Made by a program: the position numbers and the translations under genes | Shown here: positions 1-64,000 of the stretch, piece after piece | Layout of the letters: each line of letters begins with the position of its first letter | How positions within the stretch are numbered: the stretch's first letter is position 1 | Notes under the pieces: generated by a model | The model's input: the letters and a program-made list of their open reading frames with translations, nothing else | What the model was told of the DNA's origin: nothing | Databases searched by the model: none | Source of the DNA: Comamonas odontotermitis | GTDB taxonomy: Bacteria; Pseudomonadota; Gammaproteobacteria; Burkholderiales; Burkholderiaceae_C | Length of the DNA stretch: 64,000 nt | Direction of reading: 5' to 3' | Assembly (NCBI RefSeq): GCF_014207855.1 | Contig: NZ_JACHKZ010000021.1 | Location: forward strand, 1-64,000

Positions 1-1
1 C

Positions 2-40
2 ACCGAGCTGGGCACGCCCCAAACGGTGGCCGTGGCATAA
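2..40 (+). CDS. 3' end of an upstream gene (partial)
   Basis: An open frame enters from the left edge and ends at a TAA at 38-40, giving the residues TELGTPQTVAVA. It lies 54 bases before a pilin gene on the same strand, so it could be the end of another type IV pilus gene such as a PilY1-like adhesin. Twelve residues are too few to identify it, so this is only a positional guess. Confidence 0.3.
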   Translation, partial: TELGTPQTVAVA

Positions 41-94
41 CTACGTCTGGGGTTTGGGGAGACTCAGTCTCAAACCGATTTATGCAACAAAGCC

Positions 95-547
95 ATGAAA
101 ATGCATAAAAAATATACGCTTTCTTGGCAACGCGGTTTTACGCTGATAGAGGTGATGATTGTGGTGGCCGTGGTTGCAATCCTGTCTGCGATCGCTCTAC
201 CAAGTTACCAGGAATACATTCGCCGAGGCCATCGGGCTGATGCGCGGGCGGGCTTGCTACAAGCAGCGCAATGGATGGAGCGAGCCGCAACAGCAGGGGG
301 CAATTATCCGACCCAGCTGCCAAAATCCTTGCAATGGAAGCTTGCTGATGACACTTCGGATCCTCAGAAACGTTACAACATTGAGTTGGCATCGGGTAAT
401 ACTGCGAGTGCCTTCACATTACGGGCTATCCCCAAAAGCCCTGGCCCCCAGGCAGGCGACAAGTGTGGCACTTATACGCTGACCAATACGGGTGTGCGCG
501 ATGTTACTGGCGCCAGCAGCGATGCTGCCAGCTGCTGGGGTAAATAG
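95..547 (+). CDS. pilE: Type IV pilin, PilE-type (minor pilin)
   Basis: A 150-residue prepilin. A short basic leader is followed by the prepilin peptidase site G/FTLIEVMIVVAVVAIL, with Phe as the methylated residue and Glu at mature position 5, and then the hydrophobic N-terminal helix. The tail has two cysteines (DKCGTY and ASCWGK) that would close the C-terminal disulfide (D) loop. Length and layout match the PilE-like minor pilins of betaproteobacteria, which are exported and built into type IV pili for twitching and adhesion. ATG codons at 95 and 101 are both possible starts; neither has a strong ribosome site. The gene is host DNA flanking the island and is followed by a stem-loop at 592-627. 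Confidence 0.9.
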   Translation: MKMHKKYTLSWQRGFTLIEVMIVVAVVAILSAIALPSYQEYIRRGHRADARAGLLQAAQWMERAATAGGNYPTQLPKSLQWKLADDTSDPQKRYNIELASGNTASAFTLRAIPKSPGPQAGDKCGTYTLTNTGVRDVTGASSDAASCWGK

Positions 548-591
548 AGGCTTGGTTGCATCCCTCGATTTGAGATTGATCTATCCCCCAA

Positions 592-627
592 CCCCAGACG
601 CAGCCATGCCAAGGCTACCGTCTGGGG
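592..627 (+). terminator. Stem-loop after pilE
   Basis: CCCCAGACG (592-600) pairs with CGTCTGGGG (619-627), a perfect 9-bp arm, with AGCC/GGCT pairing inside. It lies 45 bases after the pilin stop. There is no clean T-run, so it is either a weak intrinsic terminator or an mRNA-stabilising hairpin. Confidence 0.5.
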
Positions 628-1008
628 TATTCCCAGTTCTGTGAATCGATAGAGGGTGCGGGCACAGATATTGAGCGCGGTCACCTACCGCTCGAATGTC
701 CTTGGCCATCCCCTTCTCACCCCGCCTTTTGAAGCCATTCACGCGGCGCAAGGCCAGCGAGTTCACTGCACACAAGCAATTTGAGGCTCCACGATATCTG
801 CATTTTGGGTACCGCAAGCCTAGCTTGCGGTGCCACATCTGCTTTCGGGAAGCCTCAATTTCTGTGCCGTAATCCGCACGTAATTTTCACCGGGATTACA
901 TGCTTCTTGCGGATCAACGTTGAGGCAACTTGATCGCGCAAGTCCATGTCCAGCAACAAAATTATGTACCGGATTGGCACCATTTGAGACAACGTGGAAC
1001 CACCTTAA

Positions 1009-1022
1009 TCACTCCCACTCCA
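1009..1022. repeat. Left direct repeat of the genomic island (candidate att core)
   Basis: TCACTCCCACTCCA occurs here and again at 12795-12808. On the minus strand it reads TGGAGTGGGAGTGA, which contains GAG TGG GAG TGA, the codons expected at the end of GMP synthase (guaA). That gene end is a known integrase target. The intact guaA is not in the window. Confidence 0.6.
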
Positions 1023-1081
1023 TCATCAACGGGACTCGTAAGCCCGCGTGATTAAAGGGATTTTTGATGATCGACTGAACC

Positions 1082-1104
1082 TTTACCGTCGCCTTTTACC
1101 GTCA
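1082..1104. repeat. Arm-type integrase-site candidates, left end
   Basis: TTTACCGTC (1082-1090) and TTTTACCGTCA (1094-1104) are repeated at the right end of the island between 12522 and 12678. Motifs present at both ends of an integrated element are typical of integrase arm-binding sites. Confidence 0.5.
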
Positions 1105-1239
1105 AAAACACGCACCTTTTGCTGGCGCGGGTTATGGAACGATTTGAGGGGCGTCGACACTTTCGATTCTATTGTCAATCACCTCCTATCCTAACTTAGG
1201 AACCGGGTCCACCAAGCACATGCTCGCTCAACGGCACAT

Positions 1240-4200
1240 CTAGCTCTGCGGTGCCCTATCCGAAAGACGAGCGTAAACTTGGCTACCCAACCACTTGGAC
1301 ACCAGCTCCCGCATCTCTGGCTTGCCCATGTAATCAGTGAACAGTTCTTCATTCAGCTCCATGCGCTCAACAAATAGTGACTCAAGGACCTGCCGAAATA
1401 CGAGCTGGAACTTGTCTAGGGAGTTGACCTCTGCTGCCTTCTGCAGGGACTCGTTCTGGCTTGCGGCTTCAGTGATCTGATCGAAGAACAATTGATCTGC
1501 ATCATTCAATTCGCCGCCGAAGCGCTGATTGATGATGTCGATCAGGCGTGACAGCGTAACGGGTTCCTCACGCACCATGCCTGAGCCCACCTCTCGTGGG
1601 CCGTCAAGCGGTTTGGCATAGCCCTCATTGAGGCTGATCGAGCCTTCGCTGATTTTCTGCAAACGGTAGTAATCGAGTTCAACTTCCTCGTCGAACCGAT
1701 AGTCCGGTCCGCTCTTGCGCTTGGGCAGCTTCAGCGCGAGATGACGCAGATAGGTGAAGAGTTTTTCCAAATCACTGTCCTGATAGGGAATCACCTGGCT
1801 CAAGAAACCGTACAGATTACGAAAGGCCTGCAGCTTGCCGCGCCACAACTCCGCTTCATCCTCTTCGCTGTTCTGCAACTGCACAAAGCGCGCGACCGCT
1901 TGATCAAGAATCACATTCATCAGCCTGTGATCACCGGGGCTCTGGCGGCGCTTAGGCGCAAAGAACACATGCGCAAACTCGGCAATCTCGGTTTGCAGGT
2001 AAATGCCCGAGGCATCCAGCTCGGCCTTTACCTCGTAGAGCTTGTCCGGATCGACCTGCTCGCCCATTACCGAGCCGTCGTAGTACTGACGGAAGGCCTC
2101 CTGGATCTCGTCTGGCTCGTTGACGAAATCAAGCACGAAGGTATCGTCCTTGAGTGGGTGGGTTCGGTTCAAGCGCGACAAGGTCTGCACGGCTTGAATG
2201 CCCGCCAGCCGCTTATCCACGTACATGGTGTGCAACAACGGCTGGTCGAAGCCGGTCTGGTATTTCTCGGCCACCAGCAGCACGCGGAAATCCGGTTTGG
2301 CGAAGGTGTCAGGCAACTCCTTTTCCTTCAGGCCGCCATTCATCTCCACCTCTGTGTACGACCTCTCCGGAACCTTATTGTCTTCCACTGTGCCGGAAAA
2401 CGCCACAAGGCTCTTTATCGGATATCCCTTTTCCTGGATGTAGCGATCGAACTCCAGCTTGTAGCGCACTGCCTCCAAACGCGAGCCGGTCACCACCATC
2501 GCCTTGGCATGCCCGCCAATCTTGTGCCGGGTGAACTGCTGGAAATGCTCGACCATTACCTCGATCTTCTGGCCGATGTTGTGCGGGTGCAGGCGCATGA
2601 AGCGGGCCAGCGCCTTGGCCGCCTTCTTGCGCTCGACGTTGGGGTCGTCTTCGGCCTTCTTAATCAGCTTGTAATAGGTCTTGTAGGTGACGTAGCTCTT
2701 CAGCACGTCCTCGATGAAACCCTCCTCAATCGCCTGGCGCATGGTGTAGCGGTGGCAGGGCTCGCCGTTGCGGCCAAAGATCGCCAGCGTCTTGTGTTTG
2801 GGCGTAGCTGTGAAGGCGAAGAAGCTCATGTTCGGCTGGTGGCCACGCTTGGCCATAGAGCGGAACAGTCGCCCGAGTTCGACTTCGCCTTCTTCCTCGG
2901 CCATTTCCTGGGCCTTACGGCGCAGTTCGGCACCACCCAACACGCCCTTGAGCTCGGTTGCCGTTTCGCCCGATTGCGAGCTGTGCGCCTCGTCGATAAT
3001 CACTGCATACTTGCGCGTGGGCAGATGGCTTTTGCCGCCTTCCCCGCGCTCCTCGTTGAGCTTGGCCAGTTGCCCTGCTACGAACGGGAATTTCTGTAGC
3101 GTGCTGATGATGATGGGTACGCCGGCTTCGAGTGCTTCTGCAAGCTGACGCGAGTTCTCGTCGATCTTCTGCACCACACCCTGGCGGTGATCGAATTGGT
3201 AAATCGTGTTTTGCAACTGGCGGTCCAATACCACGCGGTCGGTGATGACCACCACGCTGTCAAACAGCCGTTCGTCGTCTTCATTATGCAGGCTGGACAG
3301 GCGGTGTGCCAACCACGCAATGGTGTTGCTCTTGCCACTACCGGCTGAATGCTCTATCAGATAGTTGTGTCCCGCACCTTCGCTTGCTGCAGCCGCCACC
3401 ATCTGGCGTACCGCCTGCAACTGGTGGTAGCGCGGAAAGATCAGACTTTCCTTGCGCACTTTTTTACCGTCGTCCGTCGTCTTCTCTTCTATATTCAGGT
3501 GCAAAAAGCGGGCAAGTAGGTCGAGCAAGCTGTCGCGCTGTAGCACTTCTTCCCACAGGTAGGCCGTTTTGTAATTGCGGCCGTCATGGTCGGGCGGGTT
3601 GCCGGCACCGCCATCCATACCCAGGTTAAAGGGCAGAAAGTAGGTGGCAGAACCGGCCAAGCGCGTGGCCATGTGCACTTCTTCTGTATCCACTGCAAAA
3701 TGCACCAGCGTGCGTTTGGTGAACACGAAGATGGGTTCACGCGGGTCGCGGTCGTGGCGGTACTGGTGAATAGCATTGGCTGCCGTCTGGCCGCTCAAGG
3801 GGTTCTTGAGTTCCAGTGTGACCACCGGGATGCCATTGACCGACAGCACCACATCCAGCGACTTTTCCGACTTGGGGCTGAAATGCAGTTGGCGGGTCAG
3901 TCCCAGCCGATTGGCCTTGTAGCGCGCTTCCAGCTCTGGGTTCAAGCCGTGGGCCGGGCGGAAGAACGCAATGCGCAAAGTCTTGCCGAAGCACTTGAAG
4001 CCGTGCCGCAGCGTGGCCAATACACCGTGTGTGTCCAGCCATTTGCACAGTGATTCCAGCACCCGCGCGCCGGTCTGCTCGCCGTGCAGCGCTTCCAGCT
4101 TGTCCCACACCTTGTCTTGGGTGGCACGGATGAAGGCCAGCGCCTCATCAGGGAAGATTGCGCGTTCGCGGTCGAAGCTTTTGGGATTGATCCGTGTGTA

Positions 4201-4263
4201 TCCGTCGCCCAGCAAGACGGCTTCGATGGCGGTTTCGAATGCGGTTTCGCTGGTGCGTTTCAT
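1240..4263 (-). CDS. hsdR: Type I restriction enzyme, R subunit (HsdR)
   Basis: A 1007-residue motor and nuclease subunit of a type I restriction-modification complex. It translocates DNA using ATP and cuts unmodified DNA. The N-terminal PD-(D/E)XK nuclease core is visible as SLDVVLSVNG...VTLELKN (about residues 135-155). The SF2 helicase follows, with Walker A HSAGSGKSNTIAW near residue 305 and a DEAH box (IIDEAHSSQSGE) near residue 425. A conserved helicase motif (EKYQTGFDQP) and a long C-terminal region for HsdM contact follow. Length is normal for the family. The ATG overlaps the stop of the upstream HNH gene, so it is the last gene of the defence operon and is translationally coupled. 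Confidence 0.96.
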   Translation of the reverse strand: MKRTSETAFETAIEAVLLGDGYTRINPKSFDRERAIFPDEALAFIRATQDKVWDKLEALHGEQTGARVLESLCKWLDTHGVLATLRHGFKCFGKTLRIAFFRPAHGLNPELEARYKANRLGLTRQLHFSPKSEKSLDVVLSVNGIPVVTLELKNPLSGQTAANAIHQYRHDRDPREPIFVFTKRTLVHFAVDTEEVHMATRLAGSATYFLPFNLGMDGGAGNPPDHDGRNYKTAYLWEEVLQRDSLLDLLARFLHLNIEEKTTDDGKKVRKESLIFPRYHQLQAVRQMVAAAASEGAGHNYLIEHSAGSGKSNTIAWLAHRLSSLHNEDDERLFDSVVVITDRVVLDRQLQNTIYQFDHRQGVVQKIDENSRQLAEALEAGVPIIISTLQKFPFVAGQLAKLNEERGEGGKSHLPTRKYAVIIDEAHSSQSGETATELKGVLGGAELRRKAQEMAEEEGEVELGRLFRSMAKRGHQPNMSFFAFTATPKHKTLAIFGRNGEPCHRYTMRQAIEEGFIEDVLKSYVTYKTYYKLIKKAEDDPNVERKKAAKALARFMRLHPHNIGQKIEVMVEHFQQFTRHKIGGHAKAMVVTGSRLEAVRYKLEFDRYIQEKGYPIKSLVAFSGTVEDNKVPERSYTEVEMNGGLKEKELPDTFAKPDFRVLLVAEKYQTGFDQPLLHTMYVDKRLAGIQAVQTLSRLNRTHPLKDDTFVLDFVNEPDEIQEAFRQYYDGSVMGEQVDPDKLYEVKAELDASGIYLQTEIAEFAHVFFAPKRRQSPGDHRLMNVILDQAVARFVQLQNSEEDEAELWRGKLQAFRNLYGFLSQVIPYQDSDLEKLFTYLRHLALKLPKRKSGPDYRFDEEVELDYYRLQKISEGSISLNEGYAKPLDGPREVGSGMVREEPVTLSRLIDIINQRFGGELNDADQLFFDQITEAASQNESLQKAAEVNSLDKFQLVFRQVLESLFVERMELNEELFTDYMGKPEMRELVSKWLGSQVYARLSDRAPQS

Positions 4264-4934
4264 GCTCCTCCCTCTTTCTGCGCGATGTACTTTGGAAGCA
4301 ACTGCTTGAGTACAAAGCAGAACTCTTGTAGCCGCTCGTTGTTGTCACGACATTCAATGTTAGCCAATACAGCTCTTGCCTCTTTGATCGACAACGGTCG
4401 AGTCCGAGTCCTTGATCCGAAACCGAAGAAACCATCGATTCTTGCTTTCCTCAACTGGCGCAGGGACTCTTCATCCAGTCCGAGCACCTTGATTGTTTCT
4501 GTCGCGCCTTCATGACCGTCAGGGCTGGGGTGTACATGTCCGCTCCAAACGAAGTGAAAACGCCGTTCGCAATCATCAGAAAGTGGCGAAACAAACCGCT
4601 GTTCATCCCACCAACTAGCCTTGACCGGCGCACCGTATCCGTGAGATTTGTCACCGCCATCTGTGGGAAAACAGGCAACAACGTTCCGATATTCAACGTC
4701 TTCCCATTCAGTGCATTCACACTGCGGTTTAATATGCTCGACATGGGATGAGCCACTGTCAATAGACCGCCCCGTATAAGCACATAGCCAGCCTTGCTCT
4801 TGGAGCAATTTGGACTTGAGGTCGTGATACGCCTTTGTTCCCAGTAGGTCCCGATACGCGTGATTGACTTCACGATTTTCGTCGCGCCACTCTGTGAGTT
4901 CCTGGGGTGGGTGTGTCTTTGCAATCCTTCTCAT
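4260..4934 (-). CDS. ptuB: HNH nuclease of a Septu-type system (PtuB-like)
   Basis: A 224-residue protein with an HNH-type core. YTGRSIDSGSSHVEHIKPQ holds the conserved His pair, followed by YRNVVACFPT. This layout matches the TIGR02646 family of HNH proteins, partners of AAA ATPases in Septu and some retron systems. It overlaps the ATPase gene upstream (4931-6307) by 4 bases and hsdR downstream by 4 bases. The pairing with a PtuA-like ATPase is what supports the Septu call. In Septu the HNH protein is thought to be the nucleic-acid-cutting effector. Confidence 0.85.
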   Translation of the reverse strand: MRRIAKTHPPQELTEWRDENREVNHAYRDLLGTKAYHDLKSKLLQEQGWLCAYTGRSIDSGSSHVEHIKPQCECTEWEDVEYRNVVACFPTDGGDKSHGYGAPVKASWWDEQRFVSPLSDDCERRFHFVWSGHVHPSPDGHEGATETIKVLGLDEESLRQLRKARIDGFFGFGSRTRTRPLSIKEARAVLANIECRDNNERLQEFCFVLKQLLPKYIAQKEGGA

Positions 4935-6307
4935 TCAGACCTCAGCAGCACGAATCGGTCTAACAGTGCGAGGGCTTCCTGCAAATCAGGAAAATCACCT
5001 ATATCGGCGCGAAGTTTCTCCGCAAGGTTTCGCGCCTCGCCCAACCTGTCTTCATCAATGGCTTGATAAACTGCAGAAATGCGCTGCTCTGTCTCGTAAT
5101 CACGAGCAGGAACGCCCATGATGTTCTGCAATATCCAACTGCTATCCATGCCGAAGGACTGAGATGCATTGGCCACGACGACTTTTCCTGACTCATCGTG
5201 GTGCAATAGCCGCAGCTTCTCAGGCTTAACCTGACCAATGACTTGTGGCGAATGGGTGGAGACAACGAACTGACATCGAGTGAAAGTGCTCTGAAGCAAC
5301 CTTAGTACTCGACGTTGCCAGCTCGGATGCAGGTGCAGCTCGATCTCATCTATCAGAACCAGCGCCTCACCTTCGGCGATAGGGTTATTACTATCCGGGT
5401 TGGCGATGGCCAACCGCCGGGTGAGGTCAAAAACCAGCGCCAACAGGCCGCGCTCACCGTCCGAGAGTTGCTCAAGAAACAACGGCTGGCCACTCTTTGC
5501 CACGCTGAATCGTGGGGGTCGTACATCGTGAAGCGCGAGGTCGCGCACCTCTGGAAGGAAAGTCTTGATTGCCTGTTCGAGCTGCTGGAATAACCGCTCT
5601 TTCGTGGTGGACGCAAAGTCGGAAGCAACAACCCGGTACCAGTTGGCAAAATCGTTGAGCGATACTTCCAGTTGATTGAGCGCTTTGTCATATGCAGTCG
5701 CTGCATCAAGTTTTTTTGGCTTGGGCAGCGCGGGTGGCAGTCGGGACAGGAAACGTGACGTTGTATAGAACACCGCAAGTGGCTGTTGACGACGTTCCTT
5801 AAGGAAGGCAATCAGTTCATCTACATCAGTTGCTGCATCGTCGGGCAAAATGCGGACAGCAGAGATGTCCGAGGCTTGATCAAGCTGAATTTCAATCAGC
5901 CTGACTTCATCGTTGATTTCCTGCTCTTCTTTCGAGCCCTTCTTTGTCTCGCGTGTGGCAAAGCGCAACTCGTCTCGACGCTTTGTCAGAGTCTCTACTT
6001 TGTCAGCAGCCAGAGGTGCCGCGTGGGTCAAGTCGGTAGTGATTTTCGCCATATCTAGGTCAAGCGTGACTGACATGGATAGACCAGGTTTGCCCGATTG
6101 GACGTCTGTATCGCTCAAGCCTAGCGCAGATTCTCTGGAAACAGTGAACTTGGGCAGCCCCAGCGACAGCGCACTTGTCAGAGCCTTCAACACGCCCGAC
6201 TTGCCGACTCCATTCACGCCGGCAATTACCGTCACGTCATCGGCAAAGTTGAGGTCGAGTTGATCGAAACCCCGAAAGTTAGCGAGTGTGATTTTCTTCA
6301 GTCTCAT
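4931..6307 (-). CDS. ptuA: AAA/SMC-like ATPase of a Septu-type system (PtuA-like)
   Basis: A 458-residue ABC/SMC-type ATPase. The N-terminus reads LKKITLANFRGFDQLDL with Walker A GVNGVGKSG (about residues 30-38). The signature region is LSDGERGLLAL, the Walker B segment is ALVLIDEIELHLHPSW, and the D/H-loop is FVVSTHSPQV. This is the OLD/PtuA-style arrangement. It starts 12 bases after the hsdS stop and overlaps the HNH gene, so it belongs to the same operon. In Septu the ATPase senses infection and controls the HNH partner. The activating signal cannot be read from the sequence. Confidence 0.87.
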   Translation of the reverse strand: MRLKKITLANFRGFDQLDLNFADDVTVIAGVNGVGKSGVLKALTSALSLGLPKFTVSRESALGLSDTDVQSGKPGLSMSVTLDLDMAKITTDLTHAAPLAADKVETLTKRRDELRFATRETKKGSKEEQEINDEVRLIEIQLDQASDISAVRILPDDAATDVDELIAFLKERRQQPLAVFYTTSRFLSRLPPALPKPKKLDAATAYDKALNQLEVSLNDFANWYRVVASDFASTTKERLFQQLEQAIKTFLPEVRDLALHDVRPPRFSVAKSGQPLFLEQLSDGERGLLALVFDLTRRLAIANPDSNNPIAEGEALVLIDEIELHLHPSWQRRVLRLLQSTFTRCQFVVSTHSPQVIGQVKPEKLRLLHHDESGKVVVANASQSFGMDSSWILQNIMGVPARDYETEQRISAVYQAIDEDRLGEARNLAEKLRADIGDFPDLQEALALLDRFVLLRSE

Positions 6308-6319
6308 CCGCTCATTTCC

Positions 6320-7654
6320 TCACAATGGGATCTGACCCGTAACAGCGGCGGTGATCAGCGCGGCGCGACGTTCTGAAAGAAGGCGCAAGGAGTCCCGCAG
6401 TTCACCCCGGACTATCTCAAGCCGCGAGTGCCTATCTGCCAGAAATTTTTGTATCGCGAGTTGCTCGTTGATCGGCGGCAATGGAACCGGAACCTCCTTG
6501 ATGTTTGACCCAGAAATGGATGCCAGATTGGTCGAACGCTTGGCGCGGCTTTCAAAGTAGCGCTTTGCCTGGAGTGTCGATGTCCAAAGCGCCAGCCAAT
6601 CGGAATCAACTGAATGAGGCCGCACAGAAAAAACGTGGTTCTGATGGAGGCAAGGTGCTATTTCGTCTCGCCAAACGCAACCTCTGCCAAGCTTGTCGAT
6701 GTCACCTCCCTCGTTCATCAGCACATCGCCATATGCCAGAAGGTTTGACGCGGCCTCTGATACGGGTACCTCAACCGTCGACACGTCGTCTAGCTTGAGG
6801 TATCCATCCTGGACGTTTGCGACGCGTAGATACGGGTACTCCAGTAATTCCCCAGAATACTGCTTGCCCAGCGTCAAACCACCTCGCACATCAGCAAGCT
6901 GCTTTAGACGCTGCAGCCCCCAATGCACCGGAATTTCGCCCAGCCATTCTTGGCCGGAGGGTTTGAGTGGGACATTGGAGTCGAGACCGCGAGTGACGAT
7001 GCGACTAATGAGGGCGGTGCGCTTTTCTTCAAGCAGCGCCAGCATGCGTTCCTTCTCGGCAATCAACCCGTCGACGCGGGCGGTTTCGCGGTCGAGATAG
7101 TTGGCAATTGTCCTTTGCTCTTGTATGGGTGGAAAGGCAACTTTGATGTTGAAGTAAGCTTCAGCATCGAGATTCTGGATTCCAGTGGTTTGTTTGATCG
7201 CCGGAAAGTTTAACCGCGCGGAGTAAAGCGATGAATGAACATAGCTCCAATACTGCGGCAGCATTCCATCTTGAAGTCGGATGCGAGCAACGAAATTTGA
7301 GCAAACTGCCTCGAAGGCATGACCAAAGTGAACTACGCACCCAACCAACTGATTGTCGCCACCACCGGATTTTTCGATAAGCAAATCGCCTTCCTGTAAA
7401 ACTCGTTGTTCACGAGAGCTCATTGCAACCGAACGAATAGTGGTTGGCTCGTTGGCAACTGACCGGCGTATGCGATCAAAATCTGCGACTCGAATACAGA
7501 TGATGTCGTTCTCGCCATCGGGTTCATCGCCCCAGATACCGTTATGTATTCCGGATATTGACCACTTCAGGCGCTTCAAGGGCCAATGCGGTGGCGGTGT
7601 TGCTCGCCAACGCTGACTCGCATTTTCAGGCTGAAACAACGGGCAGGCAGTCAC
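6320..7654 (-). CDS. hsdS: Type I restriction-modification specificity subunit (HsdS)
   Basis: A 444-residue specificity subunit with two target-recognition domains. Each is followed by a conserved helical spacer: FPPIQEQRTIANYLDRETARVDGLIAEK in the middle, and LPPINEQLAIQKFLADRHSRLEIVR at the end. The recognition site cannot be predicted from sequence alone. The start is a GTG overlapping the hsdM stop (GTGA), consistent with coupled translation. Both domains are complete and in frame. Confidence 0.95.
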   Translation of the reverse strand: MTACPLFQPENASQRWRATPPPHWPLKRLKWSISGIHNGIWGDEPDGENDIICIRVADFDRIRRSVANEPTTIRSVAMSSREQRVLQEGDLLIEKSGGGDNQLVGCVVHFGHAFEAVCSNFVARIRLQDGMLPQYWSYVHSSLYSARLNFPAIKQTTGIQNLDAEAYFNIKVAFPPIQEQRTIANYLDRETARVDGLIAEKERMLALLEEKRTALISRIVTRGLDSNVPLKPSGQEWLGEIPVHWGLQRLKQLADVRGGLTLGKQYSGELLEYPYLRVANVQDGYLKLDDVSTVEVPVSEAASNLLAYGDVLMNEGGDIDKLGRGCVWRDEIAPCLHQNHVFSVRPHSVDSDWLALWTSTLQAKRYFESRAKRSTNLASISGSNIKEVPVPLPPINEQLAIQKFLADRHSRLEIVRGELRDSLRLLSERRAALITAAVTGQIPL

Positions 7655-9903
7655 TCCGTCACCTCCCGCAACAACTCCAGAATCCGCTGCTCCACGCCAG
7701 CCAGCTCCGCATCAATCTCATGCAGCGGGCGCGGTGGCTGGTATTGGAAAAATACGCGATTGAAGTTGATTTCGTAGCCCACCTTGCCGATGCCGCCATC
7801 CTGCTCGTCCAGCGTTTCGCGGTCGATCCAGGCATCGGCCACGTAGGGTCGCACTTCACGCAGGAAGTAGCTGACGATGTCTTCTTTCAGCGGGATGTTC
7901 TCGGCGTCTTTCAGCGCCGGGTCGGGCTCGTACTCAACGAAGCCTTTCTTGCCATCGCGATGCAGGCCGAGCAGGACATATAGGCCCTGCGTGGTGAGGT
8001 CGGTGGGCAGGGTTTGGCCCGGAAAGTAACGGGCATCCTCCAAAGGGTCTGCCTTGTGATGCTTAGCGATCACCGGCGTGGCATCAGGGTCCACGGTGGC
8101 AAAGCAGTCGCGGAAGATTTTTTTCTGCGCAGTGCCCTTGGCGCCCTTGGCCCAGCCTTCGACGTCGTCGGGCAGGATTTTGAACACTTGGTGCACAGTG
8201 GCCCAGGCCTGGTTCCAGTCCAACAACGGTTCGGTGCCAAGTTCGTCCTGCACCGCTTGCAGGGCGTCGAACAGCTCGGGGCAGGTATTGAGGAAACGTT
8301 CGCGGGCCTCCTCGGTGATCTGGAAGCGCAGGCGCAGCGGACGCAGCACGGTGATGCGGCGGTAACCGAAGTCGGTGTCATTGAACACGCGGCTGGTGGT
8401 TCGCTCAATCCACTTCTGACCCTCTAGCGCCTCATCCTTTGGTCTATTCGATGACCATTCCTGCGGCTTCTCGTCCTTGTCCAACCGGACCCAGCTAGTA
8501 ATGTCCGAACACTTACCGTGTTCGCAGGTAACGGCGTCGAGCGCGGCTTGGTCCAGGTAGCGGCGCTTGTCACCCAGACTGCGCTTCATCGGCGTGTAAC
8601 GTTCGCGGGCGTCAATGAGCTGGATCTTGCCCTTGCGGTGCGCAGCCTTGCGGTTGGTGACCACCCAAATGAAGGTGCCGATGCCGGTGTTGTAGAACAT
8701 CTGCTCGGGCAGGGCGACGATGGCTTCGAGCATGTCGTGTTCGATGATCCAGCGGCGGATCTCGCTTTCGCCGCTGCCGGCGCCCCCGGTGAACAAGGGG
8801 GAGCCGTTAAAGACGATGGCGGCCCGCGAGCCCGGCAAATCCTTGTTACCCGGTTGGTAGTCGGCAAACTTGCTGATCATGTGCAGCAGGAAGAGCAGCG
8901 CACCATCGTTGATCCGGGGGAGTTTGCCTCGGTATATCTTCCCGTTCGGCCCTTGGCCACGGAAACTGGGCCAGCGGTCGATGACCTTCTTCTCCGCCTT
9001 CCAGTCCACGCCAAAAGGCGGGTTAGCAAGCAGGTAGTCGAACCAGTGCATGTCCTCAAAGCGGTCATCGATCAGGGTATTGCCTAGCTCGACGCGACTA
9101 TCCTTCTGGCCCTTGATGAGCAGGTCGGATGCGGCAACAGCATAGGAGCGCGGGTTGTAGTCCTGTCCGTACACCTTGACTGTGGCCTGATCGTTATGGG
9201 CGCGAATCCAGTTCTGCGCTTCGGCCAGCATGCCGCCGGTACCGCATGCGGGGTCGCAGATGGTAACGATGACACCGGACTGAGTGAGCACGCTGGTGTC
9301 GGGCTCCAGCAGCAGGTTGACCATGAGCTGGATGACTTCACGTGGGGTGAAGTGGTCACCAGCAGTTTCATTTGCGGCCTCGTTGAAGCGCCGGATCAGG
9401 TCTTCGAACACCAGTCCCATGGTGATGTTGTCCACCCGCTTGGGGTGCAGGTCGATCTCGGCGAATTGGGACACCACCTGGTAAAGACGGTTGGACTCTT
9501 CGAGCTTCTCGATCTCCTTGTCGAACTCGAAGCGCTCGAAGATCTTGCGGACGTTCTCTGAGAAACCGTCGATGTAGTCAGACAAGTGACGGCCGATGTT
9601 ATCGGGGTCGCCCTTGAGCTTTTGAAAGTCAAGCGGGCTGTGGTTGTGAAAACCCAGCGGGGTTCCTTCCTCATCCTTGGCCAGGTTGTTGAGGATGGCG
9701 TCGATGTTCGGGATGTTCTTCGCCCTGAGCGGCTCGTAGCGCTTGAGCACGGCCTCCTTACTCGGCGCCAGCACGGCATCGAAGCGACGCAGCACCGTGA
9801 GCGGCAGCATGACGCGCTCGTACTGCGGCGGACGATAGGGGCCACGCAGCAGGTCGGCTACCGACCAGATGAAATTGGCGAGTTGCTGAAAGTTAACGCT
9901 CAT
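7651..9903 (-). CDS. hsdM: Type I DNA methyltransferase subunit (HsdM)
   Basis: A 750-residue N6-adenine methyltransferase. An N-terminal HsdM helical domain (FIWSVADLLRGPYRPPQYERVMLPLTVLRR) comes first. The SAM-binding motif I is CDPACGTGGM (near residue 217) and the catalytic motif IV is LANPPFG (near residue 297). The C-terminal part is longer than in EcoKI-type HsdM and ends in a helical tail like those of other long HsdM proteins. It works with HsdS to protect host DNA and with HsdR to restrict. It begins 26 bases after the Mrr-like gene and overlaps hsdS. Confidence 0.96.
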   Translation of the reverse strand: MSVNFQQLANFIWSVADLLRGPYRPPQYERVMLPLTVLRRFDAVLAPSKEAVLKRYEPLRAKNIPNIDAILNNLAKDEEGTPLGFHNHSPLDFQKLKGDPDNIGRHLSDYIDGFSENVRKIFERFEFDKEIEKLEESNRLYQVVSQFAEIDLHPKRVDNITMGLVFEDLIRRFNEAANETAGDHFTPREVIQLMVNLLLEPDTSVLTQSGVIVTICDPACGTGGMLAEAQNWIRAHNDQATVKVYGQDYNPRSYAVAASDLLIKGQKDSRVELGNTLIDDRFEDMHWFDYLLANPPFGVDWKAEKKVIDRWPSFRGQGPNGKIYRGKLPRINDGALLFLLHMISKFADYQPGNKDLPGSRAAIVFNGSPLFTGGAGSGESEIRRWIIEHDMLEAIVALPEQMFYNTGIGTFIWVVTNRKAAHRKGKIQLIDARERYTPMKRSLGDKRRYLDQAALDAVTCEHGKCSDITSWVRLDKDEKPQEWSSNRPKDEALEGQKWIERTTSRVFNDTDFGYRRITVLRPLRLRFQITEEARERFLNTCPELFDALQAVQDELGTEPLLDWNQAWATVHQVFKILPDDVEGWAKGAKGTAQKKIFRDCFATVDPDATPVIAKHHKADPLEDARYFPGQTLPTDLTTQGLYVLLGLHRDGKKGFVEYEPDPALKDAENIPLKEDIVSYFLREVRPYVADAWIDRETLDEQDGGIGKVGYEINFNRVFFQYQPPRPLHEIDAELAGVEQRILELLREVTE

Positions 9904-9929
9904 TGTTATTGAACCATCTTCTTTTTTGG

Positions 9930-10922
9930 TTAGGCCGGCCAGTACAGCCGCTTCAACGGCACGATCCGTTTGGTTTCAGCATCGGTCCCGTCGTAGTGCT
10001 CAATCAGAGCCCGCACTACGTGGTCCAGCGTCCACATCGCCAACGGAATGGAGGCGCGGTCAGCTTCGTACAGGGCGTCCTTGCTGAAACCGCCCGTGCT
10101 GACATACAGCCCGCGGTCATCCTTGTGGCGGCCGCCGAGGAAGCTGCGGATTTCCTGACTACCCATCTGCCCCTTGCGATGCTTGACCTCTACGACGATG
10201 CGCGGATGTTCGAAGCCGAAGCCGTCTGGCGAGGCCACGATGTCCTTTCCGCGGTCGGAGCCGGGCGGAGAGACCTGGGTCTTGTAGCCCATGGCGCGCA
10301 GGATGCCGGCGACTAACTGCTGCATGTCATCCCACTCCAGTTCGTTGACCCGATCCTTGATGCGTTCCAGCGCCTGAGACTCAATGTCGGCCAGTGGATC
10401 GGCGATGACCTCCTCGGCTTCCTCTTCCACTGCCGGCGCGGGTTTGCCCTTCAGTGCGGCCAGCACTTCGGCTGCCGCGCTGGACGGTACCTCGAAGAGG
10501 GTCAGGGTCGAACCCAGACTGTTCTTGCTGCTCGCGCCCAAGTTGTCGCGTAGCAGTTCCTGCGCTTGCCACTGCACCTTGCGCGCCAGGGGCATGCCTT
10601 GCTCGGCCCACTCGGGGTGGTGCTCGGCTGATCCAGTGACATTGCCGATTGAGTACAGGCGATTGGCGGGTGAATAGGTGATGACCCAATCGCCCTCCTG
10701 AATGTCGTTGACGAAGCGCCAGACTTGGGATGCCCCCGAAACCACCGTGCCTTGTTTTGCAAGGGGCTCGGCGGACTGGTACAGGGCAATCAACTGCTTG
10801 CGCCCAACACCGGGCTTGGCATGGGCTGCCAACTGGTTCCAGCCCACGGCAGCCACGCTGCGTTCCCGAAAAGCGTCGTACAGGCTGCCGCCTTCGCCGC
10901 GCACCATCCACATTCTGGCCAT
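9930..10922 (-). CDS. Mrr-like restriction endonuclease
   Basis: About 330 residues in two parts. The N-terminal half (MARMWMVRGEGGS ... EGDWVITYSPANRLYSIGNVTG) resembles the EVE/PUA-like base-sensing modules found in restriction proteins. An acidic linker (AVEEEAEEVIADP) leads to a C-terminal Mrr-type PD-(D/E)XK core with GSDRGKDIVASPDG and IVVEVKHRKGQMG, where Asp, Glu and Lys are the likely metal and catalytic residues. ATG codons at 10952 and 10922 are possible; the second has AGAGGGAA at good spacing and is preferred. Mrr-family enzymes often cut modified DNA, which would complement the type I system downstream. Confidence 0.85.
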   Translation of the reverse strand: MARMWMVRGEGGSLYDAFRERSVAAVGWNQLAAHAKPGVGRKQLIALYQSAEPLAKQGTVVSGASQVWRFVNDIQEGDWVITYSPANRLYSIGNVTGSAEHHPEWAEQGMPLARKVQWQAQELLRDNLGASSKNSLGSTLTLFEVPSSAAAEVLAALKGKPAPAVEEEAEEVIADPLADIESQALERIKDRVNELEWDDMQQLVAGILRAMGYKTQVSPPGSDRGKDIVASPDGFGFEHPRIVVEVKHRKGQMGSQEIRSFLGGRHKDDRGLYVSTGGFSKDALYEADRASIPLAMWTLDHVVRALIEHYDGTDAETKRIVPLKRLYWPA

Positions 10923-10948
10923 CGTGTTCCCTCTCATGTTTATACCCA

Positions 10949-11272
10949 TCAATCCAACACGACCATGAACTCAGTCGCCAGTGCAGTCGGTTGGACATCC
11001 CGGACATTGCGCTGCAACGAAACCAGACCGTAATCCGCCATCAGACGCAAGGTACGGGACAAATTCGGGACCTTTCGACCACTGAGCTCCGCCAATTCTG
11101 TTAGTGACTTCGGCTGCTTCTCGTGGATTAGGCGCAGCAAGCGCCGGTTGTCATCTGAGAGCACGGCAGCAAGCGACGCCAACGAATTGAACCAAATCTG
11201 CGGCGTTTCGGCCCTTGGTCGCTGAGGATGCGCGCCATCTGGTCGTTGAATGCCGACGATGCACCGTTTCAT
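10949..11272 (-). CDS. Winged-helix transcription regulator heading the defence operon
   Basis: A 107-residue protein with a MarR/ArsR-like winged helix: LLRLIHEKQPKSLTELAELSGRKVPNLSRTLRLM, then GLVSLQ as the wing. Its stop overlaps the possible first ATG of the Mrr-like gene, so it probably controls the restriction operon it starts. The ATG at 11272 is preferred over an upstream TTG at 11305 because a good -10 element sits at 11309-11314, which would leave the TTG almost at the transcript end. It could act as a controller delaying restriction, but there is no direct evidence. Confidence 0.8.
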   Translation of the reverse strand: MKRCIVGIQRPDGAHPQRPRAETPQIWFNSLASLAAVLSDDNRRLLRLIHEKQPKSLTELAELSGRKVPNLSRTLRLMADYGLVSLQRNVRDVQPTALATEFMVVLD

Positions 11273-11308
11273 GATGAGCCCCAGAGTCCCGAGATATGCT
11301 TCCAAGCC

Positions 11309-11317
11309 ATTGTATCA
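11309..11317 (-). promoter_or_regulatory. Extended -10 promoter candidate of the defence operon
   Basis: On the minus strand TGATACAAT fits an extended -10 (TG-N-TACAAT). No clear -35 is seen. Transcription would start near 11302, about 30 bases before the regulator's ATG. Confidence 0.4.
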
Positions 11318-11371
11318 GTGTGTGATAATCATCGTCGACTTCAAGTCCCCCTACCCTGCCCTAGCCAGGCT

Positions 11372-11593
11372 TCACTTGCTCGGCAGTCTTCTGAATCCTC
11401 GATCACCCGCCATGACCGCATCCAGCATGTAAGGAATCAGTGTCGTGGCATCGACCGCTTCGCCATACGCCTGCGCGTGTAACGTGGCGTAGCGGTCGAG
11501 GTCGGCTTTCAGGCTGACCGGGCACGCGAAGGTTAGTTCCGTGGATTCGAGTTTGGGGAGCGGCCCAAGCCGCAGCTTTTTCGCTGTGTTCAT
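11372..11593 (-). CDS. DUF2274-like small protein from a conjugative element
   Basis: A 73-residue protein (MNTAKKLRLGPLPKLEST... LTFACPVSLKADLDRYA) of the small family that follows trbI in Tn4371-like integrative elements. The LKADLDRYATLHAQ segment looks like a ribbon-helix-helix-type helix. Its ATG overlaps the stop of the trbI remnant (ATGA), preserving the original trb gene order. Likely a passive remnant of the ancestral element. Confidence 0.7.
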   Translation of the reverse strand: MNTAKKLRLGPLPKLESTELTFACPVSLKADLDRYATLHAQAYGEAVDATTLIPYMLDAVMAGDRGFRRLPSK

Positions 11594-12015
11594 CGCATGG
11601 CCCCTCGGTTGAAGAACATTGGCTGGTAAGGACGAAGCTGTAAATCGCGGTTCACGATCACCCGGACCGGCAAGCCCTGCCGCGCCGTAAGCGTCGGCTG
11701 CACGTTCATGTTGCGCCGGGTCATCTCCTGCCCGACCTGATTGATGCTGTCCTGCGCACCGTCGCGTCCAGCGATCACGATGCGATTGCCATCCTGTCGA
11801 TTCTCTGGCGCTGCCAGTTCCGCGCCGACCCCAAAACAAGGTGGTCAGGGCCGCGACGGCCAGGATGCGGCCCCAATGCCGATCCACCCCATCCTCCAGC
11901 CCGGCATAGCCCGCCGGGTCAGTGCCCACTAGGTTGTCCAGCGTCAGCGAAGACGTATCCGGCAGGATGATGCGGTTCCACACCATCTGCACCCGGCTCT
12001 GCCCGAAGCTCACCT
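11590..12015 (-). pseudogene. trbI: trbI fragment, frameshifted
   Basis: Two reading frames together give the C-terminal part of TrbI, a VirB10-like conjugation protein. The upstream frame has VQMVWNRIILPDTSSLTLDN ... GYAGLEDGVDRHWGRILAVAALTTLF. After a frameshift near 11830-11850 the other frame continues with AGRDGAQDSINQVGQEMTRRN ... LPVRVIVNRDLQLRPYQ. The N-terminal membrane anchor and proline-rich part are gone. The fragment joins directly to an integrase remnant, so a large deletion removed the rest of the conjugation module. Confidence 0.8.
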
Positions 12016-12493
12016 GGCTGGCGCCCCGCGCTCCTTGACCTTGTTGCACAAGATCCGAAGGTCTTCGGCCTGAATTTCGGTCAGCAGGCGATTCTGGAAG
12101 ACCGGCAGGATGTCCCGGTCGATGATGTGCATGCGCGCGGCGCGGGTGCTGTCGGCCCACCTCGTATGGGCGAGATACGTCTCCATCGCCGCGCCGAAGG
12201 TTTTGATGGCGCGAACCCGGAGCTTGTCGCGTTGTTTTTCCAGCGCGGGCGAGATGCCCTGGAGAACGGCTTTGCGCGCCTCCAGGAGCAGTTCGCGCGC
12301 CATTGCCAGCGAAATACCACCTGGCCCCGTAGCGGCCGATGGTCAAGGTCTCGCGGCGTCCGTTGAGGCGGTAGTCGTAGCGGAAGGTGACGGTATTTGC
12401 GGGCGATACCGTCACGCACATCCCATCCCGGTCAGAAACCTTATAAGTCAATGACTTAGGCTTCAGATTGCGCAGCGCTGTGTCGGTCAGCAT
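12016..12493 (-). pseudogene. int: Tyrosine integrase fragment (DUF4102 type), frameshifted and truncated
   Basis: The N-terminus (MLTDTALRNLKPKSLTYKVS ... FRYDYRLNGRRETLTIGRYG) is the DUF4102 arm-binding domain of P4-type integrases. After a frameshift near 12305-12330 the other frame carries the core-binding region (AMETYLAHTRWADSTRAARMHI ... LTEIQAEDLRILCNKVKERG). The catalytic Arg-His-Arg-Tyr domain is missing and trbI sequence follows. It cannot be active. Its position beside the right repeat fits the integrase of the original element. Confidence 0.85.
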
Positions 12494-12521
12494 CGTGGTT
12501 TTCTCCTGTTTTTTTGACGGC

Positions 12522-12678
12522 TTTTACCGTCAGGGACCAGGAGACCCGCTGATGCCCGGAAAGCCGCATGAAACAAGCTTTCCCGAGAAGGCTTTTACCG
12601 TCAAAGACGGTAAAAGTCTCAATAGTGAACGAGAGTGTCTTAATTCCGCATCAATTCTTACCGTCAGCGCTACCGTCA
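12522..12678. repeat. Cluster of arm-type TTTTACCGTCA motifs, right end
   Basis: TTTTACCGTCA occurs at 12522-12532 and 12593-12603, an inverted GACGGTAAAA at 12606-12615, and shorter TACCGTCA copies at about 12659-12666 and 12671-12678. The 12593 and 12606 copies form a hairpin-like inverted pair. The motif recurs at 1082-1104, so both island ends share it. Confidence 0.6.
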
Positions 12679-12794
12679 ACCGTTTTTGCTGGCCGGCGAT
12701 AGCCACCGATAGATACCGAGACAAATTTCCTTATAAATCAACATGTTACTGCAATTCTATCGATAGCTGGCGATAGTCCTTGAAGGACCTAAAG

Positions 12795-12808
12795 TCACTC
12801 CCACTCCA
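12795..12808. repeat. Right direct repeat, junction of island and prophage
   Basis: TCACTCCCACTCCA, identical to 1009-1022. It marks the right edge of the island and probably also the left attachment site of the prophage, if both elements entered the same target in tandem. Confidence 0.6.
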
Positions 12809-12945
12809 ATATATACAGAGTATTTAAGCCATTGATTAATAATGATTTTCACATCAACAAATAATCAATAGCCATCACACTAACCATCAGAGAATAGTGC
12901 TGTAACTTGCTCTACTTTGCTATTTATGTCGTGGCTGCATGATGG

Positions 12946-13245
12946 TTAAGCCGCGATCCGTATATCGAAGCGAGTCTCTTCGTTCATCTTCCGCGCACCT
13001 AGGGCCAACTGGGTTGCCTTGATGTACGCCTTGTGGAACGACTCAGCCTTGCTCTGCATGTCCTTCGACAGAACAATCCCGTCGTCACCCATGGCCGTCA
13101 TGTAGGCCTTGTAGCTCAGACTCATCGCCTCCGGTGTGCGGAACTCGCCTTGCAAGACTTTGAAAAACTTCTGCTCGATCTCCTGCTTGGCCTGGTCGGT
13201 CATCTTGGCAGGCGCATCCCGAAGCATGACAGTGACGTTTGACAT
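12946..13245 (-). CDS. Small prophage protein under a LexA box (unknown function)
   Basis: A 99-residue soluble, charged, helical protein (MSNVTVMLRDAPAKMTDQAK ... DIRIAA) with no family I recognise. The ATG at 13245 has AAGGAG seven bases upstream and is preferred over a start at 13344. A LexA-type box (13287-13302) lies in its promoter, just upstream of a TACACT -10 candidate (13273-13278), so it should be made during the SOS response. As the prophage repressor looks non-cleavable, this gene is a candidate antirepressor or induction factor; that role is inference only. Confidence 0.7.
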   Translation of the reverse strand: MSNVTVMLRDAPAKMTDQAKQEIEQKFFKVLQGEFRTPEAMSLSYKAYMTAMGDDGIVLSKDMQSKAESFHKAYIKATQLALGARKMNEETRFDIRIAA

Positions 13246-13286
13246 AGTGACTCCTTGGTTGATGGAGTTCGCAGTGTAGCGAAACA

Positions 13287-13302
13287 CTGTATGCATGTAC
13301 AG
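13287..13302. promoter_or_regulatory. LexA (SOS) box
   Basis: CTGTATGCATGTACAG fits the CTGT-N8-ACAG LexA consensus, and the palindrome extends outward as ACA...TGT. It sits between a leftward gene (start 13245) and a rightward lipoprotein gene (start 13359), over the promoter region of the leftward gene. Confidence 0.7.
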
Positions 13303-13358
13303 TGTCTTGTGCACTTCGCGCCATAGACAATTCTGTAACTTCAATTAACAATAGCGGG

Positions 13359-13727
13359 ATGAAAGCAGCATTCTTGATTTTGGCCTCTGCAGTGACCTTG
13401 ACCGCCTGCGGCTCGTGGAAACACCCCCAGTACACGGGCGAGGCTGGCCGCGCTCAATTCGAGCGGGACAAGCATGAATGTCAGCAAAGTGCACGGGCTG
13501 GAACAAAGAACAACCAGCAGGCGCAAGAAAGTACCCGTCCCACCATGTACAGCGTTCACAGTCAAGATATGGGCGGCGGATACTCCTCCGTGACTGTGAC
13601 GCCACAAAGCAATGGTTCCGCGCCATCCGTGAGTAAGTACGACAGCGGAGCACAGAACACAGCCGCCTTTGCGTCCCGTGACGCATGCCTGCGTGCACGG
13701 GGCTGGAGCTTCTCTACTGGCGGTTGA
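13359..13727 (+). CDS. Small lipoprotein, unknown function
   Basis: A 122-residue protein with a lipoprotein signal MKAAFLILASAVTLTAC (lipobox LTAC). The mature part is polar and has two further cysteines (HECQQSAR and DACLRARGW), a pattern seen in small periplasmic lipoproteins. It is one of few rightward genes at the prophage's left end. It may be a lysogenic-conversion gene expressed from the prophage, since its strand opposes the late operon. The ATG at 13359 fits the signal peptide better than an upstream in-frame start. Confidence 0.7.
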   Translation: MKAAFLILASAVTLTACGSWKHPQYTGEAGRAQFERDKHECQQSARAGTKNNQQAQESTRPTMYSVHSQDMGGGYSSVTVTPQSNGSAPSVSKYDSGAQNTAAFASRDACLRARGWSFSTGG

Positions 13728-13729
13728 CC

Positions 13730-16700
13730 CTACTCCTCCGCCCCTGCCATCGAGTTGACGGCCTGAGCCCGCATCGTCTTGGGCACCGACTTGAGCACCC
13801 GCATATCCTTATCCAGCGTGGCATTCTTGATCCGGCTGCGGATCGTGGTCGGCTTGATGACGATTGGCGTATCTGGATAGCGGTCGTTCCAGGCGTCACG
13901 CTGGGCCACTGCCGCGGCCAGTGCCTTGTCATCCTGGTCAATGATTGCCTGGGTCATGCTTCCAGTGATCTGGTTCTGACGCTTGCGCAGCAGCGCGGCG
14001 TCCTGCATGAGCGGCATCGTTGACCGGGTTTTCTCAGCGTTGGCGGTTGGGTTGAAGCCGAGCGCCTTGATGGCACCAGCGGAGGCAGGCAAGTCCATCA
14101 CCTTGCGCCCGCGCGCGTCAGTGTTGTAGCCCTTGCGCATGATCTCCGCCCCGGCAATTGCGTTGCGCACGGCAGTCGGCGCCAGGTTGGCCGCAGCCTT
14201 GCCGACATTGCCCTCATCGAGCGCCCCCACGGCATCGGCCGCCTGTGTCACCAGCGAGAAGATCGGCCCAAGCACCTCAGTTGCTTCGCGGCTCTTGATG
14301 GTTTCATTGGACGGCTTGAGCACACCGGTGCCAGGAATGAGATTGCCCAGTCCCAGCCGACCGGAGAAGTCAAGCGGCAAGTGAGCGGATACACCGTACA
14401 GCGCCAGGTCACCAAAGGTTTTGCCCAGCGTTGCATATGCCCAATCACGCTTGGCGCGCTTCATGTTGGTGTTCAACCCGAACATCTGCCCGACAGTATC
14501 AATCAAGTCATCCAGATCATGAGCGAACGGAAGCCCCTCCTCCCCCGAGGCCAGCACCAGAACCGCCAGCATGGTCAGCGCAGCGCGTTTCCCCGCCGGG
14601 CCAGCGTGAAACATGCGATTCAGCAACTCGATGTAGGTCAGGCTGTACTGCTTGAATGTAAACAGCAGGCGGCCGGTAGTGGATCGTGCCCAATTGGGGC
14701 GGCTGACCTTGTTGTAAATGCCTTGGGTCTGGTTGACCGCACGCACGGCAAAGGCATATGGGTCTTTCTGACCCTGCTCTACAGCCATGTTCCAGGCAGC
14801 GATAAACGACAGGCGACGGTTGAATCCCTCGGCCGCCGCGAACATCGAGCCCCACAGGGTAAAGAATGCTTGCGCACGGGCGCGTGCACCCTCCCCGCTG
14901 CTTTGCACCTTGTCGGCCAGGCCCGGCACCTTTGCTGCTGCGCTCACCAGCTTGGCAGACAGGCCGCGCGTGCCTGCGCTGTAGAGGTGGAAAATCTCTT
15001 GCGCATCGACAATCCCCTCTTGGCCTGCCCGCTTGAGCGCAGCCTTCAAGCCCTCATCAGCCATTTGCTTCTTGCCCAGTGCATAGGGCAAAGCCTTTGC
15101 CAAGTGGGGCAGCGGGTTGCCGAACTGGGTCAAATATGGCGCGGTCATCATCACCGGCTGGGTCATATTCACCAGGGCCGAGGCCACATTCCCACCCAGG
15201 AACCAGGCGAAAGCCAAGCTGCTGGCCATGGCTCCGCCGTCTTTGTTCTCACCCATGAACTGGCGCAGCGCTACTGCCTCGTCCTTGACATCACCCTTTG
15301 CCTGTGGGATGTAGCGGATGGCATTGTTAATGTCGCGGTTGTAGTAACGCTGGCTCGCCAGGCGGGCGTTACTCGTGATAAAGCTCGACAGCATGCGCGG
15401 CAGATCGGTAGAGAACCCTGGTGTTCCCTTGCGCTCAAGGCGGCGCTTCAATGCGCTGCGCTCGGACAAGGCGGCCTCATAGTATTTTTGCGTCACGGTA
15501 TCGAAGCCAACCACATCGGCAAAAAGCGCTATCGTTTCAGGAGTTACACCGCGCAGCAGCTCGTGTGACTTCTTGGAATCATGGCCGTGCTCAACCAGGT
15601 AGCCGTTCTTGTATTTGTTGCGCGCCGCGCGCAATGCTGCATTTGCCTCGGCCTGCGTTTCAAACTTCTGGAAAAGTACCGTCTGACGATCTCCGTTTTC
15701 GTCATACAAAACCGATCCATCGTCATCCAGGGCAGTGACTGTCACCGTGTAGTCGCCAAAACGCATCAGCGGAACATACCCGGCGTTTGCCAAGTTCTGC
15801 GCGTGGCTGAATATCTGCGCGGCCTTGGTGCGCGACTCTTGCATACGAGTGAGCTGGGCTCCGATGCTGGCCGCTATATCAGGATCGCGCTGCGCTACCG
15901 CTTCCATCGCTTTGGTAGTGGTCGCAATCTGCTTGTCGAATTCCCCCAGCACATAGGACTGTGCGCCCATTGGGTTGTTCATGATCTCGCGGCGGGCATC
16001 TGCCGGCAGATAAGTTGCCGCCAAGGCGTAGACCTCTGCGGAAGCCACTTCCATCAAGCTTGCGTCGATTGCTGCGCGCGCTTGCTGATACGCGGCCACG
16101 GCCGCATCATCCGCGCCGAATTTCTCGCGCAATTCCTGTTCCGAGAAAACCTTGCCATCAAGCACATGCTCTCCGGCCAGCGTTCCAGCGAACAGGGCCT
16201 TGGATGCCCTGCCAAGGGGTGACAGATCTCCCTGCCCCACAACCAGCTGCTTGAATGCGTGCACAACACCGTCCACCTTTGGCAACACCATTGGGGCCAA
16301 CTCCGACGGACGAATAGCGGCCATGGAGACTGCCGACTGCTGGGCATTCAATAGACCGAACACCTTGCCAAAGTGTTTATCCTTCAAGGCCTTGGCGTAC
16401 TGGGTGGACAGCGTTTTGTCGTACCAATTAAAGGTTTTGAAACGTGTTGGCTGGGCAATTGCCTCTATGGCCTTGTCGGCAGCGGACTCTGCAGCATCCT
16501 TTGCGGGTTGGTCTTGACGGTTTAATTTCGCCTCGCCTTCCCCCGCAAACTTCACCCCGTTGTCAGCAAAAACATTCCGGAGTACACTACCCATAATTCC
16601 CCCGCCTGGTCCGGTCGGTGTGTCCTCATTGGACTTTAGCGCCCCGGTCTTGAAGCCAGCGCGGGGGATTTCCTTTTTGGGAACAATTTCATGGGTGTAC

Positions 16701-19700
16701 AGGCGTGCACCGTTCTCATCCTTGCGGACCATCACGGTTTGCACCATATCTGCATCTCCAAGCTTCACCGGTGCCGCAACGTGGTACACCATGGCGTCGT
16801 CGTGCGCCCCGCGCATTGCCTCAGCATGAATGACCATGCCGTGGCGCAGCACATCCGGAACCGAAGCGAACGCAATTGACTTGTTGCGACCGATGCCGTG
16901 GGCGATAGTCGTACTCACCGCCTGCTTGTCCAGCGAGATCTGGCCGATTGCCGGGTTGTGCACCAGGGCGTTGCCAGTTGCGGCATACCACTGCGGCACC
17001 TTGTCGGTAAGTGGTACGCCATCGCGGGCAAATTCGTTGCCACTCAAGGTGGCGACTGCCGGACCATCAAGGAATTCGCGCGCCTTGACGCGGCGCGTAT
17101 CAAAATCCAGCTCGATACCTGCATGCTTTTGCAGCCGAACCTGGCTCAGGTTGTACTCGGCCATCACCTCCCCGGCGATCTGCATCACCTTCTTGAAGTC
17201 GCTCAGGTACTTCTCGGTGCGTGGGGTGTACCCCACGGCCACAAGAACCCGGCGCACCAGGCGGGCGAGGGCATTCTGAACCTGCACCAGGAGCTGCTTA
17301 TTGGACTTGCCAACTGCGCGCCAGAAGTCTTTATTCATGAAGCCATCGGAGAACACTTCTCCAATGAACTCTTCCTTGGTTGCGTCTTTGCTCATTTCAT
17401 CAGGCGCAACCTTGCTGCCCACGAATTCCTCTTTGTAGGCTTTCTCCTCGATGTACGGGCTAATAGCGTCCACCAGCTTCTTGTACAGGCCTGGAGCTTT
17501 ATCCCGCAATTCGTGGGCAAACTCGTGGCCCAGCACCGCCAGCGCCGGCCGGTCGGTGTTGCGCGTGATGAAGGTAGTGCCCTTGTAGTAGGCGCCGTTG
17601 AAGTCAGCGTCCGGTACATCCACGCGCACGAGCTTTGAACCAAGCGCACCAGCAATCGCCGCCAGGTCAGCATCGTCTTGCTCGGTGGCCTGTACATTCA
17701 GGCCCAATTGCTTGCCAAGCGCATCTGCGGCTTCCTGGTCTTTGCGGTTTAGCTTGGGCGCAGGCACTTCGTCGGATAGGTGCTCTTGGCGGATAAACCA
17801 TTTGCCGCCCTTGTTCCATGTATATGGATCGGCCTCTTGAGCTTGCTCTTTAGTCAAGCCTGACCGCCACACCCCGTACAGCGTCTTGCCTCGCTTGGTG
17901 ACATAGGCCTCGATGGGCTCAGCTCCGCGCCAGGTCTTTGCAACCGCCGCAGCCGTTCCCTTCTTTGTCTCAGCCAGCGCCTTTGCCTGCTGAGCAATAG
18001 GTGCCACTTCTTTTGCCCGAGTTGGCAAACCAATGTCTTCCAAGCGGTCGAAGAAGTCACTAATGTTCTCGGTGCCTGACAGGTCGATCCGAAGTGCGGC
18101 ACCGTATCCGGCGCGCTTGTCGGCGTCGGATTGCTTTTCCAGGACCAGTACGCGGGTCGCTACCGAAGTACCGGCGCGCTCGAACGCCACTTGAGGCAAA
18201 GTTACATCGGCCATCAGCATGGCGTCGGGATTGTTGCTCTGCCCTTTTTCATTGACGCCATACAGCCAAGCGTCCAAGCGCTTATCGGCCGCCGGGCCGG
18301 TGGGGATCAAAGCAACCAAGCGACCACCATCCCGTAGGTGCCCCCATGCCTTATCAACATGATCCATGGCCGTCTTGCCGCCAACACCGAAAGGCGGGTT
18401 CATCACAATGGCGTCGTACTTGTTGGACTTGGCCAGATCTTCAAACGTGCCATCTACAACGCGGTCTTCGGCTGGGTTGATGTTCAATGCCAGTCGTGCG
18501 CGTAGCGTGCTCGACGGTTCCACCACCGTGCGCTTGACTGCATCAGGGAACCAACGCGCGATAGCACCGTGGCCTGCACTTGGCTCTATGGCGTCTTCGC
18601 CAGGGCGCATATCCGCCCACTGGACCATCTTCAACCCCAGCGGCTCAGGGGTAGCGAAATAGTCTTTCCCCTCTTGAGCTTTGGTCTTGGCAGTCTTCTT
18701 CTGCGTACCAAAGTAGTAAGCCTTGGCGCGATCCCATTCCGTCAGCGCGCTATTGATCTGCCGGTCGCGGACCTTGCCGCCCTTGCCCTCGCCTTCGTGC
18801 CCTGGCTCGTAGTAGTCGCTTTCCTCGAATGCCTGAATGAACGCGTCCTTGAGTGCACGCGCCTCCTCCCCCAGACTCAAGTTTTCTGCAGCACTGGCGC
18901 GGCCAGCGATAGTGCCTGCAAACGTGTGCTTCTCCCAGCTCGTGCCGGTGTTGAAGTACCGAATGATCGCGTCCGATTTCTGCCCAGTGCGATAGATCCG
19001 GCCTTCCTGCTGGATAGCCATGGTGGGGGCCGACGGCTGGCCCAGATTCACCAGAGCGCGCTGATACTTACCAGTGGTGTCGTGCCCACTCCAGCCGGCG
19101 TTCTTCGCAGACTGGACCAGGAGCACCGCTGGCAGCTCCGCATCGTTGTTGAACTTCTTGTAGCGCTCCAGCATGGCCTTGGCTTTTTCATCACCATTGA
19201 TAGCCATCACTTGGTCACCAAACGCCTTTTTGTAGGCCTCAATGGGCGAAAGCATGTTTTCCAGGCCGGAGCTCAGCAGATCCTTGAACTCGCCACGGAA
19301 TTCCGAGACCGCGCCGGCCAGGGCCGCGCGCTGGTCTGCGGTCATGCCTTCATAGTCGCTATGCTCGTTTGCGGTCACGTTGAAGGGGTTGAAGCCGCCG
19401 CCCTTCTTGTAATCATGGAACACCACCACCTTCCGGCCCAACTCCAATTGCTTTTTCACGTATGGAATTGAGTGCTCAGACTTGATAGCTTCCAGCAAGT
19501 ACCGACGTGAGAGGTAGTCGAATGATCCGCGAATGAGCTTTTCGAGGGCGTGATATGCCTTCTGGTCCTTGCCCTCCGCCCTGCTTTGCTCATCGATCCA
19601 CTGGAAAACAGCATCGATGCGATTGCCCAGGTCGGAATCAATGAGCACAAAGCGGCGGTCGTAGTCCGCATCAACATCCAGAACACGCGAAGACAGTACG

Positions 19701-22700
19701 CCCTCGCGCTTGAGCCAGCTATTGAAATTGCGCTGCATGAGGCCGCTATCTACACCCGCCTCCGGCGCCGTCAGCTTGTTGTAGCGCATGCGATAGCCGA
19801 AGTGCTGCATCATGAACTGTTGGCGGCCATCGCCAGAGTTATAGGCACCGCCCTCCGCCTGCGGATACTCAAACAAGTAGCCGTTAGCCCAATCTACGGT
19901 CTTTTCGTAGGCAAATGGAGTAGCAGACAGGAATAGCGCACGCGGACGCTTTTCGCCCTGGTTGCCAAGGACGAATTCCTTTTCCCGCTCATAGAGCGCG
20001 CGCAGCTCTTTGTTCAGGTCATCGATCTTTTCCTGCAACCTGGTGACAGTTGCAGGCTTGTCGCCAGCTTCTTCGGCCGCCTTGCGCTCATCACTCAGGC
20101 GGCGCACCTCTTCCAGCTTGTCTGCATTCTTTGCGTAGTGGCGGGTCCAAACGCCGTCGGGGTGCAGCGTCAGGGCCCGCACCATCTTGAGCGCGTCCGT
20201 CTCCTTGGCGTCTTCGGACTGCATCAGCTTATGAGCCTCGTCAGCAACAATCAGATCCCACGAACGTCTTGCCAACTGATTGTTCTGGCCCACGTTTGCA
20301 TAGGTGGTTACTACCACCCCGTGCCCTGCGTCCTTTGTGTCAGCCAGCGCAGTGATACTGAGATCCAGCTTCTTACCAGAGTCGATCCAATCGCTCAGCA
20401 CCTTGTCGTCAGGAACAACCACCAGGATATTGTTCTTACCCTGACGCGCCTTGCGAGCGATTACGCCCAGGCCGGTAAACGTCTTGCCAGTACCCGTGCC
20501 ATTGGTGAAAAGCATCCCGTAGCCATCGGGATTGTCAAAGCGAGTTTCAGCCTTGACAACATCCTCCTGTTGCCCGGGTAGCAAAGACGGCAGTGTTGCG
20601 CGGACATTCTCAATGCCGCGCGCAATCGGAGTCTTTAGTGAATCGCGCTGGCCTGCGCGGGCCTTAGCTGCTTCAAGGCCTGCAGTAGCAGTTGCTCTAA
20701 CTGTCGTTGTTGGGATGGACTCAGGCGGTACTCGTCCGACGCCAACATCACCGCCTCGTTCACGGAAGTCACTTCCGGTAGCGATGCCCGCAAGTTCAGA
20801 TACCCCGTCTCCTGTATGAACGCGCTGATCGCCTCGTTCTCCATCAGCAGTGGCGCGGTCAGCCGGAATGCCAGAATCACCTTGTTGTCCTGGCTGTGCT
20901 TCTCCGCGAACCCGTCCACCTTCGCCTCGATCAACTTGTCCATCTCGTCCGGCTCGGCGCTCATCACCTCCCGCCAGAACGGATCCAGCGGCTGGCTTCG
21001 TGCTATCTGATTCCAGATCGGTGCGGGGACTTGCTGCATTGTCGTGTGCCTCTGTAGGTGTATCTTGAAGTTTAGCCAATTCCCCGCGTACTGTCTCAGA
21101 AGAATCCATGCCGTCCACTGGCAAGTTACTATCTTCCATCATGTCGCGGGCGCCGTTGTACCAGCTTCGCAGGTACGGGCGAATCTTGCTGATAGGGGTT
21201 TCCAGATCGCGCGCAATAGCCTCAGCAAAGTCCGCGAACTTACGTGCGCCGGCCTCGATGTGAAACACGGCCAGCTCCGTGCCGATAGCCAGCATCTCCG
21301 GGTCGATTCCGGAATTCAATTGACCAAGCTTCTTTTTCAGGCGCTCGCGCAGTTCTGCCGCGCGGTCGGCCGTCACCAGCTTGTTTGCGGCGCCGTAGGT
21401 TTTTTCGGATTCCGGCGCGGCTGCCGCTTTGCCGCCATTGGCGCTCGGTGAATCCTTCACGGCCTGTAGCGCCTGCTCCACCGGCGCGTCGAGAACAATA
21501 GCCTTGACCGGCTTGCCCTCCTCCGCCGCAGCCACGGCTTGATGATGACCGTCAATAATGTGTCCATCGCTGGACACAATCACTGCCCGGTCACCCTTCG
21601 CGGTTTTAGCCTTCTCCACCTTCTCTGTCGAATACTCGGCCTGAGTGGGTTTGAGTGCACCTGCGTTCACCATTTGAGTTTCGTGCTCGATGCCCTTGGC
21701 GTTAAGGTGCTTGACCAAGGCGCCGTGTGATTGCGCTGGGACTTGCGGCATTTCAGCGCGTGGCACGCCCATGGTGCCAGTTTCTGCAGGGAATGCCTTC
21801 ATCCCCTCTTGAATCTTCGCGGTACTGGCCACTTCCGCCTCGGTGCGATCCGCCGTCTGCAAAGCATCCTTCACCAGGTCAAGGCGGCGCTGCGTCAGCT
21901 TCTTGCCGGGTGTGGCCGCAACCTTTTCCGCTTCTGCCTGCGTGATTCCAGATCCAGATTGCATGAGGATGGATGCGCGCGCATCTTGATCCATGGCATC
22001 CCAGCGCGCCCGAGGGGTGGCTTTATCTCCGTCGATTTCGACAGAATTAGGTCGCGTCACTTTCTGTTCTGGCACAGTGGCAGGGCTCACAGGCTGCGCT
22101 GGCTCACCGGCAGCCGTGCCATTGATCTCCTCTTCGGAGAATCCAAGGGAGCGCATCGCATCGGCCTGGCTCACATTGCTTTTGCCAGATAGCGGATCGG
22201 GAATGTCCAATTCGGCGTTTGCGTCTGTAGCTGCAGGCGCTTCTTGTTCCTGCCGAGTTGCCCAGTCGTAGGCCGCGCGGTCTTCGGCCTCACTGGCGTT
22301 GTAAGCGGCTTCCGGAGCTGCCTGCTCTGCTACCTCAGCCGGAGCATCTTGAACGGCCGCATCCACCGGCGCCGCCTGTTGATTCAGTCCATAGAATGCC
22401 GCCAAGCGGTCTGCATCACCTCGATACTGCTCCAGCGCGCGCAACTCTGCCTGCTCTGCAGCGGTCAATTGTTGCGCGCCATCCTCAACATAGTTGCCGT
22501 CGGAGTCTTGTACCACCTCGCCGTCGCGCTTGGAGCGCAAAGTCTGGTAGCGCGCTGCCGCTAGGCCAAGCACTTCGTCAGCGGCTTGTGCGCCGGTTTG
22601 CGCGGCTTCGGGCACAGATTGCTCAACCGGTGCGGCAGGCGTCAAGAGCTCTTCTGCCGCCACGCCCCCGGCCGCTGTTGCCTCCAATACTGGCTCAATA

Positions 22701-24919
22701 CGTCCATCACCGGTGGGGGTTGCCTCCACCGGTGCAGTGTTTTCGGCCTGCTCGCGCTCAGGCTTACCGACTTTTGCCCAAGCATTCATCGCCCGGTCCT
22801 TGGCAACCAGGGCTTCCGCCTCCATGATTCGCTCAGAAGGTCCCTTTTCATTCAGGAACGAGGCCACCTTGCCTACGCCACTGGTGCCACCGGCCATAAT
22901 GCCGCCCTGCATGAGCGTCTGGACAATGGTATCGGCCACCTGGCCCAGGTAGTCATTGAAGGTTGCGCCCTTGTTCAGGCCCATCTGCGTGAACTTGTCC
23001 GTAGCGAATTGTCCGGTGGTAGTCAGCACCTCGCCGGGGACTTCCTTGGACAATGCGTGAAACAGAAGGCCTGCGATCTGGTCAGACGGCATGCCCTTGG
23101 CAGCGCCGCGCAGCGCATCCAACTGATGGCCCAATCCAAAGCGCTCGCCAATGACTTCAAATGCCGCAAACAGCGCAGCGCGCTTTGTTGCGTCCGCCAC
23201 GCTCAGGCTCTTTTCGCGCCCTTCTGCATATTCCTGTCCAAAGCTTTGGGCTGCAATGCCGCCGAGCACCAGCGCCTGGCCGCCCTTGAGCGCCGCGCCC
23301 CCCATCAGCAGGGGCAACTGCTGTCCAATGGAATTGATGGCGCCCTCAAGGTTGCGCGTCATCATGTCGCCCCGCTCACCGATGGCAGCAGTTTTCTGCC
23401 CAATCAGCTTGTTATTGGCACTGGCAAAATCTTTGGCCAGCTCATCCGCACCACCCACCTCTGCAGCAAACTGCGACAGGCCCAGGGCAGTCTGCCCAAT
23501 GCCGAGAGCGGCTTTTGCCACGCCGCGCGCTACGGCGTTGTTTACACCGTTGCCTGATTGGTTGGGGTTGAACAGCTTGGCAGTTTCAAAGTCAAAATCA
23601 CTGTTGCCCACTGTAGGGTTGGCCATCAGTTCCTTGCCTGCTGGCAAGCTTTTGCGCGCCGCGTCCTTGCCCATAGTTTCGGCAAACGCCGCCTGCTCCC
23701 CGGCCAGCATCAGTCGCTGGCGACGGGCCTCCGCGCGCGTATCCAAAGGCGCGGGCGCCAATGTATCCATGCCCCGGGCGGAATCGGCTGCCCCCATTTG
23801 CTCCGCGCGCTGGCGTGCAACCTGGCCTTGCCAAGTGTCTTGTGCCTCCAAAGCTTTGCGCTGCTCGGGAGTTGCTGCATCCCAGGCGCCCTGCACAGCC
23901 TGGCGCATCTCTGGGCGCAACGGGATGCCAGAGGCGTCATTCTTCAAGACCGGAGCATTTGCCTTTATGTTCTCGCGGGTGAGAACTGAACCAGCCTGCC
24001 CTGCCTGGTCGTTGTTGAACTCGCCCATGCGGTCAATCTTGTTGCGCCCACGGCCAGCTCGGAGATTGACGCCAAAGGCGGCTTGCCCAGCTTGAGGATC
24101 TGTGGCCGGGGTATCCGTTGCGCGCGATGCGCCGGCGGCCGCTGGCGCCCCTCCAAGGAATTCAGCCCGAAGTGTGTCAGCATCGCCACCGGCGCGGGGC
24201 TTAATGAATGTGTCGAAGTACGCCTCTTTCGCGCTGCGCTGCTGCTCGGCGGACATCTCTGCAAACTCTGGTTTCGAGGCAAGCTCTGCCCATGCGGGCA
24301 CCTCTTGCGCAGCGGTGGGGGCTGGCTTGAGCTTGGCAAGCGAAGCAGAAGCCATCCCCGCGGCGGCCACCCCTTTACGGATGTAGTCGGGATCCTCGGC
24401 GTAGCCGCCCTGCTTGAGCGCAGTGAAGTAACTCCCAGCGTCCTTTGAGCCGATGACATTGCGGTAACGGCCTTTGCCAAGCAATCCGGCAAAGTCATCT
24501 GCAAAAGCGTCGCCATTCTCGTAAGCGCGGTACTTGTCCACGCTTCCCGTCATGTTGTCTTTGGCAGACACACCACGCCCGGAGAAGTCCTTGATATTTC
24601 CCAGGTTGTTGGTTCCTGGAATAACGGACTTTCCCCAGCCAGTCTCAAGACCCCACTGCCCAATGATCGCATCCACAGGTGCGCCGGTTTTCTCAGAAAC
24701 GCGCTGAGCCATTGGCAGTACTTGACCAACAAAATCGTCCACGCTCTTGGACGGTTTCACGCTTGCGCTCGAAAGCCCTACGGGAGAGGTGTACTCAGGA
24801 ATAGTGGGTGCGGCCGCTTGCTGCACCTCATTGGAAAAGTCAGCGAGCGCTTTGGCATCGCTGAGGCTTGCGGCCAGATTGTTGATGTTGAGTTCAGAAT
24901 TCTGGCCGTTTTGCTGCAT
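13730..24919 (-). CDS. Giant DarB-like internal virion protein (3729 residues)
   Basis: A huge polyvalent protein, last gene of the late operon. Domains in order: FlgJ-type glucosaminidase (about 60-190, likely catalytic Glu in QWGLETGWG near 92); hydrophobic segments near 540-600; low-complexity linkers; a ParB-like module (VSSDGHIIDGHHQ, near 1120); SF2 helicase of strawberry-notch/DarB type (Walker A GTGTGKT near 1470, DEAH near 1557, QQEGRIYRTGQ near 1973); N6-adenine methyltransferase (EPSAGHG near 2113, NPPFG near 2175); zinc peptidase motif HEFAH near 2465; polyvalent-protein associated domains to the C-terminus. Bcep22-like phages carry giant proteins of this class, and P1 DarB protects incoming DNA from type I restriction. 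It is probably packaged and injected to breach peptidoglycan and shield DNA. Confidence 0.93.
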   Translation of the reverse strand: MQQNGQNSELNINNLAASLSDAKALADFSNEVQQAAAPTIPEYTSPVGLSSASVKPSKSVDDFVGQVLPMAQRVSEKTGAPVDAIIGQWGLETGWGKSVIPGTNNLGNIKDFSGRGVSAKDNMTGSVDKYRAYENGDAFADDFAGLLGKGRYRNVIGSKDAGSYFTALKQGGYAEDPDYIRKGVAAAGMASASLAKLKPAPTAAQEVPAWAELASKPEFAEMSAEQQRSAKEAYFDTFIKPRAGGDADTLRAEFLGGAPAAAGASRATDTPATDPQAGQAAFGVNLRAGRGRNKIDRMGEFNNDQAGQAGSVLTRENIKANAPVLKNDASGIPLRPEMRQAVQGAWDAATPEQRKALEAQDTWQGQVARQRAEQMGAADSARGMDTLAPAPLDTRAEARRQRLMLAGEQAAFAETMGKDAARKSLPAGKELMANPTVGNSDFDFETAKLFNPNQSGNGVNNAVARGVAKAALGIGQTALGLSQFAAEVGGADELAKDFASANNKLIGQKTAAIGERGDMMTRNLEGAINSIGQQLPLLMGGAALKGGQALVLGGIAAQSFGQEYAEGREKSLSVADATKRAALFAAFEVIGERFGLGHQLDALRGAAKGMPSDQIAGLLFHALSKEVPGEVLTTTGQFATDKFTQMGLNKGATFNDYLGQVADTIVQTLMQGGIMAGGTSGVGKVASFLNEKGPSERIMEAEALVAKDRAMNAWAKVGKPEREQAENTAPVEATPTGDGRIEPVLEATAAGGVAAEELLTPAAPVEQSVPEAAQTGAQAADEVLGLAAARYQTLRSKRDGEVVQDSDGNYVEDGAQQLTAAEQAELRALEQYRGDADRLAAFYGLNQQAAPVDAAVQDAPAEVAEQAAPEAAYNASEAEDRAAYDWATRQEQEAPAATDANAELDIPDPLSGKSNVSQADAMRSLGFSEEEINGTAAGEPAQPVSPATVPEQKVTRPNSVEIDGDKATPRARWDAMDQDARASILMQSGSGITQAEAEKVAATPGKKLTQRRLDLVKDALQTADRTEAEVASTAKIQEGMKAFPAETGTMGVPRAEMPQVPAQSHGALVKHLNAKGIEHETQMVNAGALKPTQAEYSTEKVEKAKTAKGDRAVIVSSDGHIIDGHHQAVAAAEEGKPVKAIVLDAPVEQALQAVKDSPSANGGKAAAAPESEKTYGAANKLVTADRAAELRERLKKKLGQLNSGIDPEMLAIGTELAVFHIEAGARKFADFAEAIARDLETPISKIRPYLRSWYNGARDMMEDSNLPVDGMDSSETVRGELAKLQDTPTEAHDNAASPRTDLESDSTKPAAGSVLAGGDERRAGRDGQVDRGEGGRVRGEAQPGQQGDSGIPADRATADGERGDQRVHTGDGVSELAGIATGSDFRERGGDVGVGRVPPESIPTTTVRATATAGLEAAKARAGQRDSLKTPIARGIENVRATLPSLLPGQQEDVVKAETRFDNPDGYGMLFTNGTGTGKTFTGLGVIARKARQGKNNILVVVPDDKVLSDWIDSGKKLDLSITALADTKDAGHGVVVTTYANVGQNNQLARRSWDLIVADEAHKLMQSEDAKETDALKMVRALTLHPDGVWTRHYAKNADKLEEVRRLSDERKAAEEAGDKPATVTRLQEKIDDLNKELRALYEREKEFVLGNQGEKRPRALFLSATPFAYEKTVDWANGYLFEYPQAEGGAYNSGDGRQQFMMQHFGYRMRYNKLTAPEAGVDSGLMQRNFNSWLKREGVLSSRVLDVDADYDRRFVLIDSDLGNRIDAVFQWIDEQSRAEGKDQKAYHALEKLIRGSFDYLSRRYLLEAIKSEHSIPYVKKQLELGRKVVVFHDYKKGGGFNPFNVTANEHSDYEGMTADQRAALAGAVSEFRGEFKDLLSSGLENMLSPIEAYKKAFGDQVMAINGDEKAKAMLERYKKFNNDAELPAVLLVQSAKNAGWSGHDTTGKYQRALVNLGQPSAPTMAIQQEGRIYRTGQKSDAIIRYFNTGTSWEKHTFAGTIAGRASAAENLSLGEEARALKDAFIQAFEESDYYEPGHEGEGKGGKVRDRQINSALTEWDRAKAYYFGTQKKTAKTKAQEGKDYFATPEPLGLKMVQWADMRPGEDAIEPSAGHGAIARWFPDAVKRTVVEPSSTLRARLALNINPAEDRVVDGTFEDLAKSNKYDAIVMNPPFGVGGKTAMDHVDKAWGHLRDGGRLVALIPTGPAADKRLDAWLYGVNEKGQSNNPDAMLMADVTLPQVAFERAGTSVATRVLVLEKQSDADKRAGYGAALRIDLSGTENISDFFDRLEDIGLPTRAKEVAPIAQQAKALAETKKGTAAAVAKTWRGAEPIEAYVTKRGKTLYGVWRSGLTKEQAQEADPYTWNKGGKWFIRQEHLSDEVPAPKLNRKDQEAADALGKQLGLNVQATEQDDADLAAIAGALGSKLVRVDVPDADFNGAYYKGTTFITRNTDRPALAVLGHEFAHELRDKAPGLYKKLVDAISPYIEEKAYKEEFVGSKVAPDEMSKDATKEEFIGEVFSDGFMNKDFWRAVGKSNKQLLVQVQNALARLVRRVLVAVGYTPRTEKYLSDFKKVMQIAGEVMAEYNLSQVRLQKHAGIELDFDTRRVKAREFLDGPAVATLSGNEFARDGVPLTDKVPQWYAATGNALVHNPAIGQISLDKQAVSTTIAHGIGRNKSIAFASVPDVLRHGMVIHAEAMRGAHDDAMVYHVAAPVKLGDADMVQTVMVRKDENGARLYTHEIVPKKEIPRAGFKTGALKSNEDTPTGPGGGIMGSVLRNVFADNGVKFAGEGEAKLNRQDQPAKDAAESAADKAIEAIAQPTRFKTFNWYDKTLSTQYAKALKDKHFGKVFGLLNAQQSAVSMAAIRPSELAPMVLPKVDGVVHAFKQLVVGQGDLSPLGRASKALFAGTLAGEHVLDGKVFSEQELREKFGADDAAVAAYQQARAAIDASLMEVASAEVYALAATYLPADARREIMNNPMGAQSYVLGEFDKQIATTTKAMEAVAQRDPDIAASIGAQLTRMQESRTKAAQIFSHAQNLANAGYVPLMRFGDYTVTVTALDDDGSVLYDENGDRQTVLFQKFETQAEANAALRAARNKYKNGYLVEHGHDSKKSHELLRGVTPETIALFADVVGFDTVTQKYYEAALSERSALKRRLERKGTPGFSTDLPRMLSSFITSNARLASQRYYNRDINNAIRYIPQAKGDVKDEAVALRQFMGENKDGGAMASSLAFAWFLGGNVASALVNMTQPVMMTAPYLTQFGNPLPHLAKALPYALGKKQMADEGLKAALKRAGQEGIVDAQEIFHLYSAGTRGLSAKLVSAAAKVPGLADKVQSSGEGARARAQAFFTLWGSMFAAAEGFNRRLSFIAAWNMAVEQGQKDPYAFAVRAVNQTQGIYNKVSRPNWARSTTGRLLFTFKQYSLTYIELLNRMFHAGPAGKRAALTMLAVLVLASGEEGLPFAHDLDDLIDTVGQMFGLNTNMKRAKRDWAYATLGKTFGDLALYGVSAHLPLDFSGRLGLGNLIPGTGVLKPSNETIKSREATEVLGPIFSLVTQAADAVGALDEGNVGKAAANLAPTAVRNAIAGAEIMRKGYNTDARGRKVMDLPASAGAIKALGFNPTANAEKTRSTMPLMQDAALLRKRQNQITGSMTQAIIDQDDKALAAAVAQRDAWNDRYPDTPIVIKPTTIRSRIKNATLDKDMRVLKSVPKTMRAQAVNSMAGAEE
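20635..21039 (-). CDS. Nested gene inside the giant virion gene (unknown function)
   Basis: A 134-residue reading frame on the same strand as the giant gene but in another frame. The product looks like a normal globular protein (MQQVPAPIWNQIARSQPLDP ... DNKVILAFRLTAPLLMENEA ... LSPSQQRQLEQLLLQALKQL), while the giant frame over the same bases is a low-complexity Gly/Arg/Asp/Glu linker (about residues 1293-1428). An AGAGG lies nine bases before the ATG. This contrast suggests the nested frame is a real gene. No function is recognised. Confidence 0.6.
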   Translation of the reverse strand: MQQVPAPIWNQIARSQPLDPFWREVMSAEPDEMDKLIEAKVDGFAEKHSQDNKVILAFRLTAPLLMENEAISAFIQETGYLNLRASLPEVTSVNEAVMLASDEYRLSPSQQRQLEQLLLQALKQLRPAQASAIH

Positions 24920-24927
24920 GTATCAAC

Positions 24928-26136
24928 CTACTGAGGGAGTCCCATCAATCGCCGGAGATCGGCATTTGTCGGGGCCATGGTAGGTTGGGAGGTGTTACTC
25001 GTACCACTCGTAGCAGCGGGTTGCGCCGCCTGTTGCGCACGTCCGCCACCGGCGGATTGGATCTGATCGTACAAGGCGCTGGCAGCAGCCACATCGGCCT
25101 CTGTAGGTTTGAACCTCCCAGTCAGATCGGCCTTGGCGCGGTCGGCTAGGTTTCTCTGAATAAAGTCGGTGCGGCTAAGCACCTTCCCCTGCTGGATCTG
25201 CTCAATGGCCTTTGGCAGTGGAATGCCAAGAGTCTGAGCAAGATACTCCGCATCGCGTTGCAACGGGCCTGTGGTGGAGCGCATGCTACGTGGCGACTCT
25301 GGCGCCGTGAAGACTGGGCGCGGCACGCCATCCGGACCGGTGCGCACGAGGGTGGCGCCAGGAGCAACCGACTTCAAATCAGATTTTTTACCCAGATTTA
25401 TTTGCTGCTGCAACTGTGTCAATGTGCTGGCTGGCATGGGCGGGATGTCGGCAATGATCTGCCCGGATGAGTCCACCACAGCAAGCGCCTTCTGTCCGTT
25501 CACATCGATCATCCTTGCGCCTGCGACATCTTCATGCAACGGCTTCCCGGTGAGTGCGGAGTGCGCATCTGCAACCGACCGGCCAAGCAATGTTGAGTCG
25601 CCAGTGTTGAGGGCTTGCACCACGCTTTGGAGCGCTTGGATACCGCCAGCGGACGCGCCTGCCGCAGCCTTGCCAAGGTTCGCGGTATTGTTGAGCGGTG
25701 CAACTTGCTCCAGGCCTTGTTGCACTGTCAGTCCTGCGCGGGCTTTTGATGCGTCAATCTGGTCTTGGATTGGCCGGTTTGCCGCATTGGATTGCGCCTG
25801 AGCCAGTGTGAGCCCGGCGTTTACATCGTTGGTTTGCTCCACAACTGGATTGCGGGACACTGCGGCACGCACCTGTGAAAGGCCAAGACGGCCCTTTTCG
25901 CCATCTAATTCAGCAGAGATGCGGTTGTTTTCCTGCCTCAAGGGGCGCAGCTCTTCCTTGTCACCGAGATCACCCAACTCGGAATCAGTGCGAGCGTTGG
26001 AAAGCATCGCCAGTCCTGGGGTTGTATCCACGACGTATTGATTCCGCGCCTTGCGGGCGGCAATATCTGATTGGTACTGCTGGGCGTCACGAAATCCTTG
26101 GATCGCAGCAAGGCCAGCGATTGCATTGAAAGCCAT
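24928..26136 (-). CDS. Internal virion / tail protein (unknown)
   Basis: A 402-residue Ala/Gln/Asp-rich protein, mostly predicted helical. It starts with a short hydrophobic segment (MAFNAIAGLAAIQGFRDAQQ) and ends in a flexible Ala/Gln/Thr-rich tail (GGGRAQQAAQPAATSGTSN). No enzyme motif is visible. It is followed nine bases later by the giant DarB-like gene and preceded by another helical protein gene. This position, just before the large injected protein in podovirus-type late operons, suggests an ejected internal virion protein. Confidence 0.75.
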   Translation of the reverse strand: MAFNAIAGLAAIQGFRDAQQYQSDIAARKARNQYVVDTTPGLAMLSNARTDSELGDLGDKEELRPLRQENNRISAELDGEKGRLGLSQVRAAVSRNPVVEQTNDVNAGLTLAQAQSNAANRPIQDQIDASKARAGLTVQQGLEQVAPLNNTANLGKAAAGASAGGIQALQSVVQALNTGDSTLLGRSVADAHSALTGKPLHEDVAGARMIDVNGQKALAVVDSSGQIIADIPPMPASTLTQLQQQINLGKKSDLKSVAPGATLVRTGPDGVPRPVFTAPESPRSMRSTTGPLQRDAEYLAQTLGIPLPKAIEQIQQGKVLSRTDFIQRNLADRAKADLTGRFKPTEADVAAASALYDQIQSAGGGRAQQAAQPAATSGTSNTSQPTMAPTNADLRRLMGLPQ

Positions 26137-26149
26137 GTGTCAACCTCGC

Positions 26150-26719
26150 TTAGAAGAATGCGCCCACGATGTTCCCCAGCATTCCGCCCATTGCCGAGCC
26201 TTCTTTCTGGTTCGCCTGCGCCTGGTTGGCAGCTGAGTTGTAACCGCTGCCGAGAGAGCTGCTTGCGACTCCAGCCAGGTTGTTGCCTAGTCCAAGCGCC
26301 TGAGTCTTGCGCGTCCAGGCGGTGTCTTGCACGCCTTTGCGGGCTGCGTTCTGCGTAACTGCCCCGTTCGCCGCTTGGGCCAAGTTCAAGCCCACCATAC
26401 CAGCCTGATATGCACCGCTGCTTGGATCCATGCCGGGGGTGCGGGTCAACCTTGATTGCGCCTTGGCAAACTCGCTGGCGTTGGTTGCCGCAGCATCACC
26501 GGCCGCGCGGGCGTAATTTTCCGCGCTGTCATAGTTCATGGCATCGGCCGCCACCGCCTGGTGCAACGGCACATACGTGGTGTCGTACAGATCGGCAAGG
26601 CCGGAGCCGAACTTATTCAGTCGCTCAGAAGCCGCATTCGCCCTGCCCGAACTTCCGTCGTCTGCAAGCATCCCACCGACGATAGATGCGCCTGCACTAG
26701 CTACTATTCCCCAAGACAT
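26150..26719 (-). CDS. Internal virion protein (unknown)
   Basis: A 189-residue protein rich in Ala, Gly and Asn, with hydrophobic stretches at the start (MSWGIVASAGASIVGGML) and end (SAMGGMLGNIVGAFF). The ATG at 26719 has a strong AGGAGGT and is preferred over longer in-frame starts. Amphipathic, glycine-rich ends of this type are common in podovirus internal proteins that enter the cell envelope during DNA ejection. It overlaps the stop of the preceding cupin-like gene by 16 bases. Confidence 0.75.
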   Translation of the reverse strand: MSWGIVASAGASIVGGMLADDGSSGRANAASERLNKFGSGLADLYDTTYVPLHQAVAADAMNYDSAENYARAAGDAAATNASEFAKAQSRLTRTPGMDPSSGAYQAGMVGLNLAQAANGAVTQNAARKGVQDTAWTRKTQALGLGNNLAGVASSSLGSGYNSAANQAQANQKEGSAMGGMLGNIVGAFF

Positions 26720-27189
26720 GGCTGTACCTCCTGCGCCAATTGCTGCTTGGCAAAGCTGTCGTACTCCTCGTAGCTCTGCGCAATAAACTCGTTTTCGATC
26801 CGCTCCAGATCCGTGTCGTGTGTGCCGTGAATCGTCAGCCATCGGCTGTCAACGTGCGCGTATGCGGCACGCTTTATTCCGGGGAAGGATTCAACCACTT
26901 CACCAGGCGCCACACGCCTAATTCCGCTCTCTGTCAAAACCGAAACATCACCACTCAGAAGCACATTCAGGGAATGGTGCTTGTGAATCTTCCCCACCAC
27001 AGTGACGCCGGCCGGGATAAACATCTCCCGGGCATAGGTGCCGTGGGCAAAGTGATGAGTGACCGGTGTTTCAACCTGGGTGGTTGAGTCCGCCAGCATG
27101 GCCTCCTGCAGGCGCATCAGCTTGGTGCGCATTGCAAGATCCGGCTTTCTGGTGGCAATACTGGAAGTCATGAAGTGAATCCTAGCCAT
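26704..27189 (-). CDS. Cupin-like phage protein
   Basis: A 161-residue protein whose centre reads as a small beta-barrel: FIPAGVTVVGKIHKHHSLNV LLSGDVSVLTESGIRRVAPG, then SRWLTIHGTHDTDLERIE. The KIHKHH cluster and the sheet pattern match metal-binding cupin folds found in phage late operons. No substrate can be inferred. It lies between a tail-fibre assembly-like gene and an internal virion protein gene, so a role in virion assembly is possible. The start may also be the second Met (MTSSIATRKPD). Confidence 0.65.
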   Translation of the reverse strand: MARIHFMTSSIATRKPDLAMRTKLMRLQEAMLADSTTQVETPVTHHFAHGTYAREMFIPAGVTVVGKIHKHHSLNVLLSGDVSVLTESGIRRVAPGEVVESFPGIKRAAYAHVDSRWLTIHGTHDTDLERIENEFIAQSYEEYDSFAKQQLAQEVQPCLGE

Positions 27190-27195
27190 CAGGCG

Positions 27196-27582
27196 CTACT
27201 CGTGTGGCGCCACTGGCCAGACCACGGCCGCCGGATCTTTTTGGGTTGTAACGTCGCGCAGAGCCTGCCTGTATGCTTGCCACTCCTTAGCCAGCGGAGC
27301 GCCCGCCTCTGCGGCCGCAAATATTCGCCAGTCTGTCGCGGCAATCAGTTGGTCGCGTTTGTAACGAACCTGTGCCCAAGCCTCTTCTGTTGAAATGGGT
27401 TCCTCGTCCCAAGTACAGGTCTTGATGTTCCAGCGATGCCGAGGTGATGGGCAAGAAGTTAGCGGCCAGCCAGGGGGGTAACCCAACTCGATCAAAGCCC
27501 CGTCGGGGAACACGGCGCCGCCGACTGTTCCAAAGCCAATCAAGTAGGTGCCGTCGTGGGCGTAGTGAACGGCCTGTGTCAT
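27196..27582 (-). CDS. Tail fibre assembly-like protein
   Basis: A 128-residue protein. Its C-terminal half (EEAWAQVRYKRDQLIAATDW RIFAAAEAGAPL ... WQAYRQALRDVT) matches the C-terminal module common to phage tail-fibre assembly chaperones and XkdW-like proteins. The N-terminal half (YLIGFGTVGGAVFPDGALIE) is less conserved. Its ATG overlaps the stop of the J-like tail gene, consistent with an accessory to that protein. Confidence 0.7.
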   Translation of the reverse strand: MTQAVHYAHDGTYLIGFGTVGGAVFPDGALIELGYPPGWPLTSCPSPRHRWNIKTCTWDEEPISTEEAWAQVRYKRDQLIAATDWRIFAAAEAGAPLAKEWQAYRQALRDVTTQKDPAAVVWPVAPHE

Positions 27583-28850
27583 CGTTTTGCACCTATTGCG
27601 TACAGCATTGCGTTGCCAATAGCGCTGGGTGAATCGCCCTCAAACTGCAGCGTTACCGTGGTGGTGGTGCCAGCACCGGCGTAAAAAGCATAGGCATGCG
27701 ATACCGTGATGTAGCCAGTGTCCACCTCATAGCCAGCAACTGACCCACCGTTGACAAGCAGCCTGGTCCCAGTCTTTCGGAAGCCGGAGCCGTAAGTAAT
27801 GATGCCCGTGGCGTGCACATACACCCACCCGGCGTAGTTCATGGTGACATTCAAGCTCACCACATTGATCCACGTTCCAAAGCCAACACCGGCCACACCC
27901 GACGGGCTTGAGTTGAATACTGGAACTGTCACAGCATTGCCAGCAATCAGCAGGGTATCAACCTGGGCCAGGCCAATCTTGGCAGTGGTGATGGTTCCGT
28001 CCGCTATAACCGCCGACTCGATGTACACGCCAGGCTGGACGATCTGCCCGTTCAGGTTTCTTGGCGTGGTGTAGACCACAAACGGAACCGCTGTTCCATT
28101 ATTCGGAGAGCCAATAGCAAAACGGTCGGCGCGGACAATGAAGGTAGAAACCGTGGCGCCGTTGTTCGCCTCGCTCATCAGGCCAAAGCCAGATACATGC
28201 CCGTTCAGATCCACCTTGATTGTGTACTTCGCCATCATCTGGCCGTCGGCGGTAGCGCGCGCGGAAGTCTCTTGCTGAATGAGCGCGGTATTCTGGCCCA
28301 CCTTGACTTGCAGATCCGTCAGCAACTGTGCGTAGGCAGAGATGTCTGTCGCCATGGTGGTGTACTTCTGCTGCAAGAGTGCATAGTTCCCATTCAGGAC
28401 GGCGTACTGCTGGTCGGTACGAATGATGATCGCGGCGTCTGCACTGACCCGCTCTTGCCGCTCCTGGAAGAAGTTGACGCCGTTCTTGCTGACGTCGATC
28501 TTGATGAGTTCGATCCGCTCCCCGAGCTCCTTCCATAGCAGAGAGTTGCGAATATCGTCCTGGATCTTGTTGAGCAGGCCGGGTACATCCCCAGGCTTGA
28601 GCACCTGTGGCGCAGTCGAACCGCCGCCCTTTTTTAGAGTCTCGGTCGCAGAAGCAATATCGATTCCTGCGATCTTGAGTTCTGCCCGGGTGATGAACTG
28701 CTGATTGCCATCTCCGGCCGTGCCGTTGCGCACGTTCATCCCGGTTGCCATGTCCTGCAGCACCTTGCGCACATTCGGATCGGCAACCGCATTCAGAGCC
28801 GTCTGGCTGATTGCTGGTACGCCTTGGTGACGAGAGTTGGGCGCGGTCAT
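27579..28850 (-). CDS. Tail tip / host-specificity protein with DUF1983-like domain
   Basis: A 423-residue structural protein. The central part is helical and Gln-rich, with repeated ALLQQKYTTMATDISAYAQL-type segments. The following sheet domain (STFIVRADRFAIGSP ... GVYIESAVIADGTITTAKIG) is the signature of DUF1983, the C-terminal region of lambda J-like tail tips. The C-terminus (NVTMNYAGWVYVHATGII ...) is a beta-rich domain. It probably forms part of the distal tail that touches the receptor. It overlaps the upstream 741-residue tail gene by four bases. Confidence 0.7.
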   Translation of the reverse strand: MTAPNSRHQGVPAISQTALNAVADPNVRKVLQDMATGMNVRNGTAGDGNQQFITRAELKIAGIDIASATETLKKGGGSTAPQVLKPGDVPGLLNKIQDDIRNSLLWKELGERIELIKIDVSKNGVNFFQERQERVSADAAIIIRTDQQYAVLNGNYALLQQKYTTMATDISAYAQLLTDLQVKVGQNTALIQQETSARATADGQMMAKYTIKVDLNGHVSGFGLMSEANNGATVSTFIVRADRFAIGSPNNGTAVPFVVYTTPRNLNGQIVQPGVYIESAVIADGTITTAKIGLAQVDTLLIAGNAVTVPVFNSSPSGVAGVGFGTWINVVSLNVTMNYAGWVYVHATGIITYGSGFRKTGTRLLVNGGSVAGYEVDTGYITVSHAYAFYAGAGTTTTVTLQFEGDSPSAIGNAMLYAIGAKR

Positions 28851-31072
28851 AGGCCTGCTAGCTCCTTTGCCTTCTCGGCCACTCTCAGCTCACGGAAGCG
28901 GCCCTGCCCAGAAACCTCGATCTTCCAGCGGTCAGACATGAACCCCGCGGGGAGGCGGAAGTCGGTAACTTTCTGCGTGATGGTTTCTGTGTGCGTGAGC
29001 ACATCGTCGGCATAGAACTTGATGTTCCAGTTTCCGCTGGCCACTGCCTGCGCAAAGGCAAAATTCAATGGCCTGGTCAACACCATCTCGCGCGATTTCC
29101 ACCTGCACTGTTGATCTTCACCAGCGTGGAAGGCATATATTTTGGATCCGACCACGTAATAAAGCTGGTCGGCCATCAGCCCGGTAAACGTGCATTGGGC
29201 CAGGAACCCCGGCAATTCTGTCATCGTGCCGCCCGCCTCATCCAGGCGGATGACAAAAGGCGTGGTGGTGTTGTCGTGGGTGTAGGCCAGCAGGCGGCCA
29301 TCGTTCATCCCAAAGCGCAGATTCTTGAGGTCGCCATTGGTGAACCGAGCGCGCCATACCTCCCGGGTAAAGAACACCTGAGAATCTCCGAGACCGGCCT
29401 GCACGCCAATGATCGTCACCAATCCGTCGGGGCTGGCGTAGATAACGCGCCCGGCCACGTTGATGATGCTCCACTTGTTCACCCCGGCCTGCTCAATGTT
29501 GAGTTGGCTGACCGTCATGGCATCAGGCGATATGCCCTCCACCAGGTAGGGCTGGGTGCGAGTGGTAATGATCGCCCCGGTGCCAATAGCACACGCACCC
29601 ACAACCTGACTCTTGAGCGGTTTCACATTCGCCGGACTCCAGGCCCAAGGGCGGTAGGCTTCCGAGAAGTGCACCTCGTTTTCACGCATCGCCATCAAAA
29701 TGCCGTTGGGCAAAAGCGTCAGGTTGCGCAGGTCTTGCGCGGGCGGATAGTTGTACAGCGCATTCAATTCCTCATTGAGCTCTGCGCCGTTTTTTGTGTC
29801 GCGGAAGCTGAGTACCTTAGGCCCAGTCTGCCCCGAAAGGAAAATGCTGTCGGTGTAGTAGTAGCTGGCAATGGATGTGCCGCTGCCAGTCCGATAAAAG
29901 CGAATCTCCGAAATCGGTACATACCCATCTACCGCGTCCAGCGTTGCGGCAATATCAACTATGCCCGTCGGCGTGGCGTCCAGCGTCAGAGGATCTGAGG
30001 GTGGGCCCTCTTCGTTGTACTGGTTGACGTAGGTGTAAACGTATGCGCGGGATTCAATATCCTTTTCCTCGGCGCCCGCCGTCATCTGGGCGTCAAACAT
30101 ATTGTTCTGGTTCTCCACCTTGACCAGATTGAGCTCAACAAACTGCACGGCAGCATAGAAGCTTGAGTTGCTGGTGTAGATGTCCAGGTATGTTTCGCCC
30201 GTCACCTTGTCCTTGGCGATGATGCGCAGCACTTCAAATGCCCCGTCCGGCGTGGCCTGGTCAGCGGGAACCTGAGATTCGTTGTTGGTCGAGTTCTCCA
30301 GCTCCGGTTTTGCGCAAGGCGCAAAGTAGCTGCCTGTGTAGGTGAACCAAGTGTCAGAGGGCGACAAGTGGTAGTACGCATTGAGAAATGCTCGGTCAGG
30401 CTCGGGCAAGCCGTGGTTGTCCAGGTACTCGAATATTGGCCAGCCGTTGGCAGCATAGGTGACGGGATTGCCTGCAATATTCGTTGGCCGGTTCGTCGTG
30501 GCAGAAGTCACCTTCTTCTTTGGCGCTGTGAACCGGGCGTTGGTCAAATTGCCGCTCGCGTCGAAAGTGGGCGTAACCGCAATAGCGCCCTCTTGGTGCT
30601 TGACGTTACCGCTCTCGTAATGGAAGCGATATTCAATGTTGTGCTTGTCTTTGTTGATGCGCTTGAGCAGCAGGCCTCCGCCGGCCGGGATGGTTGGCGG
30701 AGTGGTTGGGCGTGGCACGCCCACCTTGTAGGAGGTTCCCGGAACTCCACCGGTAGGCCTGGTGCCCATACGATCTGTCACCCTGAACCCGTCCGATCCC
30801 GTGTAGTACAGGCGTCGATGCAGGTCGTTTGCAATGGGTGAACGAACCGCATCCACATCACCGGGCCATGAGTAGAACGTCAGCCCGTCCTCGGTCCATA
30901 TGCTCGATGGCTGATTGCTCATCGAGTTGATGTAGAAACCGGCCTTCATGTTGCGCAGCTCGCCGTAGGCGAAATCGCAATGCTCCGCAAGGGTGGCCGC
31001 TGCCTCCGGCAACAAAGACTCTTGCACCCTCGGAAAGATACCAGTGAACTTGTTCAGGATGAACCCGGCCAT
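28847..31072 (-). CDS. Large tail protein, nozzle/tube-like
   Basis: A 741-residue beta-rich protein beginning MAGFILNKFTGIFPRVQESL LPEAAAT. Repeated segments such as LLPNGILMAMRENEVHFSEA and IIGVQAGLGDSQVFFTREVW look like propeller blades. Size, start and position between head-tail adaptors and internal proteins resemble the nozzle proteins of short-tailed phages (P22 gp10 / T7 gp12 type). This is an analogy of position and fold, not a confirmed homology. It follows the holin-like gene by three bases. Confidence 0.65.
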   Translation of the reverse strand: MAGFILNKFTGIFPRVQESLLPEAAATLAEHCDFAYGELRNMKAGFYINSMSNQPSSIWTEDGLTFYSWPGDVDAVRSPIANDLHRRLYYTGSDGFRVTDRMGTRPTGGVPGTSYKVGVPRPTTPPTIPAGGGLLLKRINKDKHNIEYRFHYESGNVKHQEGAIAVTPTFDASGNLTNARFTAPKKKVTSATTNRPTNIAGNPVTYAANGWPIFEYLDNHGLPEPDRAFLNAYYHLSPSDTWFTYTGSYFAPCAKPELENSTNNESQVPADQATPDGAFEVLRIIAKDKVTGETYLDIYTSNSSFYAAVQFVELNLVKVENQNNMFDAQMTAGAEEKDIESRAYVYTYVNQYNEEGPPSDPLTLDATPTGIVDIAATLDAVDGYVPISEIRFYRTGSGTSIASYYYTDSIFLSGQTGPKVLSFRDTKNGAELNEELNALYNYPPAQDLRNLTLLPNGILMAMRENEVHFSEAYRPWAWSPANVKPLKSQVVGACAIGTGAIITTRTQPYLVEGISPDAMTVSQLNIEQAGVNKWSIINVAGRVIYASPDGLVTIIGVQAGLGDSQVFFTREVWRARFTNGDLKNLRFGMNDGRLLAYTHDNTTTPFVIRLDEAGGTMTELPGFLAQCTFTGLMADQLYYVVGSKIYAFHAGEDQQCRWKSREMVLTRPLNFAFAQAVASGNWNIKFYADDVLTHTETITQKVTDFRLPAGFMSDRWKIEVSGQGRFRELRVAEKAKELAGL

Positions 31073-31075
31073 TGG

Positions 31076-31474
31076 TTACTCCAAAGGCGCCATGTCCGTA
31101 GTGGATGCCTTCCACGCGGCACGGCGCCAGTTAGCGCCCCATTCCTTTGTCATGGCCTCTTCACCGTTCTCGCGCAATTGCTCCATCACCCAGGCGGCAT
31201 GACGGCGCTTTTCCTCCCGCTCCTTGAAACCGACATCTTTTCTTTTGGCCCACACGGATACAACACCGGTGAGAATCGTAAACAAAGCGCCAATGATGAT
31301 GCCCATGGTGTCCACCGAAAAACTCGAAAGCCAGGTCGGCGCGACCCCGGCATCCGTTGCAGCTTTGGCTATGCCGCCGGTGAAGGTGAACCCACCGATG
31401 GCATAGTTAGCTCCAGCAGAAATACGGCCGATTACAAAAGCGCGGCTCTCATCGAGAAGGGATTTGAATGACAT
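31076..31474 (-). CDS. Holin-like membrane protein
   Basis: A 132-residue protein with hydrophobic stretches, the clearest being TMGIIIGALFTILTGVVSVW, followed by a strongly charged C-terminal tail (KRKDVGFKEREEKRRHAAWV). The pattern recalls small phage holins with one or two membrane segments and a basic tail. It is away from the main lysis cassette (46500-48845), so it could instead be an ejection-related membrane protein. Confidence 0.55.
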   Translation of the reverse strand: MSFKSLLDESRAFVIGRISAGANYAIGGFTFTGGIAKAATDAGVAPTWLSSFSVDTMGIIIGALFTILTGVVSVWAKRKDVGFKEREEKRRHAAWVMEQLRENGEEAMTKEWGANWRRAAWKASTTDMAPLE

Positions 31475-31478
31475 TTTT

Positions 31479-32162
31479 CTACCCTCTCCCAGGCAGCACG
31501 GAATAAGTTAAAGGCGCGCGCAAGTCAAAGCCTGGAATCGGATACCACTGCTGCACACCATCCCGAAACACATTGTCTATTTCGTAGCCAACTCGTACAT
31601 GCAGCCCGAAGCGCCCCACGATGCGCTTGAATGCCGTGAGCTGCCAAGCATCTCCGCAGCGGAGGACGGTTACGCCGCCGCCGGTGTACTCCTGCACCGG
31701 TGTGTCAGCGCTGACAGGCAGCCCCAAGCGGTAAGCCAAGCCCTCCCCAGCATTGCGGCGATACCAAGCCTTGCGGGCCTTCTGGCTGCGGGGGTGGCTG
31801 CCTTCGCACCAGTAGCAGGCCTCGACGGCCGCCTTGTACTCGTCCGAGGCCGGGTCACTGTTGAGCCACTGGCCAGGCTCTGGGCGGTGCGTGGCCGGGT
31901 TCCACGGCACGTTGTCGCCGTGGGCGGTGATGTTCCCCATTGGGCATATGTCACTGTCCAGCATGTCCGGCTTCACGGCAATCAGCCGCTCATCGCCCCA
32001 ATCCAGCATCTTGGCGATCTTGCCGGCCTTGAAAAGCCGCACCTTCCACTTGCCCCACATGAGGCCGTCTGAGCGCTTGTCGGCTTCCTTGAATGCTGCG
32101 ATTGCCAGCGGCTGCAGTTCCGCGGGCATGTTGGTTTTGGCGATCAGCTTGGCGATGTTCAT
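31479..32162 (-). CDS. Phage protein of unknown function
   Basis: A 227-residue protein (MNIAKLIAKTNMPAELQPLA ...) rich in Trp and Tyr, with a Cys-containing central segment (ACYWCEGSHPRSQKARKAWY). The C-terminus reads VGYEIDNVFRDGVQQWYPIP. No family is recognised. It overlaps the upstream 132-residue gene by four bases and sits between fibre genes and the holin-like gene. The aromatic, basic core would fit an enzyme or chaperone acting on the virion or envelope, but nothing catalytic can be pointed to. Confidence 0.6.
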   Translation of the reverse strand: MNIAKLIAKTNMPAELQPLAIAAFKEADKRSDGLMWGKWKVRLFKAGKIAKMLDWGDERLIAVKPDMLDSDICPMGNITAHGDNVPWNPATHRPEPGQWLNSDPASDEYKAAVEACYWCEGSHPRSQKARKAWYRRNAGEGLAYRLGLPVSADTPVQEYTGGGVTVLRCGDAWQLTAFKRIVGRFGLHVRVGYEIDNVFRDGVQQWYPIPGFDLRAPLTYSVLPGRG

Positions 32163-32557
32163 GACGCCCCCGTGGCAGTAGGTGGCAACATGGCCGCGGT
32201 AGCAATAACTTGCTGCGCCTGCCGAATGTCTTCCTTGATGAAAAGAGAAGTGAGCGCCGCAACAATGGCCACGCCCTTCATTAACTGACCAAGCGAAGTG
32301 CCAGTGTCTGGGTCAATCAGCTCAATGTCCGAGGCCAGTAGTTCTGCATTGACAGATGTGTAAAGAGGTGGGATCGGCACATAGCGATAGTTTCCGTCTG
32401 CGCCAAGAATCTGCTCTTCCCGATACCAAACGATCGATGGCTCTCTGCCAAACGGATTTTCCAGACTAGCCCGCGCAACCCGAATACGACTTTCACCAGG
32501 GGAAACGGCAGGCATGTATGGTTTTAGTTCTTCACTTGTCATTTCATATTCCTTCAC
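32159..32557 (-). CDS. Fibre-module protein, paralogue of 33136-33483
   Basis: A 132-residue protein sharing a layout with the gene at 33136-33483: a basic N-terminal strand (RIRVARASLENP), then PSIVWYREEQILGADGNYRYV, then a hydrophilic segment ending in IDPDTGTSLGQLMKG. The two flank the fibre-tip-like gene and overlap it or abut it within a few bases. They are probably duplicated fibre-assembly or fibre-capping proteins. The C-terminus here has an extra hydrophobic stretch (AIVAALTSLF). Confidence 0.6.
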   Translation of the reverse strand: MKEYEMTSEELKPYMPAVSPGESRIRVARASLENPFGREPSIVWYREEQILGADGNYRYVPIPPLYTSVNAELLASDIELIDPDTGTSLGQLMKGVAIVAALTSLFIKEDIRQAQQVIATAAMLPPTATGAS

Positions 32558-33132
32558 AGATTAACAGTGGTAAAAGAATTACTTGTCCAAGGCACACCAG
32601 AAAAAGAACCCATTAAAGTGCCATTATTTGCACCAGTGAGTTCGGCTTGTGTATTTGCTGCACCAACCTTGAAGGAGGTTGTTTGCCCCCCAACTCCAAG
32701 ACCACAAAGTGCAATTTGCCGAATCGGAGCAGCCGAGGTGAGGCGAATAATAAAAAATGCAGACGCCCCAGAAAATGACAAACCAGTTACCAATTGATTG
32801 TCAGTGATAGTTGTACGCCCTACATTTCCGGAGCTACTATTAATAGGTGAGCAATCAACACATGTGTCAGTGTAATCAGCGCCTCCCGCTACAGTCCTAA
32901 ATTCCACTTCATTAATGGTTGGTGTGTTGTAATTTCCAGAGGTGACTATGTTATAGATTTTCCAGAATTGGAACGATGGAATATTACTCTTCCCATATAA
33001 GTCACTGAGCGAAATTATTCCTGATGTAGGCACCCCAGGCGCACAACCGTAATATGCAGATAGGCTATACCCACGCCCGAATTCCGCATGCGCCTGCGCC
33101 ATTGAAATGGGTCCCGAAGATGGCATCACCAT
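32554..33132 (-). CDS. Tail fibre tip-like protein (candidate receptor-binding protein)
   Basis: A 192-residue protein. The N-terminal motif SSGPISMAQAHAEFGRG ... SGIISLSDLYGKS is the recurring module that anchors many phage fibre and tip proteins. The rest is beta-rich, with two Cys in TDTCVDCSP and a galactose-binding-like segment near IYNIVTSGNYNTPTINEVEF. The gene is clearly more AT-rich than the surrounding late genes, suggesting recent exchange, as is common for receptor-binding parts. It overlaps the downstream paralogue gene by four bases. Confidence 0.65.
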   Translation of the reverse strand: MVMPSSGPISMAQAHAEFGRGYSLSAYYGCAPGVPTSGIISLSDLYGKSNIPSFQFWKIYNIVTSGNYNTPTINEVEFRTVAGGADYTDTCVDCSPINSSSGNVGRTTITDNQLVTGLSFSGASAFFIIRLTSAAPIRQIALCGLGVGGQTTSFKVGAANTQAELTGANNGTLMGSFSGVPWTSNSFTTVNL

Positions 33133-33135
33133 TGC

Positions 33136-33483
33136 TTATCCTTGCCCTGTTGGCATTGCAACGCTTGCGTTTTCCGCATCTCGCTTGCGTGCACGAAATA
33201 CGTAATAACTCTGTACTGCAAGCATTAGTTCTTGTCCAGTCATCATCCTAATTTCTTGCCCAGTATCTGGATCTATCATTGGAAATGTTTCAGACAATGC
33301 TTCTTCATCAATCACATTCAGTAGCATGCCTGCGTTGGCATATTTATAGGTTCCATCTGCGAGCAATATCTGATCTTCTTCAATCCACACGATGCTTGGG
33401 GAGCCACCATATTGATTATTCATTTCAACACGGTTAGCACGCTTGCGTACGGTTCCTGGTTCGGTAATTGGCAGGTAGTTCAT
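33136..33483 (-). CDS. Fibre-module protein, paralogue of 32159-32557
   Basis: A 115-residue protein with the pattern RKRANRVEMN ... SPSIVWIEEDQILLADGTYKY, then MIDPDTGQEIRMMTGQELM, closely parallel to the gene at 32159. It overlaps the stop of the tail fibre gene by four bases. AT-richer than the genes upstream of the fibre. Function is unknown; a fibre-assembly or connector role is inferred from position. Confidence 0.6.
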   Translation of the reverse strand: MNYLPITEPGTVRKRANRVEMNNQYGGSPSIVWIEEDQILLADGTYKYANAGMLLNVIDEEALSETFPMIDPDTGQEIRMMTGQELMLAVQSYYVFRARKRDAENASVAMPTGQG

Positions 33484-34829
33484 GATTGCGTTGACTCCAG
33501 TTGTTGAATACGCTCTTCCGCCTTTAGAAGACGGATTGCAAGTTGCACACAGGAAACCATTGCAGCATTGCCATAAGCCACTGACAAAACGCCTTCCTTG
33601 TTATTCATGACAACCTCGGGCAGAAGATTGCGCATGCCCTGAGCCGATATACCGGCTTGTCGCTCGCCGCTGTCGATACGGGTAAAAGTCCCATGCAACA
33701 AGCTAGCCAGTTGCTCAAGAAAGTCGCTGGATAGCGGCGCCCAGTCCTTCTTGAGGCGCTCATCGGAATACGCGGTGACGTTGCCTGCCGATGTGTAATT
33801 CCCAACTGTGTCTATTGAGAAGCGAACTTGGCCTGAACCAGCAGACCAGCCACCACAACGCAGCACGTTGTCTGTGTCAATTCCGAAGTTGATGGCATAT
33901 GAACCTGCACGATGGAAGGACATGAACGCAGCATCTGTAGGGCTGCCGATCACTTGGAACGTACTACCGTTCACCGCAGTCAATGCCCCTGTGTTCGGTG
34001 CCGTGCTAACAAGTCCCGTCAACTGCCCACCAGCCAGTTGCAATCTCGCATCCAGCGATGCCTGCAGGTTGGCAACAGACGAGATCGGCTGTGTGCCGGT
34101 ATGGGTTGCACGGTCGCGGAGCTGGGCATCGGTAGCGTTGGCAGTCGCTCCGGCTGCCACGGCCGCGAGCTTGTTCTTCTCGGCCGTGGTGTAGTCCTCG
34201 GTGGACAAGGCTTTGCCTGCTACCTTGTCCACCTTGGAATCCAGCGCAGTCTGCAGCCCCGTCACGCTGGAGATCGGCTGCGCGCCGGTGTGCGTTGTCC
34301 GATCACGCAACTGTGCATCGGTCGCGTTCTTCGTAGCTTGGTCAGCCACCCCGGCGAGTTTGCTCTTGTCGGCGGTGGTGTAGTCTTCCGTGGACAGGCC
34401 CTTGCCAGCCACCTTATCCACTTTGCCCGCCAGCCCGTCAGTAACTTGCGCCTGCTGCGCCAGATTGGCAAGGCCACCCGCCGTGATTCGCATGCCGATG
34501 TAATCCCCCGGCACGTAGTTCTGTGGCTGCGTTCCCTCTTGTGCTCGCTTTACATAGAGGCGCAATTCATTAACTACTGAGGTGTCAACGGCCAACACCT
34601 TCAATATCTCAATGTTGCTTTCGACAGATCCGGACTTCTTGTATCCGGTCATCATGTACCAATCGCCGTCGGTCAGTTGGGACAGGAACACCGCTGCACC
34701 GGAACTTATGCGGAGAATTCCATAGTCGAGTTCGTTATCTGGGTCGCTGGTCGTGGGAGCGGCCTTCACCGGCGCGGCGAACTGCGAATAGAAGTTATTG
34801 ATAAATCGCTGCTTCGCCATTTCAGTCAT
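33480..34829 (-). CDS. Tail fibre with C-terminal S74 self-cleaving chaperone
   Basis: A 449-residue fibre. The N-terminus (about 1-130) is the virion-attachment part. Residues 136-261 are two 63-residue repeats (KVDKVAGK.LSTEDYTTA ... THTG.QPISSV). The C-terminal domain begins SDERLKKDWAPLSS and contains RQAGISAQGMRNLLPEVV, matching the S74 intramolecular chaperone of endosialidases. The expected Ser/Lys dyad is Ser355 and Lys360, and cleavage would occur just before Ser355 after the trimer folds. It overlaps the fibre-tail adaptor gene upstream. Confidence 0.88.
   Translation of the reverse strand: MTEMAKQRFINNFYSQFAAPVKAAPTTSDPDNELDYGILRISSGAAVFLSQLTDGDWYMMTGYKKSGSVESNIEILKVLAVDTSVVNELRLYVKRAQEGTQPQNYVPGDYIGMRITAGGLANLAQQAQVTDGLAGKVDKVAGKGLSTEDYTTADKSKLAGVADQATKNATDAQLRDRTTHTGAQPISSVTGLQTALDSKVDKVAGKALSTEDYTTAEKNKLAAVAAGATANATDAQLRDRATHTGTQPISSVANLQASLDARLQLAGGQLTGLVSTAPNTGALTAVNGSTFQVIGSPTDAAFMSFHRAGSYAINFGIDTDNVLRCGGWSAGSGQVRFSIDTVGNYTSAGNVTAYSDERLKKDWAPLSSDFLEQLASLLHGTFTRIDSGERQAGISAQGMRNLLPEVVMNNKEGVLSVAYGNAAMVSCVQLAIRLLKAEERIQQLESTQS
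34047..34424 (-). repeat. Two tandem 189-bp repeats in the tail fibre gene
   Basis: The fibre residues 136-198 and 199-261 are near-identical 63-residue units starting KVDKVAGK and ending QPISSV...LD. At DNA level the copies differ mostly at third positions, so the duplication is not brand new. Repeat number could change fibre length. Confidence 0.8.
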
Positions 34830-35124
34830 CCTTCACGGTCATCGTGAATTCGTTTTCCTTCTCGCGGCCATCGTTTGTGACGGCAAGAACGGTGATCTTG
34901 TAGCGCCCTGCCGCTGGCTTGATGCACCACACCTTCACCCGCTGGTGCTGCACCGCGAATGAGCGGCCAAAGACCGAATACGGGACATCTGCGCCACTGG
35001 TGATGCTCTGCACCTTGACGGTTGCCGAGGTGATCGTGTCGTCAATCGGCAGGAACTCCGAGAAGTCCATGTCATAGTCAAGCGTCTCCGACGGCTGCTG
35101 GACGAACTTGCCAACGATTGCCAT
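34822..35124 (-). CDS. Fibre-tail adaptor protein (Ig-like)
   Basis: A 100-residue beta-sandwich-like protein: MAIVGKFVQQPSETLDYDMD FSEFLP, then ATVKVQSITSGADV and the C-terminal strand KITVLAVTNDGREKENEFTM. This layout matches the small fibre-tail adaptor proteins next to fibre genes in short-tailed phages. It overlaps the fibre gene start by eight bases and abuts the gene upstream, consistent with stoichiometric assembly on the tail. Confidence 0.75.
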   Translation of the reverse strand: MAIVGKFVQQPSETLDYDMDFSEFLPIDDTITSATVKVQSITSGADVPYSVFGRSFAVQHQRVKVWCIKPAAGRYKITVLAVTNDGREKENEFTMTVKDD

Positions 35125-35714
35125 TAGCCCACCTTCATTTCTCTGTTCTGGAACGGCACGTACATCACGCGGATGTCCGGCGCGTCCTCGTCATACGGGA
35201 TCTGCTTCACAGTGTCGCCAGACACCGTTACTCGTACCTGCATCGTGAATGGCACCTGAACCCGGAACCGCTCATAGCTGCGCGCAGGCGCTGGGCGAAG
35301 CACTGCACTGGCAATGAGAGGCAGTGATCCGCTAGGCCGAAGAGTTTTGAACCTGGCGGCCAAGTCGGCGCGCGGCGCACTGTTCACCTTCCCTTGGCTG
35401 ATGTTCCGCCTTGGATAGACCGTCACATGGGGAACCAGTAGCACCGACTGCGCAAAGGTCAGCTTTGTGCGCGAACGGTTCAGTCCAAGGACTTTGATCT
35501 GCGCCGCCGGCGCAAACACGGTCCGGCCACTGCGAACAAGCGTCTTCCACAGCGATGACAGCTCAGCCCGAGCGACTACCCCCAACGGCGCGCGTGCCCG
35601 GACTCGCCCCCCTGGGCGCAGCACTGCGGCCACGTTGAATGTGGTGCTGACACGCTGAATCGAGTCCTCGATAAGCTCGTTTATCAGCGCCGCGTTGATG
35701 CTCTCGGTGTTCAT
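35124..35714 (-). CDS. Phage structural protein (unknown)
   Basis: A 196-residue, strongly basic protein with repeated beta-type segments (LRPGGRVRARAPLGVVARAE, SLLVPHVTVYPRRNISQGKV, LRPAPARSYERFRVQVPFTM). No enzyme motif. Its stop shares a base with the ATG of the adaptor gene downstream. The position between head-tail connector genes and fibre-tail adaptor suggests a tail structural part. Confidence 0.6.
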   Translation of the reverse strand: MNTESINAALINELIEDSIQRVSTTFNVAAVLRPGGRVRARAPLGVVARAELSSLWKTLVRSGRTVFAPAAQIKVLGLNRSRTKLTFAQSVLLVPHVTVYPRRNISQGKVNSAPRADLAARFKTLRPSGSLPLIASAVLRPAPARSYERFRVQVPFTMQVRVTVSGDTVKQIPYDEDAPDIRVMYVPFQNREMKVG

Positions 35715-35729
35715 CGCCGCGGAGTCGCG

Positions 35730-36134
35730 TTACAGAAAGTTGACGATCAGGTCGCCGGTCAGCGTGGTGGAATCAATGAAGTACACGTCATTGATGTTGA
35801 GCAGCTTTGGCGCTGGCAGGGCCTCGCTGATAATTAGATTCCCACCCGTTGGTGAATCGACAATGCCAATGTGGGTGATAGTCACCGGCGAACCGGTCAC
35901 AGGCGCAAACTCTGCGCGCTCGGTGTTGAAGGTGCTACCGTTGTTTGGAGCAGCGAACGTAGGCGCCTGGATGCGGGCATACCAAGGGGCAGCCACCTCA
36001 GTGCCTGCGGTGAATGAATCCGTCGGGTCAGCGGTGAACAGGGCTAGGAATCGGCCAGGTACACCGGGCATGGCGATGCCCTTGAGCCAGAAGTTGGCGG
36101 TTGCGTTGGCGGCGTAGGTAGAAAATCCAGACAT
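35730..36134 (-). CDS. Tail fibre-family structural protein
   Basis: A 134-residue protein: MSGFSTYAANATANFWLKGI, then ALFTADPTDSFTAGTEVAAP WYARI, and TITHIGIVDSPTGGNLIISE. These three blocks are typical of a small phage tail/fibre family found in many tailed phages (SxYxxNxxxNxxLxG, LFTADPT, THxGIxDxxTGGN). It follows the two adaptor genes and is likely a tail decoration or fibre-base protein. Confidence 0.7.
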   Translation of the reverse strand: MSGFSTYAANATANFWLKGIAMPGVPGRFLALFTADPTDSFTAGTEVAAPWYARIQAPTFAAPNNGSTFNTERAEFAPVTGSPVTITHIGIVDSPTGGNLIISEALPAPKLLNINDVYFIDSTTLTGDLIVNFL

Positions 36135-36136
36135 GG

Positions 36137-36760
36137 TTATGCCTCCGGTTTAGCTTGCTGCAGGCCGACATCGGCCACAAATGCTTGGTAGAAACTTGCC
36201 GCCTTCGAGTCCGTAGCGGCTTCGGTGTCTTTGCTGTGCGCGCGGAAGCAAACCCAATTGAGGATCGCGCCGCGGTAGATGTCTGGAATGGCAATAGGCT
36301 GGCCAGCGTTGATGTCCGGCGGTACTGCGCTGTATGTCATCAGCACGAAGCCGGTGCCCGTGTTGGCGGGCCACACCCAGAACTGCTCCCTGATGTGCGG
36401 GTCAGGCATGAAGTGCACTACATCGAGTTGCGGCTTATCGGCCGGCCACTTTGCGCGCGACTGGTCCAGGTAGTCACGCGAAGTAGCGCGGATGCGTTTG
36501 CCTGGTGTCGCACCGTTGGTACCTAGGTTGTAGGCCAGATCAAGAACCGTGATCGCTCCAGCCGGCGCACGCTGCAAAACGCCCTCAACCAGCTTCTTCG
36601 ATTCGGTCTTGGTGTAGGCCTGTGGTACCGCGTTGACGATCTGAACCTGCGCTTCGTTGAGCCAACCCAGCAGCTCGTCTTGCTTCCAGCGAGTTTTCTT
36701 CTCGTCCTGCAAGATGATGGAGGCCTGGTCGATGAGGCGCTGTGCGACGATGCTGCCCAT
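36137..36760 (-). CDS. Head-tail adaptor protein (SU10-adaptor-like)
   Basis: A 207-residue protein beginning MGSIVAQRLIDQASIILQDE KKTRWKQDELLGWLNEAQ. The WxxDELLxWLNEAQ motif is the hallmark of adaptor proteins that sit under the portal of short-tailed phages. The C-terminal half has FVLMTYSAVPPDINAGQPIA IPD, also typical. It is translated after the similar-sized gene at 36770-37405. Confidence 0.75.
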   Translation of the reverse strand: MGSIVAQRLIDQASIILQDEKKTRWKQDELLGWLNEAQVQIVNAVPQAYTKTESKKLVEGVLQRAPAGAITVLDLAYNLGTNGATPGKRIRATSRDYLDQSRAKWPADKPQLDVVHFMPDPHIREQFWVWPANTGTGFVLMTYSAVPPDINAGQPIAIPDIYRGAILNWVCFRAHSKDTEAATDSKAASFYQAFVADVGLQQAKPEA

Positions 36761-36769
36761 TGCCGATCC

Positions 36770-37405
36770 TTAATGCCTGCTTCGCGTGCGCAGTGGCGCA
36801 CGGGCACGGTTGGTGATTGCTCCGGCCTTGGCGTTGTGCATCGCGTTGTGAAAATTCACTCGGTGCATAGCGCCCAGCTCTGGCGCTGTCCATGGCTTGC
36901 CGGGCATGAGCATCAAGCGCGCAAGGGCACCAGCCACAATGTGCTCACCCCATTGCGTCCAGATCCAGCCGGGGACAGTGGTGGCGGCCCGCGAAGGCTG
37001 CAGCACCATATCGATCTCCAGCACGCCAGCCTGACTCGTGTGAGGCACTGGCTGCAGCAGAATCTGTTCGGTGTCGTTCTGGGCCCAAAAGCGCGGCGCT
37101 CCGGATGAGTCGCCATACTCCGCCTCATCCAGCCACTTGCCCTTGTTGGCCGGATCCACACGCTTGCCGCGGTAGCGCACTGCCTCCACGCGGGCCACGT
37201 CGGCGCCCATGTCAGGCTCCAGCTCCACGGCTCGCTCACCGGCCGTCAGGCTGGCGTCTGACTGGGTGAAGAACCAGACTCCGGAAGTGGCGCAGAACTC
37301 GATGGCAGCGTTGCGAATGGCTAGTTCGGTGACTGGCGAGGACGGATCGGCGGCCAGGTGAGGCAGCACATCGTCCACGGCATCGGCAAGCGTGAAGGCG
37401 GCCAT
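36770..37405 (-). CDS. Head-tail adaptor protein (P22 gp4-like position)
   Basis: A 211-residue protein (MAAFTLADAVDDVLPHLAAD ... AIRNAAIEFCATSGVWFFTQ). The IRNAAIEFCxxSxVW motif is characteristic of phage adaptor proteins that close the portal channel. It ends in a basic tail (GAITNRARAPLRTRSRH). Located between a head protein gene and the second adaptor gene. Confidence 0.75.
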   Translation of the reverse strand: MAAFTLADAVDDVLPHLAADPSSPVTELAIRNAAIEFCATSGVWFFTQSDASLTAGERAVELEPDMGADVARVEAVRYRGKRVDPANKGKWLDEAEYGDSSGAPRFWAQNDTEQILLQPVPHTSQAGVLEIDMVLQPSRAATTVPGWIWTQWGEHIVAGALARLMLMPGKPWTAPELGAMHRVNFHNAMHNAKAGAITNRARAPLRTRSRH

Positions 37406-37406
37406 A

Positions 37407-37772
37407 TCAGTCTGCCGCGTTGATGGATGGGTCTACCACCGCGCCTTCGGCTTCGAGCTCGCGCACCTGGTCAAGCAGATCGGCCGTGGCCTTGCCCTTG
37501 AGATCCTTGCCGAACTTGCGCTTGGCGTAGTCGCGCAGCTCACCGGCGGTGAATTTGTCCAGAGACTTGGATTCAGCCGTGGCTTGCAGCTCATCCTTTT
37601 CAGGCGCTTTGCTGCCCTTCGCCAGGCGGAACTCCGTGGGATGTTTCAGCAGCACGGTCGCTTGGGCGTCGGTGACTTCCGCAACCGCACCCTTGCCCTT
37701 CCATGTCTTACCGCTGTGCGCCACGCGATCCGTGACAAATGGCTTGCGGCCGATGTATTCGATGACTGGCAT
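37407..37772 (-). CDS. Small head-associated protein with SAP-like C-terminus
   Basis: A 121-residue protein. The N-terminal half (VIEYIGRKPFVTDRVAHSGK TWKGKG) is a beta-type module often found after capsid genes. The C-terminal part (LDKFTAGELRDYAKRKFGKD LKGK) resembles a SAP-like helix-extended-helix. Possibly a head completion protein. Its gene starts 65 bases after the preceding gene's stop, so it has its own ribosome site. Confidence 0.6.
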   Translation of the reverse strand: MPVIEYIGRKPFVTDRVAHSGKTWKGKGAVAEVTDAQATVLLKHPTEFRLAKGSKAPEKDELQATAESKSLDKFTAGELRDYAKRKFGKDLKGKATADLLDQVRELEAEGAVVDPSINAAD

Positions 37773-37837
37773 GTTTTGGGGTTCCTATGAAGAAAGCCCG
37801 CACCACGCGAGGCGGTGCAGGCATTCACGGGCTGGGC

Positions 37838-38245
37838 TTAGATGCCCTCAGGGGCTTGCAGAACGGTCAGGTCCAGGCGGCCAGTGGCGGCCGCGCCGGT
37901 AATGGTTGCCGTCACGAAGTAGCGAACCTTCTTGCGCAGCGGTGCGGCTGCGCTTCGCGCCACACCGGCAGCAGCAGTGTCGGTGGCGGGCAGCAGGGCT
38001 ACGGCGTCTTCTGCAAATGAAGTGCCGTCATATGCCTCGATGCCGATAGATACCTTGCTGCCCGCGCCCAGGGCGCCGAACACCAGCTTGGCGTCGTGAA
38101 TCTTGGTTCCGGCAGAGAAGTCCAGCAGGCGAACCTTCGTGCCAACAGGGGCGGCATTCAGGATCACAAAGCCGTGCTCGGCCGCTAGGCCGCGGTCACC
38201 TACGTACTGCACGGTATCCAGAGAGGGGGCGTTGATAGTAGCCAT
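37838..38245 (-). CDS. Head decoration-like protein (unknown)
   Basis: A 135-residue protein with a beta-rich, alanine-rich sequence (VGTKVRLLDFSAGTKIHDAK LVFGALGAGSK ... VRYFVTATITGAAATGRLDL). It is directly downstream of the major capsid gene, the usual place for decoration or head-stabilisation proteins. No specific family is recognised. Confidence 0.6.
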   Translation of the reverse strand: MATINAPSLDTVQYVGDRGLAAEHGFVILNAAPVGTKVRLLDFSAGTKIHDAKLVFGALGAGSKVSIGIEAYDGTSFAEDAVALLPATDTAAAGVARSAAAPLRKKVRYFVTATITGAAATGRLDLTVLQAPEGI

Positions 38246-38311
38246 GATCTAATCTCGATTCTGGGAGGCTATGCCTCCCGTTATTGATTGAAGAATTGAG
38301 CCGGGCTCACG

Positions 38312-39583
38312 TTACGAGGCGAGCAAAGCCCGGCCGTCGGCGGATTCGATGGCAGGTGCGTAGGAGTCGAACACCGCGCAGCCGTGGTCGGTCATCACGC
38401 CGTCAATCTCGAAGCGGATCTTGGCGGTGCCTCCCATGTCGGCCGCAACAATCTCGATCACGTTGTCTGCGTCAGCCTTCCCCTCATACCAGTCGTAGAA
38501 GTACGCGCTCTCACCACCACTTCGGCCATACGCGCGGCCCAATGCCTGAGCGCCGACAATGATCGAACGGTCAGTGGGCACTGCAGCAGTTTTTTCCACT
38601 GGCGTGAACTTGTCATTCGTGCCCTGGTCAACCTGCACCTTGTCGCCCGCATTAAAGCGGATGGCGTAGCGCTTGAGGGTGGCAATCAGCATGCCGCCCC
38701 ACATGATGGTTTCCATGTTGTCGAACAGCGGATGCTTTGCACCAGGAACCTTGCGGGCCACAGCGTCTGCAACTGCCTTGGTCCATTCGGTGTTGGTGGC
38801 GCGCGTCCTGAGGTACAGGAACTGACGCTCGGAGACAAACCACACGTACAGCGGTGAGTTCCAATACTTGTCGTCGTTCTCGTACTTGATACCCTGCAGA
38901 GGGATTGTCGATTCGCGGATCTGAGAGGCCACGCGCTCGATGTCCTTGAAGGTCATTGCGTCGGTGGTGGCCAGCTCTTCTACGCTGGTTGCATCACCTG
39001 CGTAGAACTGCCGATTCTTGGTCGGAGCCTGGACATCATTGACCATGATGCCGCTGAAGTCCTCATCAGAAGACTGTGGAACCACCCAATCAGCGTGATT
39101 CTGAGAACCACGCGCACCAGCCAGTTGAACCAGAGTGCGCTGGTCTTCCAGGCGGCCCATGTAATCGGTAAGGCCCGTCATCACCACATCGCGCAGGTTG
39201 TGCACAGTGCGCTTCTGCGACATCTTGCCGCCGTTGTCAGCGCCGGCGCGGGTCTGGTTGATCCAGATGTCCATGCTGGAGCTGGATGTTTTCATCATCT
39301 TGCCCTGCACGCGGGTATCACCCATCACTGGCTTGCCGCGCAGAGGGTTGAACAGGTCGATGCTCACGCGGTCGCCAGCAGTCTTTGACAGATCACCAGC
39401 CTTGACCACGGGGTAACCTGGAGCGGTCTGATCCTTGGACTTGCTGCCGAACTCTGCGTTCTTGGGCATCGGGCCCGAGAGCATGTTCAGGAAGCCAGGA
39501 GCCTGCTGCACCTTGGTGAACAAGCCTGCAGAGAAGACTTTCGCAGCCAGTGGGCTGCCAATTGGAATGGAATTTGCTGCCAT
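38312..39583 (-). CDS. Major capsid protein (N4-like / DUF4043 type)
   Basis: A 423-residue coat protein starting MAANSIPIGSPLAAKVFSAG LFTK. The segment LFNPLRGKPVMGDTRVQGKM, with WINQTRAGADNGGKMSQKRT VHNLRD further on, is typical of the DUF4043 coat protein family known from N4-like and related podoviruses. It lies after the scaffold and before the decoration-like gene. Length is normal for the family. Confidence 0.85.
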   Translation of the reverse strand: MAANSIPIGSPLAAKVFSAGLFTKVQQAPGFLNMLSGPMPKNAEFGSKSKDQTAPGYPVVKAGDLSKTAGDRVSIDLFNPLRGKPVMGDTRVQGKMMKTSSSSMDIWINQTRAGADNGGKMSQKRTVHNLRDVVMTGLTDYMGRLEDQRTLVQLAGARGSQNHADWVVPQSSDEDFSGIMVNDVQAPTKNRQFYAGDATSVEELATTDAMTFKDIERVASQIRESTIPLQGIKYENDDKYWNSPLYVWFVSERQFLYLRTRATNTEWTKAVADAVARKVPGAKHPLFDNMETIMWGGMLIATLKRYAIRFNAGDKVQVDQGTNDKFTPVEKTAAVPTDRSIIVGAQALGRAYGRSGGESAYFYDWYEGKADADNVIEIVAADMGGTAKIRFEIDGVMTDHGCAVFDSYAPAIESADGRALLAS

Positions 39584-39599
39584 AGTGATTTACCTCAAT

Positions 39600-40619
39600 T
39601 CATAGCTTGGCGAAATACGCCGCCTGTTCTGCAGGAGACATGCTCTGCAGCTTTTGCGCGATCTGCGCAGCCGACAGGTTCTGTATTTCGTCGATTGCTG
39701 TTTCTTTTGGCGCGGCGCCTGCCGGGAACTGCTGCAGCGATACAGGCATTTCGGAGTGCTGCTCCTTTGCCTTAGCCACAGCGGCCGCCTTGAGGTCTGC
39801 CGCACTTGCCTTGGTAGTCCCGATTTCAATGGTCTTACCCGTTGAAGACTCCGCCATCTCAACCGCCTTGGCGAATCGCTCCGCCATTGGCTTGTCGGCC
39901 CATGCTGGTTGCTTCATCAGCAGCTCATCGAACTGCTGAGTCACGGCAAACATGGCAGGATCGTTGGCCTGGATGTGCACCAGCTTGGGCACAGCATCGA
40001 TAGCCTCCTGCACGGCTTCACGCGCTTGGTGGGCCTGACGCTCTTGCGCACTTTCGTACGCCTTCTGCATCGGGTCCACCTTGGCCGTGATCTGGTCTTC
40101 AAGGTTCTTGCCAATGCCTTGCAGCTTGGCAACTGCCTTGTAGACAGTCGGGAAGTCTTCCTTCAGTTCCTGCAACTCCGCGTCGGTCAGTTCACCCGCT
40201 TTGTCCATCAGCTCGGTTGCGCGCTCGGTGTCAGCATCACCGGTATTACTGTTTTGCTTCGCGCGCAACTGCTCAAGCTCGGTCTGTGCTTGCTGGTATT
40301 TGGCATTGAGTTCATCGCGCTCGCGTTGCGCCGCTTGACGTTGCTCTCGCTCACCAGCCAGGACAGTAAAAGGAAGAACGTGCTTGCCGTTTTTGGACTG
40401 AATGCCATCAGCGGTTTGCGGTTCGTCCTCGCCGTCGCCTGGGGACTTCTCAGGTTCGTTCACCTTTTCGGTGGTTGCAGTCGAATCCGCTGCAGGCTGG
40501 TTCTCTGGTTCAACCTTCTCCGCGTCGTCCGGTTCTCCGGCTGACAGCTTTTCGTACAGGGCAAGCGCCTCCGTAGGGCTCAGGTTCTCAGGGATTTGGT
40601 CTGCTTCTGGATTTGCCAT
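39600..40619 (-). CDS. Capsid scaffolding protein
   Basis: A 339-residue acidic, helical protein rich in Glu, Gln and Ala, with coiled-coil segments (REQRQAAQRERDELNAKYQQ) and no enzyme motif. It lies immediately upstream of the major capsid gene. The C-terminus (NLSAAQIAQKLQSMSPAEQA) is a short helix likely to bind coat protein. The start at 40619 (MANPEADQIPENLSPTEALA) has GGAG upstream and is preferred over the longer frame. Confidence 0.8.
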   Translation of the reverse strand: MANPEADQIPENLSPTEALALYEKLSAGEPDDAEKVEPENQPAADSTATTEKVNEPEKSPGDGEDEPQTADGIQSKNGKHVLPFTVLAGEREQRQAAQRERDELNAKYQQAQTELEQLRAKQNSNTGDADTERATELMDKAGELTDAELQELKEDFPTVYKAVAKLQGIGKNLEDQITAKVDPMQKAYESAQERQAHQAREAVQEAIDAVPKLVHIQANDPAMFAVTQQFDELLMKQPAWADKPMAERFAKAVEMAESSTGKTIEIGTTKASAADLKAAAVAKAKEQHSEMPVSLQQFPAGAAPKETAIDEIQNLSAAQIAQKLQSMSPAEQAAYFAKL

Positions 40620-40753
40620 TTCTTTCGGTTCTCCGTTTAACGCACTGGTGCGAATAGGCCTGCATTGAGGACTTAACCCTGTCCGGGGGATCAACTGGGC
40701 CAGTGAGTCGAAATTTATTGATTATTTCTTACTCGTATCGGAGAAAATTGAGC

Positions 40754-40778
40754 AAAACAAAACCGGCGCTCGGCCGGT
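40754..40778 (-). terminator. Intrinsic terminator after the tRNA/tmRNA cluster
   Basis: On the minus strand ACCGGC (complement of 40773-40778) pairs with GCCGGT (complement of 40762-40767), followed by TTTTGTTTT (complement of 40754-40762). It would end the RNA cluster transcript, giving it a separate unit from the scaffold gene downstream. Confidence 0.7.
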
Positions 40779-40833
40779 CGAAAAGATCATCATGAGTAGC
40801 TAATTTCAGAATATGAATACATTGATACTCATC

Positions 40834-40909
40834 TGGAGCATCCAGGGGAAGTCGAATCCCGCTCTGCGCAGCTTGGAAGGCTGGCGACACAACCCGTGTG
40901 CTTGGATGC
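40834..40909 (-). tRNA. tRNA-Gly (UCC)
   Basis: A 76-nt cloverleaf with encoded CCA. The acceptor GCATCCA/TGGATGC is 7 bp, the D-stem is CACA/TGTG and the anticodon loop is CTTCCAA (anticodon TCC at 40875-40877). The T-loop is TTCGACT. Single mismatches occur at 27-43 and 49-65, so folding is slightly weaker than normal. Last RNA of the cluster. Confidence 0.75.
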
Positions 40910-40987
40910 CTGTCTGACAGGGGCCACGCCCTACTACAGGGAATGGCCCTCGATGCCGGTTCGCCACATAGGCGGCAGGCTGGTTGC

Positions 40988-41062
40988 TGGTGGGCCCGGA
41001 AGGAATCGAACCCTCATCCCCCGGTTCGTAGCCGGGAGTCCTGTCCATTGAACGACAGGCCC
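40988..41062 (-). tRNA. tRNA-Arg (ACG)
   Basis: A 75-nt cloverleaf with encoded CCA. Acceptor GGGCCTG/CGGGCCC, anticodon stem CCCGG/CCGGG, loop CTACGAA (anticodon ACG at 41027-41029), T-arm GAGGG-TTCGATT-CCTTC. The spacer to tRNA-Gly (40910-40987) contains a strong stem-loop but no further cloverleaf. Confidence 0.9.
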
Positions 41063-41068
41063 AGAATC

Positions 41069-41159
41069 TGGCGGAAGCACAAGGAATCGAACCCTCACCC
41101 GCTCTTCACGGATGGCGACGGTTTTCAAGACCGTTTCCCGACCTTCGGGGCATGCTTCC
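41069..41159 (-). tRNA. tRNA-Ser (UGA)
   Basis: A 91-nt type II tRNA with encoded CCA and a long variable arm, as expected for serine. Acceptor GGAAGCA/TGCTTCC, anticodon stem ACGGT/ACCGT, loop CTTGAAA (anticodon TGA at 41125-41127). Only six bases separate it from tRNA-Arg. Confidence 0.9.
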
Positions 41160-41520
41160 AATAGATGGCGGCCAGGAACTCCCGACCCTACATTGCTGCT
41201 TGACCATCTTGTAAGCGGGCAGGGCTTGATACCTGCTTCCGCGTTTACGGATCGGATGAATTTCCCGGTTGCCCGGGCTCTTTACGTCAATCTGCCGTGC
41301 GTGTCCTTCCACGCCGCCGCTTAGAAGATGCCCATCACGGCTGCCAGCTAGTTGGATGAAGCCCTGAGGTCTGCGATCCTCTTTGGCCAACTGGCATGCG
41401 TGATACCCATCGCTGAGAATTTGTGCCAGCTAACCAGGCTGGCCGGACCAGTTACGTGTCTGATTCCCTATGACCCAAGGGACGTATAAAGGACTGTTCT
41501 GTTTCCAGGCTATCAGTTGC
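41160..41520 (-). ncRNA. Structured RNA region of unknown identity
   Basis: Between the tmRNA tag segment and tRNA-Ser lies about 360 bases with a run of stem-loops. TGCCAG (41342-41347) pairs with CTGGCA (41391-41396), enclosing TTGG/CCAA and GAGG/CCTC. GCCAGC (41425-41430) pairs with GCTGGC (41438-41443). CCCT (41466-41469) pairs with AGGG (41478-41481). Part may be the 3' portion of the tmRNA coding piece; the rest fits no RNA family I know. A short open frame (41106-41390) crosses it but overlaps tRNA-Ser and is probably not a gene. Confidence 0.5.
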
Positions 41521-41528
41521 CCATGCCA

Positions 41529-41924
41529 TTAAGCGAAAGCAGCGTCCAATGCGACAGACTTCTTGGAAGAAGCCATGGCCTTGGCGATTGCGTTCTTGGC
41601 AGTCGTAATTGCGTTTGCATTTACTGTGGTTGCTTGGTTTCGCCTTGCGGCCGGGCTCCGCTTGCCCGAGTCGTAAATCTCCGCTTCCTCGCGCTGTCTA
41701 AACCAGGTCAGCCCCATCAAGTCATGCATCTGCTCATTCTCAGGACACTCTTGCGAGTGCGTCTTCATGAAACGAGAACCTCCAAATGCATGGCTTGGTG
41801 GAGCTGGGCGGAATCGAACCGCCGTCCAACACGCATCTACTTCAACCTCTTGGCAGCATCACTGCTTGCCTCACGACCATTAACGCTAACTGCAGGTGAC
41901 GAACTTACCCACTCGCCGCGTGTC
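41529..41924 (-). ncRNA. ssrA: Circularly permuted two-piece tmRNA (ssrA) with a 29-residue tag
   Basis: Rescues stalled ribosomes by tagging nascent proteins. The acceptor piece comes first and ends TTCGATT-CCGCC-CAGCTCC-A-CCA (41823-41796). An 80-nt spacer follows, then the coding piece starting GGGGCTGACCTGG at 41715. The acceptor stem pairs CAGCTCC (41800-41806) with GGGGCTG (41709-41715). Helix P2 joins both pieces: 41690-41696 with 41827-41833, 41673-41678 with 41835-41840, 41668-41670 with 41847-41849. Pseudoknot PK1 is CGGGC/GCCCG (41664-41668, 41652-41656) with GCGG/CCGC (41658-41661, 41647-41650). The resume codon GCA is at 41618 after ACAGTAAAT. The tag runs ANAITTAK ... ALDAAFA to TAA at 41529-41531. 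Outer ends are not resolved. An intact tmRNA inside a phage block is unusual. Confidence 0.88.
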
Positions 41925-42000
41925 TGGTTGCAATGGCTGGACTTGAACCAGCGACCTTCGGGGTATGAACCCGCCGAGCTACCAACTGCTCCACATTGCA
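41925..42000 (-). tRNA. Initiator-type tRNA-fMet (CAU)
   Basis: A 76-nt cloverleaf with encoded CCA. Acceptor TGCAATG/CATTGCA, D-stem GAGC/GCTC, anticodon loop TTCATAC (CAT at 41965-41967), T-arm with TTCAAGT. Bacterial initiator hallmarks are present: A11-U24 in the D-stem, three consecutive G-C pairs (29-31 with 39-41) at the anticodon stem base, and a weak U1-A72 pair in place of the usual C1-A72 mismatch. It is the first RNA of the cluster after the portal gene. Confidence 0.88.
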
Positions 42001-42065
42001 GAATCAAGATGCTCAACCAATGGCTCACATACGGCAGTGTTTCCACAACTCAAGGAGGGCTCCAT

Positions 42066-42086
42066 GTTGCGGCGCCCACCCGCAAC
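42066..42086 (-). other. Stem-loop after the portal gene
   Basis: GTTGCGG (42066-42072) pairs with CCGCAAC (42080-42086) around a 7-nt loop. It lies between the portal stop (42112) and tRNA-fMet. Without a T-run it may be a processing or stability element. A weaker inverted repeat, CTCAAT/ATTGAG (42105-42121), overlaps the portal stop. Confidence 0.5.
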
Positions 42087-42111
42087 ACCATCAATCAAGC
42101 AAGGCTCAATA

Positions 42112-44241
42112 TTAAATTGAGTTAGGATCACTTTGCAATACGCGCGGAGCGATAATTGTTTCAGGTTGTGGCGTGGATTGCACAGGCGGAATGTTGACGC
42201 CAAAGCCAGAGGCGACAGTCTTGAGCGCCTGTAGTGTGGCCGCTAGCTCCACCGCCAACCCACGCGCTTCCATCAGCGTCTTCTCAGCGTCGGCATCCTT
42301 GGCCTTGATCTCTGCTGCGGTCTTGGCGTTGGCAAGCGCGGCCGCCTCCTGCTGGATCGCCATCTGCGCTTGCTGGGCCTGCTGGTTGGCCTCCTGCTCC
42401 GCCTGCATCTGTTCTGGCGTCTTAACTCCGGCCACCGACCGGATGCGGTCGGCAATCTCGAATTTCCGTGGGCTATCAGTCTGCTCAAACACGATGTCGG
42501 CCACAGCGGCCTGCATCTGCGGTGGCAGAGACTTGACCATCTCCGTCATCTGCTGCATCTGCTGCATCTTGAAGCTTGGTGTTGCAGGTACATCGTCCAG
42601 CACCAGGACTGGTCGCACGCGGGTGGTGTCGTTCTCTACCGTGGTCTGCCCAGTTGCTGGATCCGTCACGCGGCGGTTGAACACAATGACCCTGGCCTTG
42701 GCACCCTGCCCGATCTTGACACGGGTTTCCTTGCCGAGCATGTCCTGCAGGCGCATCTCGAAAAGCATCTGGCCAGCGATGCGGCGCGCGATGCGGTAGT
42801 TGTCATTCAGGTCGGCCAAACCATTAACGCCCTGCTCCACCAGTGAGTTGATCGCAAAGCCGCTGGTTGCGCTGGAGTTCTGGCCCATCAGCGCCTTGTG
42901 CACGCCCGAGGCCTCAGGGATGCTCTGCTTGGCCTCTTGCAGCGCCTGGAATTGCTGCGCAGAGATGTCGGCCCCACTGTCCACCTCAAAGCGAGAGTTA
43001 GGGCCGCGCTTCTCATTCAGCAGGATATAGGCATCTTGTCGAGATACCTCAGCAGCGGCAGCCTCATGATCTACCACGGCGTCAGCATCGGCAATCACCC
43101 GCTTGCTGTTCATGGCCCACAGCATCTTGCTCTTGCGCGCATTGACTTCGCGCTGCGGCGAAAGCATCACGCGGATGATGCCGTACGGCGCGCCGGTCAG
43201 GTCCTCGCGCTTGCCAAAGAACGGGACATAGGGAAAGAGCCGGTGCTGGTACGGGCTTTCCACGTCATAGAGCATGTGAGGGCCGACATACCAGGCAAGC
43301 CGCACCTTCTGGAAAACGGCCGGCTTCACCTGGGCGCCGTCTTCAACAATCAGGCGCTGGTGCTCCGGGTTGTCAAAGTCACACTCCACCACGGCGCCGG
43401 TTGGCAGCCTTAGTGTGTAGCCTTGCACCGCCTTGCGGTACCACACCTCGGAGATGAGCACGCTGTTGTCCACCCGGTTGACATACATGTGCTCGCTCAA
43501 CCGGCTGTCGCGGCTGATGTCGAAATGCTGCATAAGGCCCGTGTTGCCATTGTCAAGGATCGGGTCGTACCCCTGCCAATTGGTACCGCACTGGCGCAGC
43601 AGCTCGGCAAACATGGGGAACATGCCAATGGCGTCATCCAGCAACTGCCAGCGACGGCGGATCAGGTAGCGCGCGTCAGATAGGTCGGGCTCCTTGCTCC
43701 GCCAGTCCCAGTAGATCTCATTGCGGTGCACATACCGGGCGGTGTAGGCGTTCTGCGCCAGGCCGTCGCGCTCGCGCCCGATGTACACCCAGCCGAGCCC
43801 CGCCTTGACCTGGGCGGCGTACGCCTCCGAGGTGGCGCGATCTAGCCCGGATTCCGTCTCATCCCGCTTGACCAGCAGCGACAGGCCCTCGGCCATATCG
43901 TCGGTGCACACATCGTCGTCCTCGGCGCGCACGCGGAAGTCGGAGCGGCTTTTCACCTCCATGCCGAGCACAGTGTCCACCGTGGGCTGGATCAGGTTCG
44001 TGATGACCTCGGGCTGCCCTCGGTCCTCAAGCGTCTCCTTATCGTCCTGGGATAGCTGGTTGTTGTCGTAGAAGTCGCAGCAGATATTCGCCTCGGTGCG
44101 CCATCCGCTGGGCTGCTGGGGCAGCTCCATCATCCAGCCTTCAATGATCTTTCTGTCGAGCGGCTTGTCTGCAAGCTCAGGCGCGACTTCGGTTGCGTCG
44201 TCGGTCGGGGTTGTCCCGAAGTCAGCGGTAATAGTATTCAT
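42112..44241 (-). CDS. Portal protein (P22-like)
   Basis: A 709-residue portal subunit. The N-terminus (EVITNLIQPTVDTVLGMEVK SRSDFRVRAED) and DYR...REVNARKSKMLWAMNSKRV match P22-type portals, which form a 12-fold ring at one vertex and are longer than lambda-type portals. The C-terminus is a coiled coil rich in Gln/Ala (EQMQAEQEANQQAQQAQMAI), like the P22 barrel. ATG at 44241 with an upstream CCAGG is preferred; a GTG at 44307 just after terL would add 22 residues. Confidence 0.88.
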   Translation of the reverse strand: MNTITADFGTTPTDDATEVAPELADKPLDRKIIEGWMMELPQQPSGWRTEANICCDFYDNNQLSQDDKETLEDRGQPEVITNLIQPTVDTVLGMEVKSRSDFRVRAEDDDVCTDDMAEGLSLLVKRDETESGLDRATSEAYAAQVKAGLGWVYIGRERDGLAQNAYTARYVHRNEIYWDWRSKEPDLSDARYLIRRRWQLLDDAIGMFPMFAELLRQCGTNWQGYDPILDNGNTGLMQHFDISRDSRLSEHMYVNRVDNSVLISEVWYRKAVQGYTLRLPTGAVVECDFDNPEHQRLIVEDGAQVKPAVFQKVRLAWYVGPHMLYDVESPYQHRLFPYVPFFGKREDLTGAPYGIIRVMLSPQREVNARKSKMLWAMNSKRVIADADAVVDHEAAAAEVSRQDAYILLNEKRGPNSRFEVDSGADISAQQFQALQEAKQSIPEASGVHKALMGQNSSATSGFAINSLVEQGVNGLADLNDNYRIARRIAGQMLFEMRLQDMLGKETRVKIGQGAKARVIVFNRRVTDPATGQTTVENDTTRVRPVLVLDDVPATPSFKMQQMQQMTEMVKSLPPQMQAAVADIVFEQTDSPRKFEIADRIRSVAGVKTPEQMQAEQEANQQAQQAQMAIQQEAAALANAKTAAEIKAKDADAEKTLMEARGLAVELAATLQALKTVASGFGVNIPPVQSTPQPETIIAPRVLQSDPNSI

Positions 44242-44307
44242 GCGCGATGCCTGGTCAAAATAGTCGCAGTTGCGCAGATTTTGTGGATGCAGGCTAACTC
44301 GTACCAC

Positions 44308-45849
44308 TCACACCCAGCTCGAACCACGGCGGCGGCGCACTAGCTGGCCCGCCTTTGGCTTAGGTGGGGTGGCGGCGTAGCGCAGCATCATGAAGGCGTA
44401 GCGCGTGGCCGCCATCAAGTCATCTTGCAGCTTGACCACCTTCCCGTCCTTGCGGTGGTACAGACGGAACTCGTCAAACCAGTCGGTCAGATTGCTAAAC
44501 ACCTTGATCCGTAGCGGCTTGTCCTCGCCCGTGTTAACTCGCTGCTGCTCGTAGCGCGCTGGGTCATTGGCATAGAAGCCATCCAGCATGGCGATCAACC
44601 CGGCCTCGACCGATGTTCTGCTTACGCGCCCTTGTCCATCCGGTGAATGCCCCTCGGGGAATTTTGCATTTTCGTGCAACATGGCGACACCCTGGGCGCG
44701 GTATTGCTCGGCCAGCTGCTCGCCAGAACCCTTCTCGTGCTGTAGGCCGTCATGTGGCCATGCCATCGGGATCCAATCGCCCTTGCTCTTGATGGTGGGC
44801 GCCTGCTCTGCAGGAGTGGACTCACGCACCCGCATGGCGTCGTACACGTAGATGGTGTTCTCGTCTCGGTCCCAGGCGAGCCAAGCGGCTGCGCTAGGGT
44901 GATCCCAGCCAAAGTCCATGCCAGCGATACGCGGCCACAGGTCCGGCAACGGGAATGGGTCAACCGATATGAGTGAGTCTGCAACAGGGAAGATTCGCCC
45001 ACTGCCAAGCGTTGGGATGCCCTTGGCGCGGGCCTCGCGCTCATGCTCGGGGTAGCTGGCAATGATCTCGGCCTTCTTCTCTGCTGTGTAGTGGCCCACA
45101 TCGTCAATGGTCATGTTCACGTCCTTGCGCGCGGCCGTCGGGGCCTGCAAGAACAGGCGCACCACCTCCGACATACCCTTGAGGGGCGTGAACGTGATCC
45201 AGACAATCCCGCCGGTGGCATTGGTACGTGTCAGCGTCTCGGTGTAAATATCAAGCGGCGGCTCCTCATCCAAGGCCGCAAAGTCCAGGGTTTCGCCCTG
45301 CAGCTTGGAGCGCCCTTTTTCATAGCTTTTGAAGTACAGGCGCGACAGCCCGCCAGACTTGTGACGCACCGCCACACTGTCCACTGCGTCCGCAATGCCC
45401 TGGGCGCGCTTGGGCGTGCCAACGATTCGATCACCAGGGATAGTGCCAGTGCCCCACTCGCCGGGGCGCCCGAGCACCAAGCGCTGCAGCGTATCGCGGG
45501 TGGACTCCATGGATTCGCCCAAGGCCCAACCAACCACCGCACGATCCCAACGGCGCCCTCCCCACCATTCCGGGTAATCGCCCGTCAGGTGCATGGCTAT
45601 CTCATAGGCACTGCTCCAGGTCTTACCCAACTGGTTTCCGGCACGAAACAACCGCTCACGATAGTGCGCACCCTCGTTATGGAAGTCGATCTGCCTGGGA
45701 TACGGGGCATAGTCGTACAGTTTTCGGCGGGCCTTGCGCCTGGCCTTCTCCTGCAACAACTCCAGGAGCTGGACCTTTTCTTCGCGCGTGAGCTTGGACA
45801 GATTAGGCTTTGCCTGTGTAACCATTGATTTGCCTGTCGAGCTCATCAT
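44308..45849 (-). CDS. terL: Terminase large subunit (P22/Sf6-like)
   Basis: A 513-residue DNA-packaging ATPase and nuclease. Walker A is RAGNQLGKTWS (about residue 68-78), Walker B DFAALDEEPP, and the coupling motif is TFTPLKG. The RNase H-like nuclease begins AGMDFGWDHPSAAAWL, with acidic residues at the metal site. Length and motif order match the P22/Sf6 class (headful packaging). The start overlaps the small terminase by 47 bases; MVTQAKPNLS (45825) is an alternative start. Confidence 0.92.
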   Translation of the reverse strand: MMSSTGKSMVTQAKPNLSKLTREEKVQLLELLQEKARRKARRKLYDYAPYPRQIDFHNEGAHYRERLFRAGNQLGKTWSSAYEIAMHLTGDYPEWWGGRRWDRAVVGWALGESMESTRDTLQRLVLGRPGEWGTGTIPGDRIVGTPKRAQGIADAVDSVAVRHKSGGLSRLYFKSYEKGRSKLQGETLDFAALDEEPPLDIYTETLTRTNATGGIVWITFTPLKGMSEVVRLFLQAPTAARKDVNMTIDDVGHYTAEKKAEIIASYPEHEREARAKGIPTLGSGRIFPVADSLISVDPFPLPDLWPRIAGMDFGWDHPSAAAWLAWDRDENTIYVYDAMRVRESTPAEQAPTIKSKGDWIPMAWPHDGLQHEKGSGEQLAEQYRAQGVAMLHENAKFPEGHSPDGQGRVSRTSVEAGLIAMLDGFYANDPARYEQQRVNTGEDKPLRIKVFSNLTDWFDEFRLYHRKDGKVVKLQDDLMAATRYAFMMLRYAATPPKPKAGQLVRRRRGSSWV

Positions 45850-46345
45850 CTTCCAGCTCCGTCACATGCTTGACCTCGATGCGCTCCTTGAACATGCCAA
45901 TGTGCTTGCCGATGTCCACCAGGGAAGCGCGCTTGTCCGCCAGTTTGAACTTGACGCGCTTCACCTCGCGCGCATCCTCGCCACGGCCGTCAACATAGTC
46001 CTCGACCGTCACCTCAGACAGCGCGGCCGCCTGGTCACGGGTCAGGGCGGAGAAATCCAGCACCGGGTCGCCGTCGGGACCGACGCGCATGTAGTCGTGC
46101 ATGTTGGCGAACCCGATCTTTGCCAGCTCCTTGAGCACCATGTCCTGGGTGATCTCTACCCGCTCCGCCCGCTTTTCCTTCGCTGCCTGCACGGCAGCAG
46201 CTACGCTAGCATTCGCTAACAATCTGGCCGCCTGCTCGTTCGCCGTCCTGGGCGAGTAGCCAGCGCGAGTTGCAGCCTGCGTTCCATTGAGGTCCACAAG
46301 GTACTCGTCTACAAACCGCTGCTGCCTGGGCGTCAACGCCATCAA
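45803..46345 (-). CDS. terS: Terminase small subunit (Terminase_2)
   Basis: A 180-residue DNA-recognition subunit. The N-terminus TPRQQRFVDEYLVDLNGTQA ATRAGYSPRTANEQAARLLA is the Terminase_2 helix-turn-helix signature. The C-terminal helix (ERIEVKHVTELEDDELDRQI) probably contacts the large subunit. It overlaps the upstream HTH gene by four bases and terL by 47 bases, so the three genes are coupled. Confidence 0.92.
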   Translation of the reverse strand: MMALTPRQQRFVDEYLVDLNGTQAATRAGYSPRTANEQAARLLANASVAAAVQAAKEKRAERVEITQDMVLKELAKIGFANMHDYMRVGPDGDPVLDFSALTRDQAAALSEVTVEDYVDGRGEDAREVKRVKFKLADKRASLVDIGKHIGMFKERIEVKHVTELEDDELDRQINGYTGKA

Positions 46346-46575
46346 TCCACCCTCAACTTTCCTCGTTCAATAAGCCACTGGGCGGCAATCAACCGCTGCC
46401 TTGCCCAAGCCTCCGATATTCCGTACTCTGCCGCCAATTCGGCACTCGTACGCGTGCGCGATGCCAAGTGCAGCTCGCGCAACCGTGTTGTTGTCCAGGC
46501 TACTCGCGCTTTCCGGACACCAGTTTCTGCCTGGCTCGCACCGCTTGGGCCAGCGCCCTCTTCTGTCCTGCACAT
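46342..46575 (-). CDS. Small HTH protein upstream of terS
   Basis: A 77-residue basic protein with a helix-turn-helix-like core (LRELHLASRTRTSAELAAEY GISEAWARQRLIAAQWLIER). GGAGAG lies about ten bases before the ATG. The first 76 bases overlap the 3' end of the o-spanin gene in another frame and its stop overlaps the terS start (ATGA). May be a packaging accessory or late regulator; the family is not recognised. Confidence 0.6.
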   Translation of the reverse strand: MCRTEEGAGPSGASQAETGVRKARVAWTTTRLRELHLASRTRTSAELAAEYGISEAWARQRLIAAQWLIERGKLRVD

Positions 46576-46817
46576 GCTTTTGCGCTCTCCGTTACCTCAA
46601 TCAGCCGGTCCGTTACGTCATACACATCGCCAGTGGTCAGGGGATTGGCCAATTGCGCAGGGCAATCGGTCATCAGCGCCTCATCGACTGGCGGCGCCGA
46701 GACTAGCGTTGATCGCTGTCCGCAGCCCGTCAGAGATAACAGGATCAGCAGGACAAGCAAGAACACCAGGGGTGCCCAAGCTGGCTTGGCTTGACGCAAG
46801 AAGTTTCGTTGTTGCAT
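46500..46817 (-). CDS. Outer-membrane spanin lipoprotein (Rz1-like)
   Basis: A 105-residue lipoprotein. The signal MQQRNFLRQAKPAWAPLVFL and lipobox region LLILLSLTGC give an acylated Cys, and the mature part is short and polar. Its gene starts inside the i-spanin gene in another frame, the classic overlapped Rz/Rz1 arrangement. It would bridge to the inner-membrane spanin and fuse the membranes at the last step of lysis. Confidence 0.85.
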   Translation of the reverse strand: MQQRNFLRQAKPAWAPLVFLLVLLILLSLTGCGQRSTLVSAPPVDEALMTDCPAQLANPLTTGDVYDVTDRLIEVTESAKACAGQKRALAQAVRARQKLVSGKRE

Positions 46818-47076
46818 GGTTTGCTTTCTCCATAGATAGCATCGACTTGAGGCCGCTCGCCTCTGCCTTGGCGGCTGACGCCTCGGCTTTTGCCTGAGAC
46901 AAGGCCGCGTTGTCCAGGACGGGGACAACCTTCTCGACCGTCTCCGTCACGGTCTTGGTGATGACTTTGGCCTCTTTGTGGTCGGAAGCTGCCCACTTGT
47001 ATCCAAAGCCCAGTCCGGTCACAAGAAGCATGGCGCTCCACAACACCAAAATGGCAATTCGTTCGATCAGTGACAT
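46681..47076 (-). CDS. Inner-membrane spanin (Rz-like)
   Basis: A 131-residue protein with an N-terminal membrane anchor (IERIAILVLWSAMLLVTGLG FGYKW) and a periplasmic coiled coil (DNAALSQAKAEASAAKAEAS). It overlaps the endolysin gene by ten bases and encloses the start of the Rz1-like gene. The arrangement and topology match i-spanins of Gram-negative phages. Confidence 0.85.
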   Translation of the reverse strand: MSLIERIAILVLWSAMLLVTGLGFGYKWAASDHKEAKVITKTVTETVEKVVPVLDNAALSQAKAEASAAKAEASGLKSMLSMEKANHATTKLLASSQASLGTPGVLACPADPVISDGLRTAINASLGAASR

Positions 47077-47663
47077 ACCATCTGCCCCCAGGATTGGTAA
47101 ATGAGTTGGTGTTTCAGCAAGATCTTGGGCGAGTAAGTCTCGTTTTCATGCTGATTGGATGGATGGATGCCCGGGTTGATGAACCCGGTTGCCGTCCATG
47201 ACAGAGGATCAGGGGAGCGCGCTTTGCGGCGATTCGTCCACCCCAGCCCGCCGTTGTAGCTGGCCAGGGCGAAATTCCACCTGTCACATACCGTGTGCCC
47301 CTTCACCCGGTCGTACAGCCACCGGTCATACCAGACACCGGCGCGAATCGACCATGTGGGATTCAAAGGCTCAACTGCACCCCAAGCAGCCGCCTCATTG
47401 GCCCACTTAGCCGTTGCTGGCATGAATTGCATGAGCCCAAGGGCGCCGGTCCGCGATACGGCCTGCGGGCGCCAAAGACTCTCCTGGTGGATCTGGCCGG
47501 CGATGGCCGGCACGGGGGCCGGGATGCCAAATCGAAACTGGGCCTCCCGCGTGAGCTGGGCGCGGTACTGGTGCGCAGCAGCCGGGATTGCTTGAGCCCA
47601 CACACCGACTGATGCACAGGCCAGAGCTAGTGCGAACGTGCCGAGCCTGGTTGCGGTCTTCAC
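47067..47663 (-). CDS. Endolysin: lytic transglycosylase (SLT type)
   Basis: A 198-residue phage transglycosylase that cuts the glycan backbone of peptidoglycan. N-terminal hydrophobic leader TRLGTFALALACASVGVWAQ (a Sec signal or SAR anchor), then the SLT core: IHQESLWRPQAVS (catalytic Glu in HQES), GALGLMQFMPATAK, and ALASYNGGLGWTNR. Bcep22-like phages also use transglycosylase-type endolysins. It is directly before the spanin genes, completing the lysis cassette. Confidence 0.88.
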   Translation of the reverse strand: MKTATRLGTFALALACASVGVWAQAIPAAAHQYRAQLTREAQFRFGIPAPVPAIAGQIHQESLWRPQAVSRTGALGLMQFMPATAKWANEAAAWGAVEPLNPTWSIRAGVWYDRWLYDRVKGHTVCDRWNFALASYNGGLGWTNRRKARSPDPLSWTATGFINPGIHPSNQHENETYSPKILLKHQLIYQSWGQMVCH

Positions 47664-48124
47664 TCAGCCAGCTCCTGCTTGGACCCCTCAGCATTCTTCT
47701 GCTGCTTCAAGGCGGCAGTAGCATGTTGCTGATACAGGCGCCGAAAAGCATCCTGGGTGGCAGAAACTGCGTGGATCTTTCGCAGCTCTGCATCTGGCCA
47801 ACTGAGGTCATCCTGCCCAAAGTTCTCGATTGGATCACTGCGTCCAGTGAGCACCGAGCCATCTTTCAATTCGAGCATTGCCTTGGCGCTGGCGCCAATG
47901 AAGCTCATGGAATGGAAGACCGCGATTTCATCCTTGACACAGCCAGGTGCAGCAAACAGATCGCGCTCGGCAGGATTTTCGCGGCGCTTGCCGCTCTCCG
48001 CGGCTGGGGGTGGCGTCTCAGACCAGAAGGCATCAAACAAGATGTTGTAGGCCTCGCTGTAGAGATTCTTGTCAAGGAGCTCCATGGCCTGCTTCATGGA
48101 TGCGTAGAGTTGTTCGGCTGTCAT
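47660..48124 (-). CDS. Phage protein of unknown function in the lysis region
   Basis: A 154-residue acidic protein (MTAEQLYASMKQAMELLDKN ... LKQQKNAEGSKQELAE), mainly helical. GAGGA is seven bases before the ATG at 48124, which is preferred over in-frame starts further upstream. Its stop overlaps the endolysin start. No family is recognised. Residues NPAERDLFAAPGCVKDEIAV FHSM contain the only Cys and may mark a conserved patch. Confidence 0.65.
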   Translation of the reverse strand: MTAEQLYASMKQAMELLDKNLYSEAYNILFDAFWSETPPPAAESGKRRENPAERDLFAAPGCVKDEIAVFHSMSFIGASAKAMLELKDGSVLTGRSDPIENFGQDDLSWPDAELRKIHAVSATQDAFRRLYQQHATAALKQQKNAEGSKQELAE

Positions 48125-48303
48125 GTTGAAGTCCTCAATATTCATCCAGCAACCGGCTGGCTCGGTACGAAAGAGTTGCTCCCTGGCTGGAGCGCACAGA
48201 TCACTATCTGGCACCGTTCTCGACTACCGTGTGAACCCTGTCGCGTGGGTCAGGAGCGGTGCATGGATGTCTGGTAGGACAAACATCGATGCTCAACGCA
48301 CGG

Positions 48304-49080
48304 CTACGTCCGCTCTCGTGAGACTGAATACTTGACAAAGGGCTCTTCGTCTTCCTTCCAGAATCTGGAGGCCTTATTCCAATATTGGTTTGCAAAGGAA
48401 TGTGAGACTTCGATACCCCGGCACGCGCCGGTGCAGAAGCAGGCGTTACCGTTGGGACACGCCTTGATGTTGGGAACAAAACCAACTGGTAGTAGGTTGG
48501 GCATGGCTAGAGGCCGAGGCAGCCGCCCAGAACCACCGCAGCGATAACAACGGCGGTTGGCAAGGCCGAAGAATCTTTCATCCCGTGAGAGTCCCGTCCC
48601 ACGGCATTGGTCGCAATCCAGTAGCCCACCCAGGCGAACATCGTTACATGGCCCGCCTTGTATAGGACTGTCTGGGCGGCCGGGAGCTCGTTGCCCACCA
48701 ACCACGCCAACGTGTACAAGGCCAAACCCAGGCACAACCATTGCGCCATCTTCAATTTCTCTTTGATCTGCATCTTCGATACCACCAGAGTTAACGTGCT
48801 TGCTGCCAAGATCGCGGCTGCGATCCACCGTTTGTCTTTGTCCATCGGATTGCTCCAATTCTTTGATTGCCCGCTTGAGATACACCGCCTGGTCAAGCGT
48901 TTCCTCATAGGCGTGTTGCAGCCATTGCTTGAGGTCTAGCGGGTTGTCGGCCACCGACTTGCCGTACTTCTTCATTCCCATCGCCTGCCTGGCGGAGATG
49001 TCAGCGCAAACCTGCGCTTCTATTCCGTGCGGCATAAACACAGCAACCGGATCCCCTTTGTCACCCTCTGCACATTGCAT
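48304..49080 (-). CDS. Two-part phage protein: helical N-terminal domain and CxxCxGxG zinc-finger C-terminal region
   Basis: A 258-residue open frame. The N-terminus (VCADISARQAMGMKKYGKSV ... WLQHAYEETLDQAVYLKRAI) resembles small phage proteins of the MazG-like/DUF5664 kind. The C-terminus has DnaJ-type zinc motifs CDQCRGTG and CYRCGGSGR, then a Cys-rich tail (CPNGNACFCTGACRG). The middle is read out of frame with respect to the membrane protein gene at 48507-48845. So it could be one protein, or two genes whose frames merged, with the 3' part starting at ATG 48504. AAAGGA before ATG 49080 decides the start. Confidence 0.6.
   Translation of the reverse strand: MQCAEGDKGDPVAVFMPHGIEAQVCADISARQAMGMKKYGKSVADNPLDLKQWLQHAYEETLDQAVYLKRAIKELEQSDGQRQTVDRSRDLGSKHVNSGGIEDADQREIEDGAMVVPGFGLVHVGVVGGQRAPGRPDSPIQGGPCNDVRLGGLLDCDQCRGTGLSRDERFFGLANRRCYRCGGSGRLPRPLAMPNLLPVGFVPNIKACPNGNACFCTGACRGIEVSHSFANQYWNKASRFWKEDEEPFVKYSVSRERT
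48507..48845 (-). CDS. Holin-like membrane protein
   Basis: A 112-residue protein with three hydrophobic helices: WIAAAILAASTLTLVVSKMQ, WLCLGLALYTLAWLVGNELP, and FAWVGYWIATNAVG with VIAAVVLGGCLGL at the end. GGAG is seven bases before the ATG. Size, topology and place at the head of the lysis genes suggest a holin or antiholin. Its coding sequence lies wholly inside the larger frame at 48304-49080. Confidence 0.7.
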   Translation of the reverse strand: MDKDKRWIAAAILAASTLTLVVSKMQIKEKLKMAQWLCLGLALYTLAWLVGNELPAAQTVLYKAGHVTMFAWVGYWIATNAVGRDSHGMKDSSALPTAVVIAAVVLGGCLGL

Positions 49081-49309
49081 AAAACATCCTTTGCAGCTCA
49101 TGGCCTGGAAGCGCTGTTGAATGCCGGATGAACCACCCGGCTTGTCTGTTGCGCCCAGCTCGAACAATGAGCCGCTTCTTGGTAAGCACATAAAGCGCGT
49201 CCTCGACCTGCTTGCGCCCTAACCCCGTCGCGGCGGCGATGTCTTTGCCCACCACCGCCGTGCCGGATCCTGCGCGAATCACTTCGAGAATTCGCTCCTG
49301 GTTTGTCAT
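49061..49309 (-). CDS. Small winged-helix DNA-binding protein
   Basis: An 82-residue protein: MTNQERILEVIRAGSGTAVV GKDIAAATGLGRKQVEDALY VLTKKRLIVRAGRN is a full winged helix. The remainder is a basic tail. Overlaps the VRR-NUC gene stop and the next gene by short stretches, second gene of the late leftward block. Possibly a late-gene activator, but no function is proven. Confidence 0.75.
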   Translation of the reverse strand: MTNQERILEVIRAGSGTAVVGKDIAAATGLGRKQVEDALYVLTKKRLIVRAGRNRQAGWFIRHSTALPGHELQRMFYAMCRG

Positions 49310-49722
49310 TCATCTAAACCCGGGGCCTCATACGGATTGAGCCCAAAGTATTCGCAGAGGACTTCACGCGCCTGCTCGGCAGATCGGCACAGCGCGTGCG
49401 CCCAGCCCTGCTCGATGAAATGCTCTCGCCACTCAACCTGTTCGGGTGACTCGCGCCCCGTGGCCGTTTTCATCTCAATGACAAGTCCGGCAACTGCACC
49501 AACTCGGACTGATAGATGCAGATCCGGAAAACCTGGTTTTGTACCCAGGGCCTTCATTTGGGCCCCAGTAAAAGCATCGCGCTTGCCTCCATTGGGCGAG
49601 TGATGCAGCCATCGCAGCCCCGGCATCAATTGCCGGACTGCCTGCTTATGCGACCACTTCACGAGGCGGGCTTGCTCAGCCTCCTCGCTGCGATTGATCG
49701 AACGTGAACGGGTAGCGGTCAT
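49306..49722 (-). CDS. VRR-NUC domain nuclease
   Basis: A 138-residue PD-(D/E)XK-type nuclease of the VRR-NUC family: LVKWSHKQAVRQLMPGLRWL HHSPNGGKRDA, then GTKPGFPDLHLSV (Asp) and LVIEMKTATGRESPEQVEWR (Glu-x-Lys), ending GWAHALCRSAEQAREVLCEY. Typical stand-alone phage VRR-NUC proteins act on branched DNA, for example in Holliday-junction resolution before packaging. First gene of the leftward late block; an operator-like palindrome lies 13 bases upstream. Confidence 0.85.
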   Translation of the reverse strand: MTATRSRSINRSEEAEQARLVKWSHKQAVRQLMPGLRWLHHSPNGGKRDAFTGAQMKALGTKPGFPDLHLSVRVGAVAGLVIEMKTATGRESPEQVEWREHFIEQGWAHALCRSAEQAREVLCEYFGLNPYEAPGLDE

Positions 49723-49734
49723 GGCGTGATTTTA

Positions 49735-49747
49735 GATCAACTTGATC
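49735..49747. promoter_or_regulatory. Operator-like palindrome before the late block
   Basis: GATCAACTTGATC is a perfect 13-bp palindrome (GATCAA-C-TTGATC). It contains the octamer RATCAACT seen in the other early control regions of this prophage. Placed just upstream of the VRR-NUC gene start. Confidence 0.5.
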
Positions 49748-49792
49748 AAAACTCACCACATGAAGCAAAGTGTTGCAAGTAGTCATCGGACC

Positions 49793-50071
49793 GATTCCAC
49801 GAGTTCTACGGCGGTTCTTTTGCCGAAAAATCGCTTAGTCAATTGTTTTTTAAAGATAAATTCGCCAGATTACCCAATTCCACGAATTCCACGCTCTTTT
49901 TTTCTCCCATCATCTTTTTTGCCTAAAAAATAGGCAAATTGAAATAAGGGTGTATGTCGTAGAAAACGTGGAATTAGGTATGTATATATATATTTATTTA
50001 TATATTTCAATTACTTAACATCCTATAGCGATTCCACAGCAGTTCCCCGGCGCCCGTAGAACTGGTGGAAC
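49793..50071. repeat. Five-copy 17-bp motif with AT-rich segment (origin or operator candidate)
   Basis: Copies: GATTCCACGAGTTCTAC at 49793-49809, AATTCCACGAATTCCAC at 49876-49892, inverted AATTCCACGTTTTCTAC at 49959-49975, diverged GATTCCACAGCAGTTCC at 50030-50046, and inverted GTTCCACCAGTTCTAC at 50056-50071. A hairpin GCCTA/TAGGC (49921-49935) and a very AT-rich stretch (about 49980-50020) lie between them. The region has no gene. Repeats plus AT-rich DNA resemble a replication origin. Confidence 0.6.
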
Positions 50072-50180
50072 TTCGGCGTCAAAAAAGTTAGCGCGCGCAA
50101 ACATTTACCAAAGGGAAAACCCCTATGCAAAAATTGATCTTTAATCACACGATGGTGAACATTTCTGTATGATTGAGCCT

Positions 50181-50202
50181 GAATCAACTACAACATTGAT
50201 TC
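50181..50202. promoter_or_regulatory. Operator-like inverted repeat before the early operon
   Basis: GAATCAA (50181-50187) and TTGATTC (50196-50202) form 7-bp arms around an 8-base spacer. A second octamer copy, GATCAACT, is at 50228-50235, just before the ribosome site of the first early gene. Confidence 0.5.
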
Positions 50203-50251
50203 TTGATTAACGCTCACATTGATGAACGATCAACTCCAACAGAGGTAACAC

Positions 50252-50602
50252 ATGCAATACGTGAACATTCACGGGCAGCCGGTTTCAACGGCCTCGCCCG
50301 TCGGATACGGGAAGCCGAAGGCGGATGCGCCCAAAAGCTTTCACAAGGGCTGGAAGGTTCTGGGCGTAGCTCCTGGCCGCCTGAAAGAGGCCATTCAGCA
50401 GCACGCCGACCACCAGAAGCGCATCCCGGAGCGGGACCGCAAGCCGTTCAATCAATCCGAATGGCTGCGCGTGGCGACCTTGAAGCCGGTGCAGTCCAAG
50501 CCCTTGGCTACGCCAGAGGGCGCTGCGCAACTGGCTGAAATGGCCCGCGCTGCCGGATGGTTGAACGTCATCCAGCAAGAAGTAAAGAAAGGCGGCAAGT
50601 AA
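50252..50602 (+). CDS. Early phage protein, unknown (first gene of operon)
   Basis: A 116-residue basic protein (MQYVNIHGQPVSTASPVGYG KPKADAPKSFHKGWKV), helical in the second half. AGAGGT precedes the ATG. It is the first gene after the control region and its stop overlaps the next ATG (TAATG). No family is recognised. High Lys/Arg content suggests nucleic-acid contact. Confidence 0.7.
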   Translation: MQYVNIHGQPVSTASPVGYGKPKADAPKSFHKGWKVLGVAPGRLKEAIQQHADHQKRIPERDRKPFNQSEWLRVATLKPVQSKPLATPEGAAQLAEMARAAGWLNVIQQEVKKGGK

Positions 50603-50805
50603 TGCTGCGCGCCCTCCTCCAATTCTCATCATGCCTGGCGCTCGCTGCGCTGTGTGTCGTTGCCTACGTGCGCGTCATGCATATGGCCCATGCGGGCGCC
50701 AGTGACTTCCTGGTTATCTCGCTCACTCTCGTGATCTCCACCCTCTTTGTCGCCTGCGGTACGGGCGCTGTCTACGCTTGGGAGCCCAAAAATGTCCACG
50801 GTTGA
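50602..50805 (+). CDS. Small membrane protein
   Basis: A 67-residue protein with two hydrophobic helices (LRALLQFSSCLALAALCVVA and FLVISLTLVISTLFVACGTG) and a short polar tail. Starts by TAATG overlap with the first early gene. Small two-helix early membrane proteins are often superinfection-exclusion or host-takeover factors, but there is no specific evidence. Confidence 0.65.
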   Translation: MLRALLQFSSCLALAALCVVAYVRVMHMAHAGASDFLVISLTLVISTLFVACGTGAVYAWEPKNVHG

Positions 50806-51835
50806 ACTCCAGTCTTCATCATCCACTTCCGAAGAGCCAAAGCTCAAGAAACTCACTCCAGAGCAACGGGACCAGATGCAAGGAGTGCAAGAGGCTTTCC
50901 GAGGGGTGCTCTTCCCACCCACGGATGCCGCCGCCATCACACTTACTTTGCAAGCCCGTGGTGAGCGTTTCACGATGCAGGTTCAAGAGGCAGCCGAACT
51001 GGCGGGCTTCTTCTCCCTCAACGATCACTTCGCCATGGGGGCTAAAAACCACGATACAGACAAGACCCTGGCCTATATCAGCAACAGCATGGGTCATCGC
51101 ATGTTTGGCCCGCCGTCTTCGGCGCAGATCCATATCGAGCCTGAAAAGCATTTGATGGAGTACCGCACGGCCGGCACGACTCTAGTTGATTGCATACAAA
51201 AACTGGCTGACACGCTGGATGCGACTGTTCTTGATTCAACCGGGAAGCCGTTGAACTCAGACGCATTGCAGGAAGTGGGTCAGCAAGTAAACGCAGGCAT
51301 CCGTAAAAAGATGGACGAAGATCTCGCATCACGCAAGGTTGTGATGCCATGTGGCGAAGTCCGTATCTACAGCGAGCTCACATTTTTATATGACGTTATT
51401 GGTTCCGATGGTCACGTAGCTCGGACTGTCTACTTCCATGCAGACCCTCAGCTTGTGCACGAAGGACGAGCAACCGGCTTGGCGATGGCGGCAGAGTTGA
51501 TGGCCTTCCACAAAGCCCACAAGCGCGGTTTTCCTTGCTTCCGTTACGTTCTTGAAGAGGCGTACGAAGCCAAGAAGAAAAGCCCTCATCTGAGCTACAA
51601 CAAACCTTGTGTTGAAAACGTGGTGGACGGCTTTTTTGAAGGTATTGAGACGCTTATTGCTGTAGGCAGCAAATTCACCAACCCTGATTGGTTCAAGGGA
51701 AGAATCTCAAAAGCCAACGCGCATCACGCCAGGGGGCTGGCAAAGAAGGCTGAATTTGTAGAGCGCATGCGCCTCGGGCGCGCTGCCGCAAAAGCCAAGC
51801 GATCACAGCCAGCTAAGGGGAGGAAGGCCAAATGA
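50792..51835 (+). CDS. Early phage protein, unknown (DUF2303-like?)
   Basis: A 347-residue protein. The N-terminus is Ser/Glu/Lys-rich and flexible. A middle stretch (AELAGFFSLNDHFAMGAKNH DTDKTLAYISNS) is followed by a long second half with C-rich and aromatic patches (HKRGFPCFRYVLEEAYEAKK KS) and a strongly basic end (AAAKAKRSQPAKGRKAK) suggesting DNA binding. GGGAG lies before the ATG at 50792. The gene overlaps the membrane gene and the next gene (ATGA). Family assignment is uncertain. Confidence 0.7.
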   Translation: MSTVELQSSSSTSEEPKLKKLTPEQRDQMQGVQEAFRGVLFPPTDAAAITLTLQARGERFTMQVQEAAELAGFFSLNDHFAMGAKNHDTDKTLAYISNSMGHRMFGPPSSAQIHIEPEKHLMEYRTAGTTLVDCIQKLADTLDATVLDSTGKPLNSDALQEVGQQVNAGIRKKMDEDLASRKVVMPCGEVRIYSELTFLYDVIGSDGHVARTVYFHADPQLVHEGRATGLAMAAELMAFHKAHKRGFPCFRYVLEEAYEAKKKSPHLSYNKPCVENVVDGFFEGIETLIAVGSKFTNPDWFKGRISKANAHHARGLAKKAEFVERMRLGRAAAKAKRSQPAKGRKAK

Positions 51836-52218
51836 ATGCCCTCGCCCTTCAATCTGCGCCCGTCAACGCCCGCCAGCACCAGTCCCATGGCGCCCGCCTC
51901 GTCCAGGCCGGCGGCGATCTACGCTACCCGGAAATTGTCTCTGGCGATGTCTTGCACATCGATTTCGACGTCAAGACCATCAGGCACGACGGCCTGTATC
52001 TGATCGTCATCCACGGCAGGGATGGAAGCCGCTGGCGCTGGCGCTGCGCACGGCGCTTCATGCGAATGCCCGGGTTCACCACCGGTGGCGTTGTCTTGCA
52101 TGGCCAGGATGTTGCGGCCGAGGGCTGGGCCCCTGTGCCGGACGAAATGATGAGTCGCATTGAAGTCTTTGGCGAGATCCGCGAAGTCTTCAAGCCCGTG
52201 AGCAAGTTGGGGAGGTAG
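51832..52218 (+). CDS. Early phage protein, unknown
   Basis: A 128-residue protein with a central beta-type segment (IDFDVKTIRHDGLYLIVIHG RDGSRWRWRCARRF), reminiscent of the S24-like C-terminal fold of phage repressors but without a helix-turn-helix or the Ser/Lys pair. GGGGAGG precedes the ATG. It might be a repressor-interacting protein; this is speculation. Confidence 0.65.
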   Translation: MNALALQSAPVNARQHQSHGARLVQAGGDLRYPEIVSGDVLHIDFDVKTIRHDGLYLIVIHGRDGSRWRWRCARRFMRMPGFTTGGVVLHGQDVAAEGWAPVPDEMMSRIEVFGEIREVFKPVSKLGR

Positions 52219-52222
52219 CGCC

Positions 52223-52507
52223 ATGTCTACATCGATACCCAAAGGCGTTCATGTCTGCGACCTCATGCGAATCACAGTGGGCATTCTCTACAACTACCTG
52301 CTAGATGCGGGTGATGAGGTGCCGCCAGATCGCAAGCTGTCCATTTCCAAGCTGGCAATCATGCTGCGCGATGAGATAGACGCCGCCAAGCTGGAATCAC
52401 CCTCCGTCACCGCCCGGCAAGACCTCCAATTCCAGGCGCTGAAAGCCAAGCTGCTCAAGAAGCCGCGCAAAAACTCCCGTCTCTACAAGGAAATTAATCA
52501 TGGCTAG
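52223..52507 (+). CDS. Early phage protein, unknown
   Basis: A 94-residue basic, helical protein (MSTSIPKGVHVCDLMRITVG ILYNYLLDAGDEVPPDRKLS). GGGGAGG gives a good ribosome site. Overlaps the next gene by eight bases. No family recognised. Confidence 0.65.
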   Translation: MSTSIPKGVHVCDLMRITVGILYNYLLDAGDEVPPDRKLSISKLAIMLRDEIDAAKLESPSVTARQDLQFQALKAKLLKKPRKNSRLYKEINHG

Positions 52508-53252
52508 GCCCACCCCTACCACCAACGTCATCGAACTCGCGCTGCAACATGGTGCATCCAGCTATCGCAATCGCTCGGATACTGCCCACCCATCGTATGG
52601 CTTCACCGAGCAAGGCCTGTTGCAGTTTGCGGAGGCGCTATTGAATGCAAACTCGCAGGGCTCCCAGGAAGAAGCGGGCAATGTCGCTTCACTCAAACCT
52701 GTCGGCCTGTTTGTATATTCCGAGCGGCGCCCTGAGCGCCCAGGCTTTCACTTCGGCCACACCGATAAGCAATTCCTGGAGAGCGTTCTTAGTGGGTTTA
52801 TAAAGTCAGAGGGCAAATACACGAGCGAATTTGCCTACACCGAGTCCGAAGTGAAGCGCGCGCTTGCAAATGCAGCTCGAGTAGCCATTACCTGTGAGTC
52901 CGAGCAAAAACGCTTGGCAATTCTCTGGGGATTCATGCCAGCACCTGCAGTCGTGGCAGCGCCTACTTCTCATTTCGATGATCCCCGCGTTCAAGCCGTC
53001 TACAACATCCTTTGTAGCGGAGAGGTTCCACCAAATGGCGAGCACTGGGAGGGGTTCATCGCACGCCGAATTGTTGACGCCCTCTCCGCACCCACAGCAC
53101 CCCAGGCCCAGCCCGCTGATGCGCTGGATGCACAGCGGTATCGCTATCTCCGTGAAGGCTGGACTTACGACTACCGCTTCAAAGTAGGTGACGGATTAGA
53201 TGAGGCCATCGACGCCGCCATGGCTGCAGCCCAGGAAGGCGGTGCAGCATGA
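52500..53252 (+). CDS. Early phage protein, unknown
   Basis: A 250-residue protein. N-terminal half is polar and helical; the C-terminal half has AQPADALDAQRYRYLREGWT YDYRFKVGDGLDEAIDAAMA, a short module repeated in many phage accessory proteins, where RYRYLRE is recurrent. AAGGAA lies before the ATG. It overlaps the next gene (ATGA). Function unknown. Confidence 0.65.
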   Translation: MARPTPTTNVIELALQHGASSYRNRSDTAHPSYGFTEQGLLQFAEALLNANSQGSQEEAGNVASLKPVGLFVYSERRPERPGFHFGHTDKQFLESVLSGFIKSEGKYTSEFAYTESEVKRALANAARVAITCESEQKRLAILWGFMPAPAVVAAPTSHFDDPRVQAVYNILCSGEVPPNGEHWEGFIARRIVDALSAPTAPQAQPADALDAQRYRYLREGWTYDYRFKVGDGLDEAIDAAMAAAQEGGAA

Positions 53253-53836
53253 CGCTACTTGAAATTTTGGCTCGTGCCTGGACCGAGTGGAAGGGCGGAA
53301 TGCGGGTCTACCAAGACGCAGATGGCGACCTAGTAGCCAGCAACGGCTATGGCTTTCGTCATGTGTGCGGGCACGCAGAGATCGCAAGCGACCGAGCCAC
53401 AGCAATCGTCACGGCTGAGAAATGGGCCGCCCAGCGGGCCACAAGCGGCGCCCAGGCGACGAAACAAAAAGGACTCACCCTTATTGAGACCTTGCTGGTG
53501 GTCGCATTCACCGTTGTCGCGATCCTGGTCGGCAGCTGCGTGATGGACCCCGAGCGTGTGGCTCAACGCGCCGCCGAGGAAGCCGCAGAGAAAAAGGCGG
53601 TGGAGGTCAGGCGCCAAGCCGAGCTCAAGCCGCGAAAAATCAGCGAGGCCGATGGCTGCGAGGTCTGGGCGTTCAACCCCGGCCAGCGCTGGCAGTACTT
53701 CACGCGCTGTGGCAGCAAGACCGAAACCAAGACCACCTGGGAGGAATGCCGCACTGTCCCCTCTGGCAAGACATCCCGCACGGAATGCACACCCCACAGC
53801 GCGACCGTGACCAACGAACCGAAGGACGCCCCATGA
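53249..53836 (+). CDS. Membrane-anchored phage protein
   Basis: A 195-residue protein. The N-terminal part (residues 1-75) is polar. A transmembrane helix (LTLIETLLVVAFTVVAILVG SCV) is followed by a charged coiled coil (AQRAAEEAAEKKAVEVRRQA ELKPR) and a Cys-containing domain (GCEVWAFNPGQRWQYFTRCG SKTETKT). The KGLTLIETLLVVAF stretch resembles a prepilin leader, but the position in the phage early operon makes a pilin unlikely. Role unknown. Confidence 0.65.
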   Translation: MTLLEILARAWTEWKGGMRVYQDADGDLVASNGYGFRHVCGHAEIASDRATAIVTAEKWAAQRATSGAQATKQKGLTLIETLLVVAFTVVAILVGSCVMDPERVAQRAAEEAAEKKAVEVRRQAELKPRKISEADGCEVWAFNPGQRWQYFTRCGSKTETKTTWEECRTVPSGKTSRTECTPHSATVTNEPKDAP

Positions 53837-54192
53837 AAACTGATCGTGAATTGCTGGAGCTGGCTGCTAAGTCCATGGGGTTCAAGGATTTCAGCTTTGC
53901 GGATATGCGGGGATGGGGTGAGGCCCGCTATGGGCTAAGTGAGGGGATTTGCACTGATGCGCTGGACGACTACTGGAACCCTCTGGTGGACGGCAACGCG
54001 GCCTTGAATCTCGCCGTTGTGCACGGTATTGAAGTCAGCTTCCACCACCATCTGGGCCAAGCCCTTGCCGTGGTTCCCGGCTACTCCAGGGGTCGAGGCG
54101 AGTATTGGCATTCCGGCGCACCGATGGAAGCCACCCGCCGCGCCATCGTCCATGCAGCTGCTGCAATCCAGTTAGCCAAGGAGGCGCCATGA
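53833..54192 (+). CDS. NinX/DUF2591-like phage protein
   Basis: A 119-residue protein. The blocks ELLELAAKSMG, DDYWNPLVDGNAALNLAV and YSRGRGEYWHSGAPMEATRR AIVHAAAAI are typical of the small DUF2591-type proteins found in phage early regions. The pattern WNPLxDxxxAxxLA is recognisable. Function in the cell is unknown. Coupled to neighbours by ATGA overlaps on both sides. Confidence 0.75.
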   Translation: MKTDRELLELAAKSMGFKDFSFADMRGWGEARYGLSEGICTDALDDYWNPLVDGNAALNLAVVHGIEVSFHHHLGQALAVVPGYSRGRGEYWHSGAPMEATRRAIVHAAAAIQLAKEAP

Positions 54193-54356
54193 TCCGCCTA
54201 ATTCGCTTCCTCATTACTGGGGATTGGCACCTGCATCAATGGGGTGAACCAGTTGTTACGGGAACGTATGCAGGAATGACGGGCCGCACCATCTCCGGCG
54301 CGTATCACGTTGTCCGCTGTAAGCACTGTGGCAAGTACAAGAAGTTCAATTTTTAG
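54189..54356 (+). CDS. Small zinc-ribbon-like phage protein
   Basis: A 55-residue protein (MIRLIRFLITGDWHLHQWGE ...) with one Cys-x-x-Cys (RCKHCGKYKKFNF) and several His, which could bind one zinc. Overlaps the preceding stop. Small proteins of this kind occur in many phage early operons with no known role. Confidence 0.6.
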   Translation: MIRLIRFLITGDWHLHQWGEPVVTGTYAGMTGRTISGAYHVVRCKHCGKYKKFNF

Positions 54357-54369
54357 GGGTACGCACTAT

Positions 54370-55278
54370 ATGACTGATGAGACAGAAGCACTACGGCTGG
54401 CGGATTTGCTGGACATAAATTACCACGAGCCGCATGTTGAACAAGCAGCAGCAGCCGAGCTCCGCCGCCTGAGCGTAGTGGAAGCGACCTTCGATGAGTG
54501 GCTTGCGAAGACCGAATGGGTACAGAGAACAGCTAAACCAAGCGAGCTCGGCCTGCACCGCGCCGACGTTATGGCGAATCGCATCGCGGCGCTTGAAGCC
54601 GAGCTATCGGACACCCGTGCTCAACGTACTGCCAGCAACCGACGTATCGAGGAGCAATTCGCGGAGATTGAGCGCCTGCGCACTCTCGCCGCCACCTGCT
54701 ACGCGGGCCTGGGCGGTGAGTGTGATTTGCCCGTGATTTGGCTTGACGCGCTAAATGACGCGGCCAATGGTGAGCCGTTCGATACAGACGGCCTGCTGCC
54801 ATACACGTCGGCGATTCGCGCCCAACTCACCACCCAGACCAACCGCGCCGCAGCAGCCGAGCAGCAAGTCACCGCCCTCACCCAGCGCCTGGACACAGCT
54901 AATGCACTGAATACTGAGGCGCGCAATCAGCTTGCTGATATGGGAAATCCCATAACTCAATGCAATCAACAGGTTGCGCAATGCCAATCGCCTGCTGGCG
55001 GTCAATGGAAGTGCGGCAACGAGTATTTGCCGTATCACCCCGACGCCTCGCACGTTGATCCATCCTATCGGGACGGCTGGAATGACTGCTATCTTGCCGC
55101 CCCTCCCCCACCTGAGCGGGAGCCGCTGAGCAATGCCTGGTACGAAACCATGCTTGTTTGCCAGCACCTAGACGAGAGCGGAAAGCATCCTAAGCAAGTC
55201 TGGTTCAAGCGCAGTGATGTGATCCGACTGATCAAAAAAGCAGAAGCAACCCACGGAATAGGAGCCACCAATGATTGA
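54370..55278 (+). CDS. Phage protein with coiled coil, unknown
   Basis: A 302-residue protein. Two coiled-coil stretches (ALEAELSDTRAQRTASNRRI EEQFAEIERL and TNRAAAAEQQVTALTQRLDT) frame a globular patch. The C-terminal part has DASHVDPSYRDGWNDCYLAA PPP, a segment common in Comamonadaceae phage accessory proteins. Starts 14 bases after the preceding gene with GGGG upstream. Overlaps the next gene by eight bases. Confidence 0.65.
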   Translation: MTDETEALRLADLLDINYHEPHVEQAAAAELRRLSVVEATFDEWLAKTEWVQRTAKPSELGLHRADVMANRIAALEAELSDTRAQRTASNRRIEEQFAEIERLRTLAATCYAGLGGECDLPVIWLDALNDAANGEPFDTDGLLPYTSAIRAQLTTQTNRAAAAEQQVTALTQRLDTANALNTEARNQLADMGNPITQCNQQVAQCQSPAGGQWKCGNEYLPYHPDASHVDPSYRDGWNDCYLAAPPPPEREPLSNAWYETMLVCQHLDESGKHPKQVWFKRSDVIRLIKKAEATHGIGATND

Positions 55279-55594
55279 AAACTACGATCCCAATATCCGC
55301 TGGGGCCGACACACCTATCGCGTGACGTTACAGAAATGGAACTATGTCGGAGCGATTGACTGCGAAATGGGCGGGAATATGCGCGGGTTCAAGGTGATAG
55401 AGGCTGCGGTCTCGTCTTTGGCCGACGATCTGCATGAGGCCCGGGGAGAAAACCCAACCGTGACACTGGTTGATCCCACTGGCGAAGAGAAGCTGCATTG
55501 CCAACCAGATGGCGAGAACATTGAAGATTGGCTGTATGCAATGGTTGTCGGCGTCGAGTTGATTAAGCACGAAGCGGAGGATGCAAAGTGGTAG
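55271..55594 (+). CDS. DUF5406-like phage protein
   Basis: A 107-residue protein (MIENYDPNIRWGRHTYRVTL QKWNYVGAIDCEMGGNMRGF ... EDWLYAMVVGVELIKHE). The order of blocks looks like the DUF5406 family of small phage/host proteins. No role is known. Coupled to the genes on both sides. Confidence 0.6.
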   Translation: MIENYDPNIRWGRHTYRVTLQKWNYVGAIDCEMGGNMRGFKVIEAAVSSLADDLHEARGENPTVTLVDPTGEEKLHCQPDGENIEDWLYAMVVGVELIKHEAEDAKW

Positions 55595-55914
55595 CACCAA
55601 TGACAACCCCTGACCCAAGCCGTGAGGCGTTTGAGAAGTGGCGCAATGAAGACCGGCGCCGCCGAATTCCAGAGATTCGAGACTGGAATGATGAAGAAAT
55701 CGAAGACCTGTGTAGTTTTTCTTCAGATCGAGAATGGGAAATTTGGCAAGCAGCCAGGGGCCACCAGGGAGCTGACAAGTGCGTTTGCACATTTCGTCAG
55801 CGGATGGTTGGTGATGGATGCAGACATTGCAACCCGCAAGAGTACATCGACATGCTGCTTGAGCAGATTGACGAATACCAGACGGAACGGAATACCAAAG
55901 AAGGAAGCACATGA
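55588..55914 (+). CDS. Early phage protein, unknown (GTG start)
   Basis: A 108-residue protein (VAPMTTPDPSREAFEKWRNE DRRRRIP ...) with a CxxH-type Cys/His pair set: KCVCTF and GCRHCN. The GTG at 55588 lies seven bases after GGAGG and is preferred to the ATG at 55600. The last stretch MLLEQIDEYQTERNTKE is a helix. Coupled to the next gene (ATGA). Confidence 0.65.
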   Translation: MVAPMTTPDPSREAFEKWRNEDRRRRIPEIRDWNDEEIEDLCSFSSDREWEIWQAARGHQGADKCVCTFRQRMVGDGCRHCNPQEYIDMLLEQIDEYQTERNTKEGST

Positions 55915-56111
55915 AGAAGCGTGTTCTCTCCCTCTCCATTCAGGCGATGTTCGGAGGCTACTGGGACGAAGACCACTCCTGCTTTCGTATGCCAGACGCC
56001 GCAAGGGAGGGCGAACCCGTCAAGGTCAGGTATCGCCTTCCCAGCCAATCGGAGGACACGCTCGACTTTCGGGTGTTCCTTAGCCCATTTCCTGTTGGAG
56101 GCCAATCTTGA
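55911..56111 (+). CDS. Small early phage protein, unknown
   Basis: A 66-residue protein (MKKRVLSLSIQAMFGGYWDE DHSCFRMPDAAREGEPVKVR ...) that may be a small beta-barrel. Overlaps the neighbouring genes by four bases at each end. No family recognised. Confidence 0.6.
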   Translation: MKKRVLSLSIQAMFGGYWDEDHSCFRMPDAAREGEPVKVRYRLPSQSEDTLDFRVFLSPFPVGGQS

Positions 56112-56338
56112 AACCCAGCTACGAATCCCAAATCCTCGCCGTGCTGGATGGCCCAGGTGGTTGGACCACCGGCGACATTGCCAGACAGTGCAAGCCCATG
56201 CGCGGCAACAACCGAAACCAGCATTCGGCATTCATTCGCAAAGTTTTGCTCCGGCTGCAGATCATGGGCAGGGTCAAGCCAATGGATGACCAAAAGCCCG
56301 TTTGCTGGGTGTTGGCGGGAGGAGCCCCCAATGATTGA
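56108..56338 (+). CDS. Small winged-helix protein (TTG start)
   Basis: A 76-residue protein (MKPSYESQILAVLDGPGGWT TGDIARQCKPMRGNNRNQHS AFIRKVLLRLQIMGRVKPMD ...) with winged-helix pattern. TTG at 56108 lies six bases after GGAGG, a textbook ribosome site. Overlaps its neighbours. Possibly a regulator of early genes. Confidence 0.65.
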   Translation: MKPSYESQILAVLDGPGGWTTGDIARQCKPMRGNNRNQHSAFIRKVLLRLQIMGRVKPMDDQKPVCWVLAGGAPND

Positions 56339-56687
56339 CCAACAACCCATCACCGACGCCCAAATTGATGAGGTGTTCAACGCCATGCCTGACGGTCCCG
56401 CCGGGTTCTTGAAGTCCTGGGGCTACCGTCAGTTTGCGCGAAACCTGCTCGCGCTGCGTGCCATGCCCGCGTGGGAGCCGGAATTCCTTGCCATGACTCC
56501 AGGCCAGGAGGAGTTGGCGATGAAGTTTTGCATGGAGATCGCTGGCCCCAAGGGTAAACCAGGCCGCCTGCCCGACCCGGTGCGCCTGCTGGAGATGGCC
56601 GAGGAGTTGTATCAGGCTGAGCGGCAAGCTGCGGTAAAGCTCCCCCAATCGGGTGAGCTTGTTGATGTGGTGCAACCCTCCTCATGA
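56331..56687 (+). CDS. Early phage protein, unknown
   Basis: A 118-residue protein (MIDQQPITDAQIDEVFNAMP DGPAGFLKSWGYRQFARNLL ALRAMP ...). The block ITDAQIDEVFNAMP...GYRQFARNLL is widely shared by small proteins of betaproteobacterial prophages. Role unknown. Overlaps both neighbours. Confidence 0.65.
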   Translation: MIDQQPITDAQIDEVFNAMPDGPAGFLKSWGYRQFARNLLALRAMPAWEPEFLAMTPGQEELAMKFCMEIAGPKGKPGRLPDPVRLLEMAEELYQAERQAAVKLPQSGELVDVVQPSS

Positions 56688-56872
56688 CCCAGTATTTCAC
56701 CACCACTGAAGTTGCCGTCCGCGAAGGCCTGGACCGCTTTGCTGTGCTGCATATGTGCCGACGCGGGACAATCGCTCCGGCAAAAATGGTCGGCGGTCGC
56801 TGGCTGATCGAGGCCGGATACCACTTTTCCTACCGCCCGCGCGGGCGACCGAAGACGGTCAAGCCCCGCTAG
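56684..56872 (+). CDS. Small DNA-binding protein with AT-hook-like tail
   Basis: A 62-residue protein: MTQYFTTTEVAVREGLDRFA VLHMCRRGTIAPAKMVGGRW LIEAGYHF looks like an excisionase/MerR-type helix-turn-helix, followed by YRPRGRPKTVKPR, containing the AT-hook core PRGRP. Last gene of the early operon, before a terminator. Excisionase-like proteins often control recombination or transcription in prophages. Confidence 0.7.
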   Translation: MTQYFTTTEVAVREGLDRFAVLHMCRRGTIAPAKMVGGRWLIEAGYHFSYRPRGRPKTVKPR

Positions 56873-56880
56873 CGCCACAA

Positions 56881-56904
56881 AAACCCGGCACCGTTCGGGT
56901 TTTC
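56881..56904 (+). terminator. Terminator of the rightward early operon
   Basis: AAACCCG (56881-56887) pairs with CGGGTTT (56896-56902), followed by a short T-run. It sits eight bases after the stop of the last early gene. Confidence 0.7.
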
Positions 56905-56952
56905 TGCCGCCCTAGCCCTGCAGACACCCCACCCCTTTGCCGGGGTCAAGGC

Positions 56953-56981
56953 AAAAAAAAGACCCGCCTCGAAGGCGGGTT
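56953..56981 (-). terminator. Terminator of the leftward primase operon
   Basis: ACCCGCC (56962-56968) and GGCGGGT (56974-56980) form a strong stem. Read leftward it is followed by eight T (complement of 56953-56960). With the terminator at 56881 it makes a convergent pair. Confidence 0.8.
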
Positions 56982-57002
56982 TGCAATTCAACAGAGGCAA
57001 CA

Positions 57003-59405
57003 CTAGGCTGCCACGTAGCATTCTACAAGACCATTTTCAATTGTCTTTGTAATAAGCTTGGATTCGATAGCAGTATCCACAAGCTCTGTCAGCGCCTTTG
57101 CCTTGCACTTCATCAGCTTGAGCAGCTTGGATCGTGGCATGAAGCCCTGCGCCATGAGACTCGCGCGCCCCGGTTCGCTATCTGTCAACTTCCGCACGCT
57201 CTTGATGTAGCCAATCATGCGCTGCATCTGCTCATCGAAGTCGTTAACGGTCCTGGAATGTGTCACCGCATCGAGGAGGCGTGTGTCGTAGTGCTGCACG
57301 TACTCGATGGCCCATTTCAAATGCTGAGTGGTGATGACGGTATTACTCGCCTTCTCCGCCTTGCAGGCAATCATCGCCAGGCGCAGAGATTTTTCGAGAG
57401 TCCGACCCAGCAGAACATCCACGCCCTCATGCTCATGCTTGTCCTTGAGTGCATTCAGCTTGCGCTCGAATGCCTGGATAAGTGGCTCGCAGGCATCGTC
57501 AAAGGTGAGCGGGATGGTTGTTGGTTTCGTGTCTGCGCCGGTCGCGCCCGCCAGATCTCCCAGGTTCTGGCCAGAGATGTGCACCAGCCTGCACCACTCA
57601 AGAATATGGAATGGCACCTCGGCCGCGCGGCCCTTCAAATTGATGAGCTGGCGTGGTTGGGTGGACTCCACAACGATGCAGCGCCCCAAGAAGCCGTCTT
57701 TAATCAAATCGTCTGTCAGGTTGCTATAGAAGGTGTTTCCGGTGGTGGCACCCAGCAGCGTGATCGCCGGGTTGTAAACCACTCTCGCTTGTACCTGCTG
57801 ATCCTGCCGCAATGTCATTTGCGAGTATGTAGGCGGCCGCATGATCCCATTGACCCGCCCATAGGCTTCAACAAGCTTGTCAATGGCCGCCTCGCCGTGG
57901 CTATTGCCCTTGGCCCGGGACAATTTCAGCATTTTGCCGATCTCGTCGATGGTTGCCAGATGCGCCGGCGCCTGCAGAAGCTGCGAAAAAACTGCACCTG
58001 CCGACGTGTATCCGGAACCGCCGATGAGCTCAGGAAAACCAGCCTCAGTGAGTACATGCTGGATTGCCGCCTGGGGATGCTCTTTGCCTTCAGTCGATTT
58101 TGCTACCAGGATAAAGTACAGCGATGTGAAGTTGTTGAACTGCGACACATAGGTGCGCGCCATCAGCACACTGCCCAGCGCAATCGCAGCCGCCACGGCC
58201 AGCTCGGGCTGCGATTTTGGCGCGGTGGCGTTTATCCAGCGCGCTAACTCCCCCAGCATGCCGGGTGGGTTAACCACGAATGGCGGTAGCGCCGGTGCGG
58301 CATCCTCGCTGGTGGTGGGTGGCAGAAGTATTTGCTCCACGGCGGGCGCAGGCTTTGAAATGTCCGGAGCTCGTGAAATGTCCGGAGCTGCCTGCTCCAT
58401 GATGTTTTGCACAGCGACCGGCTGCGGAGCTTTGGCAGCGGATCCGAAAGTCTCGGGCACGATGAAGTCAGGCAGGCCTTCCACTGGCACGAGCTCAGCC
58501 AGCGCATCCACCGCACGGGCAAATGGAACCTGGTGCGAATTCATCACCAGGTCGATTGCCGTCATGCCATAGTTCCCGCCGAAATCAAAGATGCCGCTCG
58601 GGTGGACGCCGACGTTCGGGTTTTTCGCCCCCCGCCAGATTGCAATGCAGCGATAGCCGTCACCATGGCGCCTTGCCGTAGGAATGAGGCGCGGCACCCA
58701 CAGATCAGGGTTGGCCAGGGCCTGCTGATTCAGCTTGCTATAGAACTCGGCCGCCGCGGACAGATTGGTGTTGATGCGGTCGGTACTGTCCCGTGGTGCT
58801 GTCGCCCTGCGGCTTTGGTACTTGGTGTCGGCCTCAGTCTGGTACGGTGCAATAGTCGCCTGAACGCGCTGCAGAAAATCTGGCGGCAGAACGGGCAAGT
58901 CATCGGCCTCATACTCCTCAAGCATGTCTTCTGTGAGGTAGACATAAGTATGGCCGTCCGGGTGGCGCGTGCCGGGCATGAGAGTTTGCCTGCCATCGGA
59001 GAGCACATCGAGCACCCGCGCGCCGCCGATATTAAAGCTGCAGGATGGCTCGCCGCTGTAGCGAAAGAATGCTGTATACCCTTTGGCTCCGCGCTTCCTC
59101 ACTGGCGTCCATGGAATGATGCGATCCAGTGCGTCAGTGCCTTTGGTGTCGTAGTCCCGATCAAGCGCTACGATGCGCGACTGCTTTCCGCAAAGCAGGC
59201 CAATCCCAGCATCCGGCCACTTGTCCCACTCTTCCAGTTCGAGCTCGGTCGGCATGCGCTGAAAGTACCTCTCCCAGTCGCTCATGCCCCGCCACCCCTC
59301 AACCGAGGAATACGCCCCTGGTCGCTTGGTGCCTGGAGCAATAGGGATGACACAGTACCCGCGCTCTATATAGAAATAGGCACGTGAATCATATGGCGAA
59401 CTCAT
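57003..59405 (-). CDS. Phage primase-polymerase / DUF3987 helicase
   Basis: An 800-residue replication protein. N-terminal prim-pol domain: GYCVIPIAPGTKRPG, then IVALDRDYDTKG with the acidic metal site, and VLSDGRQTLMPGTRHPDGHT. A middle linker follows, then a DUF3987 domain with an atypical Walker A-like KSTEGKEHPQAAIQ and a following HLATIDEIGKMLKL segment. The domain pair is common in prophages that replicate with host polymerase. Overlaps the upstream gene by four bases. No separate DnaB helicase or DNA polymerase is seen in the window. Confidence 0.88.
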   Translation of the reverse strand: MSSPYDSRAYFYIERGYCVIPIAPGTKRPGAYSSVEGWRGMSDWERYFQRMPTELELEEWDKWPDAGIGLLCGKQSRIVALDRDYDTKGTDALDRIIPWTPVRKRGAKGYTAFFRYSGEPSCSFNIGGARVLDVLSDGRQTLMPGTRHPDGHTYVYLTEDMLEEYEADDLPVLPPDFLQRVQATIAPYQTEADTKYQSRRATAPRDSTDRINTNLSAAAEFYSKLNQQALANPDLWVPRLIPTARRHGDGYRCIAIWRGAKNPNVGVHPSGIFDFGGNYGMTAIDLVMNSHQVPFARAVDALAELVPVEGLPDFIVPETFGSAAKAPQPVAVQNIMEQAAPDISRAPDISKPAPAVEQILLPPTTSEDAAPALPPFVVNPPGMLGELARWINATAPKSQPELAVAAAIALGSVLMARTYVSQFNNFTSLYFILVAKSTEGKEHPQAAIQHVLTEAGFPELIGGSGYTSAGAVFSQLLQAPAHLATIDEIGKMLKLSRAKGNSHGEAAIDKLVEAYGRVNGIMRPPTYSQMTLRQDQQVQARVVYNPAITLLGATTGNTFYSNLTDDLIKDGFLGRCIVVESTQPRQLINLKGRAAEVPFHILEWCRLVHISGQNLGDLAGATGADTKPTTIPLTFDDACEPLIQAFERKLNALKDKHEHEGVDVLLGRTLEKSLRLAMIACKAEKASNTVITTQHLKWAIEYVQHYDTRLLDAVTHSRTVNDFDEQMQRMIGYIKSVRKLTDSEPGRASLMAQGFMPRSKLLKLMKCKAKALTELVDTAIESKLITKTIENGLVECYVAA

Positions 59406-59845
59406 GCGGCGGCCTCCACTTTTACAAAGTGCCCTGACTTCTTTCTGGAAATGAGCCGATCAACCGACCGCTTCAAGTCTATGGCAGTGCAACCATCAAG
59501 CTGTTGCATGTGAATATCCATCGCCACCCTAACCGCTTCCAACTCCTCGGATGTGTATTTGAGCTCACCGCAGTCAGGCAGCCGCAGGCACATAGCCTTA
59601 TGTGCCTCGTACGCCCTGAGCAATTCCGGCCGCCAGTCTCTGCCCAGGCGTTTCTGCTGCGCGAGATCGCACGCAACATCTATAGTCTGAGCAACATACT
59701 CAGCGTGTTGGCGAGTGCCGTGGCCCTTTTCGAGAGCGACAAAGTTCTCCCAAATTTGAACCTTGAAGGCGGGGAAGCTGGCGGCCGAGCTGCTCTTTAG
59801 CTTGCTGTTGCGCTGATTCACAATATCCCAAGGCATCTTCTTAGG
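59402..59845 (-). CDS. Phage protein of unknown function next to primase
   Basis: A 147-residue helical basic protein (MPKKMPWDIVNQRNSKLKSS ... LEKGHGTRQHAEYVAQTIDV ACDLAQQKRLGRDWRPELLR AYEAH). ATG at 59845 is preferred to a longer frame start and overlaps the Cro-like gene by five bases. No family is recognised; a role beside the primase is likely. Confidence 0.65.
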   Translation of the reverse strand, partial: PKKMPWDIVNQRNSKLKSSSAASFPAFKVQIWENFVALEKGHGTRQHAEYVAQTIDVACDLAQQKRLGRDWRPELLRAYEAHKAMCLRLPDCGELKYTSEELEAVRVAMDIHMQQLDGCTAIDLKRSVDRLISRKKSGHFVKVEAAA

Positions 59846-60089
59846 CATCAGCGCCCTCCTGCACCTGGTCCGGGCGCACGATGGCAAGAGGTAGGCCAGC
59901 AGCAATAGCGACTGTTCTGGCATGCTCTTCCGGTATCGAATGGCTCCATTTGCGCACAGCCTGGAGCGTGATGCCGCAGCGCTCAGCTACCGTGGTGCTG
60001 CCCCCTGCCATAGCCACAATGCCGCGCACGGAGAACCCCACTGGAGGGGACACTTTTCTTGATTTAATTGAGTTTTGCAAAATCATCAT
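59841..60089 (-). CDS. Cro-like (YdaS-type) regulator
   Basis: An 82-residue protein: VRGIVAMAGGSTTVAERCGI TLQAVRKWSHSIPEEHARTV AIAAGLPLAIVRPD. The sequence AMAGGSTTVAERCGITLQAVRKW matches YdaS/Cro-like helix-turn-helix proteins that sit opposite cI genes. ATGATG at 60089. It would act as the lytic-side regulator of this switch and begins the leftward replication operon. Confidence 0.8.
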   Translation of the reverse strand: MMILQNSIKSRKVSPPVGFSVRGIVAMAGGSTTVAERCGITLQAVRKWSHSIPEEHARTVAIAAGLPLAIVRPDQVQEGADA

Positions 60090-60264
60090 CCCTGTTGAAT
60101 TGAACTTTACTCAATTCTAGGGGCGGTTTTGCGCGCGTGCAAGACTTCAATCGAGTTGATTAAAGTTTATTTTTTACTTAAGCTATGCCTATGTCGCCCG
60201 GGCAGGCAGTGATCTGCGCTCGCCTTGACACCATTCATAGTCGCGTTCGGAGTTTGGAGTCCCC
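60090..60264. promoter_or_regulatory. CI/Cro switch region
   Basis: The divergent gap between the Cro-like gene and the repressor. It holds AATCGAGTTGATT (60149-60161), an imperfect version of the palindrome at 49735, and GAATTGA/TCAATTC arms (about 60098-60118) around a 7-base spacer. Spacing and placement fit a prophage operator. Exact promoters were not fixed. Confidence 0.6.
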
Positions 60265-60867
60265 ATGAAATCGATACTTGCACAGCGCATACAAGCTGCG
60301 CGTGAAGCAATGTTCCCGCCAGTCAATCAAAAAGACATCGCTACGAAGCTGGGTAGATCGCCTTCGGCTGTCTCGCTGTGGGAATCGGGGAAGAACGAGC
60401 CTCGCCCCGCGGAAATCGTCGCCCTAGCCAAGACGTTTGGTGTTTCTGTTGGGTGGCTTATGGGTGTTGACGAGGCTAATAATACTGTACAGATAAACAG
60501 TAGTCAAGGCACCCCGGTTGTCTCCATGGACGCCTTGAAAGAGTGGGATTTGTCGGCTCCTTCGGAGTACGTATACACGGCAAGAGACTACCCCACCGGC
60601 ACTGCCGCCGGGTTCATAAACAATAGCAGCGCATTACCATCTGTAGCGCCAATGGATGCTATTTGCATAGTATCCAAAGCACACCAGCCGACGAACGGGC
60701 GCCCCGTGGTTGCCGTCGTGAATGGCGACATCATGTTGCGTCGAATCGTTGTCGATGGGGGGCACACTTTGCTAATGGCCGACGACCATCGATTCCCATC
60801 CATACCACTGGATAAAGCGACAGTGCTTGGCAGCATTGTTGAGGTGATACAACGCACCACTCTCTAA
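60265..60867 (+). CDS. CI-type prophage repressor (S24-like domain lacking catalytic Lys)
   Basis: A 200-residue repressor. N-terminal HTH: QKDIATKLGRSPSAVSLWES GKNEPRP (about 22-48). C-terminal LexA/S24-like dimer domain: AICIVSK ... NGRPVVAVVNGDIMLRRIVV DGG. The usual catalytic Lys (VKRL in LexA) is Arg here (LRRI), the Ser assignment is ambiguous, and no Ala-Gly or Cys-Gly cleavage site lies in the linker. So RecA-stimulated self-cleavage is unlikely. GGAG lies before the ATG. A LexA-like box lies inside the gene (60485-60500). Confidence 0.85.
   Translation: MKSILAQRIQAAREAMFPPVNQKDIATKLGRSPSAVSLWESGKNEPRPAEIVALAKTFGVSVGWLMGVDEANNTVQINSSQGTPVVSMDALKEWDLSAPSEYVYTARDYPTGTAAGFINNSSALPSVAPMDAICIVSKAHQPTNGRPVVAVVNGDIMLRRIVVDGGHTLLMADDHRFPSIPLDKATVLGSIVEVIQRTTL
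60485..60500. promoter_or_regulatory. LexA-like box inside the repressor gene
   Basis: CTGTACAGATAAACAG fits CTGT-N8-ACAG, and flanking TA on both sides extends the symmetry. It lies in the codons of the linker between the HTH and S24-like domains. May be chance or a real internal LexA site. Confidence 0.45.
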
Positions 60868-60873
60868 CGATAG

Positions 60874-60900
60874 CGGCCCGACCTTACGGGCCGTTACTTT
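60874..60900 (+). terminator. Terminator after the repressor gene
   Basis: CGGCCCG (60874-60880) pairs perfectly with CGGGCCG (60887-60893) across a 6-base loop, followed by TTACTTTT. It lies six bases after the repressor stop. Confidence 0.8.
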
Positions 60901-60944
60901 TCCCGATGTAAGGGTTTTTACTTACACGAAAGTTCTTGAACCTT

Positions 60945-60997
60945 AATCAACTTCGATCTATCATGCAGTTGTCGATTGAGTTTTAGTTAAGTTGATC
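60945..60997. promoter_or_regulatory. Operator-like pair before the recombination operon
   Basis: AATCAACTT at 60945-60953 and its inverse AAGTTGATC at 60989-60997 lie just before the TTG-start gene at 61031. The same octamer is found at 49735, 50182, 50228, 60154 and 62449. Confidence 0.5.
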
Positions 60998-61030
60998 GAT
61001 AGCAATTCAACATGCAGATCGGAGAATAAA

Positions 61031-61411
61031 TTGAACAAGGAAAAAATCTCATCATTGGCGGAGCGTTTGCTCCAGGCCAAGGCCGCCGAAGATGCGGCCA
61101 CAAAGGACCGCCGGACCATCGAGGCCGAGCTGGTACAAGAGGTAGGAGTCGAGAAGGCGAACGGCTCCAAAACCACCGCATTTGACGCCTTCAAGGTCAC
61201 CATCACAACCGCGCAGAACGTGAAGTTGGATTGGGACAAGTTCGATGAAATGGCCGGCGAGATCCCTGCCGAGTTCCACCCCGTCAAGAAGAAGCGCGAG
61301 GTAGACGAAAAGGGCGTCAACTGGCTGCGCGAAAACAAGCCAGACATCTACGCCAAGCTTCCGCTCACGATCACCGATCGCACCCCCACCGCCAAAGTGG
61401 AGCGTGTGTAA
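61031..61411 (+). CDS. Phage protein near Sak4, unknown (TTG start)
   Basis: A 126-residue protein with an N-terminal coiled coil (LNKEKISSLAERLLQAKAAE DAATKDRRTIEAELVQEVGV) and an alpha/beta second half (DAFKVTITTAQNVKLDWDKF DEM ... KREVDEKGVNWLRENKPDIY AKL). TTG at 61031 follows CGGAGAAT at good spacing. Overlaps the next gene by TAATG. This kind of protein accompanies Sak4/DUF669 genes in many prophages; its exact role is unknown. Confidence 0.75.
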   Translation: MNKEKISSLAERLLQAKAAEDAATKDRRTIEAELVQEVGVEKANGSKTTAFDAFKVTITTAQNVKLDWDKFDEMAGEIPAEFHPVKKKREVDEKGVNWLRENKPDIYAKLPLTITDRTPTAKVERV

Positions 61412-61635
61412 TGCAGAACGTCATCATCACCATCGAGAGAGCACCCAATGGCCAGGATGTGGTGAAGATCTCTGCTGACTACCAGGGCGCAAAGTTGTTT
61501 GATTCAACCAACCCAGCGCACCAAATAGCGGCGTACCTTATGCAGGTCGCCTCTAATCTCCCAGGTCTTGACATGGCGTCCATCAAAATCGCTGAATCAA
61601 GCCCAAATCAAACCATCGTCATGAAAGCTGCATAA
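61411..61635 (+). CDS. Small phage protein, unknown
   Basis: A 74-residue protein (MQNVIITIERAPNGQDVVKI SADYQGAKLFDSTNPAHQIA AYLMQ ...) with alternating beta and alpha pattern. Coupled to the previous gene by TAATG and followed by the Sak4-like gene after two bases. No family recognised. Confidence 0.65.
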   Translation: MQNVIITIERAPNGQDVVKISADYQGAKLFDSTNPAHQIAAYLMQVASNLPGLDMASIKIAESSPNQTIVMKAA

Positions 61636-61637
61636 CC

Positions 61638-62417
61638 ATGCCATTCGATCTTTCATCCATCAGCCGCGGCCGCCGTGCGCGTCCACCAAAAATCGTCGTG
61701 TACGGGCCGCCTAAGATCGGCAAGTCCACATTCGCTGCCTCGGCGCCAGGTGCCATTGGCATCATCACCGAGGAAGGCTTGGACAACATTGATGTGCCAG
61801 CCTTCCCCAAGGCTACGCACTACAGCCAGGTCGAGGAAGCCATCAACACGCTGCTGACCTCCGAACACCAGTTCAACACCGTGTTTGTCGATTCGCTCGA
61901 CTGGCTTGAGCCACTTATCCACGGGACGATCTGCGAGCGCGCAGGCGTCAAGAACATCGAAGACATCGGCTACGGCAAGGGCTATGTCATGTCCGATGAC
62001 AAGTGGCGCGAGTTCTTCGCCAAACTCGACGAGCTGCGCGACAAGCGCAACATGGCCATCGTGTGCATCGCACATGAACGCATCAACAAGATCAAAAATC
62101 CGCTGCTGTCGGATGACTACGACGCCTACGCGCTCAAACTGGAAAAGCGCGCCCTCGGCATCGTCAACGAATGGGCCGACATCATTGCGTTCGCAGCCCA
62201 CGAAACGATGACGCGCAACGTGGCGCAGAATCAGCAGCAGCAGAAGGACATCAAGGCAGTGAGCACCGGCCGCCGTATGCTCTACCTGAACCCCCACCCC
62301 GCCTACGTGGCCGGCAACCGCTACAGCCTCCCTGACTGTGAACTGAACTGGGCGCAGTTCCAAGGGCTGCTCAACGCGGCGCTAGCCCCGAAGGATTCTC
62401 AAACCGCAACCGCATAA
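61638..62417 (+). CDS. Sak4-like RecA-fold ATPase (AAA_24)
   Basis: A 259-residue ATPase. Walker A is YGPPKIGKSTFA near residue 23, Walker B-like FNTVFVDSLDWLEPLI near residue 85, and RNMAIVCIAHERI matches the RecA-fold family of single-strand annealing proteins known as Sak4/AAA_24. The C-terminus contains AYVAGNRYSLPDCELNWAQF. It works with an SSB-like partner, the DUF669 protein downstream, and a PD-(D/E)XK nuclease in phage recombination and replication. Confidence 0.85.
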   Translation: MPFDLSSISRGRRARPPKIVVYGPPKIGKSTFAASAPGAIGIITEEGLDNIDVPAFPKATHYSQVEEAINTLLTSEHQFNTVFVDSLDWLEPLIHGTICERAGVKNIEDIGYGKGYVMSDDKWREFFAKLDELRDKRNMAIVCIAHERINKIKNPLLSDDYDAYALKLEKRALGIVNEWADIIAFAAHETMTRNVAQNQQQQKDIKAVSTGRRMLYLNPHPAYVAGNRYSLPDCELNWAQFQGLLNAALAPKDSQTATA

Positions 62418-62440
62418 CCGTTTTCGTTCGCCCCGTAACT

Positions 62441-62458
62441 TGAGTTTCAATCAACTCA
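62441..62458. promoter_or_regulatory. Operator-like inverted repeat before the DUF669 gene
   Basis: TGAGTT (62441-62446) and AACTCA (62453-62458) form 6-bp arms, with AATCAACT at 62449-62456. Lies 26 bases before the DUF669 start. Confidence 0.45.
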
Positions 62459-62483
62459 CCATTCAATTTTCGAGGAAATTACC

Positions 62484-62996
62484 ATGACAAGTTTTGCCGA
62501 TCTCAATTTCAAAGCCGACGAAGTTACCGATGACTTTGCCGCCCTCCCCCCTGGCTCCTACATTGCCATCATCACCTCATCGGAGCAGAAGGTGACGAAG
62601 GCCGGCACTGGCAAGTACCTGGCTCTGATCTATGAAGTGATCGATGGTCCCCAAAAGGGACGCAAGATCTTTGCGAACCTGAATCTGTGGAACGCCAACG
62701 AAACCGCCCGCAAGATCGCCACCATCGAGTTGTCGAAGATCTGCAAGGCGCTGGGCATCAACTCGCCACGCGACAGTAGCGAGCTGCATAACAAGCCCAT
62801 GCAACTGGTAGTCGCTATCCGCATGGGCGAGGACAAGAGCGGCAACCCCCGCGAAGAGAACCAGATCAAGGAATGGCATGCCATCACCGGTGCCGCGCCG
62901 GTAGCTGCTAGCCCTGCCCAGACCCCCGCCGCCGCTCCCGCCTGGCAGCAGCCCGCCGCCGGTGCGCCTGCTTGGGCGGCACCAGGCGCGCAATAA
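62484..62996 (+). CDS. DUF669 (SSB-like) recombination protein
   Basis: A 170-residue protein starting MTSFADLNFKADEVTDDFAA LPPGSYIAIITSSE, then GTGKYLALIYEVIDGPQKGR KIFANLNLWN and KQLVVAIRMGEDKSGNPREE NQIKEWHAI, a pattern of the DUF669 family seen beside Sak4 annealases; it binds single-stranded DNA. The C-terminus is a Pro/Ala-rich tail (PAQTPAAAPAWQQPAAGAPA WAAP), like those of SSB proteins. Confidence 0.88.
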   Translation: MTSFADLNFKADEVTDDFAALPPGSYIAIITSSEQKVTKAGTGKYLALIYEVIDGPQKGRKIFANLNLWNANETARKIATIELSKICKALGINSPRDSSELHNKPMQLVVAIRMGEDKSGNPREENQIKEWHAITGAAPVAASPAQTPAAAPAWQQPAAGAPAWAAPGAQ

Positions 62997-63014
62997 GCCC
63001 TTCCGATAGAACAA

Positions 63015-63036
63015 GGCCCGTCCAAAGAGGCGGGCC
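63015..63036 (+). other. Stem-loop between DUF669 and nuclease genes
   Basis: GGCCCG (63015-63020) pairs with CGGGCC (63031-63036) around a 10-base loop. No T-run follows, so it may be a partial terminator or a differential-expression element. Confidence 0.45.
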
Positions 63037-63062
63037 AGCTTCAACTTCAACAGAGTTTCAAG

Positions 63063-64000
63063 ATGGTTAATATTGCTGACGCTACATCGCCAGTGGTCGC
63101 GGCTATTGCCAAGGTGTATGAGGAGCGAGAAGGCGCAGAACCGCCCCGCACCTACCTTGGCGCCTCGATCATTGGCAAGGAGTGCGCCCGCGCGCTCTGG
63201 TACGACTTCCGCTGGGCCCGGCGTGAGAAATTCGACGGCCGCATGCTACGCCTGTTCCAGACCGGGCACCTTGCCGAGGCGCGGTTTGTCAAAGACCTGC
63301 GCGATATTGGTTGCGAGGTCCTTGATTGCGACCCAGCCACTGGCAAGCAGTTCGCCCACTCTGACCACGGCGGCCACATGGGCGGCCACATGGACGGCAA
63401 GGGCCGATACATCCCTGACGGCGCCCAAAAGTGGCACGTTCTGGAGTTCAAGACACATTCCGCCAAGTCGTTCAAGGAGCTGCAGGCCAAGGGTGTGAAG
63501 GCTGCGAAGCCCATGCACTACGCGCAAATGCAGTGGTACATGGGCAAAGAAGGTCTAGACCGCGCGCTGTACCTGGCCGTGAACAAGGATACGGACGAGC
63601 TCTACGCCGAGCGCATCGAATTCAACGCCGAAGAGTTCATGCAGATCCAGGCCAAGGCCGAGCGCGTGATTTTCGGTGCCGAGCCCCCCGCCAAGATCGC
63701 CACGGACATTCACGCCTTCGCGTGCAAATTTTGCGTGCACAAGGAGGTTTGTCACGCCGACCAGGTTCCCGCCCTCTCCTGCCGCACTTGTGTGCACTCC
63801 ACCGCCGAGCGAGAAGGCAATGGCCGCTGGTCCTGTGCAATTGCTCCTGGCGGACGGCAGAGCGAGATTCCAGTCACCTTCCAGCGTACAGGCTGCGGGC
63901 AGCATCTGCCGCTGCCGTTCCTGGTGACGTACGCAACGGCCGTGGACGCTGGCACTGGCTGGATTGAATTTCAGCGCAAGGACAAGCCAGAGGTGCATTT
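63063..64000 (+). CDS. PD-(D/E)XK nuclease, Cas4/RecB-like (partial)
   Basis: An open frame of at least 312 codons running off the right edge, starting MVNIADATSPVVAAIAKVYE. Conserved parts: GASIIGKECARALWYDFRWA, DGRMLRLFQTGHLAEARF, then HMDGKGR...WHVLEFKTHS AKSF, where Asp and Glu-x-Lys form the nuclease core. A Cys-rich zinc motif (CKFCVHKEVCH...CRTCVH STAERE) follows. This is the Cas4/RecB-like exonuclease that works with Sak4-type annealases in phages. Truncated by the window end; the intact gene should extend a short distance. Confidence 0.85.
   Translation, partial: MVNIADATSPVVAAIAKVYEEREGAEPPRTYLGASIIGKECARALWYDFRWARREKFDGRMLRLFQTGHLAEARFVKDLRDIGCEVLDCDPATGKQFAHSDHGGHMGGHMDGKGRYIPDGAQKWHVLEFKTHSAKSFKELQAKGVKAAKPMHYAQMQWYMGKEGLDRALYLAVNKDTDELYAERIEFNAEEFMQIQAKAERVIFGAEPPAKIATDIHAFACKFCVHKEVCHADQVPALSCRTCVHSTAEREGNGRWSCAIAPGGRQSEIPVTFQRTGCGQHLPLPFLVTYATAVDAGTGWIEFQRKDKPEVH

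Follow-up and report, generated by a model that had tools for sequence, protein, structure and literature searches.

The stretch of DNA analysed here (hereafter, the window) is 64,000 nucleotides long and comprises bases 1-64000 of a 77,390-base contig in the 4.5-Mb genome of Comamonas odontotermitis. Matches to phage proteins indicate that much of the window is a prophage, with genes encoding a repressor (60265-60867), a primase (57003-59405), a terminase (44308-45849), a portal protein (42112-44307), a major head protein (38312-39583), an internal virion protein (28847-31072) and, on the minus strand, a multi-domain phage protein of 3729 residues (13730-24919). Separate stretches of this last protein match the endolysin, DarB-like antirestriction, helicase and DNA methyltransferase families. 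The prophage integrase gene is located on the same contig outside the window (L047:9378-10560). A 55,608-base IMG/VR record spans the prophage stretch and is identical to it where the two were compared. A comparison of 9001-15000 with contig positions 66000-72000, made to find attachment repeats, gave none that was exact over more than 13 bases, and a search of plasmids returned nothing matching 38000-46000. Adjoining the prophage, at 1240-10952 on the minus strand, are type I restriction-modification genes (HsdR-, HsdS- and HsdM-like), an AAA ATPase gene and an Mrr-like nuclease gene. A single frame on the same strand (11372-12493) begins with a match to an integrase arm domain and ends with matches to TrbI and DUF2274, as if the first part of an integrase gene had been fused to a conjugation gene.

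Between the portal gene and a gene encoding a phrog_479 protein, the minus strand carries an array of RNA genes, called by ARAGORN in the order tRNA-Met, tmRNA, tRNA-Ser and tRNA-Arg. The tRNA-Met gene (cat; 41925-42000) is located directly upstream of the tmRNA gene, and the tRNA-Ser (tga; 41069-41159) and tRNA-Arg (acg; 40988-41062) genes are located downstream of it; each of the three tRNA genes was found by both Rfam and ARAGORN. These flanking genes were absent from the original prediction, which had placed the tmRNA between the portal and scaffold genes. Its position in the head module is correct, but the supposed scaffold gene, which lies ahead of the gene for the major head protein, is that of the phrog_479 protein, to which no function is assigned.

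ARAGORN reported a permuted tmRNA with a 29-residue tag at 41438-41888 on the minus strand. When the locus was searched with covariance models, as the original prediction had proposed, the Rfam family tmRNA_permuted (RF04321) gave 82.9 bits (E 2.3e-14), above its cut-off of 47, whereas the model of betaproteobacterial tmRNA (RF01850), the best of its clan at the locus, gave 64.6 bits (E 3.4e-19), under its cut-off of 84. Because the one-piece tmRNA of a related genome (L013) reaches 81.7 bits with RF04321, this score alone is no proof of permutation. The permutation is shown by the CCA-spacer-GGGG order together with the ARAGORN call, and the RNA element is, as had been proposed, a permuted tmRNA in which the acceptor piece precedes the coding piece. 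All of its parts are on the minus strand. The stretch with the acceptor piece (41796-41924; the gene start at 41888 is predicted by ARAGORN) contains the T-arm and the 3′ acceptor strand and has CAGCTCCACCA ending at 41796. This is followed by an 80-nt spacer (41716-41795), which is expected to be excised, and by the 5′ part of the coding piece (41619-41715), which starts with GGGGCTGACCTGG/GGGGCTGA at 41715 and extends to the base preceding the resume codon. The tag frame (41618-41529) consists of 29 codons encoding ANAITTAKNAIAKAMASSKKSVALDAAFA, followed by TAA, and the 3′ tail of the coding piece occupies 41438-41528, its end being taken from ARAGORN.

A portal search of IMG/VR yielded 27 loci, of which one belongs to the window's own phage, three to close relatives (L052, L053 and L054; 88-92% identity) and 23 to distant ones (35-42%). 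In each of the three close relatives, tmRNA_permuted matched at the same site, between tRNA-Met and tRNA-Ser (82.4, 82.9 and 78.1 bits, respectively), and the same permuted order was evident on reading the sequence, so that the search for the element in related phages, which the original prediction had suggested, found it at the same place in all three. We compared the window with L052, L053 and L054 part by part, and the identities were 98, 95 and 95% for the acceptor piece, 97, 94 and 93% for the 5′ coding part, 96, 34 and 21% for the spacer, 38, 51 and 51% for the tag DNA, and 44, 44 and 46% for the tail; the tails of the three relatives are 91-99% identical among themselves. These values indicate that the rescue parts have been kept, that the spacer is replaceable, and that either divergence or exchange has altered both tag and tail in the window copy. 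When a stretch of this tail was used to look for its source, the window's own record was the only match. The tRNA array gains and loses members, in that L053 has additional tRNA-Glu and tRNA-Pro genes upstream of tRNA-Met (10307-10462 of L053).

The P1 helix has seven pairs, including a G3-U70 wobble, and is fully paired, as is the T-arm, in which a pairing check found five pairs (41807-41823). G3-U70 and the T-arm are common to the four phage copies, for each of which minimum-energy co-folding also recovered P1 and the T-arm. Three P2 segments had been claimed to join the two pieces. Pairing between the pieces is indeed possible, but only two coding-acceptor helices of at least seven pairs were found in the P2 region, without a third: a candidate P2 helix of seven pairs (41690-41696, with its partner at 41827-41833) and a candidate second helix of 8-9 pairs (41669-41677, with its partner at 41870-41878). 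Both are possible in four of four copies; neither was returned by the co-folding. Upstream of the resume codon, the predicted H-type pseudoknot (41647-41668) can form from the two stems CGGGC/GCCCG and GCGG/CCGC, and its paired bases are identical in all four copies and thus without covariation support. Covariation says little about either P2 or the pseudoknot, because the four copies are closely related and these pairs are almost invariant in them. The differences between the window and its relatives break no pair of P1, the T-arm, the two P2 helices or the pseudoknot, and the sole difference inside a P2 helix changes G-C to G-U. In the D-loop region (41694-41707), each of the four phage copies carries GGTTTAGAC, as does a further IMG/VR contig (L163), at a place where most sampled permuted tmRNAs carry GGTTTCGAC or a similar sequence.

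The GNRA hairpin reported for the 80-nt spacer is present at 41746-41759 and forms part of a more extensive stem in the spacer, whose stability (z -2.56) was equalled by 5 of 200 shuffles. Among the three close relatives, only L052 shares this spacer, with its hairpin, with the window (96% identity, against 34 and 21% for L053 and L054). Folding also gave closing stems in all four spacers (9, 9, 10 and 7 pairs), each of them weak when taken singly, as 45, 29, 18 and 86 of 300 shuffles, respectively, equal it. Among 69 unique spacers drawn from 96 ARAGORN-called IMG/VR loci, with that of L052 included, a closing stem of at least four pairs occurs in 93%, as compared with 45% of shuffles. The closing stem therefore looks general to permuted tmRNA genes, and it presumably serves processing.

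As had been predicted, the tag lacks an LAA-type end. Its C-terminus is AAFA, and a ClpXP-type C-terminal xAA (LAA and the like) is absent. The tags of the three relatives end in VAA, VAA and MAA: that of L052 is ANAFASSSVAAIAAIASAKASAFARDVRPMAA, with 32 residues, that of L053 is ANAFASSSVAAIAAIAKASASSKGAVAANGGFAVAA, with 36, and that of L054, also with 36, differs from the L053 tag by one residue. Aligned with L053 and L054, the window is missing nine bases that encode VAA ahead of the stop codon in those two copies. For a broader comparison, ARAGORN called permuted tmRNAs in 96 of 111 IMG/VR loci (the other 15 gave three one-piece calls and 12 with none), a sample skewed by the search patterns and, for one search, drawn from among the matches listed (80 of 120 stretches). 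In this sample, 93 of the 96 tags end in AA and none ends in AFA, an end that is known from this single prophage. The length of the tag had likewise been put forward as unusual. It is uncommon, in that only 8 of the 96 sampled tags have at least 22 residues, but long tags do occur elsewhere: these eight have 22-32 residues, and one of them, L085, lies on the same contig as L052 and so belongs to a close relative.

Because the tags of the three nearest relatives end in VAA or MAA and that of the window copy does not, it is plausible, judging from the sequence, that the window tag escapes or redirects proteolysis. A limited search of the phage-tmRNA literature, which does not imply absence from print, found no description of a phage tmRNA tag without a degron. 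Alternatively, the AFA-ended tag might itself be a degron for another protease, by analogy with the Mollicutes, in which the tags end in NYAFA and are reported to be read mainly by Lon, the tag of Mesoplasma florum being longer than that of E. coli (PMC9382460). The window tag is like these tags in being long and in ending with AFA instead of LAA. However, it comes from an unrelated lineage and ends in DAAFA, so that the NY is absent and only AFA is common to both; moreover, NYAFA-type tags are described as escaping most, but not all, E. coli proteases (PMC9382460). Since the relatives of the window keep VAA or MAA, the likeness to the Mollicutes would be a matter of convergence, and we regard recognition by a Lon-like route as unlikely.

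Might the divergent tag and tail instead be those of a decaying copy? The ancestral tmRNA would then have worked, the tag and tail would have degenerated in the prophage, and the host tmRNA would do the work. Such a history fits the low identity of the tag (38-51%) and tail (44-46%) to those of the relatives, as against 91-99% among the relatives' tails, and it also fits the intact host tmRNA and a tail that is without excess fold stability (z 0.09). Against this, the tag frame is open across all 29 codons, conservation reaches 93-98% in the acceptor piece and the 5′ coding part, no P1, T-arm or P2 pair is broken, and one consensus helix of the divergent tail is preserved, by eye, through a two-sided change from C-G to A-U. 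Decay thus appears improbable.

The host has an intact one-piece tmRNA gene on another contig (190.2 bits; tag ANDERFALAA), an SspB gene, and a single SmpB gene (C21:74530-74958), which is on the same contig as the prophage, approximately 6 kb past the integrase. The records of the four phages, which may be fragmentary, yielded no SmpB. The phage RNA, if it works, must use the SmpB of the host. The original prediction had named, as grounds for abandoning it, a normal ssrA elsewhere in the genome together with destroyed P2 or acceptor pairing in this element among related phages. A normal host ssrA does exist, but the P1 and T-arm pairing is intact, and the P2 helices are unbroken by any difference from the relatives. 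That the element is a fragment of the host ssrA gene was rejected, because the host gene is intact, one-piece and on another contig.

Phages often integrate in ssrA. Genomic islands, too, are reported to do so often (PMC11915505), and the phage gene might accordingly be viewed as the leftover of a host ssrA acquired during phage integration. We consider this origin extremely improbable, as the integrase is approximately 25 kb from the tmRNA and the phage gene is both complete and permuted. It has also been proposed, for an RNA of phage DS6A that has only a tRNA-like domain, that a phage RNA inhibits host trans-translation, and competition for SmpB could by analogy be the main effect of the RNA described here. 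PMC11915505 and PMC4131195 can be cited in favour of such an effect, and the host has one SmpB; nevertheless, the tag frame, the pseudoknot and the resume codon have all been kept, none of which an inhibitor would need, and this makes SmpB competition as the main effect very unlikely.

What might a temperate phage gain from this RNA? We think it likely that the gene specifies a two-piece tmRNA that would act in late ribosome rescue with the host SmpB and whose tag would probably be less degraded. In terms of sequence, this reading is based on the anatomy of the gene, the intact P1 (with G3-U70) and T-arm, the open tag frame, the three relatives that are alike, and the host's one-piece tmRNA and single SmpB. 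Several observations weigh against it, namely the near-invariant P2 and pseudoknot pairs, the failure of co-folding to return a P2 helix, the lack of excess stability in the tail, the RF01850 score under its cut-off, the high RF04321 scores of one-piece genes, the D-loop sequence GGTTTAGAC, and an AFA end known from one prophage only. The permuted phage tmRNA is most likely functional, and its most likely role would be the rescue of ribosomes late in infection with the host SmpB. It would be transcribed with the late genes, within the tRNA-tmRNA-tRNA array, after which the spacer would be excised by tRNA-processing enzymes and the two pieces would be held together by P1 and P2. Charged with alanine and working with host SmpB, the RNA would, during late infection, release ribosomes blocked on non-stop mRNAs or on broken ones, and would then append a long tag in which Ala, Lys and Ser abound. 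In the relatives, the VAA- and MAA-ended tags are probably a degradation signal. Proteins carrying the window tag are probably less well degraded by ClpXP, or are degraded by another route, because the tag ends in AAFA and the nine VAA-coding bases are absent; ribosome rescue would be retained while degradation by ClpXP would be weakened. Even a degron-less tag could be of use to a phage, because the growth of lambda-immP22 in E. coli is reported to depend mainly on ribosome rescue, with tagging possibly secondary (PMC2862035). More tentatively, and with considerable doubt, rescue might be uncoupled from degradation by the phage: stalled ribosomes and SmpB would be the object of competition between the late two-piece tmRNA and the host's one-piece tmRNA, and incomplete proteins would be spared from ClpXP by a long tag that lacks a standard degron. 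In these four related phages, the rescue parts are nearly constant and the tag changes, with one phage lacking the standard degron end. This contrast allows a sharp test of whether the phage gains from ribosome rescue or from controlling which proteins are destroyed, and it bears on why a phage carries its own tmRNA beside that of the host.

The original prediction knew of no precedent for a permuted tmRNA borne by a phage. Precedents exist: 402 of 18,146 phage genomes have been reported to contain tmRNAs, in 133 unique forms, of which 53 are two-piece according to ARAGORN and 50 of these 53 are marine or aquatic (PMC9004378). These forms, together with the 96 permuted tmRNAs in our 111 IMG/VR loci, rule out phage carriage itself as the novelty. 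Phage permuted tmRNAs and long tags were already known, and the unusual part is the tag end AAFA. The tmRNA genes of the phages Bxz1, Wildcat and G are one-piece. PMC4131195, in which earlier phage tmRNAs are listed, gives these three as phage-carried, as in the window, without a two-piece label. A set of 79 phage tmRNA sequences, in which the commonest tag length is 10 residues, is described in PMC11915505, and tmRNAs of Bradyrhizobium phages are described in PMC12656738. Phage Melnitz and other phages carry permuted tmRNAs, as does the window, but the Melnitz tmRNA is reported to be of the alphaproteobacterial type and to be part of an operon, immediately ahead of a transcription coactivator and with a glutamine riboswitch (PMC9004378), whereas the window tmRNA is in the tRNA array of a prophage head module. 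With the RF04321 family, the window copy shares the acceptor-first order, the spacer, G3-U70, the T-arm, the pseudoknot ahead of the resume codon, and the tag frame. It is unlike RF04321 and RF01850 in being phage-borne beside a one-piece host tmRNA and in its 29-residue AFA tag, and its RF01850 score is below the cut-off.

In 299 genomes of the host's family, the RF04321 cut-off was exceeded in 19. ARAGORN, applied to 20 of the 29 loci L011-L039, called 18 one-piece and two permuted tmRNAs (genomes G227 and G168), and both of these genomes also hold a one-piece gene. The two permuted genes, at 1410-1751 of L011 and 1410-1749 of L012, have the tags ANQDVYHVEQMPLAA and ANDERFLAAA. Ten proteins neighbouring them gave no phage family in Pfam, with six of the ten lacking any match, and for this reason we do not count these two tmRNAs as phage-borne. 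A BLAST search for a second copy within the order, covering 399 genomes, gave matches in 166, none of which, among the matches listed outside the window, exceeded 56 bases. To find close relatives among named phages, 50,697 phage records were searched by blastn with 41400-41930, which returned 429 records at E values of up to 10, the best among the matches listed having an E value of 2.

Neither ARAGORN nor Rfam found a tmRNA in 29 distant portal loci (L055-L077 and L078-L083), many of which are short stretches that do not imply absence from the whole phage; one of these loci (L076) has a tRNA-Gly gene according to ARAGORN. The same two methods gave no tmRNA in the stretches examined of three terminase relatives, namely Rhizobium phage RHph_N2, Achromobacter phage CF418P1 and Microcystis phage MJing1. 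Among the close relatives, ARAGORN called the L052 gene correctly, miscalled that of L053 as one-piece and missed that of L054, and the Rfam model found both of the latter. Because both copies with 36-residue tags were thus miscalled or missed, surveys that use ARAGORN only may undercount tmRNAs with long tags.
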